This document shows, piece by piece, positions 1-64,000 of a stretch of DNA of 64,000 nucleotides. Every line of letters starts with the position of its first letter. Positions within the stretch are counted from its first letter, which is position 1. The DNA is taken from positions 41,978-105,977 of the forward strand of contig CALXZL010000005.1 in assembly GCA_944393215.1 (NCBI GenBank), given 5' to 3'. Under the pieces are notes generated by a model, which saw nothing but the letters and a program-made list of their open reading frames with translations, had not been told where the DNA came from and searched no databases. The position numbers and the translations under genes are program-made. The DNA is from an uncultured Alphaproteobacteria bacterium (lineage in GTDB: Bacteria > Pseudomonadota > Alphaproteobacteria > RF32 > CAG-239).

Positions 1-3000
1 AATTATATCTGGCTCTGAACATTCCGGTATGACTGATATAATCTTCGCGAATACCTGCATCATAACCGACAGAGAAATTCCAGTTATTGACATCAGCTTC
101 AATACCCAAACCAACCTCAAATTCTAAGCGGTTAATTTTTTCTCCTGTTACATCATAATTTATACCGGCAATATCAACATTGGCATTGTTATCATCTTTT
201 ATGACATCATAAGTAACTGCCGCTCTGGCTTTCGGGGTCCAATGAATACCATCTTCTCCGGTAAAGGTTTTAGAGTATTTTGCTCCGGCAACCAAAGTCA
301 GAATATCATTATCATCAACACTGATATGCTGTCCTACATAGTCGGTGTAATCGTCCTGACTGATGTGAGTAAAGCGTAATCCTGCTTCAGGTGTTATACC
401 ATTCGGCAAATCATATCCTACATAAGCAGACACTCCAATATTTTGAACATCATAATCGGCTGAATTATGCTTACCGTTAACATCTGATTTTTCGTCATAG
501 CTGGCAAATCCATAATGAGCCATTCCGCGAACATACCATTTGGCCGGTTGGTATTTTCCGTAAACAAACAAGGTGTGTCCATCAACGTCAATATCGCGGT
601 CAAGTGAATCAATATCTGTTTGATTATTGGCATATCCGAAACCAATCATGGTATCTTCATTAACTTTGCCATCCATACCCAATGCAAAACCGGCTGTTTT
701 TCCGGTAAATCCGGCATGAGTAGAAGAGCTGTCTTGTTTTGAATAGTTATACAAGCCTTCCATCCATGCACCGACATTTTGGAACGTATCACCACTGTTC
801 AGGCCTTGCATATCTTGACGGCGTTCAATCTGATGTCCGATAAGATTATTAACATCGACCGTTGTACGAGCGACGGCACGAGAATCCGTCGGGGCAAGGT
901 TGTTCAGGGCTTTGACGTAACCATTGCTGTCATGTTGGGACAATTCGTTCAAATGTGCCTGCATATCATCGGTTGCGGCATTTCTGGTAGTTGGAACTTT
1001 GTCCCAAGCCTCGGCTGCCTGTGCGTTATTAATATTTCCACCGCCTTCATTGACAATATCTGTCGGCGAAGCCGTATAGGTAATTTTAAATTTGCCGTTA
1101 TCATCTGGTGTTACGGCGTAACGGTTGTTGGAAAGCATTTCGGCAAATTTTCCACTAGATGCTCCGTTTACTGTAATCAAATCCAACCCTCCGGTAGAAG
1201 CATCTCTTTCGGTAATCAGACCAGAAGCCACCGTCATGGATAGTTTGGATGATTCACCTAAATCTAAGTCATGAACGATTAGCTTGCCGCCGGTATAATC
1301 ACTGGAATCCTTAGCCATATCGGTAATGGTCATCTTCAAGGTGCCGTTAATGGCTGTATCACCCAAGGTTACCTCACTGGTACCGATATCAAGTGATCCA
1401 CTTTGAGTGATTGTGGTATCGCCCATTTTGGCGTTCGTTCCCCAAAGAACATCTCCGGCTATAATGGTTGAGCCGTTGCCGCTAACAGTTTGATTCAACA
1501 TACCGCCGTTTAGGACAAGTCCGCCATCAACCATATTTGTTACTGCATTACCCAAATTATTTGCCGATGTTGTCAGGCTTCCGCTATTAATATCTATCGC
1601 TTGAGAAATCAGAGCATTAGCGGTTACATCACCGGCAATAGTAGTTGAGCCGTCACCGTTTATGGCTTGTGTCAACGTACCGCCGTTTAGGACAAGTCCG
1701 TCATCAACCATATTTGTAACCGTTCCGCCTAAGCCGCTTGCCGATGTTGTCAAACTTCCGCTATCAATCTTTATGGCTTGAGAAATCGTGCCTGTGTTCT
1801 CAACGCTACCGGAAATTTGAGTCGTTCCCGCACCGCCGATTGTGTTTGCATTTACCCCGCCTGTCAGTTTCAAATTACCTGCATTATTAATATTAGCAGT
1901 AATTGTATCGGCAGCAGTAGTTAAATCTCCCGTGTCTGAAATATTTACAACATCTTGAGTAATAGAACCTTCATTTATTGATGTGCCTGTGAGATTTAAT
2001 GTACCGTTACCGCCAATTATTTGGTTAGCGGCAAGTTGAACAGACGTGTTCAAAATTCCGTTATTGGTTAAGGTTTTATTATTTGCAATATTAATTGCCT
2101 GTGTAATTGTTTTATCATTGGTTATGTTATCCAAAATAGACAATGTGCCGTTTCCGGTTATATTGCTTTGAACAGCTCCTCCCGTTAGCTCTAACGTGCC
2201 TGAATTAACAACGCCAGCACTTGCAATCAAACCGCTTGCGTTCGTATTAAGGGTTGCGCCTTCAGCAATTGATACAATACTTTGTGTGATTGTACCATTG
2301 TTGGTCGTGGTTCCTGAGATATTTGTAGCACCGTTTCCTTCAATACCGCTTGCAAGGGTATTATTTCCGGCAAGGTTTAACGTACCGTTATTGGCAATAT
2401 CAGTTGTATTGTTACTAAAGTTCATATCCGTAACATTCAAGCTGCCGCCGTTATTAACTTCAAGAGCCGTAATAAAGTTCTCCATTGAGGCATTTTCTGA
2501 ACCGGTCAAATTTAAGGTATAACCATCAGCAACCGTAATACCGTTGTTGTATTTATCCTTTCCGTCAAAACCGGTTAGCGTTGAACCATTATTGACAAAG
2601 ATATTCTTTGTTGTGTCATCACCTTGAGTTAGACCAATATTCTCATTATCATTTAAGGTTATATCCTTATTGATAGAGAAGTTATTGGCGGTGATTTCAC
2701 CGGTGATATAATCAGACAGACCACCAGTATAATCTTGAGCCAAGACGTTCAATGAGCCTTCATTCCCTTTGGTAAAGGTGTATTTTTGCTCGGTGGTTAC
2801 AACAACGATTTGTCCATCTTCCGAACCGCTTAGTTGATATGTAATGTTGGAGTTATTTCCTGTTACATAATCAACATAGTTAGAATAGATACTATCATTT
2901 GTCGCAAGCTCATTTTGAACATTAATGACATTAAGGTTCAAAATTCCGGAATTAGAAGTTCCGCCTGTAACATATATTTTATCATTTGAGGTTGCTTTAC

Positions 3001-6000
3001 CTGCATTGTTAGTCATATCTACGTCAATTTGAAGATTACCGTTTCCGGTTAAATTTCCAACCGTCAATGTATTATATGCCGCAGGCTCATTACCCATATC
3101 AACGGTTTGATTGTTGATATCCAAAGTTCCGGCAATCGTTCTGTTATCAGCAAGAGTGATATTGTTTTGGAGAACGGTTGTGCCATCGCCAGCAATATCT
3201 TTGCTCAATTCACCTTGAAGATTCAAAGTACCTTGGTTTTCAAAATTACCTGCCAATTTTGATAAATCGGAAGTAACGGTTTGAGAAGCCAAGATATTAA
3301 TATTGCCGCCGGTAATAGTTTGAGCTAAGATCCCAGAGTTCAAATTAACCGTACCGCTGTTGGTAACGGCATCATTAATGTTATCAGCACTAGCTGTTAG
3401 TGATTTATCAGTATTAACAGTTATAGCTTGTAAGATAGCAGAATTAACTGTTACATCTCCGTCAATAACAGTTGAACCTGCACCTGTAACGGTTTGAGCC
3501 AATGTACCGCCGTTTAAGTTTAATGTTCCAGCGTTATCAACTGCGCCGCCAAGACCGTCTGCCGATGTTGTCAAACTTCCACTTGTAATATTGACTGCTT
3601 GAGCAATAATGGAAGAATTTTCAACATTTCCGGCAATAACAGTTGAACCTGCACCTGTAACGGTTTGAGCCAATGTACCGCCGTTTAAGTTTAATGTTCC
3701 GTCGTTATCAACTGCGCCGCCGATATTATCAGCACTTGCTGTCAGTAATTTATCGGTATTAACCGTAATAGCTTGTGAAATTAATGAATTAGCCGTTACA
3801 TCGCCAGCAACAACAGTCAAACCTGTACCGCCGACTGCTTGGGCTAAAGTTCCGCCGTTTAAGTTTAATATACCGGCATTTGTAACATCTCCGTCGATGT
3901 TATTTGCACTAGCTGTTAGTGATTTATCTGCATTAACCGTTATAGCTTGAGATATAGCAGAATTGGCAATAACATCACCATCAATAACAGTTGAACCTGT
4001 ACCAGTAACGGTTTGAGCTAAAGTTCCGCCGTTTAAGTTTAATGTTCCGTCGTTATCAACAGCTCCGCCGATATTACCAGCACTTGCTGTTAATGATTTA
4101 TTTTCATTAACTGTTATAGCTTGTGCTATAGATGAATTTGCTGTTACGGAACCATCAATAACAGTTGTTCCGTCTGTTCCGCCTATAGCTGAAGCAAGCG
4201 TTCCGCCATTTAAGGTAATTGTTCCTAAATTATTAACTGCTTGTGTTATTTTTAACCCGTCAGCGTCAATAGCTAAACTTGAACCGTTATTGATATTAAG
4301 TGCTTTTTGAGTAATTGCATTTGCTACAACTGTTGCAGTTGTAGTAGTTGTACCGATATTTGTTGTACCTCTTTGTGTAACAGCGTCGGTTATTGCGCTT
4401 AAAATTTCAATATTACCCTCGTTAAGGTTTATTGTAGCGTCATTATATATATTATTATTTGCAGTATCTGTTGCTGCGCTAAATGTTATTTTGTGTCCGT
4501 TTTTAGCGTTAAGGTTAAGAACACCGAGTCCTGCTAAAGGCAAATTGTCGTTGGTATTATAAATAGCGCCGCCTGTAGTAGTACTATTATTTCTGCTAAA
4601 TAAAACATTTTTATCCTGTGCAACAATTGACATTGTTCCAACGTTGCCGATTGCACCATAATCTGATTCATTGTTTATAAAATCCGTATCAATAATATTT
4701 GCAACTCCCAAATCTTCGACAAATGGGGCTTCAGGATTAAACGAATTAATTAATACACTATTGGATATTGCAACACCGTTATCTCTAAAAATAGAATTAG
4801 TTATATTTGCTTCGCCGATATTATAAACTGCAGCACTATACAAACCATGACTATTATCACTAAAGATATTATCACTAAAGATTGAATCTGAAATATTTAA
4901 TGTACCACCCCAATTTTCAATCGTAGTGTAATAATCAACATTAAATCCGCTAAAGCCTTTGGAATTTGAATCAGCAATATCTCCGACTTTATCTATTGTC
5001 AATGTTTGATTTTTTCTTATAAATACACCTGCAACACTGCCGCTTGCGATAATATCATTTGTATTACCATAAATTGTGAAGTTTCTGTTATCACCTGCAA
5101 GATTTCCTAAAGAGGTATCAGCTGTATAATCTTTAGATAGTGAATAAGATGTTACGTTATAATCAACGCCCTTTTGACCTATTGCTTCTTGCAGAGTCAT
5201 ACCGTTTGTTTTTGTTACGATAAGTTCGCCTGCATTATTTCCTTTTGTAAAATCATAAGCATATTGACCCGTTACAGTTCTAATACTATCTGAAATTAGA
5301 TTTAGACCTGAAATGTTAGAACCTTCAACAAGATTAAATGTCTTTGTTGAATCGATATCACCCTCTAAATCGCCTTTAACGTTAACTGATTGAATATTTA
5401 AGTTACCTGTTGCTGTGCCTGCTACAGAAACCTTGTCGTTTGAAACATTTGCTCCATCAAAGTTAACGTCAAATTTGATACCGGAAGCGTTGGTTGCTGT
5501 GCTATCAACAGTGAAATTATTTACAGCAACTGTATTAATTGTTTTATCTGAACTTGATAAATCTAAAATACCGTCATTTTTGATTGTCAAATTATTAGTT
5601 GAACCAATATAATCAGTTGTTGAATTTGCAATCAAACTGCCATTTGTAATTTCAATATTTTGGTTTGTTAGGTTATTTGCTAATACAACATCACCACCTA
5701 TAGCGGTAGTCCCTGAACCGGAAATAGTTTGAGCTAATGTTCCGCCGTTTAAATTAACAGTACCGTTATTTGTAAGAGCAAAACCAATATTATCAGCATT
5801 TGTTGTTAATGATTTAGCAGTATTAACAACTGTAGCTTGAGAAATAATTGTATTAAGAGCTACATCCCCATCTATAACGGTAGTTCCTGAACCTGTAATA
5901 GTTTGAGCTAATGTTCCGCCGTTTAAATTAACAGTACCGTTATTTGTAATTGTTTTTTCGATATTATCTGCAGTTGTTGTTAATGATTTAGTAGCATTAA

Positions 6001-9000
6001 CAACTGCAGCTTGTGAAATAATTGAATTTAATGTTACATCGCCATCTATAACAGTAGTTCCTGAACCTGTGATAGTTTGAGCTAATGTTCCGCCGTTTAA
6101 AATAAGACCTTTATTTACAGAGTTTGATATTGCACCTCCAAGGCCGTCTGCTGAAGTTGTTAAACTTCCGCTTGTAATATTGACTGCTTGAGCAATCGAG
6201 GAAGAATTTATAACATCTCCGGCGATTTTGGTTGAACCTGTGCCTGTAATTGTTTGAGATAATGTTCCTTTATTTAAAACAAGTCCGTTAGCTACATTAT
6301 TTTCAACTGCACCTGCTATGCCGTTTGCTGAAGTTGTCAGACTTCCGCTTTCAATATTTAAAGCCTGAGCAATTGATGCACCATCTTCAAGAGTAACTTT
6401 TGCACCGGTTACATTGGTTGTACCTGCACCTGTAACACCTTTTTGGAATTTAACGTTACCTGAAGTTAAATTCAGCGTTCCTTCGTTAATAATATCTGTT
6501 GTTCCGTTATTGGTGAATGCTGTAGTTGCAATTTCTACAGTACCGCCACTAGCGTTTTTAACAGCAGCGTCCGAGAAATTTCTGACTTCTTTTACATTGT
6601 TTAAAGCAAAAGTCTGACCGTCTGTAATTTGAATACCTTCTGTTGAATTACCGTCAAGGGCTAAATTTTTACCGTTAACGGTAAGACTTGTACCTACAAG
6701 AGTTCCTAAAGCCTGTGTAACTATTTCAGCACCAGAACCGCCGTCTTTCAAAGAATATGAACGAACAGCTTTTTCCGTATTTGTTACAGCGGCGTAAATA
6801 TTATCATATAAATCTAACGGTACAAAAGTTAATCTACCCCTAGATGGATCATAGGTAACCTGATAATCAGAGTTTGTATTTGTAAACACAACATCATCCG
6901 CAACAGATATAGCATAAGCACCTGCACCTGCACCTGTACTTATTATAGAAACGGATGTTTCTGTCGTTGCATCAGATATGAAATTAATAGTTGAAATTAC
7001 AACCGGAGATAAACCTGAAAGGGTTGAAGACAGATAATCGGTTTTACCATTTGCTAAATCAACATCTAATTTTAGTTCTGTTGTCGTGCCATAGCCAATA
7101 TCCCCAACACTAATACTACCTGTGGCACCGTTTGCAATATCTAAAATACCGCCATTAACATTTAATCTTGTACTTTTGGTTAGTTGTTTTCCGCTATTGT
7201 CAACACCGATTACCAATTCTCCGCCTTGCAGGTTAATATTTGTGCGTCCAATATTGTCAGCTCCCGAAAAAGTTGCTTTTGCGCCTTCAGTAATATTTAA
7301 TGTCGCATTATTTCCGGAGCTAAAAATAACAGAATCTGCAATTTCGCCGCCATTACCCAATGTTAGAGTTGCCGAGCTTGAAAGGGTAAGAGTGTTATTT
7401 TCAATAACATTATTAACCTCATACAATCCGGTATCAGCAAATGTTAGTTTTTGATTTGCAATATAATCATCACCATCATGACCTGTAATTTTATCATCTA
7501 TCACAAAACCGGATATACCCTCAAAATCACCGGAATAAGTAGCAGAATCGTAGTCATAATTTGTAAAAACAACTTCAGCGCTATTAATTGTACCATCATC
7601 ACCTACATAAGCAGAATTGTATATAGCAACAGGGTTACCATTTATATCTTTATTTCCGCTAATAGCATGACTATTAGTATAAGGTGAACTAATAGTTATT
7701 TTTGCAGAACTATCGCTATTGGCGGCATTATAGATTGCACCATATTGCCCTTGGTTGCCTTTTATATTTACTTGAGTAAGCTTCATTGTACCGCTGTTTG
7801 CGATTGTTGCAATCTTGTCAGTAGAGATATTATTAATAAAATCAGCATCCAAAACACTCATTGTTCCGCTATTATTAATCGCAGAATTATTAGCTTCAAA
7901 TATGGTATCATTTACAGCTGCACTGCCTGAATTTACAATTGCATAACCGTCATTATTTTTAAATGTGGTATCTTTAACGCTTAGAGCCGCCGACTCGCCG
8001 TTATTGACAAGCAATCCCGAAGAAATATTCTTATTGTTCAAGAATGCAGAATTTTTAATTTTGGTATTTGTTTCAACGCTTTCACTTGTGGCTGATACGA
8101 TTGAACTCATAGAGTCATTATCGGCAATAACGCTGTTGTTTATTTCAACGCTGCCTTGTTCATTGGCAATAAATCCGCCATCTGCGTTTTTAAAACCGAC
8201 AAGTTTCTGTTTTGCCGTTCCGTCCGGATTTAATGAACCGACATCATTAAGAACTAAAAGCTGTCCTTCATTTACGGTTATACCTTCAGCGTAATTATTT
8301 GATAAATCACGACCATCCATGCCGTAGCCTTCGCCATTGATTCCTAAATATCCTCCATTGATTGAACCTAAAGAAGCAGTGGATTTATAATCTTCTTTAA
8401 GGGTGTACATTTTACTGTTTACTTCGTTTTTAATGGCACTATCAAGGCTGAGTCCACTACCTTTTGTTATTTTAATAGTACCTAAGTCTGAATCATCCAC
8501 CAAATAATTATAAGACTTATCTATATAATATTCGGTCATTTCTGTATCATTTATTCTTCCAAGCCCAACTCTTACATATTCATCAGAAATCGGACGGCCG
8601 GAATCATTCTGCATTTCATTAATCTGAAGAAATTTGAACTTTTTAGACTCTCCATCTCCTAAATCGGTCGATGAAAGATTATTTACTCTATCAACCGAAA
8701 AAACAATATCAGCGTATTTATTCTTTTCAATAGTATCTATTTTCAAAAGGTCAATTGTATATTTATCAATTGCTGCGGTTGAAAAATCAGCGTCAAGATT
8801 TAAATGAAGCTCATCTTTTTCAGATAACCCCATATAATTAGTATAAGCACCTATATTAACAGAAGTAATCGCATTATCCAGCGTTGTATCTACAGCATTA
8901 TAAGTTGGATAAACCGAAGCTAAAGTACCTATATTTTTGTCTCCGTCAATATTAACAAGAGCACCATCGCTTGATCTTAACCTAAGAAAACTAAGCCCCT

Positions 9001-11407
9001 CATTTTTAGAAGACAGATTAGCAACGGCATCACCCTCTATTGTCAACCCGCGATTATCAACAAGATTATTATTCAAGTTTAAAACACCGCCTCTTTGATA
9101 AATAGAAGCATCCATTTCAGCATTAATATTAGCAACACCGTTATATAATTCTAATCCATCACCTATATACCTAGGGTCATTTATAATACTTCCGTCATAA
9201 TTAACAACACCGTCATATTGATACATTATTCCATTGCGAGAATCATCTTTTATGGTAATTGTGTGATTATCGGCAGCAAAAAGATGTATAGGTATCAAAA
9301 TATTAAGACCTTGTGTATCGGGATTATCAATCAAAACATCACGATTAATCGCTTGTATGTATATATCTTGATAATTTACGGAAGCATTAATAGAATATTT
9401 ACCGGTATTATTCACAACATTGGTATCAATCAGAATACCATTTATAGCATCAATGACATTAGAGTCGCTGCCAGCGTTATTATTATAAATATCAGAATTT
9501 ACAAAATACATCGTGCGGCCTGCTATCGCTGAACCGCCGGTATTATTATAAATTTTAACATTATCTAAAGATATTTTTGATGTATCAAAACCTGAATCAT
9601 TATTATATATTGCAGCTCCTACGGGGGCATTATTATACGCTATTGTCGAATCTTTAATTTTAACGGCTGTGCCTGAATAAATACCGCCGCCGGTCTCACT
9701 TGCCGTATTATTCATTATGGTTGAATTTTCAATATTCGCACCGGTATTAAGATATAAGCCGCCGCCATATTGAGCCGAGTTACCAAGTTCAGCCTTATCA
9801 CCGCCGATAGTTGAATTTCTTATCACTAAATAATCATAACCGGGAACAGATAAATAAGCTGCACCGCCTCGATATTTTGCGGTATTCGACTGAAACGTGC
9901 TATGATCAATAACGGAATAAACACTGCCGACCAGATACATACCACCGGCAATATCCGCTGAATTTCCCACAAAAGTTAAATTATCGCCATTAAAACTTTT
10001 GGTCAACAAATAAGCTGCACCGCCACTTGACATATTAGATGAAGATGAATCTTCAAAAGCTCGATTAACAACACTAGCTGAATTATTTGTAAAAGTAGTA
10101 TCCGTAATAGAGGTAACGCCATAAGAACTATCTCTAAAATGAAGAGCACCACCTAAAGCGGTTGCGCTATTTAATCTATTTTCATCCGTAACCCGATTTT
10201 CAACAACATTATTATCAAATATTGAATTTTCTATAGTTGCATAGTGTGGTCTTGAAGCTGAAGAACCAACATAATATATTGCTCCGCCGCCATCAACACT
10301 TGACGCTGAATCGTTTTTACCAATTACACTATTACCTGTAAAATCAGTGTCTGAAATATGTAAGTCATTTCCGCTGTGAAAAATTGCCCCACCACGTTTT
10401 GTTGCCAGGTTTTCTGAAAAAGTTGTTCTTTTTTGAGAACCATCTAGGTTTGTGCCTGCCTTAATAGTTAAGGTAGGAGCTGTATAACCATAAATAGCAC
10501 CCCCTTCTGCAGCTTTATTTTGTATAAACTCCGAACCGGCTATTGTTGCTGAATCATCTCCCATACCGGAAAAATGAATTGCACCGCCTTCTCCGTAGCT
10601 GTAGTTATCAATGTCCGTATCAACAGTGTTACTTCCTTGTCCTGTAACATTATTGGTAAAAGAATCGTTTATAAAATCAATATGATAATTATCTACACTA
10701 AAGCCTGAAACATATATAGCACCGCCTTTATTAGCGCGACCTGCGATTGAAGAAGGAACATTATTTTGAAAACCTGAATTACTTATTACTGTATTTGTTG
10801 CTCCATTTTGCAGATCTAAATATATCGCACCGCCGCCAATAGAGCTGCGAAAAGATGTTGAATAGGGAATTATTGTACCAATATTGGCATTAAACCAAGC
10901 ATAATCAATAAGATCAACAGAACCGGCGTATATTGCCCCGCCGCCAACTGAAGCAGCAGTGTTTCCCGTAAAATGTACATAGTCATTAACCGCACCTTTT
11001 ATGGTAAGATGCCCCGTAACCTTACCATTAGATGATGTTTCGGTAGCAATTGCGCCACCACCTTTGCCGCCATATGTCGAATCATCACCATACCTAAATT
11101 TTGTTGTGTTATTCGCATACGTACCACCGGTTACGGTTAGGTGCGCACCTTCTCTGACCACAAACACGCCACCTTCTCTGGGTACATACTCATCGCTTCC
11201 TTCATACTTCGGTTCGGAACCGTTATATCCAGAATAATCCCCAGAAACTTCTTTATTTCCACTAACCTCAATATGCGGAGTTGCCTCGGCGTTGCCTGAA
11301 ATTCCCACCGTGCCAATAAACACAGCCGCATTAAAGATGGCGCATTTTATCAATATATTCCTATACCATCTGGAAAGTTGGGTTATCGCTGTTCTTGTGT
11401 AACGCAT
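1..11407 (-). CDS. Giant Pmp-like autotransporter adhesin (3' end cut by window edge)
   Basis: Read on the minus strand from an ATG at 11407, the frame stays open to the left edge, about 3,802 codons. An AAGGAGG ribosome site lies 5 bases upstream of the ATG. A long basic N-terminus with a hydrophobic stretch ending around NAEA is a signal peptide. Residues from about 100 to 650 carry many GGAI/GGAIY and FxxN motifs, the hallmark of chlamydial polymorphic membrane proteins. The middle is Asn/Thr/Gly-rich with repeats of the type LNGGTLAQT, a predicted right-handed beta-helix passenger. The last 260 residues (from about 3,540, beginning near GAWMEGLYNYSK) form an autotransporter beta-barrel that translocates the passenger and anchors it in the outer membrane. 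The sequence stops at ...FRARYN, so only the final aromatic residue(s) and stop are missing. Likely an adhesin (type Va secretion); the ligand is unknown. I translated it by eye and saw no frameshift. Confidence 0.9.
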   Translation of the reverse strand, partial: MRYTRTAITQLSRWYRNILIKCAIFNAAVFIGTVGISGNAEATPHIEVSGNKEVSGDYSGYNGSEPKYEGSDEYVPREGGVFVVREGAHLTVTGGTYANNTTKFRYGDDSTYGGKGGGAIATETSSNGKVTGHLTIKGAVNDYVHFTGNTAASVGGGAIYAGSVDLIDYAWFNANIGTIIPYSTSFRSSIGGGAIYLDLQNGATNTVISNSGFQNNVPSSIAGRANKGGAIYVSGFSVDNYHIDFINDSFTNNVTGQGSNTVDTDIDNYSYGEGGAIHFSGMGDDSATIAGSEFIQNKAAEGGAIYGYTAPTLTIKAGTNLDGSQKRTTFSENLATKRGGAIFHSGNDLHISDTDFTGNSVIGKNDSASSVDGGGAIYYVGSSASRPHYATIENSIFDNNVVENRVTDENRLNSATALGGALHFRDSSYGVTSITDTTFTNNSASVVNRAFEDSSSSNMSSGGAAYLLTKSFNGDNLTFVGNSADIAGGMYLVGSVYSVIDHSTFQSNTAKYRGGAAYLSVPGYDYLVIRNSTIGGDKAELGNSAQYGGGLYLNTGANIENSTIMNNTASETGGGIYSGTAVKIKDSTIAYNNAPVGAAIYNNDSGFDTSKISLDNVKIYNNTGGSAIAGRTMYFVNSDIYNNNAGSDSNVIDAINGILIDTNVVNNTGKYSINASVNYQDIYIQAINRDVLIDNPDTQGLNILIPIHLFAADNHTITIKDDSRNGIMYQYDGVVNYDGSIINDPRYIGDGLELYNGVANINAEMDASIYQRGGVLNLNNNLVDNRGLTIEGDAVANLSSKNEGLSFLRLRSSDGALVNIDGDKNIGTLASVYPTYNAVDTTLDNAITSVNIGAYTNYMGLSEKDELHLNLDADFSTAAIDKYTIDLLKIDTIEKNKYADIVFSVDRVNNLSSTDLGDGESKKFKFLQINEMQNDSGRPISDEYVRVGLGRINDTEMTEYYIDKSYNYLVDDSDLGTIKITKGSGLSLDSAIKNEVNSKMYTLKEDYKSTASLGSINGGYLGINGEGYGMDGRDLSNNYAEGITVNEGQLLVLNDVGSLNPDGTAKQKLVGFKNADGGFIANEQGSVEINNSVIADNDSMSSIVSATSESVETNTKIKNSAFLNNKNISSGLLVNNGESAALSVKDTTFKNNDGYAIVNSGSAAVNDTIFEANNSAINNSGTMSVLDADFINNISTDKIATIANSGTMKLTQVNIKGNQGQYGAIYNAANSDSSAKITISSPYTNSHAISGNKDINGNPVAIYNSAYVGDDGTINSAEVVFTNYDYDSATYSGDFEGISGFVIDDKITGHDGDDYIANQKLTFADTGLYEVNNVIENNTLTLSSSATLTLGNGGEIADSVIFSSGNNATLNITEGAKATFSGADNIGRTNINLQGGELVIGVDNSGKQLTKSTRLNVNGGILDIANGATGSISVGDIGYGTTTELKLDVDLANGKTDYLSSTLSGLSPVVISTINFISDATTETSVSIISTGAGAGAYAISVADDVVFTNTNSDYQVTYDPSRGRLTFVPLDLYDNIYAAVTNTEKAVRSYSLKDGGSGAEIVTQALGTLVGTSLTVNGKNLALDGNSTEGIQITDGQTFALNNVKEVRNFSDAAVKNASGGTVEIATTAFTNNGTTDIINEGTLNLTSGNVKFQKGVTGAGTTNVTGAKVTLEDGASIAQALNIESGSLTTSANGIAGAVENNVANGLVLNKGTLSQTITGTGSTKIAGDVINSSSIAQAVNITSGSLTTSADGLGGAISNSVNKGLILNGGTLAQTITGSGTTVIDGDVTLNSIISQAAVVNATKSLTTTADNIEKTITNNGTVNLNGGTLAQTITGSGTTVIDGDVALNTIISQATVVNTAKSLTTNADNIGFALTNNGTVNLNGGTLAQTISGSGTTAIGGDVVLANNLTNQNIEITNGSLIANSTTDYIGSTNNLTIKNDGILDLSSSDKTINTVAVNNFTVDSTATNASGIKFDVNFDGANVSNDKVSVAGTATGNLNIQSVNVKGDLEGDIDSTKTFNLVEGSNISGLNLISDSIRTVTGQYAYDFTKGNNAGELIVTKTNGMTLQEAIGQKGVDYNVTSYSLSKDYTADTSLGNLAGDNRNFTIYGNTNDIIASGSVAGVFIRKNQTLTIDKVGDIADSNSKGFSGFNVDYYTTIENWGGTLNISDSIFSDNIFSDNSHGLYSAAVYNIGEANITNSIFRDNGVAISNSVLINSFNPEAPFVEDLGVANIIDTDFINNESDYGAIGNVGTMSIVAQDKNVLFSRNNSTTTGGAIYNTNDNLPLAGLGVLNLNAKNGHKITFSAATDTANNNIYNDATINLNEGNIEILSAITDAVTQRGTTNIGTTTTTATVVANAITQKALNINNGSSLAIDADGLKITQAVNNLGTITLNGGTLASAIGGTDGTTVIDGSVTANSSIAQAITVNENKSLTASAGNIGGAVDNDGTLNLNGGTLAQTVTGTGSTVIDGDVIANSAISQAITVNADKSLTASANNIDGDVTNAGILNLNGGTLAQAVGGTGLTVVAGDVTANSLISQAITVNTDKLLTASADNIGGAVDNDGTLNLNGGTLAQTVTGAGSTVIAGNVENSSIIAQAVNITSGSLTTSADGLGGAVDNAGTLNLNGGTLAQTVTGAGSTVIDGDVTVNSAILQAITVNTDKSLTASADNINDAVTNSGTVNLNSGILAQTITGGNINILASQTVTSDLSKLAGNFENQGTLNLQGELSKDIAGDGTTVLQNNITLADNRTIAGTLDINNQTVDMGNEPAAYNTLTVGNLTGNGNLQIDVDMTNNAGKATSNDKIYVTGGTSNSGILNLNVINVQNELATNDSIYSNYVDYVTGNNSNITYQLSGSEDGQIVVVTTEQKYTFTKGNEGSLNVLAQDYTGGLSDYITGEITANNFSINKDITLNDNENIGLTQGDDTTKNIFVNNGSTLTGFDGKDKYNNGITVADGYTLNLTGSENASMENFITALEVNNGGSLNVTDMNFSNNTTDIANNGTLNLAGNNTLASGIEGNGATNISGTTTNNGTITQSIVSIAEGATLNTNASGLIASAGVVNSGTLELTGGAVQSNITGNGTLSILDNITNDKTITQAINIANNKTLTNNGILNTSVQLAANQIIGGNGTLNLTGTSINEGSITQDVVNISDTGDLTTAADTITANINNAGNLKLTGGVNANTIGGAGTTQISGSVENTGTISQAIKIDSGSLTTSASGLGGTVTNMVDDGLVLNGGTLTQAINGDGSTTIAGDVTANALISQAIDINSGSLTTSANNLGNAVTNMVDGGLVLNGGMLNQTVSGNGSTIIAGDVLWGTNAKMGDTTITQSGSLDIGTSEVTLGDTAINGTLKMTITDMAKDSSDYTGGKLIVHDLDLGESSKLSMTVASGLITERDASTGGLDLITVNGASSGKFAEMLSNNRYAVTPDDNGKFKITYTASPTDIVNEGGGNINNAQAAEAWDKVPTTRNAATDDMQAHLNELSQHDSNGYVKALNNLAPTDSRAVARTTVDVNNLIGHQIERRQDMQGLNSGDTFQNVGAWMEGLYNYSKQDSSSTHAGFTGKTAGFALGMDGKVNEDTMIGFGYANNQTDIDSLDRDIDVDGHTLFVYGKYQPAKWYVRGMAHYGFASYDEKSDVNGKHNSADYDVQNIGVSAYVGYDLPNGITPEAGLRFTHISQDDYTDYVGQHISVDDNDILTLVAGAKYSKTFTGEDGIHWTPKARAAVTYDVIKDDNNANVDIAGINYDVTGEKINRLEFEVGLGIEADVNNWNFSVGYDAGIREDYISHTGMFRARYN
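1460..1800 (-). repeat. Passenger repeat units, C-terminal array
   Basis: Two near-identical stretches containing CGCCGTTTAGGACAAGTCCG occur about 177 bases apart (near 1503 and 1680). They encode the passenger motif with NGGTL/NGGML. The same unit recurs further upstream in the gene in two larger arrays. Confidence 0.75.
3300..4240 (-). repeat. Passenger repeat array, period about 171-174 bp
   Basis: The motif CGCCGTTTAAGTTTAAT recurs near 3509, 3680, 3856 and 4028, and degenerate copies flank these. Each unit encodes about 57-58 residues including TVIDGDV, SQAITVN, SLTASADNI, GTLNLNGGTLAQ. The high DNA identity between units makes this stretch prone to recombination and to assembly collapse. 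Confidence 0.8.
5690..6360 (-). repeat. Passenger repeat array, period about 180 bp
   Basis: GTTCCGCCGTTTAAA recurs near 5729, 5909 and 6088, with a degenerate unit to about 6360. Encoded units are about 60 residues, in register with the codon frame of the adhesin and clearly homologous to the array at 3300-4240. Confidence 0.75.
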
Positions 11408-11610
11408 GGAAACCTCCTTGGCTAAAAATAATTATGTGGCCGTTTTTAGCATAGCTTTAACGGTCGCTTAAGGTATGCTGTTTTAATATTCAGATATTAT
11501 TGTTTCTTAAAAAACTAAAAAAACTTTGATTAAGCAAAAAATATTTAATAAAAACAGAATTTTTTCTTGATTAATTTGAAACGATAAAATAGGATAACAT
11601 AAATTGACCG
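11408..11610. promoter_or_regulatory. Adhesin upstream region with nested inverted repeats (candidate invertible or operator segment)
   Basis: This 203-base AT-rich gap must hold the adhesin promoter. It contains three inverted repeats: GCTAAAAA (11421-11428) with TTTTTAGC (11443-11450); an imperfect palindrome at 11448-11479 with arms AGCATAGCTTTAA and TTAAGGTATGCT; and TTTAACGGTC (11456-11465) with its exact reverse complement GACCGTTAAA (11606-11615), flanking 140 bases. The last pair ends at the stop codon of a serine invertase gene. No convincing -35/-10 pair can be fixed by eye. Functions as recombination sites or operators are inference. Confidence 0.4.
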
Positions 11611-12219
11611 TTAAATTTTATCCTTTTTTAAATGCTGGCGAACATATTTATTCATAGTTAATCGGCTCACCCCGAAAAGTTTGGCAATTTTGTTCTGAGA
11701 GATTTTTTGTGATAACATCCTTTTTATTTCTTCTTGCTTGCCGTCTAATTTATGTTTCCGGTTAAGGCTTCCTTTTTCTCTTCCCAGCTTTTTTCCTTCG
11801 GCTTTTAAACGCGCTAAAGCCTCTTTGGTTCGCTGGCTGATTAAATCACGCTCTATTTCCGCTAATAACCCAAATGCAAAAGCCAGAACTTTACTTTGAA
11901 TATCCATACCTAAACGATAATTATCCTTAATCGTCCAAACTTGAATACCTTTTTGCATACATATATTTAAAATCATCATAATCTGAAACAAATTTCTTCC
12001 TAAACGAGAAATTTCCGAACATACCAAAACATCGTCTTTGTTTAACTTTTTTATCATTTTTCCGAGTTTGCGTTCTTCAAAATTTTTAGTGCCACTTATT
12101 GTTTCAGTAACCCATCTGTCAACGGAAATATTTTCTTTGTTGCAATAGCGGTTTATTTCAAATTTTTGATTTTCCAAACTTTGTTTGTCAGTAGAAACCC
12201 TAAGATATCCATATATCAT
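11611..12219 (-). CDS. Serine recombinase, Pin/Gin/Hin invertase-type
   Basis: The product of 202 residues begins MIYGYLRVSTDKQS, the resolvase/invertase N-terminus with the nucleophilic serine in RVSTDKQ (about residue 9). A catalytic-domain block follows (SEISRLGRNLF; GLLAEIERDLI). A short C-terminal helix-turn-helix reads QNKIAKLFGVSRLTMNKYV. Its length matches small DNA invertases and resolvases rather than large integrases. I chose the ATG at 12219 because AAAGGAAA precedes it and the family starts there; an upstream in-frame extension exists. It is the last gene of a minus-strand phage-remnant cluster, 60 bases after the outer spanin, and it directly precedes the adhesin control region. 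It could invert a phage or adhesin control element, or be a resolvase of the lost phage. Confidence 0.85.
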   Translation of the reverse strand: MIYGYLRVSTDKQSLENQKFEINRYCNKENISVDRWVTETISGTKNFEERKLGKMIKKLNKDDVLVCSEISRLGRNLFQIMMILNICMQKGIQVWTIKDNYRLGMDIQSKVLAFAFGLLAEIERDLISQRTKEALARLKAEGKKLGREKGSLNRKHKLDGKQEEIKRMLSQKISQNKIAKLFGVSRLTMNKYVRQHLKKDKI

Positions 12220-12279
12220 TATTTTTCCTTTGTGTATAAAAAAATTAATGTTAAGAAGCAACAAACATTAATACATTAT

Positions 12280-12477
12280 TTATGTTTCGCATAATTCATC
12301 ATAAACCACGTTATTGCGGTCGATTTGGTTAATGGTTTCCGGTGTATCATTGAGGTAATCGGGGTACACCGGTTCATAAATAAGGCAAAAATCACCGCTT
12401 ATATTTGTTGTGCAAGCGGTTAATGCGCTCGCTATCAGACAAGCTATCGCGAGCTTTTTTAGCAATTTTATGGGCAT
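12280..12477 (-). CDS. Small phage-type lipoprotein, outer-spanin (Rz1-like) candidate
   Basis: 65 residues starting MPIKLLKKLAIACLIASALTACTTN. This is a classic lipoprotein signal with lipobox ALTAC, so the mature protein would be anchored to the outer membrane through its cysteine. The rest (DFCLIYEPVYPDYLNDTPETINQIDRN... in two parts) resembles short proteins found after holin/endolysin genes in phages of alphaproteobacteria. Its start is embedded, in another frame, inside the preceding gene (12392-12601), the architecture of Rz/Rz1 spanin pairs. Spanins disrupt the outer membrane in the last step of phage lysis. The function is inferred from architecture and context. Confidence 0.6.
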   Translation of the reverse strand: MPIKLLKKLAIACLIASALTACTTNISGDFCLIYEPVYPDYLNDTPETINQIDRNNVVYDELCET

Positions 12478-12601
12478 TGTTTTCTCCTTCCAACTGTTCT
12501 TTTTCTGCGGTTTCTTTGGCTTGTCGATAGCCAAACATATATAAAAAAAGAGCGATGGTCGTGAAAACCACCGCTCTAAACTTCTTTAGAATCTCCATCA
12601 T
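12392..12601 (-). CDS. Small membrane protein with coiled coil, inner-spanin (Rz-like) candidate
   Basis: 69 residues: one N-terminal membrane segment (AVVFTTIALFLYMFGY) then a highly charged helical tail (QAKETAEKEQLEGENNAHKIAKKARDSL). This is the topology of inner-membrane spanins. A GGAG site lies ahead of the ATG ATG pair. The gene overlaps the holin gene by 26 bases at its start and contains the start of the lipoprotein gene near its end. No clear sequence family is recognised, so the assignment rests on topology, nesting and position. Confidence 0.55.
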   Translation of the reverse strand: MMEILKKFRAVVFTTIALFLYMFGYRQAKETAEKEQLEGENNAHKIAKKARDSLSDSERINRLHNKYKR

Positions 12602-12794
12602 CTTTTTTTCTCCGATTAATTCCGATATCTCTTATTCCGCTTATACCAAGCATTATTCCCAAACTGGTGAGCAACTGTTCCCAGTCCACCAAATCAACGT
12701 GAAAATACGGTGCAATAACACAGTTATTGAAAAATCCGTAGCATAAAATCCAGCCGATTATAGGAATCCAACTTCGTTTATTTAGTCGAAACAT
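12576..12794 (-). CDS. Phage holin-like membrane protein (GTA/3TM-holin type)
   Basis: 72 residues beginning MFRLNKRSWIPIIGWILCYGF, with two hydrophobic segments (WIPIIGWILCYGFFNNCVIAPYF in two parts, then LLTSLGIMLGISGIRDIG) and a basic tail ending KKDDGDSKEV. The Arg-Ser-Trp-Ile entry and the L..LLG.SG.RD block resemble the 3TM holins of gene transfer agents and alphaproteobacterial prophages. The start at 12794 is chosen by homology-like register; an in-frame extension to 12851 overlaps the truncated protease gene. Holins form the membrane lesions that time phage lysis. Confidence 0.6.
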   Translation of the reverse strand: MFRLNKRSWIPIIGWILCYGFFNNCVIAPYFHVDLVDWEQLLTSLGIMLGISGIRDIGINRRKKDDGDSKEV

Positions 12795-13180
12795 AAGTCT
12801 ATCGGTTTTTGACCGCGTGCCTTGTAAATAATATCTGCGACCTCCGAGCATCCGTTGACTTCACCTCCCGAACTATCAATATCCAAGACAATCGCTTTGA
12901 TATTTGGATCTTTTAGGGCTTTATTAAAATCTTGAGCAAAAAGCTCATAAGATGTAGCACCACAAACTTTGGTTAAGAGATTGGCATAGCGAAACAATGG
13001 TCCGCAGAGCCTAATAACACAAACGCCGTCTCGAACTGAGGCGGCGTTACTATCTTTCATTTCTTTTCCCATTTCTCGGGCAATGGCTTCTGGGGGTTTA
13101 TTGTTCTCCTTGGCTAAGCTCATCATGGTTTGTAACATCTCCGGGGTTATCGCCCAGATTGTTTGATTGAATAGTTTCAT
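12782..13180 (-). pseudogene. Truncated phage S49 (SppA-like) head protease
   Basis: 132 codons matching the N-terminal half of phage S49 proteases: AITPEMLQTMMSLA near the start, then DPNIKAIVLDIDSSGGEVNG, the conserved strand-turn before the active site. The reading frame ends at KARGQKPIDLCFD, just before where the family carries the catalytic serine block, so the protein cannot be active. Immediately at this point the holin frame begins, as if a deletion had joined the protease 5' half to the lysis genes. All structural and packaging genes expected between them are absent. This marks the cluster as a decayed prophage. Confidence 0.75.
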
Positions 13181-13320
13181 TATGTTTCCTTTCTGATAAA
13201 ATAAAAACCTTTACTTTCTTTTTTAACAAGTAAAGGATAAGCTACAAACCTTTACTTTTTGCATTGACTTGTAAAGGTTATTTGGTTATGATACTCTTAT
13301 AATAAAACAAAGGAGATACC
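13181..13320 (+). promoter_or_regulatory. Promoter of the Fic gene with repeated operator-like half sites
   Basis: A near-consensus promoter TTGACT (13264-13269), 17-base spacer, TATGAT (13287-13292) precedes the Fic gene; AAAGGAG lies 5-11 bases before the ATG. Four copies of one half site surround it: CCTTTACTT (13208-13216) with AAGTAAAGG (13228-13236), and AACCTTTAC (13247-13255) with GTAAAGGTT (13271-13279). The second pair covers the -35 and spacer, so a bound protein would block transcription. The Fic protein has a C-terminal winged-helix-like region and is the obvious candidate repressor, which is inference. Confidence 0.65.
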
Positions 13321-14478
13321 ATGAAACGTGATATTCAAGGAACTTTAGTGAAATGCTCAGTAACATCTGAAACATATCAAGCCTTTGTTCCTAATCCATT
13401 ACCACCGAAACCTGATATTGATTTATCAGAAGTATCTGTTTTATTAGAAAAAGCTAATCAATCCATTGGAGAACTAAATGGTGTTGTAGAAACAACAATA
13501 GATTCTTCCATTCTAAATTATATGTATGTACGTAAAGAAGCTGTATTATCATCACAAATTGAAGGAACTCAATCAACATTGGATGATCTTTTAAGATATG
13601 AATCAGAGCAGACGCAAGGTATTCCCATTGCAGATGCATCTGAAGTGTCTTCATATGTAGCGGCTTTAAATCATGGGTTGCAACGAATTAAAGACGGTTT
13701 TCCTTTATCTTTACGTCTCATTCGTGAAATTCATAAAATACTTCTTACTAACTCAAGAGGGAAAACAAAACTTCCTGGAGAGTTTCGTTCATCCCAAAAT
13801 TGGATTGGCGGAACAAGACCTGGCAATGCTCGATTTGTTCCAGTTCCACCAGAAAAACTCATGTCTGTTCTGGGAAATTTAGAAATTTTTATGAATAGTG
13901 AAGATAATATTCCAAATTTAATCAAGGCTGCTCTTATCCATGTACAGTTTGAAACGATACACCCATTTCTTGATGGAAATGGAAGGCTCGGTCGTCTTTT
14001 AATTACATTTTTCTTATGCATAAAAGGTGTTCTAGATTCTCCTTTCTTATACCTGAGTTTATTCTTCAAAAAGAATAGAACCATGTATTATGATACTCTC
14101 AATGCTGTTCGTAAAGACGGAGATTGGGAGAATTGGATTAAATTCTTTTTAGAAGGTGTTATTGAAACAGCAAATGATGCCAAAAAAACACTTATAAATA
14201 TTCAAAACATCTTTTCAGCAGATATTGAGCAGATAAAAACTCTCGGTCGAGCATCTGAATCTGCTTTAAAAGTATTTTCAGCATTTCAAAAGAAACCCAT
14301 GCTTACCGTTTCTGAAATCATAAAAATGATAGGAAGTACAAAACCAACTGTCATAAAATCCTTAAATCATTTAATTGACTTAGGGATTTTGGTAAATAAT
14401 TCCGAAAAAAAATGGGGCCAAATATATACATATCAAAAATATACAGATCTATTATCTTCGAATGTGGAGCCATTATAA
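13321..14478 (+). CDS. Fic family AMP-transferase with N-terminal inhibitory motif and C-terminal winged helix
   Basis: 385 residues. The Fic catalytic motif HPFLDGNGRLGR is complete at residues 214-225 (His214 catalytic, Asn-Gly-Arg for ATP phosphates). An inhibitory helix SSQIEG (77-82) fits the [S/T]xxxE[G/N] rule for class II Fic proteins, where Glu81 blocks productive ATP binding. Ahead of it is the Fic_N region (ALNHG and P-rich start). Residues about 270-380 hold helices typical of a winged-helix DNA-binding domain (TVSEIIKMIGSTKPTVIKSL). Proteins of this layout AMPylate themselves or targets and may autoregulate. It is transcribed away from the prophage remnant and sits between it and tRNA-Glu, a common place for acquired genes. 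The target is unknown. Confidence 0.9.
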   Translation: MKRDIQGTLVKCSVTSETYQAFVPNPLPPKPDIDLSEVSVLLEKANQSIGELNGVVETTIDSSILNYMYVRKEAVLSSQIEGTQSTLDDLLRYESEQTQGIPIADASEVSSYVAALNHGLQRIKDGFPLSLRLIREIHKILLTNSRGKTKLPGEFRSSQNWIGGTRPGNARFVPVPPEKLMSVLGNLEIFMNSEDNIPNLIKAALIHVQFETIHPFLDGNGRLGRLLITFFLCIKGVLDSPFLYLSLFFKKNRTMYYDTLNAVRKDGDWENWIKFFLEGVIETANDAKKTLINIQNIFSADIEQIKTLGRASESALKVFSAFQKKPMLTVSEIIKMIGSTKPTVIKSLNHLIDLGILVNNSEKKWGQIYTYQKYTDLLSSNVEPL

Positions 14479-14674
14479 AATTACCAGATATTACCAGATA
14501 AGGATATTTTATTTACCAGATACTTCTTTATCTTCCTCCAAAATTACAGTTTTTCCGTTAATTTTGACTTCATCCAAAGAACTGAAAATCTCTTAAGATG
14601 ATTTCCAATGCAGTTACCAGCGCACTTAACAAATCGGCGCGGGATAAAGGGCTTGTTGATAAGGATTTAAAACG
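14479..14674. other. Gap after the Fic gene with a thrice-repeated decamer
   Basis: TTACCAGATA occurs at 14481-14490 and 14491-14500 and as a near copy from 14513. The rest, up to the tRNA-Glu terminator, has no convincing gene; a 66-codon minus frame here runs through the tRNA and is rejected. It may be residual prophage or integration-scar sequence. Confidence 0.4.
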
Positions 14675-14704
14675 AAAAAAGAGGAAGTATAACCTTCCTC
14701 TTTT
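14675..14704 (-). terminator. Intrinsic terminator after tRNA-Glu
   Basis: Stem GAGGAAG (14681-14687) with CTTCCTC (14694-14700); on the minus strand it is followed by a run of six T. Confidence 0.8.
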
Positions 14705-14709
14705 CAAAT

Positions 14710-14784
14710 TGGTGATCCCAACGGGATTCGAACCCATATTACCACCGTGAAAGGGTGATGTCCTAACCATTAGACGATGGGACC
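14710..14784 (-). tRNA. tRNA-Glu (anticodon UUC)
   Basis: On the minus strand the acceptor GGTCCCA pairs with TGGGATC. The D-arm is GTC...GAC and the anticodon stem TCACC/GGTGG encloses the loop CTTTCAC, anticodon TTC. The T-loop is TTCGAAT and CCA is encoded. All arms fold, so the gene looks functional. It borders the Fic/prophage-remnant region and could have been its integration site, although I did not find a duplicated 3' end here. Confidence 0.97.
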
Positions 14785-14858
14785 AGTGTTAGTGACAAAT
14801 CGGTTTATACAGATATTTTTTTATATCGTCAAGTACTTTTTTTTATTTCTGTTATTTT

Positions 14859-15359
14859 TTATGCATATTTTTTTACGGTTTCATATACCGCATTGAAATC
14901 CGGTAAGTCTGTTTGGGCTTTGACATATTCCGCATATCTTATTATTCCTTCTTTATCTATTACAAAAACAGCGCGGGCTAAGATTTTTAAATCTGCTATT
15001 ATTGTACCGTATTTCATTCCAAAATCTTGATATTGATAATCTGAAGTGGCTATCACATTTCTTATGCCATATGTTCCGCAAAAACGACTTAATGCAAACG
15101 GTAAATCCATGCTGACTGATAAAATTATGCCATTGTGCAACAAACTTACTTCTTGATTGAATTTTATTAATTGTTTTTTGCAATCCGGTGTATCTACAGA
15201 AGGGAGGGAATTTAATACAATCACCCTACCCGCAAAATCTGCCAATTCTACCGGTTGCAAATTTTTATCAACCACCGTAAAATTCGGCGCTGTTTCGCCT
15301 ACGCCTAATTGTCTTCCTAAAAGATATCCCGGCTTGCCTTTTATATCTATTTCAAACAT
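14859..15359 (-). CDS. tpx: Thiol peroxidase
   Basis: 166 residues of the atypical 2-Cys peroxiredoxin Tpx family, which reduces peroxides with thioredoxin. The peroxidatic cysteine is in SVDTPDC (SVDTPVC in most members). The resolving cysteine is in SRFCGTYG. The family motif NSLPSVDT and the C-terminal FVIDKEGIIRY are present. I place the start at ATG 15359 because GGAGGAAAAA lies directly before it; an in-frame ATG 12 bases upstream has no good site. It follows a deacetylase-like gene on the same strand with a short gap, possibly one transcript with lysS. Confidence 0.92.
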   Translation of the reverse strand: MFEIDIKGKPGYLLGRQLGVGETAPNFTVVDKNLQPVELADFAGRVIVLNSLPSVDTPDCKKQLIKFNQEVSLLHNGIILSVSMDLPFALSRFCGTYGIRNVIATSDYQYQDFGMKYGTIIADLKILARAVFVIDKEGIIRYAEYVKAQTDLPDFNAVYETVKKYA

Positions 15360-15381
15360 TTTTTCCTCCATATTCCTTTTA

Positions 15382-16677
15382 TTAAATATGGCTCTGATGC
15401 AATACTTTTACAATGTCACTCAATGGTAAAATTTTGATTTTTTTCTCTGGCAAACTTTTAAGCCATTGTTTTAATGCTTCATATGTTCCGCTTTTGGGAT
15501 GTCCTATGGCTATGGCATATCCGTTCCTTCTCGCTATCTTTTCGGCTATGCCGAGCTGTTTTTGAATATATTCTACTTTGTTCTCATTATCTATAAATAC
15601 ATTTCTTGAGGCATATGATACCCCTTGTTCTTGTGCCGTTTCTTTGCCTACTGATTTTGCCGTCGTCTTGGAATCCAAAAAGAATAAATCTTCTTTCCGC
15701 AAAACCTCCATTACCGCTTGCATCCTTTCTTTATCTTCCGTAAATTTGCTTCCCATATGATTGTTTATGCCTTTTATCCCCGGAAATTTGGACAGCATAT
15801 CCTTCAGACGCTTCTGAACTTCCTCTGGCGACATTTGGGTACTCAATACATCAGGGGCGACGTCCGCCTTCGAATATGGTTCCATCGGAGCATGCAACAT
15901 AATTTCCATACCTGCTTCTTTGGCTGCCGCAACTTGCGCATCCAGATCTGTTCCATAACTTAAAAATGCTGCCGTTAACGGTGCTGATAATGAAATGATG
16001 TCCGCCGTTCTTTTTTTGGCAATACCCATATCGTCTATAACAACTGCTATCACCGGCTCTGTTCCAAAATATGCCGGTTTGTATGCCGGACGTATATTCA
16101 ACTGTTTTACATCCGTATGCCGTTGATATATATGATACCCTTCCGCAATTTGTTCCGGTGTTAATTCCGGCTCCTCCCAATTTTCAACTATTACATTGTT
16201 GGGAAGTTCTTCTTCATATATTTTATCCAATTCTTCTTGCGGTAATTCTTCTATTTTGGCTTTGTTTTCTTTTAATGGTGCTTGTTGTTCCAATTCTGCC
16301 AATTTTTGATAAAACAGTTGCGCTCCGTCTATAACCGATGATGTGTTCGATGCGCTCTCTTCTGCCAATACTTCTTCTTGCAGAGAACTTTGATATAATG
16401 CTTCTTGATATGGTTCCGGTTCTGCTATTTTTTCCGTTTTTTGAACTTCAGAGTTTATTGCTTCCGGAACTATTTGCTGATTGTTCTCTTCCCCGATGCT
16501 CATCCTTTCCATTTCAACTTCAGATGTTGAAATGTTACCTTCATCTGAATTTATCTTATAAATCAGCATTCCCAAAAAGAAAAAGCCAATACCAAAAAAG
16601 GCAGACAGAAAAATATATTTAACTGCCTGCTTAATTTGATATTTGTGCGCTTCTTTATCGCCGTCCAAAATTTTCAA
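15382..16677 (-). CDS. YibQ-like divergent polysaccharide deacetylase, membrane-anchored
   Basis: 431 residues. Residues about 18-42 are a single membrane anchor (YIFLSAFFGIGFFFLGMLIY), then about 150 residues of acidic low-complexity linker. The C-terminal half matches the YibQ/DUF610 divergent polysaccharide deacetylase family: AVVIDDMGIAKK, LHAPMEPYS, GINNHMGSKFTED, FLDSKTTAKS, AIGHPKSGTYEAL. The ID-D and H-H ligand positions of NodB-like enzymes are visible, so metal binding seems kept. The substrate is unknown, probably in the periplasm. It starts with TTG, four bases after the lysS stop, with AAGGAT as ribosome site; the first internal ATG would delete the membrane anchor, which supports the TTG. 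Confidence 0.85.
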   Translation of the reverse strand: MKILDGDKEAHKYQIKQAVKYIFLSAFFGIGFFFLGMLIYKINSDEGNISTSEVEMERMSIGEENNQQIVPEAINSEVQKTEKIAEPEPYQEALYQSSLQEEVLAEESASNTSSVIDGAQLFYQKLAELEQQAPLKENKAKIEELPQEELDKIYEEELPNNVIVENWEEPELTPEQIAEGYHIYQRHTDVKQLNIRPAYKPAYFGTEPVIAVVIDDMGIAKKRTADIISLSAPLTAAFLSYGTDLDAQVAAAKEAGMEIMLHAPMEPYSKADVAPDVLSTQMSPEEVQKRLKDMLSKFPGIKGINNHMGSKFTEDKERMQAVMEVLRKEDLFFLDSKTTAKSVGKETAQEQGVSYASRNVFIDNENKVEYIQKQLGIAEKIARRNGYAIAIGHPKSGTYEALKQWLKSLPEKKIKILPLSDIVKVLHQSHI

Positions 16678-16680
16678 AAC

Positions 16681-18153
16681 TTAATCCTTATTTCTCAAGG
16701 TCGGAAAAGCAATCACATCACGGATGGTTTCAGCATCAGTTAACAATATTGCCAAGCGATCTATGCCCATACCCATACCTCCGCAGGGCGGAAAACCGTT
16801 TTCCAACGCATTGATAAAATCTTCATCCAACATTTGGGCTTCTTCATCACCCTTTTCGCGATCAGCGCATTGGGCTTCAAAACGCTCTCTTTGCTCCAAC
16901 GGATTGGACAACTCGGAATAAGCACAGCCCATTTCCATCCCGCAGACATAAGCATCAAAATGCTCAACCAGACGAGGATTGCTTCTATGCGTTTTGGCTA
17001 AAGGAGAAATATCGCGCGGCATGTCCATTACCAAAATCGGCTGAATCAAATTGGCTTCAACTTTGGCATCGAAGACTTCGGAAATGACCTTACCCCAGGA
17101 AATGCAATCAGAGGCATCTATTCCTATGGATTTTGCCATGTCTTTGGCTTCTTCCAAAGTGTTGGCTTGCATAAAATCAACTCCGGTATATTCCTTTACC
17201 AAATCTATCATTGATTTTTTTGCAAAAGGCTTGGATAAATCTATTTCATTACCGCGGAAATTTATTATGGTTGTTCCCAAAACTTCTTTGGCAACAAAAG
17301 CCATTAAATCTGGAATTAAGGCTGCCATATCATTATAATCGGCATATGCCTGATATGCTTCCAATCCGGTAAACTCGGGATTGTGGGTTTTATCTATGCC
17401 TTCATTGCGGAAATTTCGACCAATTTCAAATACGCGGTCAAAGCCGCCGACAACTAATTTTTTCAAATATAATTCCGGGGCAATACGCAAGAACAAATCC
17501 ATATCCAACTTATTATGATGGGTGATAAACGGTTTGGCATTAGCGCCGCCCATAATCGGATGCAACATCGGTGTTTCAACTTCAAGAAAACCATGTTGTT
17601 CAAAATAGTGACGAACGGCAGAAGTGATTTTGCAACGTGTTTCAAAAATTTTTCTGGAATCGTCGTTCATGATAAAATCAACATAACGTTGACGATAGCG
17701 TGCTTCCGTATCCGTCAGCCCATGGAATTTTTCCGGCAATGTTTGCAAAGATTTTGAAATGATGTCAAAACTTTTGGCGGCTATGGATAATTCTCCGCGC
17801 GGGGTGCGACGAATAAAGCCTTTTATTCCTATAATATCTCCGACATCCAAACATTTTAATCTGGCTAAATTTTCCTCATCCAGATTATTTTTATGGCAAA
17901 AAATTTGTATTTTTCCGGTAGAATCTTTCAAATCTATAAACATACCGCTGTTTCTTACAGCCATGGCTCGTCCTGCCACAATCACTTCATCTTCCGTTTC
18001 CGATCCGGCTTCCAAATCTTTGTATTTTTCTTGTAAATCTGCCGCATGGCTGTTTGGACTGAAACGATACGGATACGGATTATAGCCTTGCTCACGCAAT
18101 GTGTTCAATTTTGTTAAACGAGACTCTCTGTGAATATTATTTTCTGTTGTCAT
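16681..18153 (-). CDS. lysS: Lysyl-tRNA synthetase, class II
   Basis: 490 residues charging tRNA-Lys. The N-terminal OB-fold anticodon-binding domain (about 60-165, [19 protein letters not shown]) is followed by the class II catalytic domain with motif 1 ([14 protein letters not shown]), motif 2 ([15 protein letters not shown]) and motif 3 ([15 protein letters not shown]). The length is standard for bacterial LysS. First gene of a probable minus-strand unit with the deacetylase-like gene, whose TTG start is almost contiguous with this stop codon. Confidence 0.97.
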
Positions 18154-18291
18154 TGATATTTCCTAATTTTTGTTTATTTTGCGTATTACTATATACAGAT
18201 TGCTTTTTTTTTCAATAAAATATTTAAATTTATCTTTATTTTCCATGACTAAGTTACTATAATATTTGCGATTTTATATGAAAACGGAAAG

Positions 18292-19581
18292 ATGAAAATG
18301 AATAAAGAGAAAATACGGCAACAAATTAAAAATCTTAAACATAAAATTACGCAATATTTGCTTAGAACCGGCATTGTTGCCGTTTCTGCCTTTGTACCTG
18401 CACACTCATCTGCAAAAGAAGCTAAATTTGCCCCGAACGAATCTCCCGTAAACAGGTCTCTTTCTGCCGAAAACATCATCATTATTCCCGAAGCCGTCAA
18501 TATTGCAGATTCATCTCGGAATAAACCTGTTTATGAATTTAAAAATAGGGCTTTTGACCACAACAACAATGAAATTAAAGACTATGCCAATGTTACCAAA
18601 TATTCGCTCTGGGATTGTTCTTATAAACGAGAAGTGGGAAATGAATCCAACCCCGTCGGCGTGGCTAGAACCTTTTACGGATCTTTACAATTTAATCGAT
18701 TTAATGCCGAGAATATGGCTATTTTCGGGTTACTTTCACCGAATTATGAAAAGCTGGCTTCTAAATTCTTTGTCAAAAAAGCCGGTTTTAATGACGCTGT
18801 TGAGAATTTTAAAAAATCTGCCGAAAAATACGGAAACAAGTTCGGTGATGCCAATTTGGTTTATCATGTGGGTTCTTCCGCCAGACAAAAATTGGTGCAA
18901 TATATTGCCCCTGATTTTAAAACTCTTTTTCAAAAAGAAGGCTTGGCTAATGCTCAACAATTTTTGAATTTGCAACGTGCTTATGCTTCTGCCGTTTATT
19001 GCTCTTTTGATGCCAAAAACCTAAATAAAATTGTTGACGCCATGGAAAAATCAAATATTCGTCCCGAGCAAGTTAATCCTGCCATTTGGGGCATGTTCCT
19101 GGCTAAGCATATTAAAGGTGGGTTCGGTAAAATTTCAAATCTCATTCAAGGAAAAACTCTGGAACAAATTAATTCCTTGCAATTTGTTAATGAAATGGCA
19201 AATTCTTTTCCTGATGTTTTTAAACAAGCTTCCGGAATTGAGGCTTGGAAGTTTGCACAAAAACATTATTCCGAATCTCACTCCATTACAACAACAAAGG
19301 AATTATCCGTTATTCTGAACAGACCGGAAATATTAAACAATTACCTTAAATTCTTGGCTTATAATCAAAACGGAACCATTAATTTTGAACAAGCACAGGA
19401 ATTGATGCAGCATACCATATCGCAAAGATTGAAAATTACCGAACGTCCGGGTTTGACGCATCTCATTCCTCAAAAGTCGGATACTTCTCAGATTAAGACA
19501 CCTAAACTGCTCAAGAATAAGACTTTTCAAAATCCGACTATGAAGGATGTGATTAAGTCTAAAAAATCTAAATCCCGATAA
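18292..19581 (+). CDS. Exported protein of unknown function
   Basis: 429 residues, no family recognised with confidence. The basic N-terminus (KIRQQIKNLKHKITQY) followed by a hydrophobic stretch (GIVAVSAFVPAHSSA) looks like a signal peptide cleaved near SSA-K. The mature part is helical and soluble with no further membrane segments. It contains FYGSLQFNRFNAENM and long amphipathic helices, and ends in a strongly basic tail (KSKKSKSR). The GSLQF segment faintly recalls the G-S/A-Y-Q-F motif of some lysozyme-like muramidases, but no catalytic Glu can be assigned. ATG 18292 and ATG 18298 are both possible. It stands alone between divergent lysS and lexA; lexA has its own promoter. Confidence 0.7.
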   Translation: MKMNKEKIRQQIKNLKHKITQYLLRTGIVAVSAFVPAHSSAKEAKFAPNESPVNRSLSAENIIIIPEAVNIADSSRNKPVYEFKNRAFDHNNNEIKDYANVTKYSLWDCSYKREVGNESNPVGVARTFYGSLQFNRFNAENMAIFGLLSPNYEKLASKFFVKKAGFNDAVENFKKSAEKYGNKFGDANLVYHVGSSARQKLVQYIAPDFKTLFQKEGLANAQQFLNLQRAYASAVYCSFDAKNLNKIVDAMEKSNIRPEQVNPAIWGMFLAKHIKGGFGKISNLIQGKTLEQINSLQFVNEMANSFPDVFKQASGIEAWKFAQKHYSESHSITTTKELSVILNRPEILNNYLKFLAYNQNGTINFEQAQELMQHTISQRLKITERPGLTHLIPQKSDTSQIKTPKLLKNKTFQNPTMKDVIKSKKSKSR

Positions 19582-19585
19582 GTTG

Positions 19586-19614
19586 TTGACTTTTTATCAG
19601 AACTAAAGTAGAAC
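19586..19614 (+). promoter_or_regulatory. lexA promoter with overlapping LexA box
   Basis: TTGACT (19586-19591), 17 bases, then TAGAAC (19609-19614) forms a promoter. GAACTAAAGTAGAAC (19600-19614) is GAAC-N7-GAAC, the direct-repeat SOS box of alphaproteobacteria read on the complementary strand. It covers the -10, so LexA would repress its own gene. The transcript start would lie near 19621, 39 bases before the lexA ATG. Confidence 0.85.
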
Positions 19615-19659
19615 AAATTTATATATTTTGTTTTGTTCTTTTTTTGATGGGAATCTTCA

Positions 19660-20316
19660 ATGCTGACCGAAAAACAATACAAACTTTTGCTTTTTATTAA
19701 TAAAGTTCTTAAAGAAACAGGTTACTCACCCTCTTTTGATGAAATGAAAAATGCTATCGGCTTAAAATCAAAATCCGGCATTCATGCTTTGATTGAGGCT
19801 TTGGAGGAACGTAACTTTATTAAAAAACTTCCGCATAAAGCTCGCGCACTTGAAGTGCTGAGACTGCCTAAACTTAAGCCCAGTGCCATTATTGAAGAAG
19901 AAAAAAAACGTGAGCAAGCTTTGCAGCTTTCCGCTGTTGAAATTCCTCTTTACGGCAAAATTGCCGCCGGGACTCCGATTGAAGCCATTGCTAATGAAAA
20001 TGACAAAATTGCCGTGCCTTTGGATATGGTCGCCAGAGGACAATTTTATGCCTTGACGGTTGAAGGAGATTCTATGATTGAAGCCGGCATTTTAGACGGT
20101 GATACCGCTATTATCCGAAAAGCAGAAAATGCTAATAACGGTGATATTGTCGTTGCATTGGTAGATAATGCCGAAGCAACACTCAAGGTTTTGAAAAAAG
20201 ATAAAAATGAAATCTTGCTTATTCCCAGAAACAGTGCTTATGAAACCAGACATTTTTCTCCCGAACGGATTAAAATTCAGGGCATTCTTTCCGGCATTAT
20301 TCGTAATTATCATTGA
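19660..20316 (+). CDS. lexA: LexA repressor of the SOS response
   Basis: 218 residues. The N-terminal winged helix (1-68; SPSFDEMKNAIGLKSKSGIH) binds SOS boxes. The C-terminal S24 peptidase domain has the self-cleavage bond Ala103-Gly104 in GKIAAGTP, the nucleophile Ser138 in EGDSMIEAG and the general base Lys176 in EATLKVLKK. RecA filaments on single-stranded DNA trigger self-cleavage and derepression. The promoter region carries a GAAC-N7-GAAC box, so the gene is autoregulated. A terminator follows directly, so it is monocistronic. Confidence 0.96.
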   Translation: MLTEKQYKLLLFINKVLKETGYSPSFDEMKNAIGLKSKSGIHALIEALEERNFIKKLPHKARALEVLRLPKLKPSAIIEEEKKREQALQLSAVEIPLYGKIAAGTPIEAIANENDKIAVPLDMVARGQFYALTVEGDSMIEAGILDGDTAIIRKAENANNGDIVVALVDNAEATLKVLKKDKNEILLIPRNSAYETRHFSPERIKIQGILSGIIRNYH

Positions 20317-20344
20317 TACACCAAGTACAGCTTTATTTAGACTT

Positions 20345-20375
20345 AAGCCTTGCTCAAACCGCAAGGCTTTTCTTT
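20345..20375 (+). terminator. Intrinsic terminator of lexA
   Basis: AAGCCTTGC pairs with GCAAGGCTT, loop TCAAACC, followed by TTTTCTTTT. Confidence 0.85.
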
Positions 20376-20407
20376 TAAAACAAAAAAATTTATCCTCTAT
20401 TTAATTT

Positions 20408-20526
20408 CCGGATGCAAAAAAAACGGTTATCATGGATAGTATAGGCTTTAGATCTTATTATTTGGAGGTGTGTCATGACTAAATCTATACTATTAACTTG
20501 GTCATCCGTATGTTTTTGCATATTCA
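20408..20526 (+). repeat. Dispersed leader/signal-peptide cassette, copy 1
   Basis: About 110 bases containing ATGGATAGTATAGGCTTTAG, a GGAGGTGTGTC ribosome site and the first 17 codons MTKSILLTWSSVCFCIF. A copy at about 90 percent identity lies 34.7 kb away at 55083-55190. It heads the broken cysteine-rich gene. Confidence 0.85.
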
Positions 20527-20806
20527 GTGGCTTTTTTAATTCGGCTTTGGCTCTTGATCCGCCTCCAAAGCATAACACATCTTTAAATACCTACACACTT
20601 AATGCGGATCTGAAGCCTACGGTTGCGGTGCCAACACCAGAAAATGTTGCGTAGCTTGTACCGATACGGTCACTTCTAAACCGGCAAACTCTTCTTATAC
20701 TTATTCATCATGTTATGACGGAACAACCAAACAAATCAAAACCGGGTGGAAGTGTAATTCCGGTTATCACCAAAGCGGTAATACTTGTAATGATCTCTCT
20801 ATATAG
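20475..20806 (+). pseudogene. Broken cysteine-rich secreted protein gene
   Basis: From ATG 20475 a signal peptide (MTKSILLTWSSVCFCIFSGF, then NSALA) leads into 59 codons that end at TAG 20652. In another frame, 20624-20806 encodes CGANTRKCCVACTDTVTSKP and onward to GYHQSGNTCNDLSI, 61 codons that closely match residues of the intact neighbour at 21559-22521. The two frames overlap, so a frameshift plus loss of the middle of the gene explains it. It lies between lexA and smpB with a terminator after it. It looks like a decayed paralogue sharing its leader with 55.1 kb. Confidence 0.8.
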
Positions 20807-20875
20807 CCTTTATTAATATGGAGAAGATCCTGACAGAAGACTCATATTGCATCACACTTATGCAAACAAATCTTC

Positions 20876-20904
20876 AAGGCACCAAGAACTGGTGCCTTTT
20901 ACTT
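20876..20904 (+). terminator. Intrinsic terminator between the pseudogene and smpB
   Basis: GGCACC AAGAACT GGTGCC followed by TTTTACTTTT on the plus strand. The convergent smpB ends just beyond it and may use the same hairpin poorly. Confidence 0.7.
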
Positions 20905-21393
20905 TTAATGATTGGCATTGTTTAATATGCGCTGTTTTTCGCGGTTCCAATCTCTCTCTTTGCTGGTTTCGCGTTTATCATACAGCTTTTTACCGCGTCC
21001 GAGACCAATTTCCAATTTGGCGCGACCTCTTTCATTAAAAAATAATTTTATTGCTATCAGCGTTGAACCCTTTCTTGCCAATGCATTGATTATTTCTATA
21101 ATCTCTTTTTTCTTCAACAAAAGTTTTCTATCTCTTTTTTCTATATGGCTTTCATACCCCTTATTGGCATATTCGGCAATAAACATGTTAGACATATATA
21201 ATTCTCCTGCCTTCTCTATGCCATATGCATCATTGATATTTGCATGACCTAAACGCAATGATTTGACTTCGGTTCCGCTTAATTGCAAACCGGCTATATA
21301 TTTGTTTTCTATTTCATAGTCAAAATGCGCGCGGCGATTTTGCGCAACTATTCCGCTGCTGATGAAATCGCTCTTTTTTTTCTTGTCTGACAT
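20905..21393 (-). CDS. smpB: SsrA-binding protein (tmRNA cofactor)
   Basis: 162 residues. SmpB brings tmRNA to stalled ribosomes for trans-translation. Family blocks: AQNRRAHFDYEIENKYIAGL, SGTEVKSLRLGHANINDAYG, YEEHIE-like KGYESHIEKRDRKLLL, and the C-terminal GLGRGKKLYDKRETSKERDW with its basic tail. GAGGAAAAAG precedes the ATG. tmRNA itself is not seen in the window. Confidence 0.96.
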   Translation of the reverse strand: MSDKKKKSDFISSGIVAQNRRAHFDYEIENKYIAGLQLSGTEVKSLRLGHANINDAYGIEKAGELYMSNMFIAEYANKGYESHIEKRDRKLLLKKKEIIEIINALARKGSTLIAIKLFFNERGRAKLEIGLGRGKKLYDKRETSKERDWNREKQRILNNANH

Positions 21394-21558
21394 CTTTTTC
21401 CTCTTATTTTTTCATTAGTTATAGCAAATCTTATATATTTCTCAACTCAAAAATATATTTTTCTTCCTTTGATTTTTTATATTGCCAAAATCTTTAAAAA
21501 GAAGTATTATATTATTATATTGCTTTATAGGCATTATTTTTATGGGGGTGTGTGTGTC

Positions 21559-22521
21559 ATGATAAAATCTGCTTTCCGAGTGGTCGGAGCAGTGTGTTTG
21601 TGTATATGTGTTTATATATACTCTGCTCTGCCGGTTTTGGCTATGGATGTTTCTGTAAACTCAGATATGTCCATGGTTTCTTTTACTGTCTCTTTAGATA
21701 ACCCTGATCATATGCAACAATTTGCTAAATCTACCTTCCTTCCTGATAGGTTTGATGACTTGGGTTTGGCTGACTATAGTTCCTTCAGTACAAATTATAA
21801 TACAGCTAACTGTGATATGTATCCTCTCTCTTCCTGCCCCGCAGGCGGAAGATGTGAGACTTGTCCTTTTAATGTTAAACAACACAGAGTGATTGCTTGT
21901 CAGGATCCTTATATTTTATCTAACGGAACTTGTACTTGTCCGGCAAAAGTTACTTTAAGTTATGCTAATGACCGTTGTACCAAATATTGCGGCTCAACCT
22001 GTATTGCTAAGTCTTGTTCACCCTCTTCTAATCAAAGCGGATGTACCAACGGCACTCAAAGTTGCGATAACGGCTGCGGTGCTAACACCAGAAAATGTTG
22101 TGTGGCTTGTACAAACAAAGTAACTTCTAAACCGGCTAACTCTAGTTATACTTATTCTTCTTGTTATGACGGAACAACAAAACAGATCCAAACCGGTTGG
22201 AAGTGTAATTCCGGATATCACCAAAAAGACAGTTCTTGTGAAAAAGACTGTATCACCAATAACTGTTCCGGATATTCTCTCGGAAGCTGTCCGGAAAATG
22301 CGGACTGTTCTTCTTGTACAATCACTGCAACAAACTGCACAACCAGCGGAACTAAATATAAATTCAATTCTTGTAACTCAGGATATACTTTGAGCGGAAG
22401 TAATTGCGTCTTAAAAACTTGCGAAGATGATGGATTATACTCTGCTACCGCATGCTATATATCCGGCGGCGTAAACTATGGTCCTTTATCTTATTGGACC
22501 AAAGCCAATATGGGCTTATAA
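21559..22521 (+). CDS. Cysteine-rich secreted protein
   Basis: 320 residues. Start chosen at ATG 21559 because a GGGGGTGTGTGTGTC site precedes it, the same site type as the pseudogene at 20475; an upstream in-frame extension lacks sense. The signal peptide AVCLCICVYIYSALPVLA is followed by more than 40 cysteines in modules: CPAGGRCETC, CTKYCGSTC, CDNGCGANTRKCC, CNSGYHQKDSSC, CPENADCSSC, CNSGYTLSGSNC. The spacing recalls EGF/furin-like disulfide modules of extracellular proteins, as found in gut alphaproteobacterial genomes. Probably disulfide-bonded outside the inner membrane. No enzyme motif. It forms a pair with the next gene (18-base gap). Confidence 0.8.
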   Translation: MIKSAFRVVGAVCLCICVYIYSALPVLAMDVSVNSDMSMVSFTVSLDNPDHMQQFAKSTFLPDRFDDLGLADYSSFSTNYNTANCDMYPLSSCPAGGRCETCPFNVKQHRVIACQDPYILSNGTCTCPAKVTLSYANDRCTKYCGSTCIAKSCSPSSNQSGCTNGTQSCDNGCGANTRKCCVACTNKVTSKPANSSYTYSSCYDGTTKQIQTGWKCNSGYHQKDSSCEKDCITNNCSGYSLGSCPENADCSSCTITATNCTTSGTKYKFNSCNSGYTLSGSNCVLKTCEDDGLYSATACYISGGVNYGPLSYWTKANMGL

Positions 22522-22539
22522 TTTCAAAGGAGAATAATT

Positions 22540-23451
22540 ATGAATAAATATACTAAAATAATTCTTGCCGGAGGAACTGTTATTTCTTGTTACCCGGTCC
22601 TCCTGTGGGCTGATACTTGTACAAGCTTACCTTCTTGTACAGATTTAGGTTTTTCTGTTCCTAAAGCAAATTTGACTTCTGTGTGCTCTAATAAAACTTA
22701 TCTGAAATGCCCCTTCGGTGATTTTTATTTCTGCTCGTCTGTGGATGATGGATGTCCGGATTATGTTACCGTAAACTCAGCTCTTGAAGTGTGTACAAAA
22801 TGGTGTCCGAATAATTCATCTAAATGTTTGGAAAAACGCGCTATTACTTGTAGCGAAGCTGTTAGCAATGCTAATGGTGTTTTAATTAAACCTTCAAGTC
22901 CAGGAAGTATTTGCGGTACCAAAACTAAAAACCTATATTTAACCGGTCCGATTAAAGCTACTTGTAGCAGTTCGGCAAAGACTGAATTTATTCAGATCAG
23001 TGTATTTCCTGCCAGCAAACTACCTCCTTGTCAGGCAGAAATGGAAGGCGAGGCTTCTTTGGAAATTACTTCTTCTGCAACCATTAAAAATACGGCACAA
23101 TTTTATGTTCCTACAAAACTCAGCTATTTGTATTTTGATAATTATCAAGGATCGGTAACATTTAATTCCGATGCAGAAGTAAGATCTATTCAGGGATATG
23201 CTCACTCTTCATATACCAGACATATCAATATTGTGGCTTCTAGCCCTGATCAAAATAATTCGTCAAACGTTAAGCTCGGTCTATATTGTTCATGTATGAA
23301 TACTGGTTCCGGATATAATAAACCGAAGTGTAATTTTATCATTCACAGTATATACTCTAATGTTAACTACTATTATTCAGGAGAGTGTCAACCTGACATT
23401 GCATGTGATATACCTATCGGTAATGGTACCTGTGAATATAAATATTGGTAG
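22540..23451 (+). CDS. Secreted protein with cysteine-rich N-terminal part
   Basis: 303 residues, family not recognised. Signal peptide MNKYTKIILAGGTVISCYPV, then LLWA before DTCTSLPSC. The N-terminal third has about 15 cysteines. The middle (about 165-240) is beta-rich without cysteines (FYVPTKLSYLYFDNYQGSV). The end again has five cysteines (CSCMNTG, CDIPIGNGTC). AAAGGAG precedes the ATG. Co-transcribed with the cysteine-rich gene upstream; a strong hairpin terminator follows. A structural or surface role is inference from composition. Confidence 0.75.
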   Translation: MNKYTKIILAGGTVISCYPVLLWADTCTSLPSCTDLGFSVPKANLTSVCSNKTYLKCPFGDFYFCSSVDDGCPDYVTVNSALEVCTKWCPNNSSKCLEKRAITCSEAVSNANGVLIKPSSPGSICGTKTKNLYLTGPIKATCSSSAKTEFIQISVFPASKLPPCQAEMEGEASLEITSSATIKNTAQFYVPTKLSYLYFDNYQGSVTFNSDAEVRSIQGYAHSSYTRHINIVASSPDQNNSSNVKLGLYCSCMNTGSGYNKPKCNFIIHSIYSNVNYYYSGECQPDIACDIPIGNGTCEYKYW

Positions 23452-23470
23452 ACTGTTTTACTCTACACAT

Positions 23471-23507
23471 AAAAAAATAAGCCCGTTTCCGTGGGCTTAT
23501 TTTTTTA
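23471..23507. terminator. Bidirectional terminator between the secreted-protein pair and nrdG
   Basis: AAAAAAATAAGCCC pairs with GGGCTTATTTTTTT around GTTTCCGT; T-runs exist on both strands, serving the convergent units. Confidence 0.85.
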
Positions 23508-24206
23508 TTTTCTAATATCAAATGTTTCAAAATTTGACTTTAAATAGCTTAATAATTCTTTATCTTCAAAAAACTTGTCACACTCGCTATCCGGCGTTGT
23601 GTCTCCTTCAACTTGTCGGTAGCGCTGTAAATAATATTCTTTTACTCCTTTTGCCTTGAGCTCATCCGCAATCTTATAAATATCTTCAACACTCAATACT
23701 CTCGGATCGCAAGTGGTGCGGCACTCAAATGCCTTTCCGCTTTTGATTAACATATCCAAACTTTGCATTGCCTTGTCAAATTGATTTATCCCGCCGACGG
23801 CTCTGGTATAATGCTCGGCATTTAAAGGTGCCTTAATGTCAAAACCAACCCACACCAGCTCCGGCAATACTTTTTCAAAATGTTCCGGACGATATCCTCC
23901 GGTGTGCATGCCTACCTTATATCCCATTGCTTTGACTTCTTTGATATAATCCAACAGGCAATCTTGTACCAAAGGCTCACCTCCACTGAAGACAACCGCA
24001 TCTAATATACCTTTTCGGCTTTGTAAAAATTCGGCAAACTTCTCCCAAATAAAATCCGTCTCTCCACCGATTTTTTGTAAAGCTTGGTTATGGCAAAACG
24101 GACATCGCCACGGACAGCCTTGCATAAAAACAACAGCAGCCATCTGATTTGGAAAATCGACGGTGCTGAATGTTTCAACACCGCCGACTTTTATTTTTTC
24201 CTTCAT
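23505..24206 (-). CDS. nrdG: Anaerobic ribonucleotide reductase activating enzyme (radical SAM)
   Basis: 233 residues. The radical-SAM [4Fe-4S] motif CxxxCxxC is at Cys31, Cys35 and Cys38 (CPWRCPFC). The SAM-binding GGEP block is in FSGGEPLVQ. The enzyme uses flavodoxin-derived electrons and SAM to make the glycyl radical on NrdD. The longer form (about 230 residues) with TFSTVDFPNQ is the type found with NrdD enzymes outside the enterobacterial group. It ends the operon nrdD - glycyl ORF - nrdG, 14 bases after the small gene. Confidence 0.93.
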   Translation of the reverse strand: MKEKIKVGGVETFSTVDFPNQMAAVVFMQGCPWRCPFCHNQALQKIGGETDFIWEKFAEFLQSRKGILDAVVFSGGEPLVQDCLLDYIKEVKAMGYKVGMHTGGYRPEHFEKVLPELVWVGFDIKAPLNAEHYTRAVGGINQFDKAMQSLDMLIKSGKAFECRTTCDPRVLSVEDIYKIADELKAKGVKEYYLQRYRQVEGDTTPDSECDKFFEDKELLSYLKSNFETFDIRK

Positions 24207-24220
24207 AATTTGATATAATA

Positions 24221-24433
24221 CTATTCTGCTGCTATTGCCGTATAATCTTCTCTGGCTTCCATACCTGCGATTGCTTTGCTCTCAGAGAAGCATACTCTTG
24301 AATAAAACTCAGATTTTTTACCTTTGTTGAATTCGGATACCGGACGCAAATAGCCCATTACTCTGGTCCAAACTTCGCAAGGTTGTCTTTCTTCATCAGA
24401 TAATCTAACATCATTAATATTAATTGTATTCAT
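24221..24433 (-). CDS. Separately encoded glycyl-radical segment of NrdD
   Basis: 70 residues: LSDEERQPCEVWTRVMGYLRP, then VSEFNKGKKSEFYSRVCF. The RVMGY block with FNxGKxxE resembles the C-terminal glycyl-radical loop of class III reductases, with Gly27 the candidate radical site. The adjacent NrdD ends after its zinc site and lacks this segment. The gene has its own GGAG site. It lies 33 bases after the nrdD stop in the same frame, and the gap holds TAG, TAA and TAG in that frame, so no simple readthrough joins them. The two products presumably assemble, and NrdG activates Gly27; this is inference. Confidence 0.8.
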   Translation of the reverse strand: MNTININDVRLSDEERQPCEVWTRVMGYLRPVSEFNKGKKSEFYSRVCFSESKAIAGMEAREDYTAIAAE

Positions 24434-24466
24434 TTTAATATACTCCAGTTTCTAAGATTTTTATAA

Positions 24467-26524
24467 CTATGCAACTTCTTTTCTAGAGGCTGCGGCTCTT
24501 TTTTCTGCCATTTTCTCTTCATCGCAGATCGGGCAGTATTTATGTTCTCCGGAAATATATCCGTGTTTTGGACACACAGAGAAAGTCGGAGTTATGGTAA
24601 TGTAGGGTAAACGATAGTTGGTCAGAACTTTCTTGACTAAATCACGGCAGACTTTGGCTGATGAAAGCTTTTGTCCCATGTATAAGTGAAGAACCGTCCC
24701 GCCTGTATATTTGGTTTGCAAACGTGCTTGCAAATCCAATGCTTCAAACGGATCATCCGTAAAGCCAACCGGTAATTGAGAGGAGTTGGTGTAATATGGG
24801 TTCTCTTGTGTACCGGCTTGGATAATGTTCGGGAAGCGTTTTTTATCTTCACGGGCAAAGCGATATGTTGCGCTCTCTGCCGGTGTGGCTTCCAAATTAT
24901 ACATATGTCCGGTTTCTTCTTGAATTTTAACCAATTGTGCACGGATATAATCCAAAAACTTCTCGGCAAAATCTTGTCCCCAAGGGGTTGAAATATTTTC
25001 TTTGCCGTCGGTATAGTTCAAAATCATTTCATTGATACCATTTACACCAATGGTCGAGAAGTGATTGCGCAAGGTGCCCAAATAGCGTTTGGTATAAGGA
25101 TATAAGCCATTGTCTATCAGGCGTTGAATAACTTTGCGTTTGATTTCCAAAGAAGTGCGTGCAATGTTCATTAACTCGTCAACACGGGCGAACAATCCGG
25201 CTTCATTGCCTTTATATACATAGCCCAAACGAGCGCAGTTGAAGGTAACAACACCGATTGAACCTGTTTGCTCGGCAGAACCAAACAAGCCGTTGCCTCT
25301 TGCCAATAACTCACGCAAATCAAGTTGCAAGCGGCAGCACATGGAACGAATTTGTCCCGGCTTCAAAGATGAATTGATGAAATTTTGGAAATAAGGCAAA
25401 CCATATTTAGCCGTCATTTCAAACAACAACTCGGTATTTTCATCTTCCCACGGAAAATCCGGCGTCATATTATATGTCGGAATCGGGAAGGTAAACGGAC
25501 GACCTTTGATATCTCCTCTCATCATAACTTTGATGTAGGCTTTATTAATCATGTGCATTTCATCTTTCAAATCACCATAGGTGAACTCTTGTTCAACTCC
25601 GGCAATAATCGGATGTTTATCACGCAAATCTTCAGGGCATACCCAGTCAAACGTAAAGTTGGTAAACGGTGTTTGTGAACCCCAGCGTGATGGTACGTTC
25701 AAATTATAAATCAGTTCTTGGAAAGCTTGTTCAACTTGTTCATAGGTTAAATGATCTGCTCTGATGTACGGTGCCAAATAGGTATCTACCGATGAAAAGG
25801 CTTGAGCTCCTGCCCACTCATTTTGCAATGTTCCCATAAAGTTGACCATTTGTCCGATTGCGGCAGACAAGTGTTTTGCCGGTCCGGCTTCCGCTTTACC
25901 CGGAACACCGTTAAAACCTTCATGCAATAAGTTCTTCAAAGACCAACCGGCGCAATATGCTGCTAACATATCCAAATCGTGAATATGAATATCACCGTTG
26001 CGGTGAGCTTCTCCGACATTTGCCGGATAAACGTGGCTTAACCAGTAGTTTGCGGTAACTTTTCCCGAAACGTTCAATATCAAACCACCGTTGGAATAAC
26101 CTTGGTTGGCATTGGCATTAACTCGCCAGTCCAATCTCTCCAAATATTCATTAATGGAGCTTTCTACATCTACCATCACTTTTTTATCACTACGCATACG
26201 ATTGCGTTGGTCACGATACAAAATATAAGCTTTGGCTGTGGCAAAATAGTTGGCGGATATTAATACCTGTTCCACAACATCTTGTATTTGTTCAATCGAA
26301 GGCAGAGACTCGGCAAATTTATGCTTTAATACTTTCAATACCTGTGCGGTTAACAACCAGCTCTCTTCTTCGCCAAACTCTCCGGTCGTCGTACCGGCTT
26401 TATTGATGGCATTAAAAATTTTAGTGTTATCAAACGGTGCTAATGTTCCGTCTCTTTTGGTAACGCTCTCAATCGGAGATTTCTCATTCTCTAGCGGAGA
26501 GGATTTGTACTCGGTCTCTGACAT
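24467..26524 (-). CDS. nrdD: Anaerobic (class III) ribonucleoside-triphosphate reductase, large part
   Basis: 685 residues reducing NTPs to dNTPs without oxygen. The N-terminal ATP-cone (about 18-108; VTKRDGTLAPFDNTKIFNAI) senses ATP/dATP. The barrel core follows (GDIHIHDLDMLAAYCAGW; NVPSRWGSQTPFTNFTFDW; SIGVVTFNCARLGY). Near the end the zinc ligands C-x2-H ... C-x2-C appear (VCPKHGYISGEHKYCPICDEE). The usual glycyl-radical tail is missing and is supplied by the next small gene. The promoter region carries two NrdR boxes. Its presence implies growth without oxygen; no aerobic nrdAB lies in the window. Confidence 0.95.
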   Translation of the reverse strand: MSETEYKSSPLENEKSPIESVTKRDGTLAPFDNTKIFNAINKAGTTTGEFGEEESWLLTAQVLKVLKHKFAESLPSIEQIQDVVEQVLISANYFATAKAYILYRDQRNRMRSDKKVMVDVESSINEYLERLDWRVNANANQGYSNGGLILNVSGKVTANYWLSHVYPANVGEAHRNGDIHIHDLDMLAAYCAGWSLKNLLHEGFNGVPGKAEAGPAKHLSAAIGQMVNFMGTLQNEWAGAQAFSSVDTYLAPYIRADHLTYEQVEQAFQELIYNLNVPSRWGSQTPFTNFTFDWVCPEDLRDKHPIIAGVEQEFTYGDLKDEMHMINKAYIKVMMRGDIKGRPFTFPIPTYNMTPDFPWEDENTELLFEMTAKYGLPYFQNFINSSLKPGQIRSMCCRLQLDLRELLARGNGLFGSAEQTGSIGVVTFNCARLGYVYKGNEAGLFARVDELMNIARTSLEIKRKVIQRLIDNGLYPYTKRYLGTLRNHFSTIGVNGINEMILNYTDGKENISTPWGQDFAEKFLDYIRAQLVKIQEETGHMYNLEATPAESATYRFAREDKKRFPNIIQAGTQENPYYTNSSQLPVGFTDDPFEALDLQARLQTKYTGGTVLHLYMGQKLSSAKVCRDLVKKVLTNYRLPYITITPTFSVCPKHGYISGEHKYCPICDEEKMAEKRAAASRKEVA

Positions 26525-26591
26525 TTTTCTTAAACAACCCTTCGTTATTAAATTAATTGGTTAATCCGTTTTGTATCTTTCGACATGCTTC

Positions 26592-26638
26592 ATACCATAT
26601 ATTGTGTAAATAAATTGTAAACATCCAAAATATAGTAT
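26592..26638 (-). promoter_or_regulatory. Pair of NrdR boxes upstream of nrdD
   Basis: Read on the minus strand, ACACAATATATGGTAT (26592-26607) and ATACTATATTTTGGAT (26623-26638) both fit the NrdR consensus ACACWATATATWGWGT. Their spacing is 31 bases, three helical turns, the arrangement known for NrdR operators. NrdR-dATP would repress the operon when dNTPs are plentiful. Confidence 0.85.
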
Positions 26639-26957
26639 CCACATTTTTTATTGCAGTTTTGTTCAGAAAGTTTTTTTCGGGCTTTCCTTGCTTTTAATAT
26701 TGCTTTATCAAAACGAGGATAACAAGGGTTTTAAAGTTAATAAAATCTTATTTTTTGCCTATCCTATTATATTTATTAGATAAAAAAAATTTGCTCTTGT
26801 AGATAAGATTCTGCATAACTTTTTTTATCGGAAAATAAGGCAAAATTTATGTCAAAATACACAAAAATTTACTCTAAAAGTTGTATCTTTTTTTGCGACT
26901 CTGATTCTATATTTTCTGACTTCGGATTCGTTTTATACTATATTTTGTATTTCCAAC
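26639..26957. other. Long AT-rich gap upstream of the nrdD control region
   Basis: About 320 bases beyond the NrdR boxes with no open frame or RNA-like structure that I can support. No FNR-type TTGAT-N4-ATCAA box was seen. It probably contains the nrdD promoter upstream elements. Confidence 0.5.
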
Positions 26958-26993
26958 AAAAAAAACTCCCGAATCTTCTTCGGGAGTTTTTTA
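26958..26993 (-). terminator. Terminator of the TolC-like gene
   Basis: ACTCCCGAA TCTTC TTCGGGAGT hairpin with T-runs on both strands, 13 bases past the TolC-like stop on the minus strand. Confidence 0.85.
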
Positions 26994-27005
26994 TCCGGAT
27001 TCTTT

Positions 27006-28907
27006 TTACATTTTCGGTTTGGTAACGACTTCTTCTCCGATAATGCTTTCTTCTATATATTCATCCGTACATTGCGGTCCGATGCAACGTTTTAAAACCG
27101 TGGCTTTTCTGCCTTCCGTTAACCCCATGACACGCATGGACGGAACATATAGATCAACAATGGTTATCTTAAAGATAATATAGGCAACATTTCCTTCTTC
27201 ATCCGACAGATAAACCTTGATTTTATATTCGTTTGTCTCTGAAGGTAGAACTTTTCCGGTAAAGTGCATGTTCTCTTCATCATACTTCAACCAGGAAGGT
27301 AACGGTGAATCGTCATGCAAGCCTGCCTTGGTCATCACTTTGCCTTGAAAATCTATTTTATCCATAATTTCTTTAGGAATCGTGATATCTATATCTTGCC
27401 ATGTTTCAACCGTGATATCCGGCATCAATATCGAAGATGAAATATTGACCGGAGGACGTTTTGCCGGAATATCCAACAGATACGGACGATTATCCGGTAC
27501 AAATTCGCCATTACCCCATTTGCGGAAGGTTTTGCGCAAATACATGGCTATTTGAGATGGTTTTTCATTTAACATATAATAAGGAATCGCATCCATGCCC
27601 ATTGTGGCATACAAATTTCCCAGAGAATCTTGCAATTCAACATAGGCGCCGTAGGCTGCGGTTTCATCTTCTATGGCTTTGGCTGCTTCAAGCTTGCTTT
27701 TTTCGGCTTGGGCGCCGTCGGCGATCGTAACATCTTCTGCTATGTTTTCGGATATATCCGCCAACTCTTTGCTGATTTGATAATCTTCCATTGCCGACAT
27801 ATAGCGAGCCCAGGCAACATATACCTGATTTAAAATTAAGGAGGTGATTCTTTGACGACGTAATGTTTCCAAATCATTCGGGTTCGGATTTTTCAGATCT
27901 TCAAAAATATGAATCGCAACCTCTCGCCCTTGTTTGGCTATCAAACGATTATAATAGGACGGATTATTTTTATATTTTGTTTCGGTCGGAATCTTATATT
28001 TTTTGACATATATTTTTAAATTCTCCGGAGATGTTACCATATCTCTTATTCTTAACTCCGGACGATTGGTCAGTGCCAGCCACTCCATTTCCGACAAATT
28101 GCTCTTAATTTCCGGTAAGGCAAAATTGCCATATTCCGGTCCGACTAATTTATATTCGCTGTAGGGATGCAAGCCCATTAAGGTTGCTAAACGAATCTCG
28201 GCATTTTCAAACTCTCTTTTTAATGTGGATAAGCTCTTTACGGCTTCCATATATTTTCTTTTTTGAACCATGACGTCCATTGACAGGCTTTGTCCCGTCT
28301 TGGCTAGCTCTTTGCTTTGCGCATTGATCTCATCTACCGCCAAGGTCATATATTCTATCATTTCATCTACCGTCGGCAATAACTTCTGCGCCGTTAACGT
28401 CTTCCAGTATAATATTCTGGTTTCTTGCAAAATATTGTGTATTACTTTTCGACTCTGTTCATATGCAATATTATTTTTATATTCCGAATCCTGACTTTGA
28501 TAATAAACACTACCAATATCCAAAATATTCCATGTCTGTTTTAATTCCGTATTGGCTTTGGATGAAGTAACATCCGTTATATATCCGGCAGAAGCAAATA
28601 CTTCCGGCATTTGATCATAGGTCAACTGACCGGCTTCTATCATGCTTTGCTCATAGCCTGCAATACGACGGGTATAATTATATTTCAGCGCCAATGCCAT
28701 TGCCATATACATATCTATCGGCTTTTCTATCTTGCGCGGAGTGGCGGCATACATATTTTGCAAATCCGTATCAACTCGGATGGCTCTGTCCCAATCACTA
28801 TATGCGACAGGTGCAGGTACGCTTTTATCTTCTCTGTTCCAGTCAAAAGCTTCGCAACCGCTCAACATCATCACTATGAGCACCGATAAATACCATATTT
28901 TTTTCAT
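27006..28907 (-). CDS. TolC-family outer-membrane lipoprotein with C-terminal Ig-like domain
   Basis: 633 residues. The lipoprotein signal MKKIWYLSVLIVMMLSGC anchors the protein by Cys18. Residues about 60-460 are long coiled helices typical of outer-membrane efflux proteins (two TolC repeats; AVDEINAQSKELAKTGQSLS, ATLMGLHPYSEYKLVGPE). Residues about 500-592 look like a cadherin/dystroglycan-type Ig domain (LPSWLKYDEENMHFTGKVLP, then EYKIKVYLSDEEGNVAY). This C-terminal addition is not normal for TolC. It has no adjacent RND or ABC partner. It is divergent from a VirB8-like gene across 161 bases, so it may serve an envelope-spanning secretion machine. It may not form a full barrel. Confidence 0.75.
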   Translation of the reverse strand: MKKIWYLSVLIVMMLSGCEAFDWNREDKSVPAPVAYSDWDRAIRVDTDLQNMYAATPRKIEKPIDMYMAMALALKYNYTRRIAGYEQSMIEAGQLTYDQMPEVFASAGYITDVTSSKANTELKQTWNILDIGSVYYQSQDSEYKNNIAYEQSRKVIHNILQETRILYWKTLTAQKLLPTVDEMIEYMTLAVDEINAQSKELAKTGQSLSMDVMVQKRKYMEAVKSLSTLKREFENAEIRLATLMGLHPYSEYKLVGPEYGNFALPEIKSNLSEMEWLALTNRPELRIRDMVTSPENLKIYVKKYKIPTETKYKNNPSYYNRLIAKQGREVAIHIFEDLKNPNPNDLETLRRQRITSLILNQVYVAWARYMSAMEDYQISKELADISENIAEDVTIADGAQAEKSKLEAAKAIEDETAAYGAYVELQDSLGNLYATMGMDAIPYYMLNEKPSQIAMYLRKTFRKWGNGEFVPDNRPYLLDIPAKRPPVNISSSILMPDITVETWQDIDITIPKEIMDKIDFQGKVMTKAGLHDDSPLPSWLKYDEENMHFTGKVLPSETNEYKIKVYLSDEEGNVAYIIFKITIVDLYVPSMRVMGLTEGRKATVLKRCIGPQCTDEYIEESIIGEEVVTKPKM

Positions 28908-29068
28908 GTGTTTATATCCTTTACAGACTATCTTTGCCCTTAAGTTATACTAATTCTTTTTAGATTTACAGTATTTATTTGCTTTTATTCAACTTTCATA
29001 TATAAAATATTAAAGGTTACATATTAAAATTTTTTTCAGGATTAATCTTTAAAGCGGCTGATCATCTG

Positions 29069-29836
29069 ATGTGGGATATTTTTAATACTGTTTTTAAATA
29101 TAAAGAAAAAGAAAGTCCGGATAAACTCGGTCTCTATCCCGAAAGCGTCCATGTCGATGCCATGCCCGAACGCCGCTATCTGTGGACATCCCGAATCCTT
29201 GTGATTATCGCCTGCATGAGTATCAGCTTCAATATGATGCTTGCCGCTACAATTTATGTTATGCTGCCGCAACGCTCTTCTTATCCCAGACTCTTATATA
29301 TTAATGATTATTTTTCCAGACTGGACCAAATTGAGCCTCAAGAAAGAAGAATCTCCGCAACGGATTTAATTACCGAACAACATATTTATAATTATATTAT
29401 GTTGCGTCATGCCATTCCCGAAGATTTTGATGAATTGCGTGAAAAATGGGCGCCTTATGATACACTTTATTGGTATTCCAATCGTGATGTCTATGATACT
29501 TTTTCTAAAAATGAAGCCCAATATAGTATGGATCAGTTCAAAAACTTGTCTCTACGTCGTGAGGTGGAAATTCAATGGATTAAAATTATGAGTACCGGAT
29601 TGTGGCAAGCTCAATTCTTAACTCATGATTATATCAGAAACAATCCAACCCCCACCACAAATATTTGGAGAGCCGTTATTCGTATCGGTTACGGACAACC
29701 TCAATTTCGAAATCGTAGTGATTTGGCTAAAAATCCTTTCGGCTTTATTGTTACAAACTATTCTCTCGGATATATGGGAACGCCCGAAACTTCCGCTCAC
29801 TATTTGGAGACGGCTAAGGAACTGCGCAGTCAATAA
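29069..29836 (+). CDS. VirB8-like bitopic inner-membrane protein (type IV secretion type)
   Basis: 255 residues: cytoplasmic N-terminus of about 40 residues, one membrane segment (ILVIIACMSISFNMMLAATI), then a periplasmic domain. That domain ends in KNPFGFIVTNYSLGYMGTPE, like the conserved NPxGFxVxxY block of VirB8/IcmL proteins. The length fits VirB8 (about 230-250). VirB8 dimers nucleate the T4SS inner-membrane complex. No other virB genes lie nearby, so either the system is scattered, as in Rickettsiales, or this is a lone relative. The start has only a weak ribosome site. Confidence 0.6.
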   Translation: MWDIFNTVFKYKEKESPDKLGLYPESVHVDAMPERRYLWTSRILVIIACMSISFNMMLAATIYVMLPQRSSYPRLLYINDYFSRLDQIEPQERRISATDLITEQHIYNYIMLRHAIPEDFDELREKWAPYDTLYWYSNRDVYDTFSKNEAQYSMDQFKNLSLRREVEIQWIKIMSTGLWQAQFLTHDYIRNNPTPTTNIWRAVIRIGYGQPQFRNRSDLAKNPFGFIVTNYSLGYMGTPETSAHYLETAKELRSQ

Positions 29837-29839
29837 ATA

Positions 29840-29867
29840 AAAAACTCCGAAATCTCGGAGTTTTTTA
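29840..29867. terminator. Bidirectional terminator between the VirB8-like and LOG genes
   Basis: AAAAACTCCGA AATC TCGGAGTTTTTT hairpin between two convergent genes. Confidence 0.85.
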
Positions 29868-29871
29868 TTGG

Positions 29872-30807
29872 CTATTTGCTATGTTCCTTTTTACGTTTTT
29901 TCAAATTGGTCAGTTTATCACTCACAATGGAAGTATCTCGACCTGTTTTTGACAGACGATCATACATCCTTTCAATTTCCTTTTCCAAATATGCCTGCTC
30001 TATTTCATTTGCCAATTCACTTTCCGCTTCAACATTGCCATACGCATTAATTTCCTTCATCTGCTCATAGATGTCTTCTACATGGACGGAACTGTCGGTT
30101 TTTTTCTTTACAAAATATGGTAGTTCATAGATGAGCTGTCGCGCTTGGGCATATGCTTCTTTGGTACTATCCGTTTTTTGATATCTTAACTTTAACAATC
30201 TGAATACGATACTTAATTCCTTACTGTTATCTACCACAATAAAAGGAATCGGATCAGCAAAACCTTCCGAAGCTATAAATTTTAAATATTCTACCAAATG
30301 ATGAAAAAATCCGTTTACATTATATAAAATAAACGGTTTTACCGGCAACAGACCATCTTGCATGGCAACACAATCATATGCCAATTCATCCAAAGTGCCT
30401 ACTCCGCCGGGAGCAAAGACCACAAAATCGGCATTTAAGAGTTTTTGTTTTCTTTCTTCCAAAGTTTGTGCCACTATCACATCTTCTATTTGGGAGATTA
30501 TTTCATCACTTTGATAAAGATTATAATATTCTTTGGTTGTTATTCCCTGAATTGCCGAAGCTTTATCTTGATTATGTTTCCAGCCATCCAAAACACCCTT
30601 AGCCACAGCCCCCATTATTCCGCTGCTTGATAAACCGAAGTCTAATTTAAATTCCATACGGGCGATTTGTCGTCCAAGATTATACGCTTCTTCAACATAA
30701 AGCTCATCATTTCCCGAACGTGAGCCTCCGGCAACAAACACACGCAAGCCCTTTTTGGCATTTTCTTCGGCAAAACTTCCGACCATATCTTCTAGTTGTT
30801 GATTCAT
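29872..30807 (-). CDS. LOG-family (TIGR00730-like) nucleotide hydrolase
   Basis: 311 residues. The Rossmann-like LOG core shows GGSRSGNDELYVEEA near the start, the segment FGLSSSGIMGAVAKG, and the signature PGGVGTLDE (about residues 134-142). LOG proteins cleave cytokinin riboside monophosphates or related nucleotides to base and phosphoribose. Many are misannotated as lysine decarboxylases. The family is usually about 180-220 residues; here there is a 90-residue charged C-terminal extension ending TNLKKRKKEHSK. It precedes nothing closely and lies 10 bases after tgt, likely co-transcribed. Confidence 0.8.
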   Translation of the reverse strand: MNQQLEDMVGSFAEENAKKGLRVFVAGGSRSGNDELYVEEAYNLGRQIARMEFKLDFGLSSSGIMGAVAKGVLDGWKHNQDKASAIQGITTKEYYNLYQSDEIISQIEDVIVAQTLEERKQKLLNADFVVFAPGGVGTLDELAYDCVAMQDGLLPVKPFILYNVNGFFHHLVEYLKFIASEGFADPIPFIVVDNSKELSIVFRLLKLRYQKTDSTKEAYAQARQLIYELPYFVKKKTDSSVHVEDIYEQMKEINAYGNVEAESELANEIEQAYLEKEIERMYDRLSKTGRDTSIVSDKLTNLKKRKKEHSK

Positions 30808-30817
30808 CTTATTCTCC

Positions 30818-32062
<1,245 letters not shown>

Positions 32063-32767
32063 TTATTCTTCACTATCATTGTTTAGATTTTTATCTATGG
32101 CGTATCCCGTTGCACGAACCGTTCGGATATAGTCCGGACCATACTCATTTAATGATTTTCTTAAACGTCTGATATGAACATCTACCGTGCGAGATTCAAC
32201 ATAAATATTGTCTCCCCATACATTTTTTAATAAATATTCACGAGAAAAAACTTTTCCCGGGGTTTCCATTAACATACGGAGTAAACGAAATTCCGTTGGT
32301 CCCAGATGAATATAGTTTTCTCCCCGATAAACTTTTTTGGCGGTTAAATCCATAACAATATCTTCAAAAACCAGCTCTTTTTCATCCAACGGTTCGGGGG
32401 CTCGGCGTAATTGCGTTTTAACTCTTGCCATTAATTCCGGAATTGAAAACGGTTTGGTAACATAATCATCCGCTCCGGCTGATAAGCCTTTAATTTTATC
32501 TTCTTCTTCGCCTTTTGCCGTCAACATGATTATCGGTATTGTTTTAATATCCGGTTTGCTACGAATCATCTTACATATTTCAACACCTGATAACTCCGGC
32601 AACATCCAGTCCAAGATAATGACTGAGGGCATATTCTTTTTCACCTCGGAAACAGCTTTTCCTCCGCGAGCTTCCCAGATAACTTCATACCCTTCTTTTT
32701 CAAGGTTGTATTTTAAAAGAAGTGCTAATGCCTCTTCATCTTCTACCAGCATAATTTTGTGCTTCAT
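32063..32767 (-). CDS. phoB: PhoB-like OmpR-family response regulator
   Basis: 234 residues. Receiver domain (1-120) with acidic pocket VEDEE, phospho-acceptor Asp in VIILDWMLPE, switch Thr in MLTAKGEEEDK and Lys in YVTKPFS. The C-terminal winged helix ends with VDVHIRRLRKSLNEYG and YIRTVRATGYAI, the PhoB pattern. It would activate phosphate-starvation genes when phosphorylated by PhoR. No phoR, pst or phoU genes are adjacent, so the exact regulon is inferred. Start ATG 32767 with GGGAG upstream. Confidence 0.85.
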   Translation of the reverse strand: MKHKIMLVEDEEALALLLKYNLEKEGYEVIWEARGGKAVSEVKKNMPSVIILDWMLPELSGVEICKMIRSKPDIKTIPIIMLTAKGEEEDKIKGLSAGADDYVTKPFSIPELMARVKTQLRRAPEPLDEKELVFEDIVMDLTAKKVYRGENYIHLGPTEFRLLRMLMETPGKVFSREYLLKNVWGDNIYVESRTVDVHIRRLRKSLNEYGPDYIRTVRATGYAIDKNLNNDSEE

Positions 32768-32823
32768 CAAACAACTCCCGGATCTATTCTATTATCTTAT
32801 AATTTATGCCCATTATCTTAATA

Positions 32824-33459
32824 TTACCTTAAACTATTGATATTTTTTTGATAATCCCCACCGGCAAAAACCGCCGTTCCGGCAACTAATACATCAGCTC
32901 CGGCTGCCGTACATTCTGCTGCCGTAAACGGATTGATTCCTCCGTCTACCTCGATTAAAATTTCTTTGTCTTCCGTCATCTCTTTTATTTTGCTGATTTT
33001 TTGCAACTGACTCTCGATAAAATTTTGTCCTCCAAATCCCGGATTTACCGTCATAATCAATATTAAATCCAGTTTATCAAGTACATATTTCAGACAATCT
33101 TCATCTGTTGACGGGTTTAGTGATACTCCCGCCTTTAAACCATATTCACGAATTGTGGATAAAGTTTTATCCAAATGTATGCAAGCTTCGGCATGAACCG
33201 TAATAATATCTGCTCCTGCTTCTGCAAACCAAGGAATCATTTTATCAGGATTTTGAACCATTAAATGGACGTCAAACGGAAGCTTTGTATAATTTCTAAT
33301 TGCTTTTATTATTCCTGCACCCAAGGTTAAATTGGGAACAAAGTTGCCATCCATCACATCTATATGTATCATATCTGCTCCGGCTTTTTCTAAGGCTTTT
33401 ATTTCTTTTCCCAGATTGGCAAAATCTGCCGATAATATACTTGGGGCTATCTTGACCAT
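32824..33459 (-). CDS. rpe: Ribulose-phosphate 3-epimerase
   Basis: 211 residues, a TIM barrel interconverting ribulose-5-P and xylulose-5-P. Motifs: KIAPSILSADFANLG, the metal ligands in HIDVMDGNFVPNLT and FDVHLMVQNPD, NPGFGGQNF, and EVDGGINPFTA. AAAGGAG precedes the ATG. Its proximity to fba and tkt on the same strand groups non-oxidative pentose-phosphate enzymes. Confidence 0.95.
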   Translation of the reverse strand: MVKIAPSILSADFANLGKEIKALEKAGADMIHIDVMDGNFVPNLTLGAGIIKAIRNYTKLPFDVHLMVQNPDKMIPWFAEAGADIITVHAEACIHLDKTLSTIREYGLKAGVSLNPSTDEDCLKYVLDKLDLILIMTVNPGFGGQNFIESQLQKISKIKEMTEDKEILIEVDGGINPFTAAECTAAGADVLVAGTAVFAGGDYQKNINSLR

Positions 33460-33542
33460 TTATTTTCTCCTTTTTTATTTTTTTATTCTAAATCTTTATA
33501 AGTTTATTTTTCACTAATTTATTTGTTTTTAATTACCACCCC

Positions 33543-33582
33543 AAAAAAAACGCTTTGGATTTTCTCCAAAGCGTTTTTTTTT
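33543..33582. terminator. Hairpin terminator between fba and rpe (second)
   Basis: AACGCTTTGGA TTTTC TCCAAAGCGTT flanked by A- and T-runs. With the hairpin at 33664-33697 it makes a double stop after fba. Confidence 0.8.
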
Positions 33583-33663
33583 ATCTCTTTTGAATAAACA
33601 TAGCTTTAATATTAATAATTGTGCGAAGCTTGTTAACTTATCTAATTTTTTTAAATTGCAATG

Positions 33664-33697
33664 AAAAAGCTCCGAATATTTCGGAGCTTTTTCTTTT
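33664..33697. terminator. Terminator of fba
   Basis: AAAAAGCTCCGA ATAT TCGGAGCTTTTT hairpin 12 bases past the fba stop on the minus strand. Confidence 0.85.
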
Positions 33698-33709
33698 TGA
33701 TTATCGAGC

Positions 33710-34759
33710 TTATAATTCTCCGGCGGCATAGCGTTTTGCCATTTCCGACATCGGAATTGCCTTAATTTTATCGGCATGGCCGGCTGCTCCGAAAGCTATG
33801 TAACGAGCTTCGCATACCTTTTGCATTTCTTCTATTGCCGGTTTCAAATATTTGCGCGGATCAAATTCCTTCGGATTTTCGGCAAATAATTTGCGAATCG
33901 CACCGGTAATTGCCATACGGCAATCGGTATCTACATTAACTTTGCGAACACCTGATTTAATGCCTCTAACGATTTCTTCAACCGGAACACCATAAGTCTG
34001 AGGAATAGCGCCACCGTATGCATTGATTAAATCTTGCAACTCTTGCGGAACGGATGATGAACCATGCATTACCATATGTGTATTCGGCAATTTTTTATGA
34101 ATTTTCTCAATGACATCTATTGCCAAAATTTCACCATCCGGTTTACGTGTGAACTTATATGCACCATGAGATGTTCCGACTGCAACTGCCAAAGCATCTA
34201 ATTTGGTTTCAGCAACAAAACGTGCGGCTTCATCAGGATCGGTTACAAGACGTTTTTTATCAATGACACCTTCTGCTCCGTGACCATCTTCTTTATCTCC
34301 TTTACCGGTTTCCAATGAACCGATAACGCCTAACTCACCTTCAACCGATGCTCCTACGGCATGAGCTCTGGCAACAACTTCTTTGGTGACTTTTACATTA
34401 TATTCAAATGATGAAGGAGTTTTGCCGTCGGCTTCCAAAGAACCATCCATCATCACTGAAGAATAGCCGTTAACTATTGCTGATTGGCAAATATCAACCG
34501 ATGAACCGTGATCTTGGTGTATGCAAATCGGCAATTCAGGAAACATTTCAATACCGGCTTGAACCATGTGACGAATCATCGGATCGCCGGCAAATTTACG
34601 AGCGCCGGTTGAGGTTTGCAAAATAACCGGAGCATTTACTTTTTTTGCAGCTTGCAAAACAGCTATGATTTGTTCCATATCATTAATGTTAAATGCCGGA
34701 ACACCATAATTGTTCTCAGCAGCATGGTCAAGAATTTGACGCATTGTAACTAAAGGCAT
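33710..34759 (-). CDS. fba: Class II fructose-bisphosphate aldolase
   Basis: 349 residues. Zinc-dependent aldolase cleaving or forming fructose-1,6-bisphosphate. Zinc and catalytic elements: IHQDHGSSVDICQSAI, VMMDGSLEADGK, VEGELGVIGSLETGKGD, HGAYKF, HMVMHGSSSVP and VNVDTDCRMAITGAIR. Its length and the long insert match the Calvin-cycle/type B subgroup common in alphaproteobacteria. AAAAGGAG precedes the ATG. A double terminator follows. Confidence 0.95.
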   Translation of the reverse strand: MPLVTMRQILDHAAENNYGVPAFNINDMEQIIAVLQAAKKVNAPVILQTSTGARKFAGDPMIRHMVQAGIEMFPELPICIHQDHGSSVDICQSAIVNGYSSVMMDGSLEADGKTPSSFEYNVKVTKEVVARAHAVGASVEGELGVIGSLETGKGDKEDGHGAEGVIDKKRLVTDPDEAARFVAETKLDALAVAVGTSHGAYKFTRKPDGEILAIDVIEKIHKKLPNTHMVMHGSSSVPQELQDLINAYGGAIPQTYGVPVEEIVRGIKSGVRKVNVDTDCRMAITGAIRKLFAENPKEFDPRKYLKPAIEEMQKVCEARYIAFGAAGHADKIKAIPMSEMAKRYAAGEL

Positions 34760-34854
34760 ATTTTAACTCCTTTTGATTGTTTGACATATTATTACTGCTG
34801 CAAATATATATCCTTCCTTTTCTTTTGCAAGAAAATTATGTCGATTGTACAGTT

Positions 34855-34968
34855 TCACAAAACTGTCACACTTTTTTGCTTATTTTTATGCTATTATTAA
34901 ATTATAAATTCCCTCCCCATACGGGCATTGTAACTTTACGAAGAAATCGGCGGATACAATGCCTTTTT
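34855..34968 (+). ncRNA. Candidate small RNA ending in a long hairpin
   Basis: In the gap upstream of fba the plus strand has GGCATTGTA (34924-34932) and TACAATGCC (34955-34963) followed by TTTTTATTTT, a 9-bp stem with a structured 22-base loop. The preceding 60 bases include CCCTCCCCATACGGG. No open frame is present. A promoter is not clear. It could equally be a stray terminator or a leader element; I do not recognise a known RNA family. Confidence 0.3.
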
Positions 34969-34974
34969 ATTTTG

Positions 34975-35019
34975 CAAAAAAGCCGCGCGCGATTTTTATA
35001 TCGCGGACGGCTTTTTTTC
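34975..35019. terminator. Strong bidirectional terminator
   Basis: AAAAAAGCCG CGCGCGAT TTTTAT ATCGCG GACGGCTTTTTTT, a GC-rich stem that stops the unknown gene at 35077-35484 on the minus strand. Confidence 0.85.
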
Positions 35020-35076
35020 TTAAACACTGTAAAACACCTGTATAAACACAGAAATTTGCTTTACAGATAAAATACA

Positions 35077-35484
35077 TCACTCTTTGACTTCTGATACTTT
35101 TTGCGCGGCTGCTTGGCGACGACGGTCCTGAAGTTCGTATTCCGAAACTATTTCATAATCTCCGTTTTCCATGGCTTTGTATGCCCATTCCGTTTTCCCG
35201 ACTGCTTTCCAATTGTGTCCCAGACCAAATTTCTGTATTTTTGTTCCGTCTTTGCAAACCAATATGGCCTGTCTCGGGGTTTGACCGGAATATGCCTTAA
35301 CATACAAATAATATGCTTCGCCTTCTTTTTCTACTTCTGCAACGAGCGCTACATATCCATAATTTCTACCGTCTAGCGGGTAAATCCGACATGGCGTGAA
35401 ATCTTTATTTGTCAAATTAAAACCTGCTTGCTTAGCTTTTTCTACAGCTTGTGAAGCGTAACGAATGTATTCTCTATTTTCCAT
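35077..35484 (-). CDS. Hypothetical soluble protein
   Basis: 135 residues, family not recognised. No signal peptide or membrane segment. The middle is beta-rich (NYGYVALVAEVEKEGEAYYL, YVKAYSGQTPRQAILVCKDG). The end is charged and helical (LQDRRRQAAAQKVSEVKE). The ribosome site is weak. It stands alone between tkt and a strong terminator. Codon use is like its neighbours. Confidence 0.7.
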   Translation of the reverse strand: MENREYIRYASQAVEKAKQAGFNLTNKDFTPCRIYPLDGRNYGYVALVAEVEKEGEAYYLYVKAYSGQTPRQAILVCKDGTKIQKFGLGHNWKAVGKTEWAYKAMENGDYEIVSEYELQDRRRQAAAQKVSEVKE

Positions 35485-35586
35485 AATTATAAGTATTTAG
35501 AAATTAATTAATAAGATTTGCTATGGCAACGAAATTATCACCTTACATAGCTTTGTCAATATTTTTTCTTATTTTTATTAAAGATA

Positions 35587-35611
35587 AAGGCTCCTCAACG
35601 GGAGCCTTTGT
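35587..35611 (-). terminator. Terminator of tkt
   Basis: AAGGCTCC TCAACG GGAGCCTT hairpin 16 bases past the transketolase stop codon. Confidence 0.8.
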
Positions 35612-35626
35612 CAATTCCTTATGTTT

Positions 35627-37597
35627 TTACAAGCTATTAACTGCATTAATTATGGCTTCTACGGTTATGCCGAAATGTTGATATAATGCTCCGGCAGGAC
35701 CTGAGGCGCCAAATCCGTCCAGACCAATTATCTTGCCTTCCGAACCGACATATCGTTCCCAACCATATTTTGATGCCGCTTCTATGGCTATTTTCGGCGC
35801 CGTACCCAAAACCTCTTGACGGTATTCCTTGGACTGGGCATCAAACAGCTCCGTACACGGCATGGATACTACCGCAACCTCAATTCCTGCTTCTCTTAAT
35901 TTTCTTTGAGCTTCAACTGCCAAAGATACTTCGGAACCGGTCGCAATAAGCGTGGCTTGTCTTGTTTTGCCGGAACTTACATCGGAAATGATATATCCGC
36001 CTTTGGCTGTTAAATTTTCCGTTGTTGCGGTTCTTAACATCGGCAATCCTTGGCGGGTTAATGCCAGAATACTTGGTGTATGTTCACTTTCTAAAGCAAT
36101 TTTCCATGCCTCTGCCGTTTCTACAACATCACACGGACGGAAGGTGTTGATGTTCGGCATGGCACGATATGAGGCTAAATGCTCAACAGGTTGATGTGTC
36201 GGACCATCTTCTCCCACACCGATCGAATCATGCGTTAAAACATATATTACTCTTATTCCCATTAATGCTGCCAAACGCATTGCCGGACGCATATAATCCG
36301 AAAATACAAAAAATGTGCCGCCGTAAGGAATAATCCCGCCATGTAAGGACATGCCGTTCATGATTGCTCCCATTGCATATTCTCTAATCCCATACATGAG
36401 ATTATTGCCGGCATAATCTTCTTTGGTAATGGTTTTCATCCCATTGACAAAAGTCAGATTGGATGCCGCTAAATCTGCCGAGCCGCCTACTATTTGCGGA
36501 ATATGTGGAACTATTTGCTCCAAACACATTTGCGACGCTTTTCTGGTGGCAACTTTTGTTTTTTCTTCAATTGCCTTTTGAGCCATGGTCATTAAGTCTT
36601 TGTCCCAATTTGGCGGCAGTTTTCCTGATATCACGTCCGAAAACTCCTTCCCTTGAGCTGTAGCTCTTTTTTGCCAGGCTTCATATTCTTTTTCTTGAGC
36701 TTGACCACATGCTCTCCATGCTTCTAAAATATCTGTCGGTATTTCAAACGGAGCATAATTCCAGTTTAATTCTTGACGCATGGCGGATACTTCATCCGCG
36801 CCCAAAGGAGAACCGTGGCATTTGTTGGTTCCGCATTTATTCGGTGCGCCGAAACCGATTTTGGTTTTGCAGGCAATTAAGCTCGGGCGATCTGATTTTT
36901 GCGCTTTGATGATTGCCTGTTCTATTTCTTCATAATCATGACCGTTTATCTCTATTGTATTCCAGCCGACTGCCTTAAAACGTGCAATTTGGTCCGTGGA
37001 GTTGGCTTTATCAACCGTACCGTCAATCGTGATATTATTATTATCCCAAAAGACTATCAGTTTGTTTAATCCCCAATGTCCTGCCAAGGATATGGCTTCT
37101 TCCGAGATACCTTCCATCAAACAGCCGTCTCCGCAAATCACATAGGTATAGTGATTGCATACGTCTTCTCCGTATTTGGCGGCGATTATTCTTTCTGCCA
37201 TTGCCATACCGACTGCCGAGCTTATTCCTTGTCCCAGAGGACCGGTTGTCATATCTATGCCCGATAAATGTCCATATTCCGGATGTCCTGCCGTTTTGGC
37301 TCCTAACTGACGAAAATTTTTGATATCTTCGATAGAAATGTCTTCATAGCCCATTAAATAAAGCAATGAATATAACAACATTGAACCGTGACCTGCCGAT
37401 AATACGAATCTGTCTCGGTCAAACCAGCGCGGTGCTTTGGGGTTTATTTTGATGAATTTTGAAAATAAAACCGTGGCGACATCTGCCATTCCCAAAGGCA
37501 TACCGGGGTGTCCGGATTGCGATTTTTCTATGGCATCCGCACTTAAAAAACGAATCGCATTTGCCATTTTTGTCAGAACTTGTTTTGATGTTTCCAT
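35627..37597 (-). CDS. tkt: Transketolase
   Basis: 656 residues, normal length. Thiamine-diphosphate enzyme moving two-carbon units in the pentose-phosphate pathway. Motifs: SGHPGMPLGMADV, AGHGSMLLYS, the ThDP site GDGCLMEGISEEA...WDNNNITIDG, GGSADLAASN and THDSIGVGEDGPTHQPVEHL. Ends with the family tail GASGPAGALYQHFGIT. The gene lies 32 bases after the lipoprotein gene stop on the same strand. Confidence 0.96.
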   Translation of the reverse strand: METSKQVLTKMANAIRFLSADAIEKSQSGHPGMPLGMADVATVLFSKFIKINPKAPRWFDRDRFVLSAGHGSMLLYSLLYLMGYEDISIEDIKNFRQLGAKTAGHPEYGHLSGIDMTTGPLGQGISSAVGMAMAERIIAAKYGEDVCNHYTYVICGDGCLMEGISEEAISLAGHWGLNKLIVFWDNNNITIDGTVDKANSTDQIARFKAVGWNTIEINGHDYEEIEQAIIKAQKSDRPSLIACKTKIGFGAPNKCGTNKCHGSPLGADEVSAMRQELNWNYAPFEIPTDILEAWRACGQAQEKEYEAWQKRATAQGKEFSDVISGKLPPNWDKDLMTMAQKAIEEKTKVATRKASQMCLEQIVPHIPQIVGGSADLAASNLTFVNGMKTITKEDYAGNNLMYGIREYAMGAIMNGMSLHGGIIPYGGTFFVFSDYMRPAMRLAALMGIRVIYVLTHDSIGVGEDGPTHQPVEHLASYRAMPNINTFRPCDVVETAEAWKIALESEHTPSILALTRQGLPMLRTATTENLTAKGGYIISDVSSGKTRQATLIATGSEVSLAVEAQRKLREAGIEVAVVSMPCTELFDAQSKEYRQEVLGTAPKIAIEAASKYGWERYVGSEGKIIGLDGFGASGPAGALYQHFGITVEAIINAVNSL

Positions 37598-37629
37598 GCT
37601 TATTCTCCCGTTAATTTATTCTCTTGGCT

Positions 37630-38187
37630 TTATTGAATCGGCGTCTGATAGTTTTGAAGCGAATCCGGCGTTTCATAATATCCTAAATCGACATCAAACA
37701 AACGTTGATTATATTTTTTTTCTTGTTTTGATAATTCCAAACCGGCAAAAATTTCAAATTCATACATCATATCTGCCGGTATTTTTACCTCAACCGTCTT
37801 TCCCTTAAATTCTTTTTCTCTTTCATCTTTTGATAACGTAACCTCTACAAAATATGTTTTTTTACCCAGATATGCCGGCGGTCCTTTGATGGTATTGGTG
37901 AACCATTGGAAGTGGATATCACTCTCGTCCGTATTTCTTAATTTTCTTATTTTAAACAGCGGCGTTATCACGGCTTTTTCTTTTTTTACGCGGGTGTCGA
38001 AATAACAAAATCCTTCTACGCCGACGAGTTCTATTTCATAATTATCTTGATAGTTAACAAGCTGAATTAATCTTGCATCTTCTCTTTTAATACTGATCAA
38101 CGGGCATTGCTTATATCCTGCCGGTATGTTTGATACACACCCGGTTATCATTAAAAGTATAACTAATCCATATAAAATTTTTGGCAT
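37630..38187 (-). CDS. Hypothetical lipoprotein
   Basis: 185 residues with a lipoprotein signal MPKILYGLVILLMITGC (lipobox MITGC). The mature part is beta-rich, with HFQWFTNTIKGPPAYLGKKT and FVEVTLSKDEREKEFKG. It has no recognised domain. CAGGA precedes the ATG. It sits between tkt and the rRNA methyltransferase gene on the same strand; nothing in the neighbours suggests a role. Confidence 0.75.
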   Translation of the reverse strand: MPKILYGLVILLMITGCVSNIPAGYKQCPLISIKREDARLIQLVNYQDNYEIELVGVEGFCYFDTRVKKEKAVITPLFKIRKLRNTDESDIHFQWFTNTIKGPPAYLGKKTYFVEVTLSKDEREKEFKGKTVEVKIPADMMYEFEIFAGLELSKQEKKYNQRLFDVDLGYYETPDSLQNYQTPIQ

Positions 38188-38237
38188 GAATTTTTATCCT
38201 GTCTGATTTTGTCTTTTTTGATAATACAGGTCTTGTT

Positions 38238-39368
38238 TTATTTTGTAAATAAGGCAACGAGTTCGCTGTGATTAGAATATGTGAACTGATCTATCAGTAC
38301 AATTTCCTGCAATGTGTACCCGCCGTTTATCAATATATTGGCATCGCGAACAAAACTATGCGGATTGCAGGATATTGAGATTAACTTTGACGGCTTTTTC
38401 GGCGCCGATGCAATTTTTGTAACCTGCGCTTCGGCTCCGGCACGCGGCGGATCAAAAACAATTATATCAAATTCTGACAATTCTTTTTCATCTAACGGAT
38501 ATTTAAACAAATTCTTATTTTTGATTTTAATATTTGAAATCATGTTTCTGTTCACGGATTGCTGAAAACCTTCCAACAAACTTTCCGCTGAATCTATCGC
38601 CGTTATTTGATTGTTTTTATTTGTTGAAAGCGGATATGAAAAGGTTCCGACACCGCAAAACAGATCTGCTATTTTTCCCTGTGTTTCTCCGACATATTTC
38701 ATGACTTGATTTATCATGGCTTTTTCCGAGGCTTTTCCGGCTTGAAGAAATGTTCCTGCCGGAATAAATACTTCTATTCCTCCCATAAGCACATAAGGCT
38801 TGGCTTTTTCCAATATGGTTTCCGCATGTTCTGCGGTTTTGCGCCGATAAGATATTCTGATGATATTGTTATGACTTTGTCCGTATTCGGAAATTATTAA
38901 TCGGTGTTCCAAGACCAATTCCGTTTCTGTTTCCAAAACAACATCCACGCCGTTTTCGGCTTCCGTCAGCCATATATCTCCGCTTTGGATCGACTGACTT
39001 CCGATGATTTTATTTTTCTTGCGCAACGGAATTTTTACTTGGCAAAGCTCTGTCAATAGTTCTCTGATGCTTGTTATACTCTCATTTAATACGTCACTCA
39101 GAAGCAAGCATTTGTCTAAATTTACAATTTCGTTGCTCTGCTTTTGGTTAAACCCGAATCGAAGCTTTCCTTTTTGATATTTAAAATTAAGTGATGCTCG
39201 GCGGCGGTGTCCGTCTCCCATAAAAAACGGTTCTCCGAAACGATAATCCCGGCTTTGCAGACCTGATAAAATTTTTTTGACACGCTCTATTTTGGCTTGC
39301 CTATATTCTTCAAACGTCATGGTGCGAAAAAGACAACCGCCGCAATGTTCTTGATATGGGCAATCCAT
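38238..39368 (-). CDS. RlmD/TrmA-family RNA uracil-5-methyltransferase with Fe-S cluster
   Basis: 376 residues. The N-terminus has the [4Fe-4S] cysteines C3, C9 and C12 (MDCPYQEHCGGC), with the fourth in NLDKCLLLSD. The SAM-binding block is ADLFCGVGTFSYPLS, the DPPRAGAEAQ loop follows, and the nucleophilic cysteine sits in SISCNPHSFVRD. These enzymes make 5-methyluridine in 23S rRNA (U747 or U1939) or tRNA. No N-terminal TRAM domain is visible, so it is closer in layout to RlmC-size proteins and to alphaproteobacterial members of the family. The target is not fixed by sequence. It sits 14 bases after the GGDEF gene. Confidence 0.88.
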   Translation of the reverse strand: MDCPYQEHCGGCLFRTMTFEEYRQAKIERVKKILSGLQSRDYRFGEPFFMGDGHRRRASLNFKYQKGKLRFGFNQKQSNEIVNLDKCLLLSDVLNESITSIRELLTELCQVKIPLRKKNKIIGSQSIQSGDIWLTEAENGVDVVLETETELVLEHRLIISEYGQSHNNIIRISYRRKTAEHAETILEKAKPYVLMGGIEVFIPAGTFLQAGKASEKAMINQVMKYVGETQGKIADLFCGVGTFSYPLSTNKNNQITAIDSAESLLEGFQQSVNRNMISNIKIKNKNLFKYPLDEKELSEFDIIVFDPPRAGAEAQVTKIASAPKKPSKLISISCNPHSFVRDANILINGGYTLQEIVLIDQFTYSNHSELVALFTK

Positions 39369-39382
39369 TTTGCTCGTCCTTT

Positions 39383-41155
39383 TTATTTTAAATCTTCCTC
39401 ATCAACACCTAATATCGGATAGTCTACCTTTTCTTCTTTGACTTCATTTTGTTCTTCAATTTGGGTGTTCTCTCCTTGGATGTGGTTGGCTTCAATACCG
39501 TCTAATAAGGATATTTCCGTATTTTCTTCTTTTTCAAAAATCGGATGACGATTGTTGACTTCATTATTGATACGTTCTTGTGCTTCCTTATTATCGAATG
39601 CTTCCATATCTTCTTTTTCAAAAATTTCAACTCTGTTTCTACCGTTTTCTTTGGCTTTGTACAAAGCTTCATCCGCCGTTTTTATCAACGTATCTATATT
39701 ATCCGATATTTCATATGAGGAAACACCGATACTAACCGTAAAACGAACTTCTTCACCCTCGTCAGAATAGACAACAACTTCAGATATGCTTTCTCTTAAC
39801 CTGTCGGCAACGATTTTTCCCTTTCTGGCATTGACGCCTGCCAAAAAGACAACAAATTCTTCTCCACCGTAACGGGCTACAATATCAACATCGCGCAATG
39901 CTCTTTCGCAAGTTGATGCTAATTCTATCAAAACTTTATCGCCGGTCTTATGACCATATGTATCGTTTACTCGCTTAAAGTGGTCCGCATCTATCATTAA
40001 AACACTGAAGGGTTCATTACTTGCCTTTGCGTCCACTATTCTCTTGAATACTTCTTCTTCAAAATAGCGGCGATTGTATAAGGATGTTAACGGATCTCTG
40101 GTTGCCTGATTTTTCAGTAAAACTTCTCTGTTTTTGCGAGACGTAATATCTTGGAACGCCGTATAAAGAGCCACATCATAATTGTAGTCAATGATATTGG
40201 CTGATGCCAACAGCCAAAACGGCGTATTGCCCGTGGGCGTCTTTACCAAAATTTCAAAATCTTGAACGACACGCTCTTTTTCCAAACGTTCATTTAAAAC
40301 ACGACGATTTTCCGAATCGGCAAAAAAATCTTTAAAATGATAGCGATCAAGTTCGTTGGCTGATATGCCGAACAATTTTATGGCATTGCTGTTTGCCAAA
40401 ATTATTCTGTCATCACTTAATTTGGAGATAATAATCGGGAAGGGAGAATATTTTATGATTTCTTCTATTCTTTGCGTGTTTTTCTCAATTTCAACACAGC
40501 TATCATCATATTTTTTGGCATACATATCCGCCTTTAACATTATCATTGCCACACTCAATAAAATGTAGACAACCGACGGAATATACCATGCATCATAAAT
40601 GAAATAGTTGAAGCCCAATAATTTTAAACCCATGATTATGGTTGCAGCCAGCATGACCAATCCGGCAAACATAAAACCGCTGCTCCGTCTTTTATTCATT
40701 TGCGACATGAACCCTAAAGACAGGTAAGCACAACCTGCCAGCGGGAAAATATAGCGCATTTTGGAAATCATCAAATTATCCGGGAATATATAAAGGAAGA
40801 AAACTATTGCCACTAATCCCAAACCACCGAACAGCAACACGACCGGTAAATCGGATATATTATTTACCAGTATGTGTGATGATGCCATTGCCAACAAAAG
40901 CATTGAAATTAAGCAGAGTATCATTTCAATGAACACCCAGATTTCAACCGCTTTACCTTGCGCATAAACTTCCATTGAGTGTTGAGAGACATATTGTGTT
41001 GCAAAGTCAACAGCCAAACCCCAAAACAGAAGCCATATCCCTTTGACCTGTTTATTTCCGACCGATGCATATATACATGTAAAAAGCAACAAAAACAAAG
41101 ACATATATGTTACAGCCAAATATCCTGCCTGATTAAATATACTCAAATTACCCAT
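39383..41155 (-). CDS. Membrane-bound diguanylate cyclase (7TM-PAS-GGDEF)
   Basis: 590 residues. About seven N-terminal membrane helices (residues 10-212) are followed by a PAS domain (about 225-345; IIKYSPFPIIISKLSDDRIILANSN in two parts) and a GGDEF domain (about 355-520). The active-site loop reads RYGGEEF, so it should make c-di-GMP from GTP. An RxxD inhibitory site (RDVD) sits five residues before GGEEF, so product inhibition is likely. The last 65 residues are an acidic tail of unknown role. The membrane part may sense a signal. First gene ahead of the RNA methyltransferase on the same strand. Confidence 0.92.
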   Translation of the reverse strand: MGNLSIFNQAGYLAVTYMSLFLLLFTCIYASVGNKQVKGIWLLFWGLAVDFATQYVSQHSMEVYAQGKAVEIWVFIEMILCLISMLLLAMASSHILVNNISDLPVVLLFGGLGLVAIVFFLYIFPDNLMISKMRYIFPLAGCAYLSLGFMSQMNKRRSSGFMFAGLVMLAATIIMGLKLLGFNYFIYDAWYIPSVVYILLSVAMIMLKADMYAKKYDDSCVEIEKNTQRIEEIIKYSPFPIIISKLSDDRIILANSNAIKLFGISANELDRYHFKDFFADSENRRVLNERLEKERVVQDFEILVKTPTGNTPFWLLASANIIDYNYDVALYTAFQDITSRKNREVLLKNQATRDPLTSLYNRRYFEEEVFKRIVDAKASNEPFSVLMIDADHFKRVNDTYGHKTGDKVLIELASTCERALRDVDIVARYGGEEFVVFLAGVNARKGKIVADRLRESISEVVVYSDEGEEVRFTVSIGVSSYEISDNIDTLIKTADEALYKAKENGRNRVEIFEKEDMEAFDNKEAQERINNEVNNRHPIFEKEENTEISLLDGIEANHIQGENTQIEEQNEVKEEKVDYPILGVDEEDLK

Positions 41156-41347
41156 AGCCTCGACACCCTTCTTGCTATTTTCATATTATTCTGGATATAG
41201 TTTATATTCCAAGAATATTAATATAGATTAAATTTGTCTTGTTTTTATTTATATTTTTTCAATAAAAAATTAATGATGATAATTTAAAAAAAATGTTGTA
41301 TCATTTTATTGTGCAAATTGAGCATCAACTATTTTGAAGGATGAAAC

Positions 41348-42526
41348 ATGAATAGGAATATTCCCCATCATTACAGTCATAATTTTAAATTAGATATTGA
41401 TCACACTCTTTCTAAAGCATCTGACCGGATTAAATTGCGCATTTTGTTACCCGGAATTTTTTTGGGACTTATTCTAATCCTGCTTGGAATATTTGAGTTA
41501 ACCAATGGTTTGTATACTCAAAACCCACTGTTTAAAAATTTTTCTCAGACATATAGTCCAGATGGATATAATTCCTTCATATCTCCTCTTGTTTTTGATG
41601 TCTTGATTATTTTGCTCGGTTTAGGAATTATAATTTCTCTTATTCTTTCCTATCTCCGCTACAAAAAAATATTCTTCGACGGTCAAAGCATTACCATGAT
41701 CAATCGAAGCTCCTGGGGAAAGAAAATCACTTATAAGAATAAAATTTCTAACTTTCAGGGCGTTATGATGCGAATCGAATTTGTTCAATGCGGCTTTATG
41801 ACCAGAAATCGTTATATTATTGAACTTTTACATAAATCAAGCGCCCAAATCGTGCCTTTGTATATTTCCACTTCGGAAAAAAATATTCGCAAAATTTGGG
41901 TAGATTATGCGCGAAAACTTAATTTACCGACACTCTTTTATACCGATGAAGGAATTTTGCAACGTAATGTTCCCGATTTGGATAAATCTTTGACCGAAAT
42001 GGCTGATATTTGGAATTTACGCGGTAAGTTTAATCCAAATGACAAACACTCTACCCGACTCGTTCTTAAAGAAACTCCCAATAAAATCATTATCAAACTC
42101 AGAAAAGTTTTGTGGGACGCTTATAATATTCTCGGAGCTTTATGCATTTTGATGTTGGCTTTGCCCATGTTTATTGTCAGCCTTAATACTCAAGGCTTTT
42201 CCAATACTTTTCTTATCGGATTTTATTTTGTGTGTTCCTTCGGCATTATTGCCTCCGTCTTTATTTTGTTCCGAAAAGAAAAATTGATTTTGAAAAAAGA
42301 CAAAATCGTTCATACACACAAATATTTCTTGTTTTCAACCAAACATGACGAAATTTTTAATAAAGACATAAAAGGTATTTATGTTACCTTTAATCCGGCT
42401 ACAGAAAGATATTTCGTGACGATTACATCCAGCGAAAAAAACATTATTTTCGGGAAAAAATTGCCTATTCAAGATTTGAAATGGATTAAAAACTTTTTAA
42501 TCGAAAAAATCATTAATGCCGATTAG
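41348..42526 (+). CDS. Hypothetical membrane protein with two TM hairpins and PH-like parts
   Basis: 392 residues, family not recognised. Two pairs of membrane segments: IRLRI-like start then LLPGIFLGLILILLGIFEL and FDVLIILLGLGIIISLILSY; later NILGALCILMLALPMFIV and FLIGFYFVCSFGIIASVFIL. Each pair is followed by a soluble beta-rich stretch of about 80-130 residues (FFDGQSITMINRSSWGKK; LILKKDKIVHTHKYFLFSTK) resembling bacterial PH-like domains, so the protein may be an internal duplication. It has its own promoter region after the divergent GGDEF gene. No function inferred. Confidence 0.75.
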   Translation: MNRNIPHHYSHNFKLDIDHTLSKASDRIKLRILLPGIFLGLILILLGIFELTNGLYTQNPLFKNFSQTYSPDGYNSFISPLVFDVLIILLGLGIIISLILSYLRYKKIFFDGQSITMINRSSWGKKITYKNKISNFQGVMMRIEFVQCGFMTRNRYIIELLHKSSAQIVPLYISTSEKNIRKIWVDYARKLNLPTLFYTDEGILQRNVPDLDKSLTEMADIWNLRGKFNPNDKHSTRLVLKETPNKIIIKLRKVLWDAYNILGALCILMLALPMFIVSLNTQGFSNTFLIGFYFVCSFGIIASVFILFRKEKLILKKDKIVHTHKYFLFSTKHDEIFNKDIKGIYVTFNPATERYFVTITSSEKNIIFGKKLPIQDLKWIKNFLIEKIINAD

Positions 42527-42649
42527 TCCGTTTATAATATTAAAATCTGCTTAAATACGCACAAATTTGTACTTTTGTAAAAATTTGCTTTGCTTAAAAT
42601 TTGATTTCTATTATATATGATAAAAAGGATTATCTTAAGGAGATTTGTT

Positions 42650-43336
42650 ATGGTCAGAAAAAAAGCTCAGGAACAGCATAATGATTTGGAAGATGCTTTT
42701 ATCCGTGAGATTGATGAAGAACTGAAAAACGAAAAAATCAAAAAATTGTGGGATAAATATGGTTTGTTTATTATCCTCTTTGTGGTTGTTGCCGTTTTCA
42801 GTGCCGTCAGCTTTGAAACTTTTCAAGCTTGGAAGGATAAACGTAATCAGGAAATGTCCGACTCTTTTGCTTATGCTCTTAACCTGCAAAATCAAGGACG
42901 TTTTGCCGAATCTCAAGAAGTTTTAACGTCAATCAAAAATTCAAACCGCGGAATTTATACCAATATTGCGCAAATGCAAATTGTTAATCTTTTGATTGAA
43001 CTAAAACAATTTGATAAAGCCATATCAGAACTTGAACAAATTGTTGCCGATGAGGCATTTAACCCCCAAATGCGCGATGTTGCTCGTTTGAAACTTGCTT
43101 CTTATAAACTCAATACGGCTTCCGCGGAAGAAATTAATGCTTTGTTGGCTCCTTTGACCGACAAACAAAACGTCTGGAATAATACCGCTAAAGAACTCTT
43201 GGCGATGAGAGCTTTACGCGATAATGATCCGGCTCAGGCTCTGAATATTTATAAAGATATCAGTGGAAACTCAAAAACTACAGATACTCTGCAATCTCGA
43301 GTTCAAGATATGATTAACGTGTTGTCTCAGCAATAA
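42650..43336 (+). CDS. YfgM-like membrane-anchored TPR protein
   Basis: 228 residues. Start at ATG 42650 with AAGGAG upstream. The basic/acidic cytoplasmic N-terminus leads to one membrane segment (YGLFIILFVVVAVFSAVSF) and then TPR-like helices in the periplasm (SDSFAYALNLQNQGRFAESQ, LLIELKQFDKAISELEQIV). The layout matches the TPR-domain protein that precedes bamB and der in many alphaproteobacteria (YfgM/DUF2133-like). It probably assists envelope protein folding. Followed after 22 bases by bamB. Confidence 0.85.
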   Translation: MVRKKAQEQHNDLEDAFIREIDEELKNEKIKKLWDKYGLFIILFVVVAVFSAVSFETFQAWKDKRNQEMSDSFAYALNLQNQGRFAESQEVLTSIKNSNRGIYTNIAQMQIVNLLIELKQFDKAISELEQIVADEAFNPQMRDVARLKLASYKLNTASAEEINALLAPLTDKQNVWNNTAKELLAMRALRDNDPAQALNIYKDISGNSKTTDTLQSRVQDMINVLSQQ

Positions 43337-43358
43337 TTTTCTAGATAAGGATATGGGG

Positions 43359-44690
43359 ATGAAATATATTACTTATAAAAAAACCGCAATTTGCTCTCTG
43401 GTTATGTTTTTATCCGCTTGCGGTATGTTTGGTAATGAAAGACTCAAAATTGACGGCGAACGAGTTGCCGTTTTGCAGGAATCCGGAAAATTAGCTCCCG
43501 ATTTTGATGCCAAAGAATTAAAAATTACGCTTCCTCAACCCTATATCAATACTTCATGGAAACAAACCGGCGGAAATTCTTTACACCGGATGGAACATAT
43601 CCAAGCCTCACAAAACCTCAAGAAAGTTTGGGATGCTTCCTTCGGAACCGGAAGTTCAAAACGCGATTATCTTTTAGCTGCTCCCGTTGTTGCTTATAAA
43701 GTTATTTTTACCATTGATGCCGATGCTCAAGTCAGAGCTCTGCGCTTGGATGACGGCGAAGAAATTTGGCATAAGAATTTGAAACCTCTTATTGACGATG
43801 AATATGAGATTTCTATGAAGGGCGCCGGCTTAGCCGAATTTAACCGCAAAATTTATGCCACGACCGGTTTCGGCAGCGTTTTTGCTTTGGATATGAAAAC
43901 CGGAAAACAATTATGGCGTTTTGATGAAAAAGCTCCTATTCGTATTGCGCCGACCGTTGCAAACGGCTTAGTTTTTGTTCAGACAATCGAAAATGCTTTA
44001 ATTGCCTTGGATGCTGACACCGGTAAGGAATTGTGGCGCTATAAAACCGTAACCGAAGCAACCACTTTGGTCGGTGGAGCCAGCCCTGCTTACGATCCCT
44101 TCCAAGATGTGGTTATTGCCGCTTTTTCTACCGGCGAGTTGAAGGCCTTTAAAGCCAGCACCGGTTCAGAATTGTGGAGCTCGTTGCTGGTATCTTATCG
44201 CCGAACAAATGCTTTAGCCAGCATTAACGGCATCAAAGCCAATCCGATTATTGACGGGGGTGTCGTTTATGCTCTCGGGCATTCTAACATCTTAGCCGCG
44301 ATTGACTTGAGAACAGGTGATCGTCTCTGGGAAAGAGAAATCGGCGGTATCAGTCAGCCATGGGTTGCCGGAAAATATTTATATGTTTTAGACAATAGCT
44401 TTAACCTTTTGGCTTTAGAAAAATCCAGCGGTAAGATTGTTTGGAATACCAACGTTCCCGTGACCAATAATGAAGATGAAATTTCCGGTATTTATGCCAA
44501 AGGTCCGGTTTTGGCAGGAAACAGATTGCTTGTTACCAGCTCAAACGGCTATGTTTTTGCCATTTCACCTTATAACGGAAAAATAATCGGTTATATTACA
44601 CTCTCTGACGGTGTCAGCGTCTCTCCGGTTGTTGCCCGAGAAATGGTGTTATTTACAACTAATGATGCCGAAATTGTTGCTTATAAATAG
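43359..44690 (+). CDS. bamB: Outer-membrane assembly lipoprotein BamB
   Basis: 443 residues. Lipoprotein signal with lipobox LSAC; the ATG at 43359 is better placed to AAGGA than the ATG at 43353. PQQ-like beta-propeller repeats run through the mature part: DDGEEIWHKNLKPL, MKTGKQLWRFDEKAPI, ADTGKELWRYKTV, STGSELWSSLLV, RTGDRLWEREIGG, SSGKIVWNTNVPV. BamB is the scaffold lipoprotein of the BAM complex that inserts beta-barrels, which the adhesin of this window would need. It sits between the YfgM-like gene and der, the classic order. Confidence 0.93.
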   Translation: MKYITYKKTAICSLVMFLSACGMFGNERLKIDGERVAVLQESGKLAPDFDAKELKITLPQPYINTSWKQTGGNSLHRMEHIQASQNLKKVWDASFGTGSSKRDYLLAAPVVAYKVIFTIDADAQVRALRLDDGEEIWHKNLKPLIDDEYEISMKGAGLAEFNRKIYATTGFGSVFALDMKTGKQLWRFDEKAPIRIAPTVANGLVFVQTIENALIALDADTGKELWRYKTVTEATTLVGGASPAYDPFQDVVIAAFSTGELKAFKASTGSELWSSLLVSYRRTNALASINGIKANPIIDGGVVYALGHSNILAAIDLRTGDRLWEREIGGISQPWVAGKYLYVLDNSFNLLALEKSSGKIVWNTNVPVTNNEDEISGIYAKGPVLAGNRLLVTSSNGYVFAISPYNGKIIGYITLSDGVSVSPVVAREMVLFTTNDAEIVAYK

Positions 44691-44704
44691 ATTGGAATTT
44701 GAAT

Positions 44705-46105
44705 ATGAGTATGAAGGTTGCCATTATCGGTCGTCCTAATGTCGGAAAATCTACCTTGTTTAACCGCTTGGCAGGACGCAAGGTTGCCATTGTACATGAC
44801 AAACCGGGCGTAACCCGTGACCGCAGAGAAACCCCGACCAAGTTGCGCGACATGAACCTAACCATTATTGACACTGCCGGTTATGAATATTCTAAAGAAG
44901 ACAACATTGAAAAGCGTATGTGGGAACAGACTAAGCGCGCCATTACCGATGCTGATATCTGCCTCTTCCTTTTTGATGCTCGCGACGGTTTGCAACCTTA
45001 TGATGAGCATTTTGCGCAACTTTTGCGCCAAATGCATCGTCCGGTTATTTTGCTTGCCAACAAATGTGAAGGAAAATTGCAAGAAGATAGTATCGGGGAA
45101 GCTTATAAGCTCGGTTTTGGGCAGCCTATTCCCTTCTCTGCCGAGCATGGCTTGGGCATGCAAGATTTATACGAAGCTTTGCACGAACATTATGTTAAAC
45201 TGAATCCTAAAGACAAAGCTGATGAAAAAGAGAATAAGAATCCGGCTACCGATAACGGAACGGAAGAAATCAGTGAAGAAGCGTGGAAAAAGCGCACTAT
45301 TCAGCTCGCGATTGTCGGTCGCCCGAATGTGGGTAAATCAACTCTTGTTAACGCTCTGCTCCAAGATGAGCGTATGCTTACAGGTCCTGAAGCCGGTGTG
45401 ACACGTGATGCCATTACCACGGCTTGGGAATATCAAGGACGCAAAATCAATTTGGTGGATACCGCCGGTTTGCGCAAGCAGTCTCGCATTTCCGACTCTT
45501 TAGAAAAAATGTCAGCCGCCAGTACCAAGCGTGCCGCTTTCTTAGCGCAAGTTGTGGTTTTGGTTTTGGATGCCGATGCCGTGCTTGATAAGCAAGATTT
45601 AACTATTGCACGTCAGGTTTTGGATGAAGGTCGTGCTTTGGTGATTGCCGTCAACAAATGGGACGTTGCCAATCGCAAAGAAGCGCTTGACCAGTTGAAT
45701 TATAAATTGCGCACGTCTTTAACGCAGGCCGAAGGTGTGCCGACCGTTACCATTTCCGCTCTCAAAGGCGAAGGTTTGGATAAGTTGATGCGTGCCGTAT
45801 TCAAAGTTTATGACCGTTGGAATATTCGTATTCCGACATCTCCTTTGAACAAATGGTTTGCCGATGTGACCGATAACAACCCGCCACCGCTCGGCAAAAA
45901 TAATCGCCGCATTAAATTGCGTTATATCACACAAGCCAAGACCAGACCACCGGCATTTTTTATTTTTTCCAGCAATCCCGAAGGTTTGCCTGATTCATAT
46001 TTGCGTTATTTGATTAATAACTTAAGAGAAACTTTTGATATGGGGGGTATTCCAATTCGTATTACCGTGCGTAAAGGTAACAACCCTTATCAGGACAAAG
46101 ACTAA
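44705..46105 (+). CDS. der: GTPase Der (EngA), 50S ribosome assembly
   Basis: 466 residues with two tandem GTPase domains: first GRPNVGKSTLFNRL, DTAGYE, NKCEG; second GRPNVGKSTLVNALL, DTAGLRKQSR, NKWDV. The C-terminal KH-like domain (about 370-466) binds rRNA. The start is ATG 44705, seven bases after GGAA. A terminator follows. Part of the yfgM-bamB-der unit. Confidence 0.97.
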   Translation: MSMKVAIIGRPNVGKSTLFNRLAGRKVAIVHDKPGVTRDRRETPTKLRDMNLTIIDTAGYEYSKEDNIEKRMWEQTKRAITDADICLFLFDARDGLQPYDEHFAQLLRQMHRPVILLANKCEGKLQEDSIGEAYKLGFGQPIPFSAEHGLGMQDLYEALHEHYVKLNPKDKADEKENKNPATDNGTEEISEEAWKKRTIQLAIVGRPNVGKSTLVNALLQDERMLTGPEAGVTRDAITTAWEYQGRKINLVDTAGLRKQSRISDSLEKMSAASTKRAAFLAQVVVLVLDADAVLDKQDLTIARQVLDEGRALVIAVNKWDVANRKEALDQLNYKLRTSLTQAEGVPTVTISALKGEGLDKLMRAVFKVYDRWNIRIPTSPLNKWFADVTDNNPPPLGKNNRRIKLRYITQAKTRPPAFFIFSSNPEGLPDSYLRYLINNLRETFDMGGIPIRITVRKGNNPYQDKD

Positions 46106-46106
46106 A

Positions 46107-46140
46107 ACGAAAGACTCTTCCTTATGAAAGAGGCTTTTTT
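46107..46140 (+). terminator. Terminator of der
   Basis: AGACTCTT CCTTATG AAAGAGGCTTTTTTG imperfect hairpin with T-run right after the der stop. Confidence 0.7.
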
Positions 46141-46217
46141 GTTTGAGTATAAATTATTATTTTCTTAAGTTTATATATATATGATAAAATGAAAAATGAG
46201 CTTATATGGAGGGCAAA

Positions 46218-46424
46218 ATGTTGAGAAAATATTTTTGTAAACAGTCAACTCTTCCTGCAAAAATTTTACTAATTTATATGATTTGGGGACTTTTCTTTAT
46301 TCCTATCAATGGCGGAGTCCCTCTAAACTATGTTAGAATCCTTTTGATTGATGATAATTTCAGCCTATTACCTTTTTTCTACTGCGTACTCCTTCTTACT
46401 TTTCTAATGTTAAAATCAGCTTGA
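46218..46424 (+). CDS. Possible small membrane protein
   Basis: 68 codons from ATG 46218, preceded by GGAGG at ideal spacing. The product has two hydrophobic segments (ILLIYMIWGLFFIPI; LLPFFYCVLLLTFLML) and no recognisable family. The good ribosome site argues for expression; short length and AT-rich content argue for caution. Confidence 0.4.
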   Translation: MLRKYFCKQSTLPAKILLIYMIWGLFFIPINGGVPLNYVRILLIDDNFSLLPFFYCVLLLTFLMLKSA

Positions 46425-46509
46425 ATCGACGTATTGATCCTCAATATGCTTTGATAAAATTTGACAATAAGACTTATCAAATCAATTTGCAATAAAATAA
46501 ATATATCTC

Positions 46510-46548
46510 AAAAAAAAGGTTCTGATTTTACTCAGAACCTTTTTTTTA
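46510..46548. terminator. Terminator of trcR
   Basis: AAAAAAAGGTTCTGA TTTTAC TCAGAACCTTTTTTTT hairpin, T-runs on both strands. Confidence 0.85.
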
Positions 46549-47253
46549 TTATTTCTCAGCTTTTTTAGAAGTTTTTTTAGCTGCTGTTTTTTTCTTAGCC
46601 GTGGTCTTTTTAGCTTTTTCCTTCTTAGGGGCTTTTTCTTTGGCTACCGTTTTCTTGGCTGCGGCTTTCTTTTCTGTTTTCTTCTTAGCCGGGGCTTTTT
46701 TCTTAGCTTTTTTGGGAGCTCTGGCTTTTTCTAACCGAGCCTGAGCCAAAGATATGGCTTTATCCAATTCCTTCTCCGTGGTTAAACCGATAATCACCGG
46801 ATTTTTGGGACGCAAAACGGCGCTTTCTCTGTGTGTTCCGTTACGGATGGCATCAATTGTGTTTTTAGTCGTGCCAATCAGTTTGCAGATTTGGCTGTCT
46901 GCCAAAATCGGATAATTTTTAATAACCCATGCAATTGCTGCCGGCTTATCATTTCTTTGAGAAGGAGAGAGAATTTTCTTGGCTTTGGCGTTTTTCTCTT
47001 TAACATTTCTTTCCATAACATTGGCAACTAAATCGGCGGCAGAATCAGCTTCACAACGATGTATTTCTTCCCAGGTCAGTTGATTATTGTCAACAGGGCT
47101 CAATCCCATGATATTACCGGCAACATCACCATCGGCAATGGCTTGAATCTCCAGCTCGTGTATTTCACAAAAGTTTGAAATTTGTCTGAATGTCAGTGTT
47201 GTATTTTCAACCAACCATACAGCGGTTGCTTTCGGCATCAATGGCGCTGTCAT
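46549..47253 (-). CDS. TrcR-like cell-cycle regulator (DUF1013) with histone-like tail
   Basis: 234 residues. Residues 1-170 match the alphaproteobacterial DUF1013/TrcR family: PLMPKATAVWLVENTTLTF, FCEIHELEIQAIADGDVA, GNIMGLSPVDNNQLTWEEI and KPAAIAWVIKNYPILADSQI, with HTH-like pieces. TrcR is a transcriptional regulator described in Rickettsia and Caulobacter relatives. Residues about 175-234 are an almost pure Lys/Ala tail (KKAKKKAPAKKKTEKKAA type) resembling histone H1, suggesting nonspecific DNA or nucleoid binding. Most homologues I know of end with a shorter tail. Confidence 0.85.
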   Translation of the reverse strand: MTAPLMPKATAVWLVENTTLTFRQISNFCEIHELEIQAIADGDVAGNIMGLSPVDNNQLTWEEIHRCEADSAADLVANVMERNVKEKNAKAKKILSPSQRNDKPAAIAWVIKNYPILADSQICKLIGTTKNTIDAIRNGTHRESAVLRPKNPVIIGLTTEKELDKAISLAQARLEKARAPKKAKKKAPAKKKTEKKAAAKKTVAKEKAPKKEKAKKTTAKKKTAAKKTSKKAEK

Positions 47254-47369
47254 TTTTTTATCCTTTCTTTAGCAAAACATATATGTTTGTATATAGCAAA
47301 TTATTTATCCTAAAGATAGTTTTTCTTTGCTTAATATACAAGTATTTTTTTTGCTATCGCGCTTATTTA

Positions 47370-48191
47370 TTAAAATTTGCTGTTTTTATTATATATATTT
47401 GCCATATTTAAATATCCGACTTCCAGCATTTGTGCTGTTGCTTGATATTTTGTGGCCTGTATTTCCAGAGCATTAACTGATGATAAGCTTCCGGTACTGC
47501 TGGTTGTTAATGGTATTTTACTTTCCGTTTTATTTTGTGTATCTTCGGATTCTTGTTCCTTCATTACATAGTCATGTTTGAAATTTGCGCCCATGCTTAC
47601 TTGTAATGCATAGCTTATTTCCTCATTTCTTTCCGCCGTATCTTCATTGCGCGTTATCTTAAAATAATAATCTCCTTTTTCTGCCTTATATTCTCCGGAA
47701 AGCATGGCATCTATGGCTTCTCTTTCCTTACTACCGAGTTCTGCCGTGCTGTCCCCTATCAACACTTGTTTGTTGCCTTTGGTCATATAGACTTGAATAT
47801 TTAATTTTTCCGCCGTTAAGGAAAGTAAATTTTCTTCCTCTTGCTTTTTCTTTTCTTCTTGTTCTTTTTGGTAACCTTCCGGATCTAACTGTTGTTTTAA
47901 GGCATTAAGGGCTTCTTCATATTTTGATAAATCCAAAACGGTTTCATTTTCTCCTCCGTCTCTCAGAGAAATGGCTAATTTGCCGTTTGATTGAACCTGT
48001 ACTTTGTAATTATCTTCCGAATCGTAGCTTTCCGCAAGTTTGGCTACTGCCGTAACTCGAGCATAATTCAAACGGATATATCCTAAATCTCTGGCATTGG
48101 AAAAGCTCTCATCAACATTATTCATGTCGGTAAGCGTTTTTTCCCACGTTTGGGGCGTTCTGTTTGCCATAGCTTCAGCTATTGTTACCAT
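47370..48191 (-). CDS. Hypothetical protein, appendage-like C-terminus
   Basis: 273 residues, family not recognised. No signal peptide. A coiled coil of Glu/Lys/Gln lies near residues 85-125 (LKQQLDPEGYQKEQEEKKKQ). The last 35 residues (NALEIQATKYQATAQMLEVG, then YLNMANIYNK) have the heptad-like, Ala/Gln-rich look of secreted filament or flagellin-type proteins, but no flagellar genes are near. Same strand as the next unknown gene upstream (48261-49817), 69 bases apart, so probably co-transcribed. Confidence 0.65.
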   Translation of the reverse strand: MVTIAEAMANRTPQTWEKTLTDMNNVDESFSNARDLGYIRLNYARVTAVAKLAESYDSEDNYKVQVQSNGKLAISLRDGGENETVLDLSKYEEALNALKQQLDPEGYQKEQEEKKKQEEENLLSLTAEKLNIQVYMTKGNKQVLIGDSTAELGSKEREAIDAMLSGEYKAEKGDYYFKITRNEDTAERNEEISYALQVSMGANFKHDYVMKEQESEDTQNKTESKIPLTTSSTGSLSSVNALEIQATKYQATAQMLEVGYLNMANIYNKNSKF

Positions 48192-48260
48192 TTTCCCTCT
48201 CCTTACGGATTAAAACCAATTTTTATTATAACATAATTTTTTTTATTCCTCAACACATTG

Positions 48261-49817
48261 TTAATATATTAATTTATACAAAGCTACCATTTTTTCTGTT
48301 TTGTTTAACTTTTTTTCTCCTAAATATTCAAACTCATATTGAGTGGAATACATGCTGTTTTTGATTTTTTCCGTTATTATTATCTCATTATTGTAGGTTT
48401 GATCCAAAATATCCATGACATATTCAGTTAAATTACTGCCATCATCAGGAAAATCGACTATGTTACATTTGCTCAAAAATAATAAATTTTCGTCATTTAA
48501 ATCTTCTTTATATTGTCCTATATCTCTGATAAAATCAGAAGCAAATTTTACGGCTGATTCCGTATTATCATATTCCACACTCGTAAAACCGTCCCGTTCC
48601 GTGGTGTTTACTGCCGGATAACGCCCCAATAGATTATATATAATATTCTGAATATCAGACAAATAACTTGTCTTTAAATTCTCCGCATCTTCTATATTGT
48701 CATCATAAAAACGAAATTGGCAACTGACATTAACCAAGCTCGGACACATGATATCTACTTTGCTTACTATCGGTTTTTCTTCTATTTCCTGATAATTGCC
48801 GTTTAACAATTCTTCCCAACGCGCAAAGCTTAATTTTAGCACACTGAAATCTACCGGTTCTCCTTCAATCACTTTTGCCATCATATGCGCACCGACACCG
48901 GTTAAAAATATGGCAACTTTGTTATCCGAAAAAGTTTTTTTGCTGTCATAAAAAGCCTCTAAATCTACTTGATCTCCATCTAATATCTTAAAAGCTTCAT
49001 ATAACAATGAATTGGCTTCCGTTATGCCCAAGCCGCAGAAACGTGCCAACTCCATACTGCCACCATACACAACTAATTTTATACCCAGCTTGGAAAAACT
49101 ATCCTCAAACATGGTTTTGGAATCTATATTAGCAATTATTTCTCGTATAAAATCTACAATATAGTGTTTATATTCTGCCGGTGCTTCGGGCCATGCCGGT
49201 GCCAAACTCGGCTCATATTCATTTAAATGATAAAGTTTGATCAGATTGTTGGCTTTGTCATAAAACTTACTTTCTTTTACCGAGGTCTTTCTTACTCCCG
49301 GTGTGCTTCTGAAAACATACCATGGAATCTTATTCAGCAATAGTGGTATTGCCAAAGCTAAGAAGATTATAAAAAAGGCACTAAATAAAATCGGGCGGAC
49401 TTTGTCTTCAGGAGCTAATTCTTCTACAATCGGAAGAAGCAATGTAACAACTATATTGGCAAATATTAAGCTTAATACAATAATTGATATCAGCTTTAAA
49501 ATGGCTGAAATCATGTTATTGGTATTGCCGGCATCCGTCTCTTTTGTTTCTTCTTCAATTTCGTAGACATTATTTATGCGTATGGGTTCTTCTTTATCCG
49601 TCTTTTTGTTCAATACGCTGACATACTCTACCGTTTCTTGATAGGTATTATCCTGAACATCAAAGATTTCTTTGATGATTTTTACTTTTACACGTTCTTG
49701 TTCTCGCTCTTTTGCTAAATTTATTGCTTCATGACGTTGCTCGCTGGCAAATCTGTCTTCCAGTTTCCAACCGTCACCTTTGTCCGTATAAACTTCATAA
49801 TGTGTGATTTTTACCAT
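48261..49817 (-). CDS. Membrane protein with degenerate class III cyclase-like C-terminus
   Basis: 518 residues. The N-terminal 95 residues are soluble (TDKGDGWKLEDRFASEQRHE). Two membrane helices follow (LKLISIIVLSLIFANIVVTL; ILFSAFFIIFLALAIPLLL), then a helical middle domain. The last 170 residues recall nucleotide cyclase catalytic domains: ERDGFTSVEYDNTESAVKFA (compare GDGFMAVF...A...A), and IIITEKIKNSMYSTQYEFEYLG (compare the ILISE...LG ending). The metal-binding Asp positions at the first strand (VSCQFRFYDD) are not conserved, so catalysis is doubtful. The relation is inference from pattern only. Confidence 0.5.
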   Translation of the reverse strand: MVKITHYEVYTDKGDGWKLEDRFASEQRHEAINLAKEREQERVKVKIIKEIFDVQDNTYQETVEYVSVLNKKTDKEEPIRINNVYEIEEETKETDAGNTNNMISAILKLISIIVLSLIFANIVVTLLLPIVEELAPEDKVRPILFSAFFIIFLALAIPLLLNKIPWYVFRSTPGVRKTSVKESKFYDKANNLIKLYHLNEYEPSLAPAWPEAPAEYKHYIVDFIREIIANIDSKTMFEDSFSKLGIKLVVYGGSMELARFCGLGITEANSLLYEAFKILDGDQVDLEAFYDSKKTFSDNKVAIFLTGVGAHMMAKVIEGEPVDFSVLKLSFARWEELLNGNYQEIEEKPIVSKVDIMCPSLVNVSCQFRFYDDNIEDAENLKTSYLSDIQNIIYNLLGRYPAVNTTERDGFTSVEYDNTESAVKFASDFIRDIGQYKEDLNDENLLFLSKCNIVDFPDDGSNLTEYVMDILDQTYNNEIIITEKIKNSMYSTQYEFEYLGEKKLNKTEKMVALYKLIY

Positions 49818-49831
49818 TGTTTCTACTTTTG

Positions 49832-49869
49832 CAAAAAAAAACCTGCATTTAGATTACTAAATGCAGGTT
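49832..49869 (-). terminator. Terminator of rpmE
   Basis: AACCTGCATTTAG TAATC TAAATGCAGGTT followed by an eight-T run on the minus strand. Confidence 0.85.
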
Positions 49870-49892
49870 AACAAAACACTAAATAAACAAAA

Positions 49893-50132
49893 CTATTTAG
49901 CAGAATCTCCGGCTTTCAAACCAAAGGCTGCAAACTTATTATTAAATTTAGAGATTTGACCACCGGTATCTACCAAGCGTTGGATACCTGTCCATGCCGG
50001 ATGAGATTTCGGATCAATTTCCAAACGAATCTTATCGCCAGCTTTACCCATGGTCGATCTTGTCTTGAATTCTGAACCATCTGTCATTACATATGTAATT
50101 TCATGATAATCAGGATGAATACCTTCCTTCAT
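49893..50132 (-). CDS. rpmE: 50S ribosomal protein L31
   Basis: 79 residues: [28 protein letters not shown], and [20 protein letters not shown] typical of L31. No cysteine is present, so it is the zinc-free form. Monocistronic, with a terminator 24 bases downstream. Confidence 0.93.
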
Positions 50133-50241
50133 TATAAAAACTCCTAAAACTTTTATTGTAAACGCATAATTTTATGCCTTTATACATTAGCATTATTAAT
50201 AAGGCAAGCATTAATTTACATTTTTTTAAATTTTTACGGCT

Positions 50242-51261
50242 TTATTTCAATTCCTCTATGCGGACACTGTTTTCTTTACCGTTAGCCTCATCTAAATTGA
50301 CCACTTTGATGCTGAAATTTTTATAGCCTTTTCCCAGCAGATAAGATCTAACCGCAACGGCTCGATTCAAAGACATCCTCTTTTTACGGAAACTATCTTC
50401 TCCATTGTCCAAATTATATGAAAGAATAGCTATTTTATTCTCTTTAGCATTTTCAAAACGGTTAATTATATTGTCAATTTGCGCTTCATTTTCGGGAACA
50501 AGCTCATCTTCTCCCTCTGCAAAATATATTTCTTCGCCGACGCTGGTTTCTGTGCTCTCTTGCGTTTTTACCAACAAAGAAGGCTTCTCTTCGACCGGTT
50601 CTGTTTGAGCCGGAAGCTTTGACGTTTCTTCAACCATTTTCTCTAAAGCGGTTTGAAGCGGATTTTCTACTACCGGCTGAGATGTTGCCGCTTGAGTTGA
50701 AATGTTTTCATTTGGGAGGTCTGCTTGCGGCATAGTAACAGCCTTAGTCTCATCACTTACCGGTGTTTCCGGTGCGACCGTTTTTTGATTTTCATTACTT
50801 GTCGGCACTTCCTCTTTTACCAGCTGTTCAACAGTTGAAATTGTTTCCGTTTTTACCGGAACACTGGGTGCGGCTTGTATTTTTTCTTCTTTATCTTCCG
50901 TTACCACTGTCCGGAATGGGATCTTTTCTGGCTCAGATATTGTTTTTTCGGGTTTCGGAAGCTCTTCCTTCTTCTCTATTTTGACAGCAATATCACTTTT
51001 CTTTGGTAATTCTACCTTCTTTTTTTGAGACTTTTTCTCTGTTTTTTTCTTGCTTACAACTGCTTTTTTAACCGACTTTTTGGTTGAGGAAGAAATGACC
51101 GGGAAAAGAGGTCCTTGATTGATATTGGGGGAAACGCTGCCTTCCAAATTGTCTAAAACCGATAAATTCACATATACATCATCGGCTCGGACTGAAGATA
51201 TATTACCGACCAGCACTAAAGACAACACACTTATTGCTGATAACAAATATTTAGCGCGCAT
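50242..51261 (-). CDS. Exported protein with Pro/Glu/Lys-rich linker and OmpA-like C-terminus
   Basis: 339 residues. Signal peptide MRAKYLLSAISVLSLVLVGN, then SSVRA before DDVYVNL. Residues 50-240 are low-complexity (Lys-rich, then Pro/Glu/Thr/Val-rich). Residues about 243-335 resemble an OmpA-like peptidoglycan-binding fold: IYFAEGEDELVPENEAQIDN (compare F..gs..L...a...L), then SLNRAVAVRSYLLGKGYKNF and NSVRIEEL at the end. The linker could span the periplasm. It ends 26 bases before the phosphatase gene in the same direction; the order is phosphatase, then this gene. Confidence 0.75.
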   Translation of the reverse strand: MRAKYLLSAISVLSLVLVGNISSVRADDVYVNLSVLDNLEGSVSPNINQGPLFPVISSSTKKSVKKAVVSKKKTEKKSQKKKVELPKKSDIAVKIEKKEELPKPEKTISEPEKIPFRTVVTEDKEEKIQAAPSVPVKTETISTVEQLVKEEVPTSNENQKTVAPETPVSDETKAVTMPQADLPNENISTQAATSQPVVENPLQTALEKMVEETSKLPAQTEPVEEKPSLLVKTQESTETSVGEEIYFAEGEDELVPENEAQIDNIINRFENAKENKIAILSYNLDNGEDSFRKKRMSLNRAVAVRSYLLGKGYKNFSIKVVNLDEANGKENSVRIEELK

Positions 51262-51287
51262 CTTTTCCCCCTTATAATTTTGTTGAC

Positions 51288-52103
51288 TTAATTATTTAAC
51301 AAATCTGATATTTTCTTTCCGATATTGGCGTTGCAGGCAATAATATTTCCCGATTGCAATACGGCATCCAAATTTTCACTACGGGTATCCGTCTGCGCCA
51401 TATCTAAAATGCATCCGCCTGCTTCCTTAACCAATAAGATACCGGCAGCAAGAGACGAACTCATATTGTTTGAACCAACAACGGCATCAAGTTTTCCGGC
51501 AGCGACATATGCCAAATCCAGAGAAACAGCTCCAAAATTTCGATTGGCATTTACCTCCGGAACAAGCTTTGATAAAACCTTGCGACATCCGGCAATTTCT
51601 GCTTCGTTGTCCGTTGTTGAAATTATTTTTGCCGATATCATGCTCTCGCTTAATTCTTTGCGGGCTGAAACGCGAAGGCGCTCATGATTACGAAAACCTT
51701 CTTTATAAGCTCCGGTTCCGCGTTCGGCAAAATAGCATTCTTCCGTTGCCGGATTGTAGATCACGCCTGCCGTAATTTGACCGTTTTCATAAACCGCTAC
51801 AGAAACGGCAAAATACGGTATTCCATGTGCAAAATTAACTATCCCGTCTAATGCCGACACGATAAAATGCGGACCTTTGGGTTGCGGCTTTCCTTCTTCG
51901 GCATAGGCATATGTCGGTCTTGCCTTAGATAATTCCGCTCTTAAATTTTTTTCCACCTTTTTCAATGCCGAGGCAACAAATTCTTTATAACCGCGAACCG
52001 ATGATTGTAATTGTTCAATCTCGCTGAAATCACGATTTAATGATGCCGTGGCTTTTTTGACTGCTCCGACGAGCATATTTAAATTTGCTGATAAATAAGA
52101 CAT
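51288..52103 (-). CDS. SuhB-like inositol monophosphatase homologue lacking metal ligands
   Basis: 271 residues. Overall it matches alphaproteobacterial SuhB/IMPase (LSKARPTYAYAEEGKPQ; NFAHGIPYFAVSVAVYENGQ; GVIYNPATEECYFAERGTGA; SLDLAYVAAGKLDAVVGS). The metal site is broken: the motif DPLDGTTNF reads SALDGIVNF, losing the first Asp, and KPWDxAAG reads MSSSLAAG, losing the Trp-Asp. The protein is therefore unlikely to hydrolyse inositol phosphates. It could keep the non-catalytic role of SuhB in rRNA antitermination. The ATG overlaps the efp stop codon by one base, so translation is coupled. Confidence 0.8.
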   Translation of the reverse strand: MSYLSANLNMLVGAVKKATASLNRDFSEIEQLQSSVRGYKEFVASALKKVEKNLRAELSKARPTYAYAEEGKPQPKGPHFIVSALDGIVNFAHGIPYFAVSVAVYENGQITAGVIYNPATEECYFAERGTGAYKEGFRNHERLRVSARKELSESMISAKIISTTDNEAEIAGCRKVLSKLVPEVNANRNFGAVSLDLAYVAAGKLDAVVGSNNMSSSLAAGILLVKEAGGCILDMAQTDTRSENLDAVLQSGNIIACNANIGKKISDLLNN

Positions 52104-52666
52104 TATTTGGCTCTTTCGACGTATGATCCATCTGAAGTATTAACGACTATTTTTTCTCCTTGACCAACAAACGGAGGTACCATGGTGCGAACGCCATTGT
52201 CCAAAATCGCCGGTTTGTATGAAGATGCTGCGGTTTGTCCTTTGATAACCGGCTCGGTTTCTTTGACTTCGCAGATAACTTGCATCGGCAATTCTACAGA
52301 TATCGGTTTGCCGTCAATAAAGTTGATGATAACAGCCATGCCGTCGGTCAAAAACGGACGAGAATCGCCTAATATATCAGAAGCCATGCTGAATTGATCA
52401 AACGTTTCACTATCCATAAACGTTAATCCGGTAGAATCTTCAAATAAAAATTGGCAGTCTTTGGTTTCTACCATTAATTTTTCTACCATATCTTCCGTTC
52501 TGTATCTTTCATTGGTTTTGGTTCCCTCTTCCACAGACTTCATTTCAACCTGCATAAAAGCGCCGCCTTTTCCCGGTTTAACAAAGTTTGTTTTGGTTAC
52601 GGTCCATGGTTTGTTTTTATATTCTATTACCCAACCAATTCTGATTGATCCAGCTTGTTGTTTCAT
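52103..52666 (-). CDS. efp: Translation elongation factor P
   Basis: 187 residues. EF-P relieves ribosome stalling at polyproline. The loop KPGKGGAF carries the Lys that is usually beta-lysylated. The OB domains follow (LMVETKDCQFLFEDSTGLTF in part; TASSYKPAILDNGVRTMVPP in part; GEKIVVNTSDGSYVERAK). ATG 52666 is chosen for the GGAG site seven bases ahead; a TTG 12 bases upstream is less likely. Paired with the IMPase-like gene. EpmA/EpmB are not in the window. Confidence 0.95.
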   Translation of the reverse strand: MKQQAGSIRIGWVIEYKNKPWTVTKTNFVKPGKGGAFMQVEMKSVEEGTKTNERYRTEDMVEKLMVETKDCQFLFEDSTGLTFMDSETFDQFSMASDILGDSRPFLTDGMAVIINFIDGKPISVELPMQVICEVKETEPVIKGQTAASSYKPAILDNGVRTMVPPFVGQGEKIVVNTSDGSYVERAK

Positions 52667-52725
52667 TTTTTTCTCCAAATTTTATTTTTTTTCATATTTA
52701 CAATTTTAAAGGATTTATTGGCAAA

Positions 52726-53247
52726 TTAATCTAATCTTTTTATTTTATCAACCAGAATCTTATATTCTGATGCATTTAAAATTATAAAATCTGCTAAATC
52801 CAACAGTTTTTTATCTATTTTTTCAAAATATGTTACCGCCGATTGAATCAAAAAAAGTTCCGAATACCACTGCAAAACCTCTATTGCGGCTTTCTGTTCT
52901 TCGGGATTTATCTCAAAAATAACAAAATCAGGCTCGGCTTCCGATGCCAACATTGCTTCATGACGCGTCGGGCGGCAGCATATTCCCGTAAATTTTCCTT
53001 TTATTCTTTTTTGCACGGATTTGATATATTTGGGAAATTTGTCATTGACCTCTTCTCTGATAATCAGACCGTCTAAATCAGCACCGAAACTATATGCCTC
53101 TCCTTCTCCCAAAACCAGTTTATCCGAACTTTTTGCCTGTGATACAATGTTTTTTGATGATTGTGAATCTGCTATATAACAGCATATATCTTCGTTTTCT
53201 ATGAACTGTGTGTCTGTCGGACCTATTTTTATGATAAACTTTGGCAT
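52726..53247 (-). CDS. ThiE-like (thiamine phosphate synthase fold) protein, degenerate
   Basis: 173 residues, weak resemblance to ThiE of alphaproteobacteria: AYSFGADLDGLIIREE (compare the A...GADGVHLG strand), FTGICCRPTRHEAMLASEAE (compare GxSxHxxxEA) and PDFVIFEI (compare ADYVxFGP). The catalytic substrate-binding residues of ThiE are mostly lost. Neighbour efp also fits a conserved alphaproteobacterial cluster. Probably not an active thiamine enzyme. The start has a fair site. Confidence 0.5.
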   Translation of the reverse strand: MPKFIIKIGPTDTQFIENEDICCYIADSQSSKNIVSQAKSSDKLVLGEGEAYSFGADLDGLIIREEVNDKFPKYIKSVQKRIKGKFTGICCRPTRHEAMLASEAEPDFVIFEINPEEQKAAIEVLQWYSELFLIQSAVTYFEKIDKKLLDLADFIILNASEYKILVDKIKRLD

Positions 53248-53337
53248 AAACTCTCTTTGCTTATTGAAAATATAAATGATCTTATTATGATAGTGCCAAT
53301 ATTAAGAGAGTTATCCGTTAATTGAAAGAAAAAAATC

Positions 53338-53610
53338 GTGACTGATGCAAAAAAAATTGAACTTAACCAAACTGAAAATGCTTTAGCCGAACTCAGTGAT
53401 CTTTTGCTTAAGCTTAATGATACACTTGATGATAAAAAAAATCTTTTAAATTCTCAAAAAAAAGAGATGATTTCCGAATCGAAAAAAAATGCTGATAATC
53501 TTCTCTTGTTGCAGGAAACTTCTCAAAATCTGCTTCATAATATTGATCATTTAATTTCTAAATTAGATAAAGTGTTGGAAAACGATGGCGCAAGTTACAA
53601 TAACAATTAA
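53338..53610 (+). CDS. Small coiled-coil protein ahead of zapA
   Basis: 90 residues with GTG start, GAAAGAAAA upstream. It is one long heptad-rich helix (ALAELSDLLLKLNDTLDDKK, LLLLQETSQNLLHNIDHLIS). Its position and type match the DUF4164-like proteins that precede zapA in alphaproteobacteria. It overlaps zapA by 26 bases in a different frame. It likely works with ZapA at the division ring, which is inference. Confidence 0.7.
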   Translation: MTDAKKIELNQTENALAELSDLLLKLNDTLDDKKNLLNSQKKEMISESKKNADNLLLLQETSQNLLHNIDHLISKLDKVLENDGASYNNN

Positions 53611-53932
53611 TGCTCGAGAATATGCCGTTGCTTGTGAAGACGGGCAAGAAGTGCGAATCCTTCAACTGGCTCGAATCCTCGATGAGAAAGCCCGCATGCT
53701 TACTCAAGGTGGCGGACAGGTTAATGAAAATATGCTCCTGGCTATGGTCGGATTGCTCCTTGCCGATGAATTATCAGAGCTCAAAAAAAATAACGGCATA
53801 CCCGACAAAACCCATAGTCAGCCTCAGTTTGACGAGAAATTAATTTCTGAAACCGATGTGTTATTAACAGGCAAAATTAATTCTTTAATTAATCAAATAA
53901 ATTCTGTTGCATCTAAAATAGAATCATTGTAA
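53585..53932 (+). CDS. zapA: Cell division protein ZapA
   Basis: 115 residues: AQVTITINAREYAVACEDGQ, EEVRILQLARILDEKARML type head (VRILQLARILDEKA), followed by a long C-terminal coiled coil (LINQINSVASKIESL). ZapA cross-links FtsZ filaments. The 6S RNA gene follows 14 bases downstream, as in many proteobacteria. Confidence 0.88.
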   Translation: MAQVTITINAREYAVACEDGQEVRILQLARILDEKARMLTQGGGQVNENMLLAMVGLLLADELSELKKNNGIPDKTHSQPQFDEKLISETDVLLTGKINSLINQINSVASKIESL

Positions 53933-53943
53933 ACTAATTTACA

Positions 53944-54104
53944 TAGAGGGAGGCTGTCCGGTTTGTATCTCCGCAGATCTTCCGAGCCAACGTATTTTTA
54001 TAGGGAATTGTCTCTGAACAGATCGTGGTCTGTTTATATGATGCCCACTTTGTGAGAAGCGGTTCGATAAGAATGTTTCCTACGGCTGTGATGGCTCCCT
54101 CACT
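53944..54104 (+). ncRNA. ssrS: 6S RNA
   Basis: GAGGGAG (53946-53952) pairs with CTCCCTC (54095-54101), closing a long imperfect stem. The expected features are visible: GGCTGTCC near the 5' side, an internal single-stranded bubble, and GTGATGGCTCCC at the 3' side. The location just after zapA is the classic one. 6S RNA binds the sigma70 holoenzyme in stationary phase. Ends are approximate to about 5 bases. Confidence 0.88.
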
Positions 54105-54113
54105 TAAAGTTTT

Positions 54114-54136
54114 AAGCCCCTTTTCAGGGGCTTTTT
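54114..54136 (+). terminator. Terminator of 6S RNA
   Basis: AAGCCCC TTTTC AGGGGCTTTTT hairpin with T-run. Confidence 0.85.
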
Positions 54137-54168
54137 AGTTGTTAATCTGTTTGCGAAAGTTTGCTATT

Positions 54169-54963
54169 GTGAAATTTATTTATTGTGGTGATGTTGTCGC
54201 TCGTGCCGGAAGAGAAGCTGTATTAAATAATCTGGAAATTCTTAAACAAAAATATCTACCTGATTTTGTGATCGTTAATATTGAAAACGCCGCTCACGGT
54301 TTCGGGGCTACCCCGGCTATTTGTCGTGATTTTCTTGCAAAAGGCGTTGACGCTCTCGTGACCGGAAATCATGTGTGGCAACAGCGTGAACTTATCCCTT
54401 TTTTGGATGAGTGTAAACGAATCGTACGTCCTCTTAACTATCCTGAATCTCTGCCAGGTAAAGGCTTTTGTGAATTGGAAACACCTAACGGGAAAAAATT
54501 GCTGATTGTACAAGTTTTGGGACGGTTATTCATGGAAGCTGTCGATTGTCCTGTGAACGCTATTGATAAACTTTTAAAAAATTATTCTCTTGCTAAAAAT
54601 GTTGATGCCATTTTTGTGGATATTCATGCCGAAGCAACCTCGGAAAAACTGGCTTTCGGATGTTATCTCGATGGGCGTGTTTCCGCCGTTATCGGTTCTC
54701 ATACTCATGTGCCGACCGCTGATGCTAAAATTTGGCCCGCAGGCACGGCTTATCTAACCGATGTCGGAATGTGCGGCGATTATGATTCCGTACTCGGATT
54801 TGATAAGCAAGAGCCTATAAACAGACTCGCTCGAAAATACACGGGAGGAAGATTAACCCCTGCAAAAGGAACCGGAACTCTTTGTGCGGTTTTAGTTGAA
54901 ACGGATGATAGAACCGGGTTGGCAACCCATATTGAACCTATCCTATTAAAAAGCTCAAAATAA
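54169..54963 (+). CDS. YmdB-like metallophosphoesterase (TIGR00282)
   Basis: 264 residues from GTG 54169 (VKFIYCGDVVARAGREA). Family motifs: YCGDVVARAG, the metal ligands GNHVWQ, DIHAEATSEK, SHTHVPTADAKIWPAGTAYLTD and GDYDSVLGFDK. The fold binds two metals; relatives (YmdB, DR1281) hydrolyse 2',3'-cAMP. The start is not certain: an in-frame TTG at 54139 would add 10 residues without sense. It lies directly downstream of 6S RNA and its terminator. A terminator follows. Confidence 0.88.
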   Translation: MKFIYCGDVVARAGREAVLNNLEILKQKYLPDFVIVNIENAAHGFGATPAICRDFLAKGVDALVTGNHVWQQRELIPFLDECKRIVRPLNYPESLPGKGFCELETPNGKKLLIVQVLGRLFMEAVDCPVNAIDKLLKNYSLAKNVDAIFVDIHAEATSEKLAFGCYLDGRVSAVIGSHTHVPTADAKIWPAGTAYLTDVGMCGDYDSVLGFDKQEPINRLARKYTGGRLTPAKGTGTLCAVLVETDDRTGLATHIEPILLKSSK

Positions 54964-55007
54964 AAAAAATCTTCTTATCATTTGTCTCTTAATTTTAAGT
55001 TGAACTT

Positions 55008-55040
55008 AAAAAAGCCTCCCGTTTAGGAGGCTTTTCTTTT
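55008..55040 (+). terminator. Terminator after the YmdB-like gene
   Basis: AAAAAAGCCTCC CGTTTA GGAGGCTTTTCTTTT hairpin. Confidence 0.8.
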
Positions 55041-55082
55041 AAATACAACCAATATATCGCGCTTATATTTAATTTTGGTTAC

Positions 55083-55190
55083 AAAAAAACGTTTATTATG
55101 GATAGTATAGGCTTTAGATCTTATATTGGAGCTGTGTCATGACTAAATCTATACTGTTAACTTGGTCATCCGCATATTTTTGCATACTCA
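55083..55190 (+). repeat. Dispersed leader/signal-peptide cassette, copy 2
   Basis: About 90 percent identical to 20408-20526: ATGGATAGTATAGGCTTTAG, TTGGAGCTGTGTC site and ATG 55139 with MTKSILLTWSSAYFCIL. Behind it the frame runs into unrelated sequence (49 codons to a TGA), so only the 5' end of a secreted-protein gene is present. A remnant of a duplicated or deleted paralogue. Confidence 0.8.
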
Positions 55191-55210
55191 TTAGTACGGA
55201 ATTAAACAAA

Positions 55211-55250
55211 ATAAAAAAGGTAGGAATTTTATTTCCTGCCTTTTTTATTT
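55211..55250 (-). terminator. Terminator of rnj
   Basis: AAAAAAGGTAGGAA TTTTA TTTCCTGCCTTTTTT hairpin (one mismatch) with T-runs on both strands, 22 bases beyond the rnj stop on the minus strand. Confidence 0.8.
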
Positions 55251-55271
55251 TGATTATTATCTCAACAGACT

Positions 55272-56939
55272 TTATTCTTCCTTCTGCTTTTTGAAAAAAT
55301 GCATATATGTTACAGGCTTGATGTCTGTGGCTTTATAGACCATTTTTCTTATCTTTGCCCTCATATATTCTTCTATCTGTGCCTCTTTATAATTAAGCTT
55401 TATCACTTCCGTATCTATGCTTTGCACTATGTTGTTTTTGATTTCCTCTGCTAACTTCTTAAACTCTTCCTCTTCCAAAATATCTATTGATGATATTTGT
55501 AAATCTTCAAGCCGCCAATTTTCATCAAATACAACACTGATAAACAGAGAACAATTATATGCTATTCTTTTGCGATTTTTGATTAATTGTGAATTTAATG
55601 AGGTCAGCTGCTTTCTGTCAACACCTATAATATCTGTCGGTATCTCGCCCACATTTTCCAACTTCCCCGATTTTAATAACATCACATCTCCGTTTTTGGC
55701 TAATGCAACTTCCTTTACGCCGCATTCCAATGCGAATCTTCTTTGAGCGCGGATATTTCTTTTATCTCCGTGAACCGGCAAAACAATTTTGGGCTTTATT
55801 ATTTCGTATAACTTTTTGATATCATCTTTGCACGCATGTCCCGATGTATGAACCATATATTCTTCACTGGAAATTACCTCTACTCCGGCATCTCTTAATT
55901 TTTCTTGCATCCGTTCTATTTTTTCTTCATTGCCGGGTATAATCTGCGAGGAAAATATTATGGCATCTCCTTTGCCTAATATAATATTCTTATTCTCTCC
56001 GTTGACAATTCGGGTTAAGCCGCTTCTGTAATTGGCTTGTGAGCCTGAACATATATACAGCATTTTATCAAGCGGAATCTCTGTGGCTTGCTTGGCTTCA
56101 ACATAGCTTGGCAAATTTTGCAAATAGCCGCTTTCTTTGGCTATGTTAATATTCTGAATCATGCTCATTCCGGCTATGACCGGCGTTCTGTCAGCTGCAT
56201 GTGCCGCCAATATCAAACTTTCCAATCGAGCTATGTTGGAGGCAAAGCATGTGGCAACCAGCGTATTCTTAAATTGCGGTACTAACTCAATTAATTTTTC
56301 TCTTATCACCGCTTCCGACGGACCGGATATTTCATGATTTAAATTTGTTGAATCTCCTATATATAAATCGACACCTTCCTTCCCGATTTCTTTGAGTCTG
56401 TCATACGATGTCGGCATAAATGACATTTTTTCATCATCAAAACGCCAATCCGTTGCATGAAAAACATTACCGTATTCGGTTTGGATGAATAAGCCGCAAT
56501 TATCCGGCAAGGAGTGCGCCATCGGAACATATTCTACCTTAAAATTGGGTAAATTAATGGTTTTATTTTCCTTAATCGGGAAAAGCTCAACTTCTTGATC
56601 TAATTTATATTCCGCCAAACGACGAACTATATGTCCGAGTGTGAAATCTACCGCATAAACCGGACATCTTAACTTGCTCCAGACATGAGCTATGGCTCCG
56701 AAATGATCTTCATGCGCATGGGTGATGAATATAGCTTCAATATCCTCCTGATAAGCTTCTAAAAATGAGGCATCCGCAAAACCTAAGTCTATTCCCGGGA
56801 AATCATCATTTAAAAATCCATAGCCACAATCAACGACTATAATTTTTCCCTTCACGGCATAGGCATACATATTAAAACCTACTTCTTCCGCGCCGCCCAA
56901 AGCAACAAAATATAATCCTTCTTTATTAAAACAATTCAT
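55272..56939 (-). CDS. rnj: Ribonuclease J
   Basis: 555 residues. Metallo-beta-lactamase/beta-CASP RNase with motif THAHEDHFGAI (zinc ligands), GDSTNLNHEISGPSE, ICSGSQANYRSGLTRI, MVHTSGHACKDDI and PVHGDKRN. Both endonuclease and 5'-exonuclease activities are known in the family; alphaproteobacteria use it for rRNA and mRNA maturation. Six bases separate it from birA, so it is co-transcribed with the nuo-birA unit. Confidence 0.95.
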   Translation of the reverse strand: MNCFNKEGLYFVALGGAEEVGFNMYAYAVKGKIIVVDCGYGFLNDDFPGIDLGFADASFLEAYQEDIEAIFITHAHEDHFGAIAHVWSKLRCPVYAVDFTLGHIVRRLAEYKLDQEVELFPIKENKTINLPNFKVEYVPMAHSLPDNCGLFIQTEYGNVFHATDWRFDDEKMSFMPTSYDRLKEIGKEGVDLYIGDSTNLNHEISGPSEAVIREKLIELVPQFKNTLVATCFASNIARLESLILAAHAADRTPVIAGMSMIQNINIAKESGYLQNLPSYVEAKQATEIPLDKMLYICSGSQANYRSGLTRIVNGENKNIILGKGDAIIFSSQIIPGNEEKIERMQEKLRDAGVEVISSEEYMVHTSGHACKDDIKKLYEIIKPKIVLPVHGDKRNIRAQRRFALECGVKEVALAKNGDVMLLKSGKLENVGEIPTDIIGVDRKQLTSLNSQLIKNRKRIAYNCSLFISVVFDENWRLEDLQISSIDILEEEEFKKLAEEIKNNIVQSIDTEVIKLNYKEAQIEEYMRAKIRKMVYKATDIKPVTYMHFFKKQKEE

Positions 56940-56945
56940 CTTCTC

Positions 56946-57677
56946 TTACCTGTGTTTATCTATATAAAAAATATCCCCGGCATATATTTTTTCTTTTTTA
57001 TTTCCTTGCTCCAATATCAAAGCTCCGGTTTCATCAATATCTGCAAATATGCCTCGTTTATTTTCTTTTTCCATATGAACTTCTATTTCTTCTCCCAAGC
57101 CTTTGACATTTTTTAGCCATTTGTCTCTTATGGACTTAAAACCTTCGGCTTGCCATTTTTCATAATTTTTATCATATATTTCAATGTATTTTCTCAATAA
57201 TATGCGGCGATCCACTTCATAGCCTTTTTCCTGCAGGCTCGTTGCCGGATACAAAACGCCCTCTAATTTCGGGGCGCCGACCAGATTTACGCCTATTCCG
57301 ATTATCAGATAATCGCCGGCGCCTTTTTCTAATAATATACCCGAAATTTTGTTATTTTCTACCAATATATCATTGGGCCATTTCAACTTTATATTTATAT
57401 TTGGAAAAATATCTTTCAAACTTTCAAATAAACTTAATGACACAATAAAGACAATTTCCCCGATTTGCGAAGGTTTTATTTTTTGCAGAAAAGACATAAA
57501 TAAATTGCCTTCATAACCTATCCAGCTTCTGCCACGTCTACCTCTTCCTTGCGTTTGTCTTATTGCCGTGACAACATATTCCCCGTCTTTTACCCGTTGG
57601 CTTAAGGCTTCCGCCTCATCATTGGTACTCGTTACCTCTTCTTTTTCTTCCCAATTCCATTTTCCTATTCTTTGCAT
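56946..57677 (-). CDS. birA: Biotin-[acetyl-CoA-carboxylase] ligase (monofunctional)
   Basis: 243 residues, without the N-terminal DNA-binding domain, so it is a class I ligase and not a repressor. Motifs: TSTNDEAEALSQ, GRGRRGRSWIGYEGNLFMSF (biotinyl-AMP loop), LKWPNDILVENNKISGILLE and GIGVNL. It attaches biotin to carboxyl carrier protein. Its position between nuoN and rnj is the conserved alphaproteobacterial order. Two bases separate it from the nuoN stop. Confidence 0.93.
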   Translation of the reverse strand: MQRIGKWNWEEKEEVTSTNDEAEALSQRVKDGEYVVTAIRQTQGRGRRGRSWIGYEGNLFMSFLQKIKPSQIGEIVFIVSLSLFESLKDIFPNINIKLKWPNDILVENNKISGILLEKGAGDYLIIGIGVNLVGAPKLEGVLYPATSLQEKGYEVDRRILLRKYIEIYDKNYEKWQAEGFKSIRDKWLKNVKGLGEEIEVHMEKENKRGIFADIDETGALILEQGNKKEKIYAGDIFYIDKHR

Positions 57678-57679
57678 TT

Positions 57680-59104
57680 CTACCTCATTATCGGTTGAAG
57701 CAGTGTTTCAAATTGCTCGATAAACAGTGCCGGATTTAATACACCCACCAGAAAAAATATCATATTCAGGAATAAACAAAAGTATATCCCTCTATCCGTA
57801 CGGTCAAAATTTTTGGTGCGAATTTCAAAAAACATAACCCGAATTACTCTGAAAAAGGCATTTAATAAAAGCAATAAGGCAAGCATGGCGAGACCTATGC
57901 TCCAATAGTCTTGCTCTCTTATCATATTCTCCACCGATTGCAACTTACCTAAAAATCCAAGCATGGGCGGCGAACCGGCAAATGATACGATAAATGCTGT
58001 CAGCAAGACCGAAACATATGGCTTTTGGGAAAAAATTCCCGAAATGTCTTGCAGCGAACTTACATATTCTCCGTTGCTCTTAAATGCAAAAAAGACGCTA
58101 TATACTCCGAAGATGGTCAATAAATATGCTATCAGATAAACAAAACTGCTGGTTATTCCGTTGTTGTTAAACGGTAATAAGCCCAGCATGATAAAACCGA
58201 CGGAATATAGACAGCAATATCCGAAAAGTCTGCGAAGATTGTCTTCTTTGGTGGCGCTGATTGCGCCCCAGAATAATGATACAATAGATAAGATGCGCAA
58301 AAACGGAACATAAATTGATGATGCCGTTGAAAAGACATTTATCAATAAATTTAATATGACGGCATATGCTCCGATAACCGGCAAAATTTGATTTATCATT
58401 CCGACCGGCAAAATGCTTAAGCCGGATTGTTCTATCCGATTAAAATGCAACGGCGCTATGCCCAGCATATATAATAAAGGCAGCAAAATGCCCGCAAATG
58501 CCATAATATCGGCTCTGTTCCACGCGTGTTTGGCATAATAGGCGGCAATCTTTGCATATTCCCAACTTCCGATTTTATGATAAAACCACAATCCGCTCAA
58601 TAAAATCATTAAGGAAAACATAAACATAAAAACAAAATAGCGACGGTTGCCCATTTCATATTCATAATCTTCCGAACTTAAACGCATCAGATAATAAATT
58701 AGCAGAGAACTTATAAAATAAGCGCCGCTTAATACTAAAAAATGAACGGATGATATTAATATCATCAAACTCACAATAAGTCCCGTTCCATAAGCATAAT
58801 ATTGTAATGAGGAACGATTTTTGTTCAAAAACCATTTACATGACAAAAAGAATATGCCCAAGCCGAAAATTTGCACAAAAATTTTATATAGCGTGGTATA
58901 GGTATTGTTCTGCACATATTCGGCATAACCCGAGCGATTGTAAAAAATGATACCCGACAGAATCGAAAAAAGGAGCATGATTTTGCTGACGGAATAAAAT
59001 GTTTTAGAGGTCTTGTTTTTGCGATATTTATTCAGCAAAAACATAATGGGTAATCCCATTAATAAAAATATTTCCGGAGACTGTGCTACCATTTGAACAA
59101 ACAT
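57680..59104 (-). CDS. nuoN: NuoN-like subunit of complex I, divergent
   Basis: 474 residues, about 14 membrane segments. Start ATG 59104 with AGGAG upstream. Family blocks remain in the second half: NLRRLFGYCCLYSVGFIMLG, LIAYLLTIFGVYSVFFA, SFAGSPPMLGFLGKL. But the TM5 glutamate (FELLSL in most) reads LSGAYF, and the lysine motif FKxxxVPFHxWxPDVYxGAP reads YMLGIAPLHFNRIEQSG. So the charged residues used for proton translocation are lost. It lies 10 bases after nuoM on the same strand. The assignment rests on order plus remaining motifs; a different antiporter-like complex is the alternative. Confidence 0.8.
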   Translation of the reverse strand: MFVQMVAQSPEIFLLMGLPIMFLLNKYRKNKTSKTFYSVSKIMLLFSILSGIIFYNRSGYAEYVQNNTYTTLYKIFVQIFGLGIFFLSCKWFLNKNRSSLQYYAYGTGLIVSLMILISSVHFLVLSGAYFISSLLIYYLMRLSSEDYEYEMGNRRYFVFMFMFSLMILLSGLWFYHKIGSWEYAKIAAYYAKHAWNRADIMAFAGILLPLLYMLGIAPLHFNRIEQSGLSILPVGMINQILPVIGAYAVILNLLINVFSTASSIYVPFLRILSIVSLFWGAISATKEDNLRRLFGYCCLYSVGFIMLGLLPFNNNGITSSFVYLIAYLLTIFGVYSVFFAFKSNGEYVSSLQDISGIFSQKPYVSVLLTAFIVSFAGSPPMLGFLGKLQSVENMIREQDYWSIGLAMLALLLLLNAFFRVIRVMFFEIRTKNFDRTDRGIYFCLFLNMIFFLVGVLNPALFIEQFETLLQPIMR

Positions 59105-59114
59105 CTTGTCTCTC

Positions 59115-60551
59115 CTATGCTCCCAAAACAAACCATAACGGTTTGACAAATGACATTAACAATATAAAACAGATAAACAGCATAAAAATAAATATGCCTT
59201 TATTTATATCTTCTACCTGATGCATTTCAACACCGCATTTTTCTATGTCGCGTAACCGAAATAATTCTCTCAACAAAGATGATGAAACTATCACCAATGA
59301 CAAGAGCATGATTATTCCCATTTTGATGTTTACTGCCAAAAGATCAGATAAAATTAAAAAATTGTTCAAAAATAATGAAGACAACGGCAATCCTACCGCA
59401 GCCAACGTCATAAAAGCATAGATGATTGAAATTTTGGGGCATGCACATAAAATTCCGTCATCCATTATTCCCTGCTGGCTTTGCTCCCGCGAGATATAAT
59501 GCGAAAAAACTTCCAACGATGCAACTATGATTAAATAACTGAAAAATGAAAAGGCTATGTTTAATAATATGACCTCATTTCTGGTCAATATACCCAACAA
59601 ATACATAATATAGTAGACCGTTATATATGAAAATATTTTATATTGACGGTCTTTGTTGATTAAACCGATTAAGGCAATAAACAACATTGTGACAATGCCT
59701 ATGATTTGCAATATAAATATATAATTGCTCATGATTGACGGTAAACTTTTGGGTAAGAATCTGACAAACCCATATATGCCCGTTAAAGGTAATATCATTG
59801 AAATTAAAAAGACCATCGGATGCCGAATACTGGAATTGACTGAAGATATCCAATAATGGAATGGCCATACCGGTATTCGCGACAACAGAGAGATAAATAT
59901 GGCTGCCCAGATAAAATATTCCATTTTATCATTTAATTTCATATTGCCTAACTGTTGCAGCTCCAACATGCCGTGTTGATAGTTAAATAAGAGAAGCGTG
60001 GCAACAAAAAAGATGACCGCACCCAACATATTATATAATAAAAATCGGTTGATATATTCTCGCCTTTTAATGTCTCCGAACATTCCCAATATCATAAACA
60101 GCGGCAATAAGGTCGCCTCAAAAAAGATGTAAAAAGAAAAAATATCTGCCGAAACAAAAAAGCCCGTAATCATACTTAAAAAAAGTAATGACCACACCAT
60201 TAAAGATTTTTGGTGTTCCATATTATTTCTGACACCGATAAAACCTATGATAAAGGCTATGTGTATTGCCAGAAGCAGCATTAAAGATAAAACATCTACG
60301 CCGAAAACAATGTTGATATCCGGATTTTTCATCCAATTATATGTCTCAACCAGCTGTATGCCCGGTTGATATACTTCTATCAACATGAATATGCGCAGTA
60401 TCATTATGATATTGGCAATAACGGCAAACACCGCAACACTGCATGCGTTCCGCGTACTTCCGTCTTCTGCCTCTTTGGCAAATAAGGTAAACAACATCCC
60501 CAAAAACGGAATCACAATTATCAGAGATAAAATGGAAAAAGTGTTTAACAT
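59115..60551 (-). CDS. nuoM: NuoM-like subunit of complex I, divergent
   Basis: 478 residues, about 14 membrane segments. The TM5 glutamate is kept (YIFFEATLLPLFMILGMFGD). The key TM7/TM8 part, normally VKxPxWPxHTWLPDAHxEAP...LLKxGGYG, reads LSRIPVWPFHYWISSVNSSI then LPLTGIYG: Lys to Arg, TWLPDAH to YWISSVN, and the second Lys lost. The His-rich SHxxxSxxLF block is also degraded (LNIAFSFFSYLI). The second half keeps AAVGLPLSSLFLNNFL. ATG overlaps the nuoL stop by one base. Part of nuoL-M-N. Confidence 0.85.
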   Translation of the reverse strand: MLNTFSILSLIIVIPFLGMLFTLFAKEAEDGSTRNACSVAVFAVIANIIMILRIFMLIEVYQPGIQLVETYNWMKNPDINIVFGVDVLSLMLLLAIHIAFIIGFIGVRNNMEHQKSLMVWSLLFLSMITGFFVSADIFSFYIFFEATLLPLFMILGMFGDIKRREYINRFLLYNMLGAVIFFVATLLLFNYQHGMLELQQLGNMKLNDKMEYFIWAAIFISLLSRIPVWPFHYWISSVNSSIRHPMVFLISMILPLTGIYGFVRFLPKSLPSIMSNYIFILQIIGIVTMLFIALIGLINKDRQYKIFSYITVYYIMYLLGILTRNEVILLNIAFSFFSYLIIVASLEVFSHYISREQSQQGIMDDGILCACPKISIIYAFMTLAAVGLPLSSLFLNNFLILSDLLAVNIKMGIIMLLSLVIVSSSLLRELFRLRDIEKCGVEMHQVEDINKGIFIFMLFICFILLMSFVKPLWFVLGA

Positions 60552-62215
60552 TATTTACCTCTCAATACGGCAATCAAAAATATTAAAGCGACACTTAAAA
60601 TAACATACATGAAATATCTGACGCCGGAATATACGTTTAACTTTGTTACGTTATTGATTAAAAATGCCGTGGTTTTGCTTATGGAATTAATTAAGGTTCG
60701 CTCTATTAATATAAAATCTACCAACAGCCATAAGATTCTTCCCAAAATGGTTAAAGGTGTAATAATCAGAAAATCAAAAATTGATTCAAATACGTCACTT
60801 TCCTGAATTTTTTCATTTGCATATGCTTGTTCCAAGCGGCGTAACGGATAAAAAAACAGAAATAATATAAACAACAGAAAACCGACTAAAAGTTCGTTCT
60901 GATATTTTTGATATTCGGGATATCCAAGCAATCCGCCGATGACAATCAGCGAAATCAGCATATACCATGTTGGATTTTTTAATAATGCCATTATTCTTTC
61001 ATCGGCATGAGATGTTCCGAAAAAAATTTGGCGAAAAATATGTGAACTTATCAATATTAAAATTCCGGCGCTGATAATGCTGATGACATATGGCGCAGAG
61101 GCTTGTGTTATCAAGATATAATGCACCAGCGCAAACAAAGATACGGTTATTATACCAAAACCAAATTTGGTGCCGCTGATAAAGCCGCCCATCTGTGATA
61201 CCTTCATTTCATGCGAGCTGGCATGATATACAAAAAACAAATTTAAGACAAAGAGATAACCGCCAAACAAAATCAACTGTTCAACCGTCTCAAATTTTGC
61301 CGAGAAAAAAAGCAAATTCATTAACCCGATACCGGTTAAAATTTGAGCAAAACCTATGGCTTTTTCTTTAATGTTATCGATGACTAAGGTTGTGTATATT
61401 CCGCAGAGCAGTGTCAAAATCGTCATTATTTTTAATAACGGTTCGGCATAGTCCGATACTGACATCAGAGGATAAAATTTATATAAAATTATTAATCCGG
61501 CAAACGGCGCCGAGCAAAAAAGAACATATGACAGACGATTGAAATTTAAAACACTTAAATCATAAAGTTGATTATGAAACATAAATAAACCGAGTTTTAA
61601 GCAAACCGAAAATGCCAATAAAACGGCAACCAAATCGCGATGTGCGCCCAACTTATCAAACTTGGGCAAGGCACTGAATTCCAAACTTCCGATATAGCCG
61701 TATGCCAAGCTGCAAACACTAAATAAACTCAAATCTGATAACAAATTATAAAATGCATATTTTTTGCGGGCATCCATATCATCTATGGTGCAAAAACCCA
61801 GAACGGTAATTAAGCAGCTGCAGATTAAAAGCTGCAACAAATTAACGGCACAGACAGCACCGGTAATTGCACATATATTCAGCATCACCAAGCTGCAAAA
61901 TCTTTGTTTTTTATTTTCTTCCGGATTGAAATTGGCTATCAACATTGACAACAGAGATAAAACATAAACGGGAAAAACTCGATTATAGCTACGGGCATTT
62001 GCCGATAAATCTATATCGACCTGCAAGCTCATGTATTTCAGCCAAGAAAATGCATGAATTTGGTCGGTACCGGATAGATAGTTTTTGCTTAAAATAAAGA
62101 AAACGGCTGCCGTGATCAGAAAGCTCAGCATGCCGATCATCCGATTGCCCCGTTTGGGAATCAGGATACTTCCGAAACTACCGCATATAGCTAAAATCAA
62201 TATACTGTTTATCAT
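60551..62215 (-). CDS. nuoL: NuoL-like subunit of complex I, strongly divergent
   Basis: 554 residues, shorter than the usual 600-700. About 15 membrane segments with a C-terminal long helix region (RRLEQAYANEKIQESDVFES). The antiporter motifs are mostly gone: no FVGWELVGLCS with its glutamate (LLICSCLITVLGF instead), no HAxFKALLFLxAG block (GGYLFVLNLFFVYHASSHEM instead). SDLSLFSVCSLAYGYIGSLEF keeps the GD..F...GSLDF outline, and SQMGGFI matches the IRKMGGL position. It is called NuoL by order and outline. The real function, proton pumping or structural, is open. Confidence 0.75.
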   Translation of the reverse strand: MINSILILAICGSFGSILIPKRGNRMIGMLSFLITAAVFFILSKNYLSGTDQIHAFSWLKYMSLQVDIDLSANARSYNRVFPVYVLSLLSMLIANFNPEENKKQRFCSLVMLNICAITGAVCAVNLLQLLICSCLITVLGFCTIDDMDARKKYAFYNLLSDLSLFSVCSLAYGYIGSLEFSALPKFDKLGAHRDLVAVLLAFSVCLKLGLFMFHNQLYDLSVLNFNRLSYVLFCSAPFAGLIILYKFYPLMSVSDYAEPLLKIMTILTLLCGIYTTLVIDNIKEKAIGFAQILTGIGLMNLLFFSAKFETVEQLILFGGYLFVLNLFFVYHASSHEMKVSQMGGFISGTKFGFGIITVSLFALVHYILITQASAPYVISIISAGILILISSHIFRQIFFGTSHADERIMALLKNPTWYMLISLIVIGGLLGYPEYQKYQNELLVGFLLFILFLFFYPLRRLEQAYANEKIQESDVFESIFDFLIITPLTILGRILWLLVDFILIERTLINSISKTTAFLINNVTKLNVYSGVRYFMYVILSVALIFLIAVLRGK

Positions 62216-62301
62216 TTTTACACCTTACAAAATCTGTTTCAGAATAGCAAAAACCTTGCTTTTTTAAAGCATTTCTTACAGGTTATAAAGATGTTTTAAA
62301 A

Positions 62302-62335
62302 TAAAAAAACCTCAGAATTTAATCTGAGGCTTTTA
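62302..62335 (-). terminator. Terminator of the DUF2934-like gene
   Basis: CCTCAGA ATTTAA TCTGAGG hairpin; T-run on the minus strand. Confidence 0.8.
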
Positions 62336-62352
62336 ATACTTTCCAAGAAATA

Positions 62353-62565
62353 TTATTTCTTTTTCTTAGAAGTTGTTGTCTTGCTGTTTGCAGATTTTTT
62401 AGCAGAAGAACTTTTGTTGCTGCTGCTTTTGGAAGCGGCTGTGTTTCCTGCTAATTGTTGCAAAGCCAAAGACCAGTTTTGCAAATCATTACCGTTTTGG
62501 CAACCGGAATTCAACCAGTTGAAATAAGCGGCTGTACGAATATCATTTTCAGTATAATTTTTCAT
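62353..62565 (-). CDS. Small DUF2934-like protein with Lys/Ser tail
   Basis: 70 residues. DIRTAAYFNWLNSGCQNGND then LQNWSLALQQL matches the outline of DUF2934 (R..AY..WE..G.P.G.D..HW..AE). The last 30 residues are Lys/Ser/Thr-rich (SSSAKKSANSKTTTSKKKK). Function unknown; it may bind nucleic acid by the tail. GGAGAAAAG precedes the ATG. Confidence 0.65.
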   Translation of the reverse strand: MKNYTENDIRTAAYFNWLNSGCQNGNDLQNWSLALQQLAGNTAASKSSSNKSSSAKKSANSKTTTSKKKK

Positions 62566-62662
62566 CTCTTTTCTCCAAAATTAAATCAATATAATTTTAT
62601 GCACTCAAATCTAAATATTTGATTAACATATTTATTATTTCTTCAAAAAAAAATAAAAAGCA

Positions 62663-62703
62663 TAAAAAAAAACACCGATTCCGAAGAATCGATGTTTTTT
62701 TGT
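62663..62703 (-). terminator. Terminator of the GT-like gene
   Basis: AACACCGATTC CGAA GAATCGATGTTTTTT hairpin with A- and T-runs on both sides. Confidence 0.8.
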
Positions 62704-62714
62704 TTTTGGGCAAA

Positions 62715-63554
62715 TTACCAGAGCTTTTTGTAAGTCTCGGTAATTTTTTTGCTCAATTCTCGCATGTCGGTCTTTTCATCGTAGCCGATTGCGAAAATTC
62801 GATATCCCTTCTCTTGGAAGGCTTCGGCAATTGCCGCCCAGTGTTCCACACCATTCGTATTATAGAGAATGATTTGCGGAATTTCCGGGAAGCAGAACAA
62901 GCCGATCCAAGTGTGGGTGCCGGCAATGCCAACCATAGCATCCAGCTCGGCGTACATGTTGAAGTACTCAACATGAGGCACTTTGCGGATGCCCAGAACT
63001 TCAGGATTTTCCGTCTGTCCGGGGATGTAGAGTTCATAGCCACGCTCTTCCATCCACTTCTGAAGCTGAAGTACTGTCTCCATGTCCTTTACTTTGTCAT
63101 AATGCTGCCCGAATACGTAGCGGACATTTTCAGCAAAAATGCCTGCAAGGACTTCGTGGGACAAAGACTGCTGTTGCGCGGTCAAACCACACTGTCCGTC
63201 CGTTAACCACTTTGCCGGAATAATCATGACGTTCTTTTTGTCTTGGAGCTGAGGATATTTCCTTCCGCTCTTGGCAATCGGCAACCGTATACCTGCTATC
63301 TGTTTCCAAAAACCGTCCGGCAAAGTTCCGGCTTTGAGTTCAGAAACTATATCGCGCCCAATCGGCATGCGACCTTCAGGCACGATTTTGAGTGATACAC
63401 CAAACGGAAGCAACATCGACGCGATGTTGGCTTTGTCAGCTCTTGTTTCGTCTGTGTTTTCTTTACGAGATGCCACTTCAATGTCTGTGTTTAACAAAAC
63501 CGATGCCGCGCACGCAAAAATCTCATGTCCAAATGAAGAATAAACTGTAATCAT
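62715..63554 (-). CDS. Hypothetical protein, possible GT-B glycosyltransferase, compositionally distinct
   Basis: 279 residues, no confident family. The C-terminal part (AELDAMVGIAGTHTWIGLFC, FPEIPQIILYNTNGVEHWAA) looks like the nucleotide-sugar-binding end of GT-B glycosyltransferases of the heptosyltransferase kind (D..VG..tg..hla...g.P.i.ly). Its GC content and codon use (GCCGGC, CTGCAG, GTGGG-type codons) look higher than most neighbours, suggesting transfer. It lies next to repeated tRNA 3' ends, a typical insertion place. Upstream is a 90-base AT-rich promoter region. Confidence 0.55.
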   Translation of the reverse strand: MITVYSSFGHEIFACAASVLLNTDIEVASRKENTDETRADKANIASMLLPFGVSLKIVPEGRMPIGRDIVSELKAGTLPDGFWKQIAGIRLPIAKSGRKYPQLQDKKNVMIIPAKWLTDGQCGLTAQQQSLSHEVLAGIFAENVRYVFGQHYDKVKDMETVLQLQKWMEERGYELYIPGQTENPEVLGIRKVPHVEYFNMYAELDAMVGIAGTHTWIGLFCFPEIPQIILYNTNGVEHWAAIAEAFQEKGYRIFAIGYDEKTDMRELSKKITETYKKLW

Positions 63555-63673
63555 AAAAAAAAATTTTTAGATGGTTAGTAATAATAGTCTTTATAATCTC
63601 TGTTCGGAGTAGTATATATCACAATTTTAACACCCTGTCAACACAAATAGACAAAAAAAATATTTTTTTGTAT

Positions 63674-63759
63674 CGGGTTCGAATCCCGAACGTCTCTTTA
63701 TACAAAAAAAAGCTCCGCTTTTGCAGAGCTTTTTACTAAATGGTGAGCGCGTCGGGATT
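63674..63759. repeat. 86-bp direct repeat with tRNA 3' end, copy 1
   Basis: Identical to 63894-63979 but for one base. It contains CGGGTTCGAATCCCGAACG, a hairpin AAAGCTC/GAGCTTT with A- and T-runs (tRNA terminator), and TGGTGAGCGCGTCGGGATT, the 3' end of the adjacent tRNA. After 63759 the tRNA sequence breaks off. Confidence 0.85.
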
Positions 63760-63893
63760 ACGCGGCTCGCCGCTCGTCGCTTTGGCATCTAAGCTTGCTT
63801 CGGGCGCTTCGCTGCCCTCTCTCGCTAAGATGTTACAAAGAGCTTGCAGATAAAAACGCAAAATCTTTTGCGTTTTTACTTAGCGCTCCCTTG
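63760..63893. other. GC-rich spacer between the direct repeats
   Basis: 134 bases of skewed composition (CGCGGCTCGCCGCTCGTCGC, GGGCGCTTCGCTGCC) with a terminator-like hairpin AAAACGCAAA ATC TTTTGCGTTTT at 63853-63878. No gene. It does not look like the neighbouring chromosome and may be a remnant of an insertion at the tRNA end. Confidence 0.5.
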
Positions 63894-63979
63894 CGGGTTC
63901 GAATCCCGAACGTCTCTTTATATAAAAAAAAGCTCCGCTTTTGCAGAGCTTTTTACTAAATGGTGAGCGCGTCGGGATT
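63894..63979. repeat. 86-bp direct repeat with tRNA 3' end, copy 2
   Basis: Second copy, 220 bases from the first. It runs into the genuine tRNA at 63961. Confidence 0.85.
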
Positions 63980-64000
63980 CGAACCCGAGACCCTTTGATT
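63961..64000 (-). tRNA. tRNA 3' part, probably tRNA-Lys (cut by window edge)
   Basis: On the minus strand the visible 40 bases end with the T-arm CTCGGGTTCGAATCCCGACG... then GCGCTCACCA, with CCA encoded. The acceptor strand CGCGCTC would pair with GAGCGCG beyond the window. The 3' side of the anticodon arm, AATCAAAGG, suits tRNA-Lys(UUU); the anticodon itself is outside, so the type is inferred. Confidence 0.8.

Follow-up and report, generated by a model that had tools for sequence, protein, structure and literature searches.

A conserved NuoL-NuoM-NuoN trio without a complex I core: a candidate independent membrane module in an order of gut Alphaproteobacteria

The mechanism of proton movement by the antiporter-like subunits of complex I is debated, as is the ability of each to act alone. 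In Alphaproteobacteria, birA and rnj adjoin nuoN, and one component of the Mrp antiporter, MrpC, is a relative of NuoK. The Mrp Na+/H+ antiporter consists of seven proteins, including MrpA and MrpD, homologous antiporter subunits that work without redox chemistry; in B. subtilis, NuoL can replace MrpA and, under some circumstances, NuoN can replace MrpD (PMC4938563). A NuoL-type protein also works outside complex I in the DAB transporter, where DabB2 keeps the K229/D178-type ion pair and has an isoleucine in place of the glutamate of transmembrane helix 5 (TM5) (PMC13144422). DabB2 is a single NuoL-like subunit with an enzyme partner, DabA, and its entry-path residues are kept (PMC13144422). 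In NuoL, two ion pairs, K229/D178 and R175/E144, are described as alternating between open and closed states (PMC13144422). Among gut symbionts, Gilliamella (Orbaceae) carries membrane-arm nuo genes without the catalytic ones: nuoJKLMN are kept in this form in all 95 genomes of one study, which suggests that they are remnants of genome reduction (PMC11325843).

Literature searches found no description of orphan nuoLMN genes in the lineage considered here, the nearest case being that of Gilliamella (PMC11325843). The trio lies in the window (the whole stretch of 64,000 nucleotides that was analyzed), which is the end of contig C5 of a 1.72 Mb genome with 27 contigs and a completeness of 100. 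We take the family of this genome to be CAG-239, of the GTDB order RF32. Azospirillum sp. CAG:239 belongs to the same family (contig G014:C10 of the family is identical to FR885412.1). The cassette is arranged as follows:

60551..62215, minus strand: nuoL-like gene, 554 aa; antiporter fold with a lateral helix (residues 475-526) and a last TM helix
59115..60551, minus strand: nuoM-like gene, 478 aa; the best conserved among NuoL, NuoM, and NuoN
57680..59149, minus strand: nuoN-like gene, 489 aa from TTG; PF00361 match, TIGR01770 below its cut-off
56946..57677, minus strand: birA, context gene downstream of nuoN; TIGR00121 above its cut-off
55272..56939, minus strand: rnj (RNase J), context gene downstream; PF22505 match, NF047419 below its cut-off

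The five genes overlap or nearly touch, and the initial annotation was right in describing an intact gene order with birA and rnj, as the coordinates and order are correct and all lie on the minus strand. The window nuoL, nuoM, and nuoN are intact, divergent genes; for NuoN, translation more probably begins with the ATG of residue 16 than with the annotated TTG. A profile search of the window genome placed PF00361 matches in three places, all of which are these genes. NuoL is too divergent for NCBIfam in the window and, in one relative, also for Pfam, which often misses it in the order. The predicted NuoL and NuoM folds are complete and of the antiporter type, with the lateral helix present in NuoL (L and M models). 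Homology, the predicted L and M folds, and the gene order L-M-N liken the trio to the complex I membrane arm of E. coli and Paracoccus; however, NuoB, NuoD, NuoH, and NuoK were not found here and pumping residues are replaced. Whereas J and K are kept in Gilliamella, in the present case L, M, and N are found and NuoK is absent, across an order; purifying selection and residue replacement were also measured here, while the comparison rests on the gene content of Gilliamella.

For the other complex I subunits, the genome-wide searches covered NuoB, NuoD, NuoK, and PF01512 (the NuoF family) in 154 genomes of the order and NuoH in 19 genomes of the family. NuoD was not found in the window genome. 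Across the order, NuoD and NuoB were each detected in 1 of 154 genomes and in none of the 110 of good completeness, and NuoK (PF00420) exceeded its cut-off in 1 of 154. The sole positive for all three is genome G019, the only member of the order from another family. NuoH was found in 0 of 19 family genomes, compared with 14 of 15 outgroups from the class. The only PF01512 match in the window genome is an RnfC-type protein adjoining RnfB, not NuoF, the subunit by which the NADH module was sought. Since NuoD, NuoB, and NuoH were not found, NuoL, NuoM, and NuoN are not seen as subunits of any complex I, and with the core missing, redox-driven proton pumping as known from complex I is excluded for them. 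The initial proposal that proton pumping by complex I in its known form would be strongly reduced or absent is borne out, as the core for a complex-I-type redox pump was not found. Its suggestion of a non-pumping or ferredoxin-linked complex is not supported, given that NuoD and NuoB were not found in 153 of 154 genomes, nor NuoH in any of the 19, the window genome included; a ferredoxin- or NADH-linked complex I is rejected on these absences and on the RnfC identity of the PF01512 match. Weak PF00420 matches below the cut-off were seen at G037:C4:1497 and G040:C27:92677, at the start of frames of NuoL length (565 and 569 aa).

PF00361 proteins, on the other hand, are present in 142 of 154 genomes and in 104 of the 110 good ones, usually as two matches (M and N). 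No match was found in 12 of 154 genomes (6 of 110), so the nuoLMN module is dispensable or lost in those lineages. The Azospirillum sp. CAG:239 lineage is reported to be anaerobic and without terminal oxidases (PMC6431628), and HymABC-type [FeFe]-hydrogenase genes are described in CAG:239 relatives, again without terminal oxidases (PMC4967309, PMC6431628). A link of the trio to Rnf or to an NADH-dependent hydrogenase is rejected, as PF01512 and PF00361 show no association: 102 of the 142 genomes with PF00361 have PF01512, as do 8 of the 12 without it. In genus g6, all 3 genomes have PF00361 proteins and no PF01512 match. Outside the window genome, RnfC-type and HymB-type matches were told apart by frame length only.

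The cassette was followed through 81 loci (the window and the best 80 of 123). NuoL is present in 81 of these, NuoM in 81, NuoN in 80, birA in 79, and rnj in 77, with all five genes (nuoL-M-N-birA-rnj) together in 77; some of the gaps are contig ends. NuoM is intact, by length, in 81/81. As the 81 loci come from many named records, an assembly artefact is rejected, and no viral contig match was found with the window NuoM as query. In 57 of the 81 loci a protein of about 107 aa is encoded upstream of nuoL, at a distance of 30-106 bp (median 93); it has no Pfam or NCBIfam match and was seen neither in the window nor at loci L067-L072. This protein and the locus of G019 are represented by:

L036:7585-7902: example of the upstream protein of about 107 aa
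L035 (G019:C81:5000-23175), 7677-14560: reduced complex I locus of G019 with A, B, C, D, H, J, K, short M, and N

The G019 locus reads, in order, a 109-aa protein, nuoA, B, C, D, H, J, K, a 348-aa M, N, birA, and rnj. The 109-aa protein, which lies 97 bp before nuoA, is the same as that upstream of nuoL in the family, and birA and rnj are next to nuoN in G019 as well. No nuoE, F, G, I, or L was found at this locus; nuoJ is below its Pfam cut-off and nuoM is short (348 aa). By eye, the G019 NuoB has a CC and two further Cys motifs. Judged from gene order, the family arrangement would result if everything between the small upstream protein and nuoL were deleted, and G019 is possibly an intermediate, in a genome that is 79% complete and has masked bases. 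In quick trees rooted on E. coli, the family and G019 form one group for both NuoM (SH-aLRT 100) and NuoN (96). A very long stem leads to the NuoM group (3.02 + 1.22 changes per column) and is followed by constraint; for G019, the tree program gives a long-branch warning.

Selection was estimated by the simple Nei-Gojobori method on the closest 60 pairs of 77 loci with dS of 0.2-1.5, pairs that share loci and are not independent. NuoM has a median omega of 0.035 (13 pairs, range 0.014-0.363), NuoN of 0.065 (22 pairs, range 0.032-0.442), and NuoL of 0.116 (16 pairs, range 0.063-0.722), where the upper ends of the ranges include single high pairs; the neighbors birA and rnj have medians of 0.120 (27 pairs) and 0.034 (26 pairs). 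NuoL, NuoM, and NuoN are thus not decaying, and NuoM is constrained like RNase J. Partial correlations of distance matrices (mirror-tree) are 0.60 for L-M, 0.67 for M-N, and 0.52 for L-N, a weak signal that exceeds the controls M-rnj (0.58) and L-birA (0.53) only modestly.

Residues were assigned by reference to E. coli K-12 NuoL, NuoM, and NuoN and to canonical operons of Alphaproteobacteria (8 rows for NuoL and NuoM and 7 for NuoN). The family was represented by a first set of 17 rows and then by 77 NuoL, 81 NuoM, and 78 NuoN rows; short rows were left out (NuoL of L078, L103, L114, and L119; NuoN of L131 and L137), and L086, with no NuoN on its contig, has no NuoN row. For NuoL and NuoM, profile alignments to solved chains bear out the assignments; those of NuoN come from sequence alignment only. 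The main sites in the window are:

61814..61816, minus strand: NuoL C134, where E. coli has the TM5 glutamate E144; Glu lost in 77/77 family rows
61742..61744, minus strand: NuoL L158, at the site of R175, the partner of E144; Arg lost in 77/77
61733..61735, minus strand: NuoL D161, at the D178 site; acid kept in 77/77 (54 D, 23 E)
61595..61597, minus strand: NuoL K207, at the K229 site; Lys kept in 76/77
60117..60119, minus strand: NuoM E145, at the E144 site; Glu kept in 64/81
59877..59879, minus strand: NuoM R225, at the K234 site (LSRIPVWP); Arg in 81/81, positive charge retained
59784..59786, minus strand: NuoM L256, at the K265 site; Leu in 80/81
59361..59363, minus strand: NuoM N397, at the E407 site; Asn in 81/81
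58466..58468, minus strand: NuoN M228, at the K217 site; K in only 3/78
58445..58447, minus strand: NuoN H235, at the H224 site; His kept in 78/78

The full canonical set of TM5 Glu, TM7 Lys, central Lys, and TM12 Lys/Glu is not present across the three subunits; what is kept of it is NuoL K229, NuoM E144 (64/81), and NuoN K395 as K or R (49/78; K402 in the window). The loss of the TM5 glutamate from NuoL and NuoN, pointed out in the initial annotation, is confirmed: Glu occupies the NuoL E144 site in 0/77 rows, and the NuoN E133 site is F145 in the window, with E outside the eight commonest residues of 78 rows (2 of 17 in the first set). The change of the NuoM motif VKxPxWP to LSRIPVWP was also read correctly, R225 being at the K234 site. 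The broader statement that most pumping residues are gone from all three captures many real losses but is overstated, as NuoL K229/D178 and NuoM E144 are kept. Similarly, the conserved lysines are lost from NuoM (K234R, K265L) and from NuoN (K217, K247), but not from all three subunits, as NuoL retains K229 and K234R retains a positive charge.

The exit half of the path is depleted in every subunit, with NuoM K265, H322, H348, and E407, NuoN K247, and NuoL H254, H338, and K342 largely gone. In NuoM, the H322 site is Tyr in 77/81 and the H348 site has no His. The NuoN K247 site is V258 in the window. In NuoL, Lys is found at the K342 site in at most 1/77 rows and His at the H254 and H338 sites is outside the eight commonest residues (77 rows), while the K399 site has K in 10/77 within a poorly aligned stretch; the protein evolves fast, with a mean column identity of 36%. 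Other positions are fixed. NuoM D84, D135, H241, and R273 are kept in 81/81 rows, and conserved ionizable residues have been gained in NuoM (H97, 68/81; E347, 66/81) and in NuoL (R227, 74/77; K285, 73/77). In E. coli, about 75% of pumping is retained with NuoM E407K (PMC9271201), and NuoN E133 substitutions have little effect (PMC3046159). Single losses of this kind do not by themselves abolish E. coli pumping; what matters is their combination, together with the missing core.

These data are best read as a redox-independent, selected, stand-alone NuoL-NuoM-NuoN module, to which we assign a probability of about 0.6. For the fuller account, in which an order of gut bacteria has made the distal arm of complex I into a three-subunit membrane machine of its own, with a rewired charge pattern and a function that is new and under selection, we would put the odds at roughly even. 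The three proteins belong to a known superfamily and likely have a new function. An ancestral complex I operon would have lost, in this order of gut Alphaproteobacteria, the genes formerly in front of nuoL, with nuoLMN as the remnant. The trio, which quite probably still assembles, would be kept as a membrane complex in which NuoM may be the hub and the NuoL lateral helix may hold the parts together, and would need neither NADH nor quinone nor the core of complex I to work. Whether ions or water pass through it is more doubtful, and we lean slightly against it. The favored mechanism would be a passive, gradient-driven gate or conduit: NuoL, which has the K229-D178 pair and lacks the R175-E144 pair, as its stand-alone relative DabB2 lacks that Glu, would adopt an open-type state, and NuoM retains an E144/R234/H241 cluster on the entry side. 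It is the combination of a kept K229/D178, as in DabB2, and a lost R175/E144 that favors such a gate, whereas the exit-half losses argue against conduction along the classic path, and the absence of DabA also counts against this step. One of the options raised at the outset, a new coupling ion path, is possible. An Mrp antiporter is rejected, as the NuoK/MrpC family (PF00420) is above its cut-off only in G019; this family is part of the seven-protein Mrp and has no such match elsewhere in the order.

If this reading is true, the lineage represents a natural experiment on antiporter-like subunits without redox chemistry: exactly L, M, and N are kept under constraint without a redox core, which separates the pump question from electron transfer. 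The nuoLMN trio would also be a system open to expression and assay by itself. For annotation, the presence of genes called NuoL, NuoM, and NuoN here does not imply respiration.

Two other explanations are to be taken seriously, though each is unlikely, to a similar degree. In the first, NuoL, NuoM, and NuoN conduct nothing and give other proteins a platform or anchor in the membrane. The loss of central and exit residues from M and N, while folds and selection persist, is consistent with such a scaffold, as is the enrichment of conserved columns in the NuoL lateral helix (6 of the 14 columns conserved at >=90% fall in 52 of 554 residues; p = 0.0009, for a region picked after the model was viewed). 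A scaffold would not need buried charges, however, and these are near-invariant (NuoL K229 in 76/77; NuoM R234, H241, and D135 in 81/81); moreover, no constant partner gene accompanies the trio across the 81 loci (the window and the best 80 of 123). In the second, the trio is the membrane part of an unrecognized enzyme, in the way that DabB serves DabA, and the partner is encoded elsewhere in the genome. PF00361 proteins are reused with non-redox partners, and NuoL has the DAB-type residue pattern (K229 in 76/77, an acid at D178 in 77/77, E144 and R175 in 0/77). Yet DabA (PF10070) was found in 0 of 154 genomes of the order, so that a DAB transporter is rejected and the DabB analogy is left without its partner; unlike DabB2, the present trio has lost many path residues and brings three subunits together. 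The sole linked candidate is the protein of about 107 aa near nuoL, in 57 of 81 loci, and PF01512 proteins of RnfC or HymB type do not track with PF00361 (102/142 vs. 8/12).

It is very improbable that the trio is a complex I relic in decay, retained through inertia or because its translation is coupled to that of birA and rnj. The trio is derived from complex I, its genes overlap or lie almost end to end, PF00361 is without a match in some lineages, and the comparable nuoJKLMN of Gilliamella are read as remnants by the authors of that study (PMC11325843). Nevertheless, the relic subunits proposed in the initial annotation are hard to reconcile with the strong purifying selection (median omega from 0.035 to 0.116), with a NuoM that is intact in 81/81 loci, and with newly fixed residues that are not random. 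Coupling would leave amino acids unconstrained. That the rest of complex I is present elsewhere, too divergent (as NuoL itself is for NCBIfam and, in one relative, for Pfam) or lost in gaps of draft assemblies, is scarcely credible, as NuoD and NuoB were found in none of the 110 good genomes though the equally unusual G019 copies were detected, and NuoH in none of the 19 family genomes searched.

Some further features of the window were observed. Between nuoL and a 279-aa protein without a Pfam match lies a 70-aa protein with a DUF2934 match (PF11154; 62353-62565, minus strand). A short repeated stretch is present at the contig end (63620-64000), with similar peptides at 63721 and 63941, and is perhaps a breakpoint of the assembly. 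At 23505-26524 (minus strand), a putative anaerobic ribonucleotide reductase and its activating enzyme were recognized by eye, which fits an anaerobe.
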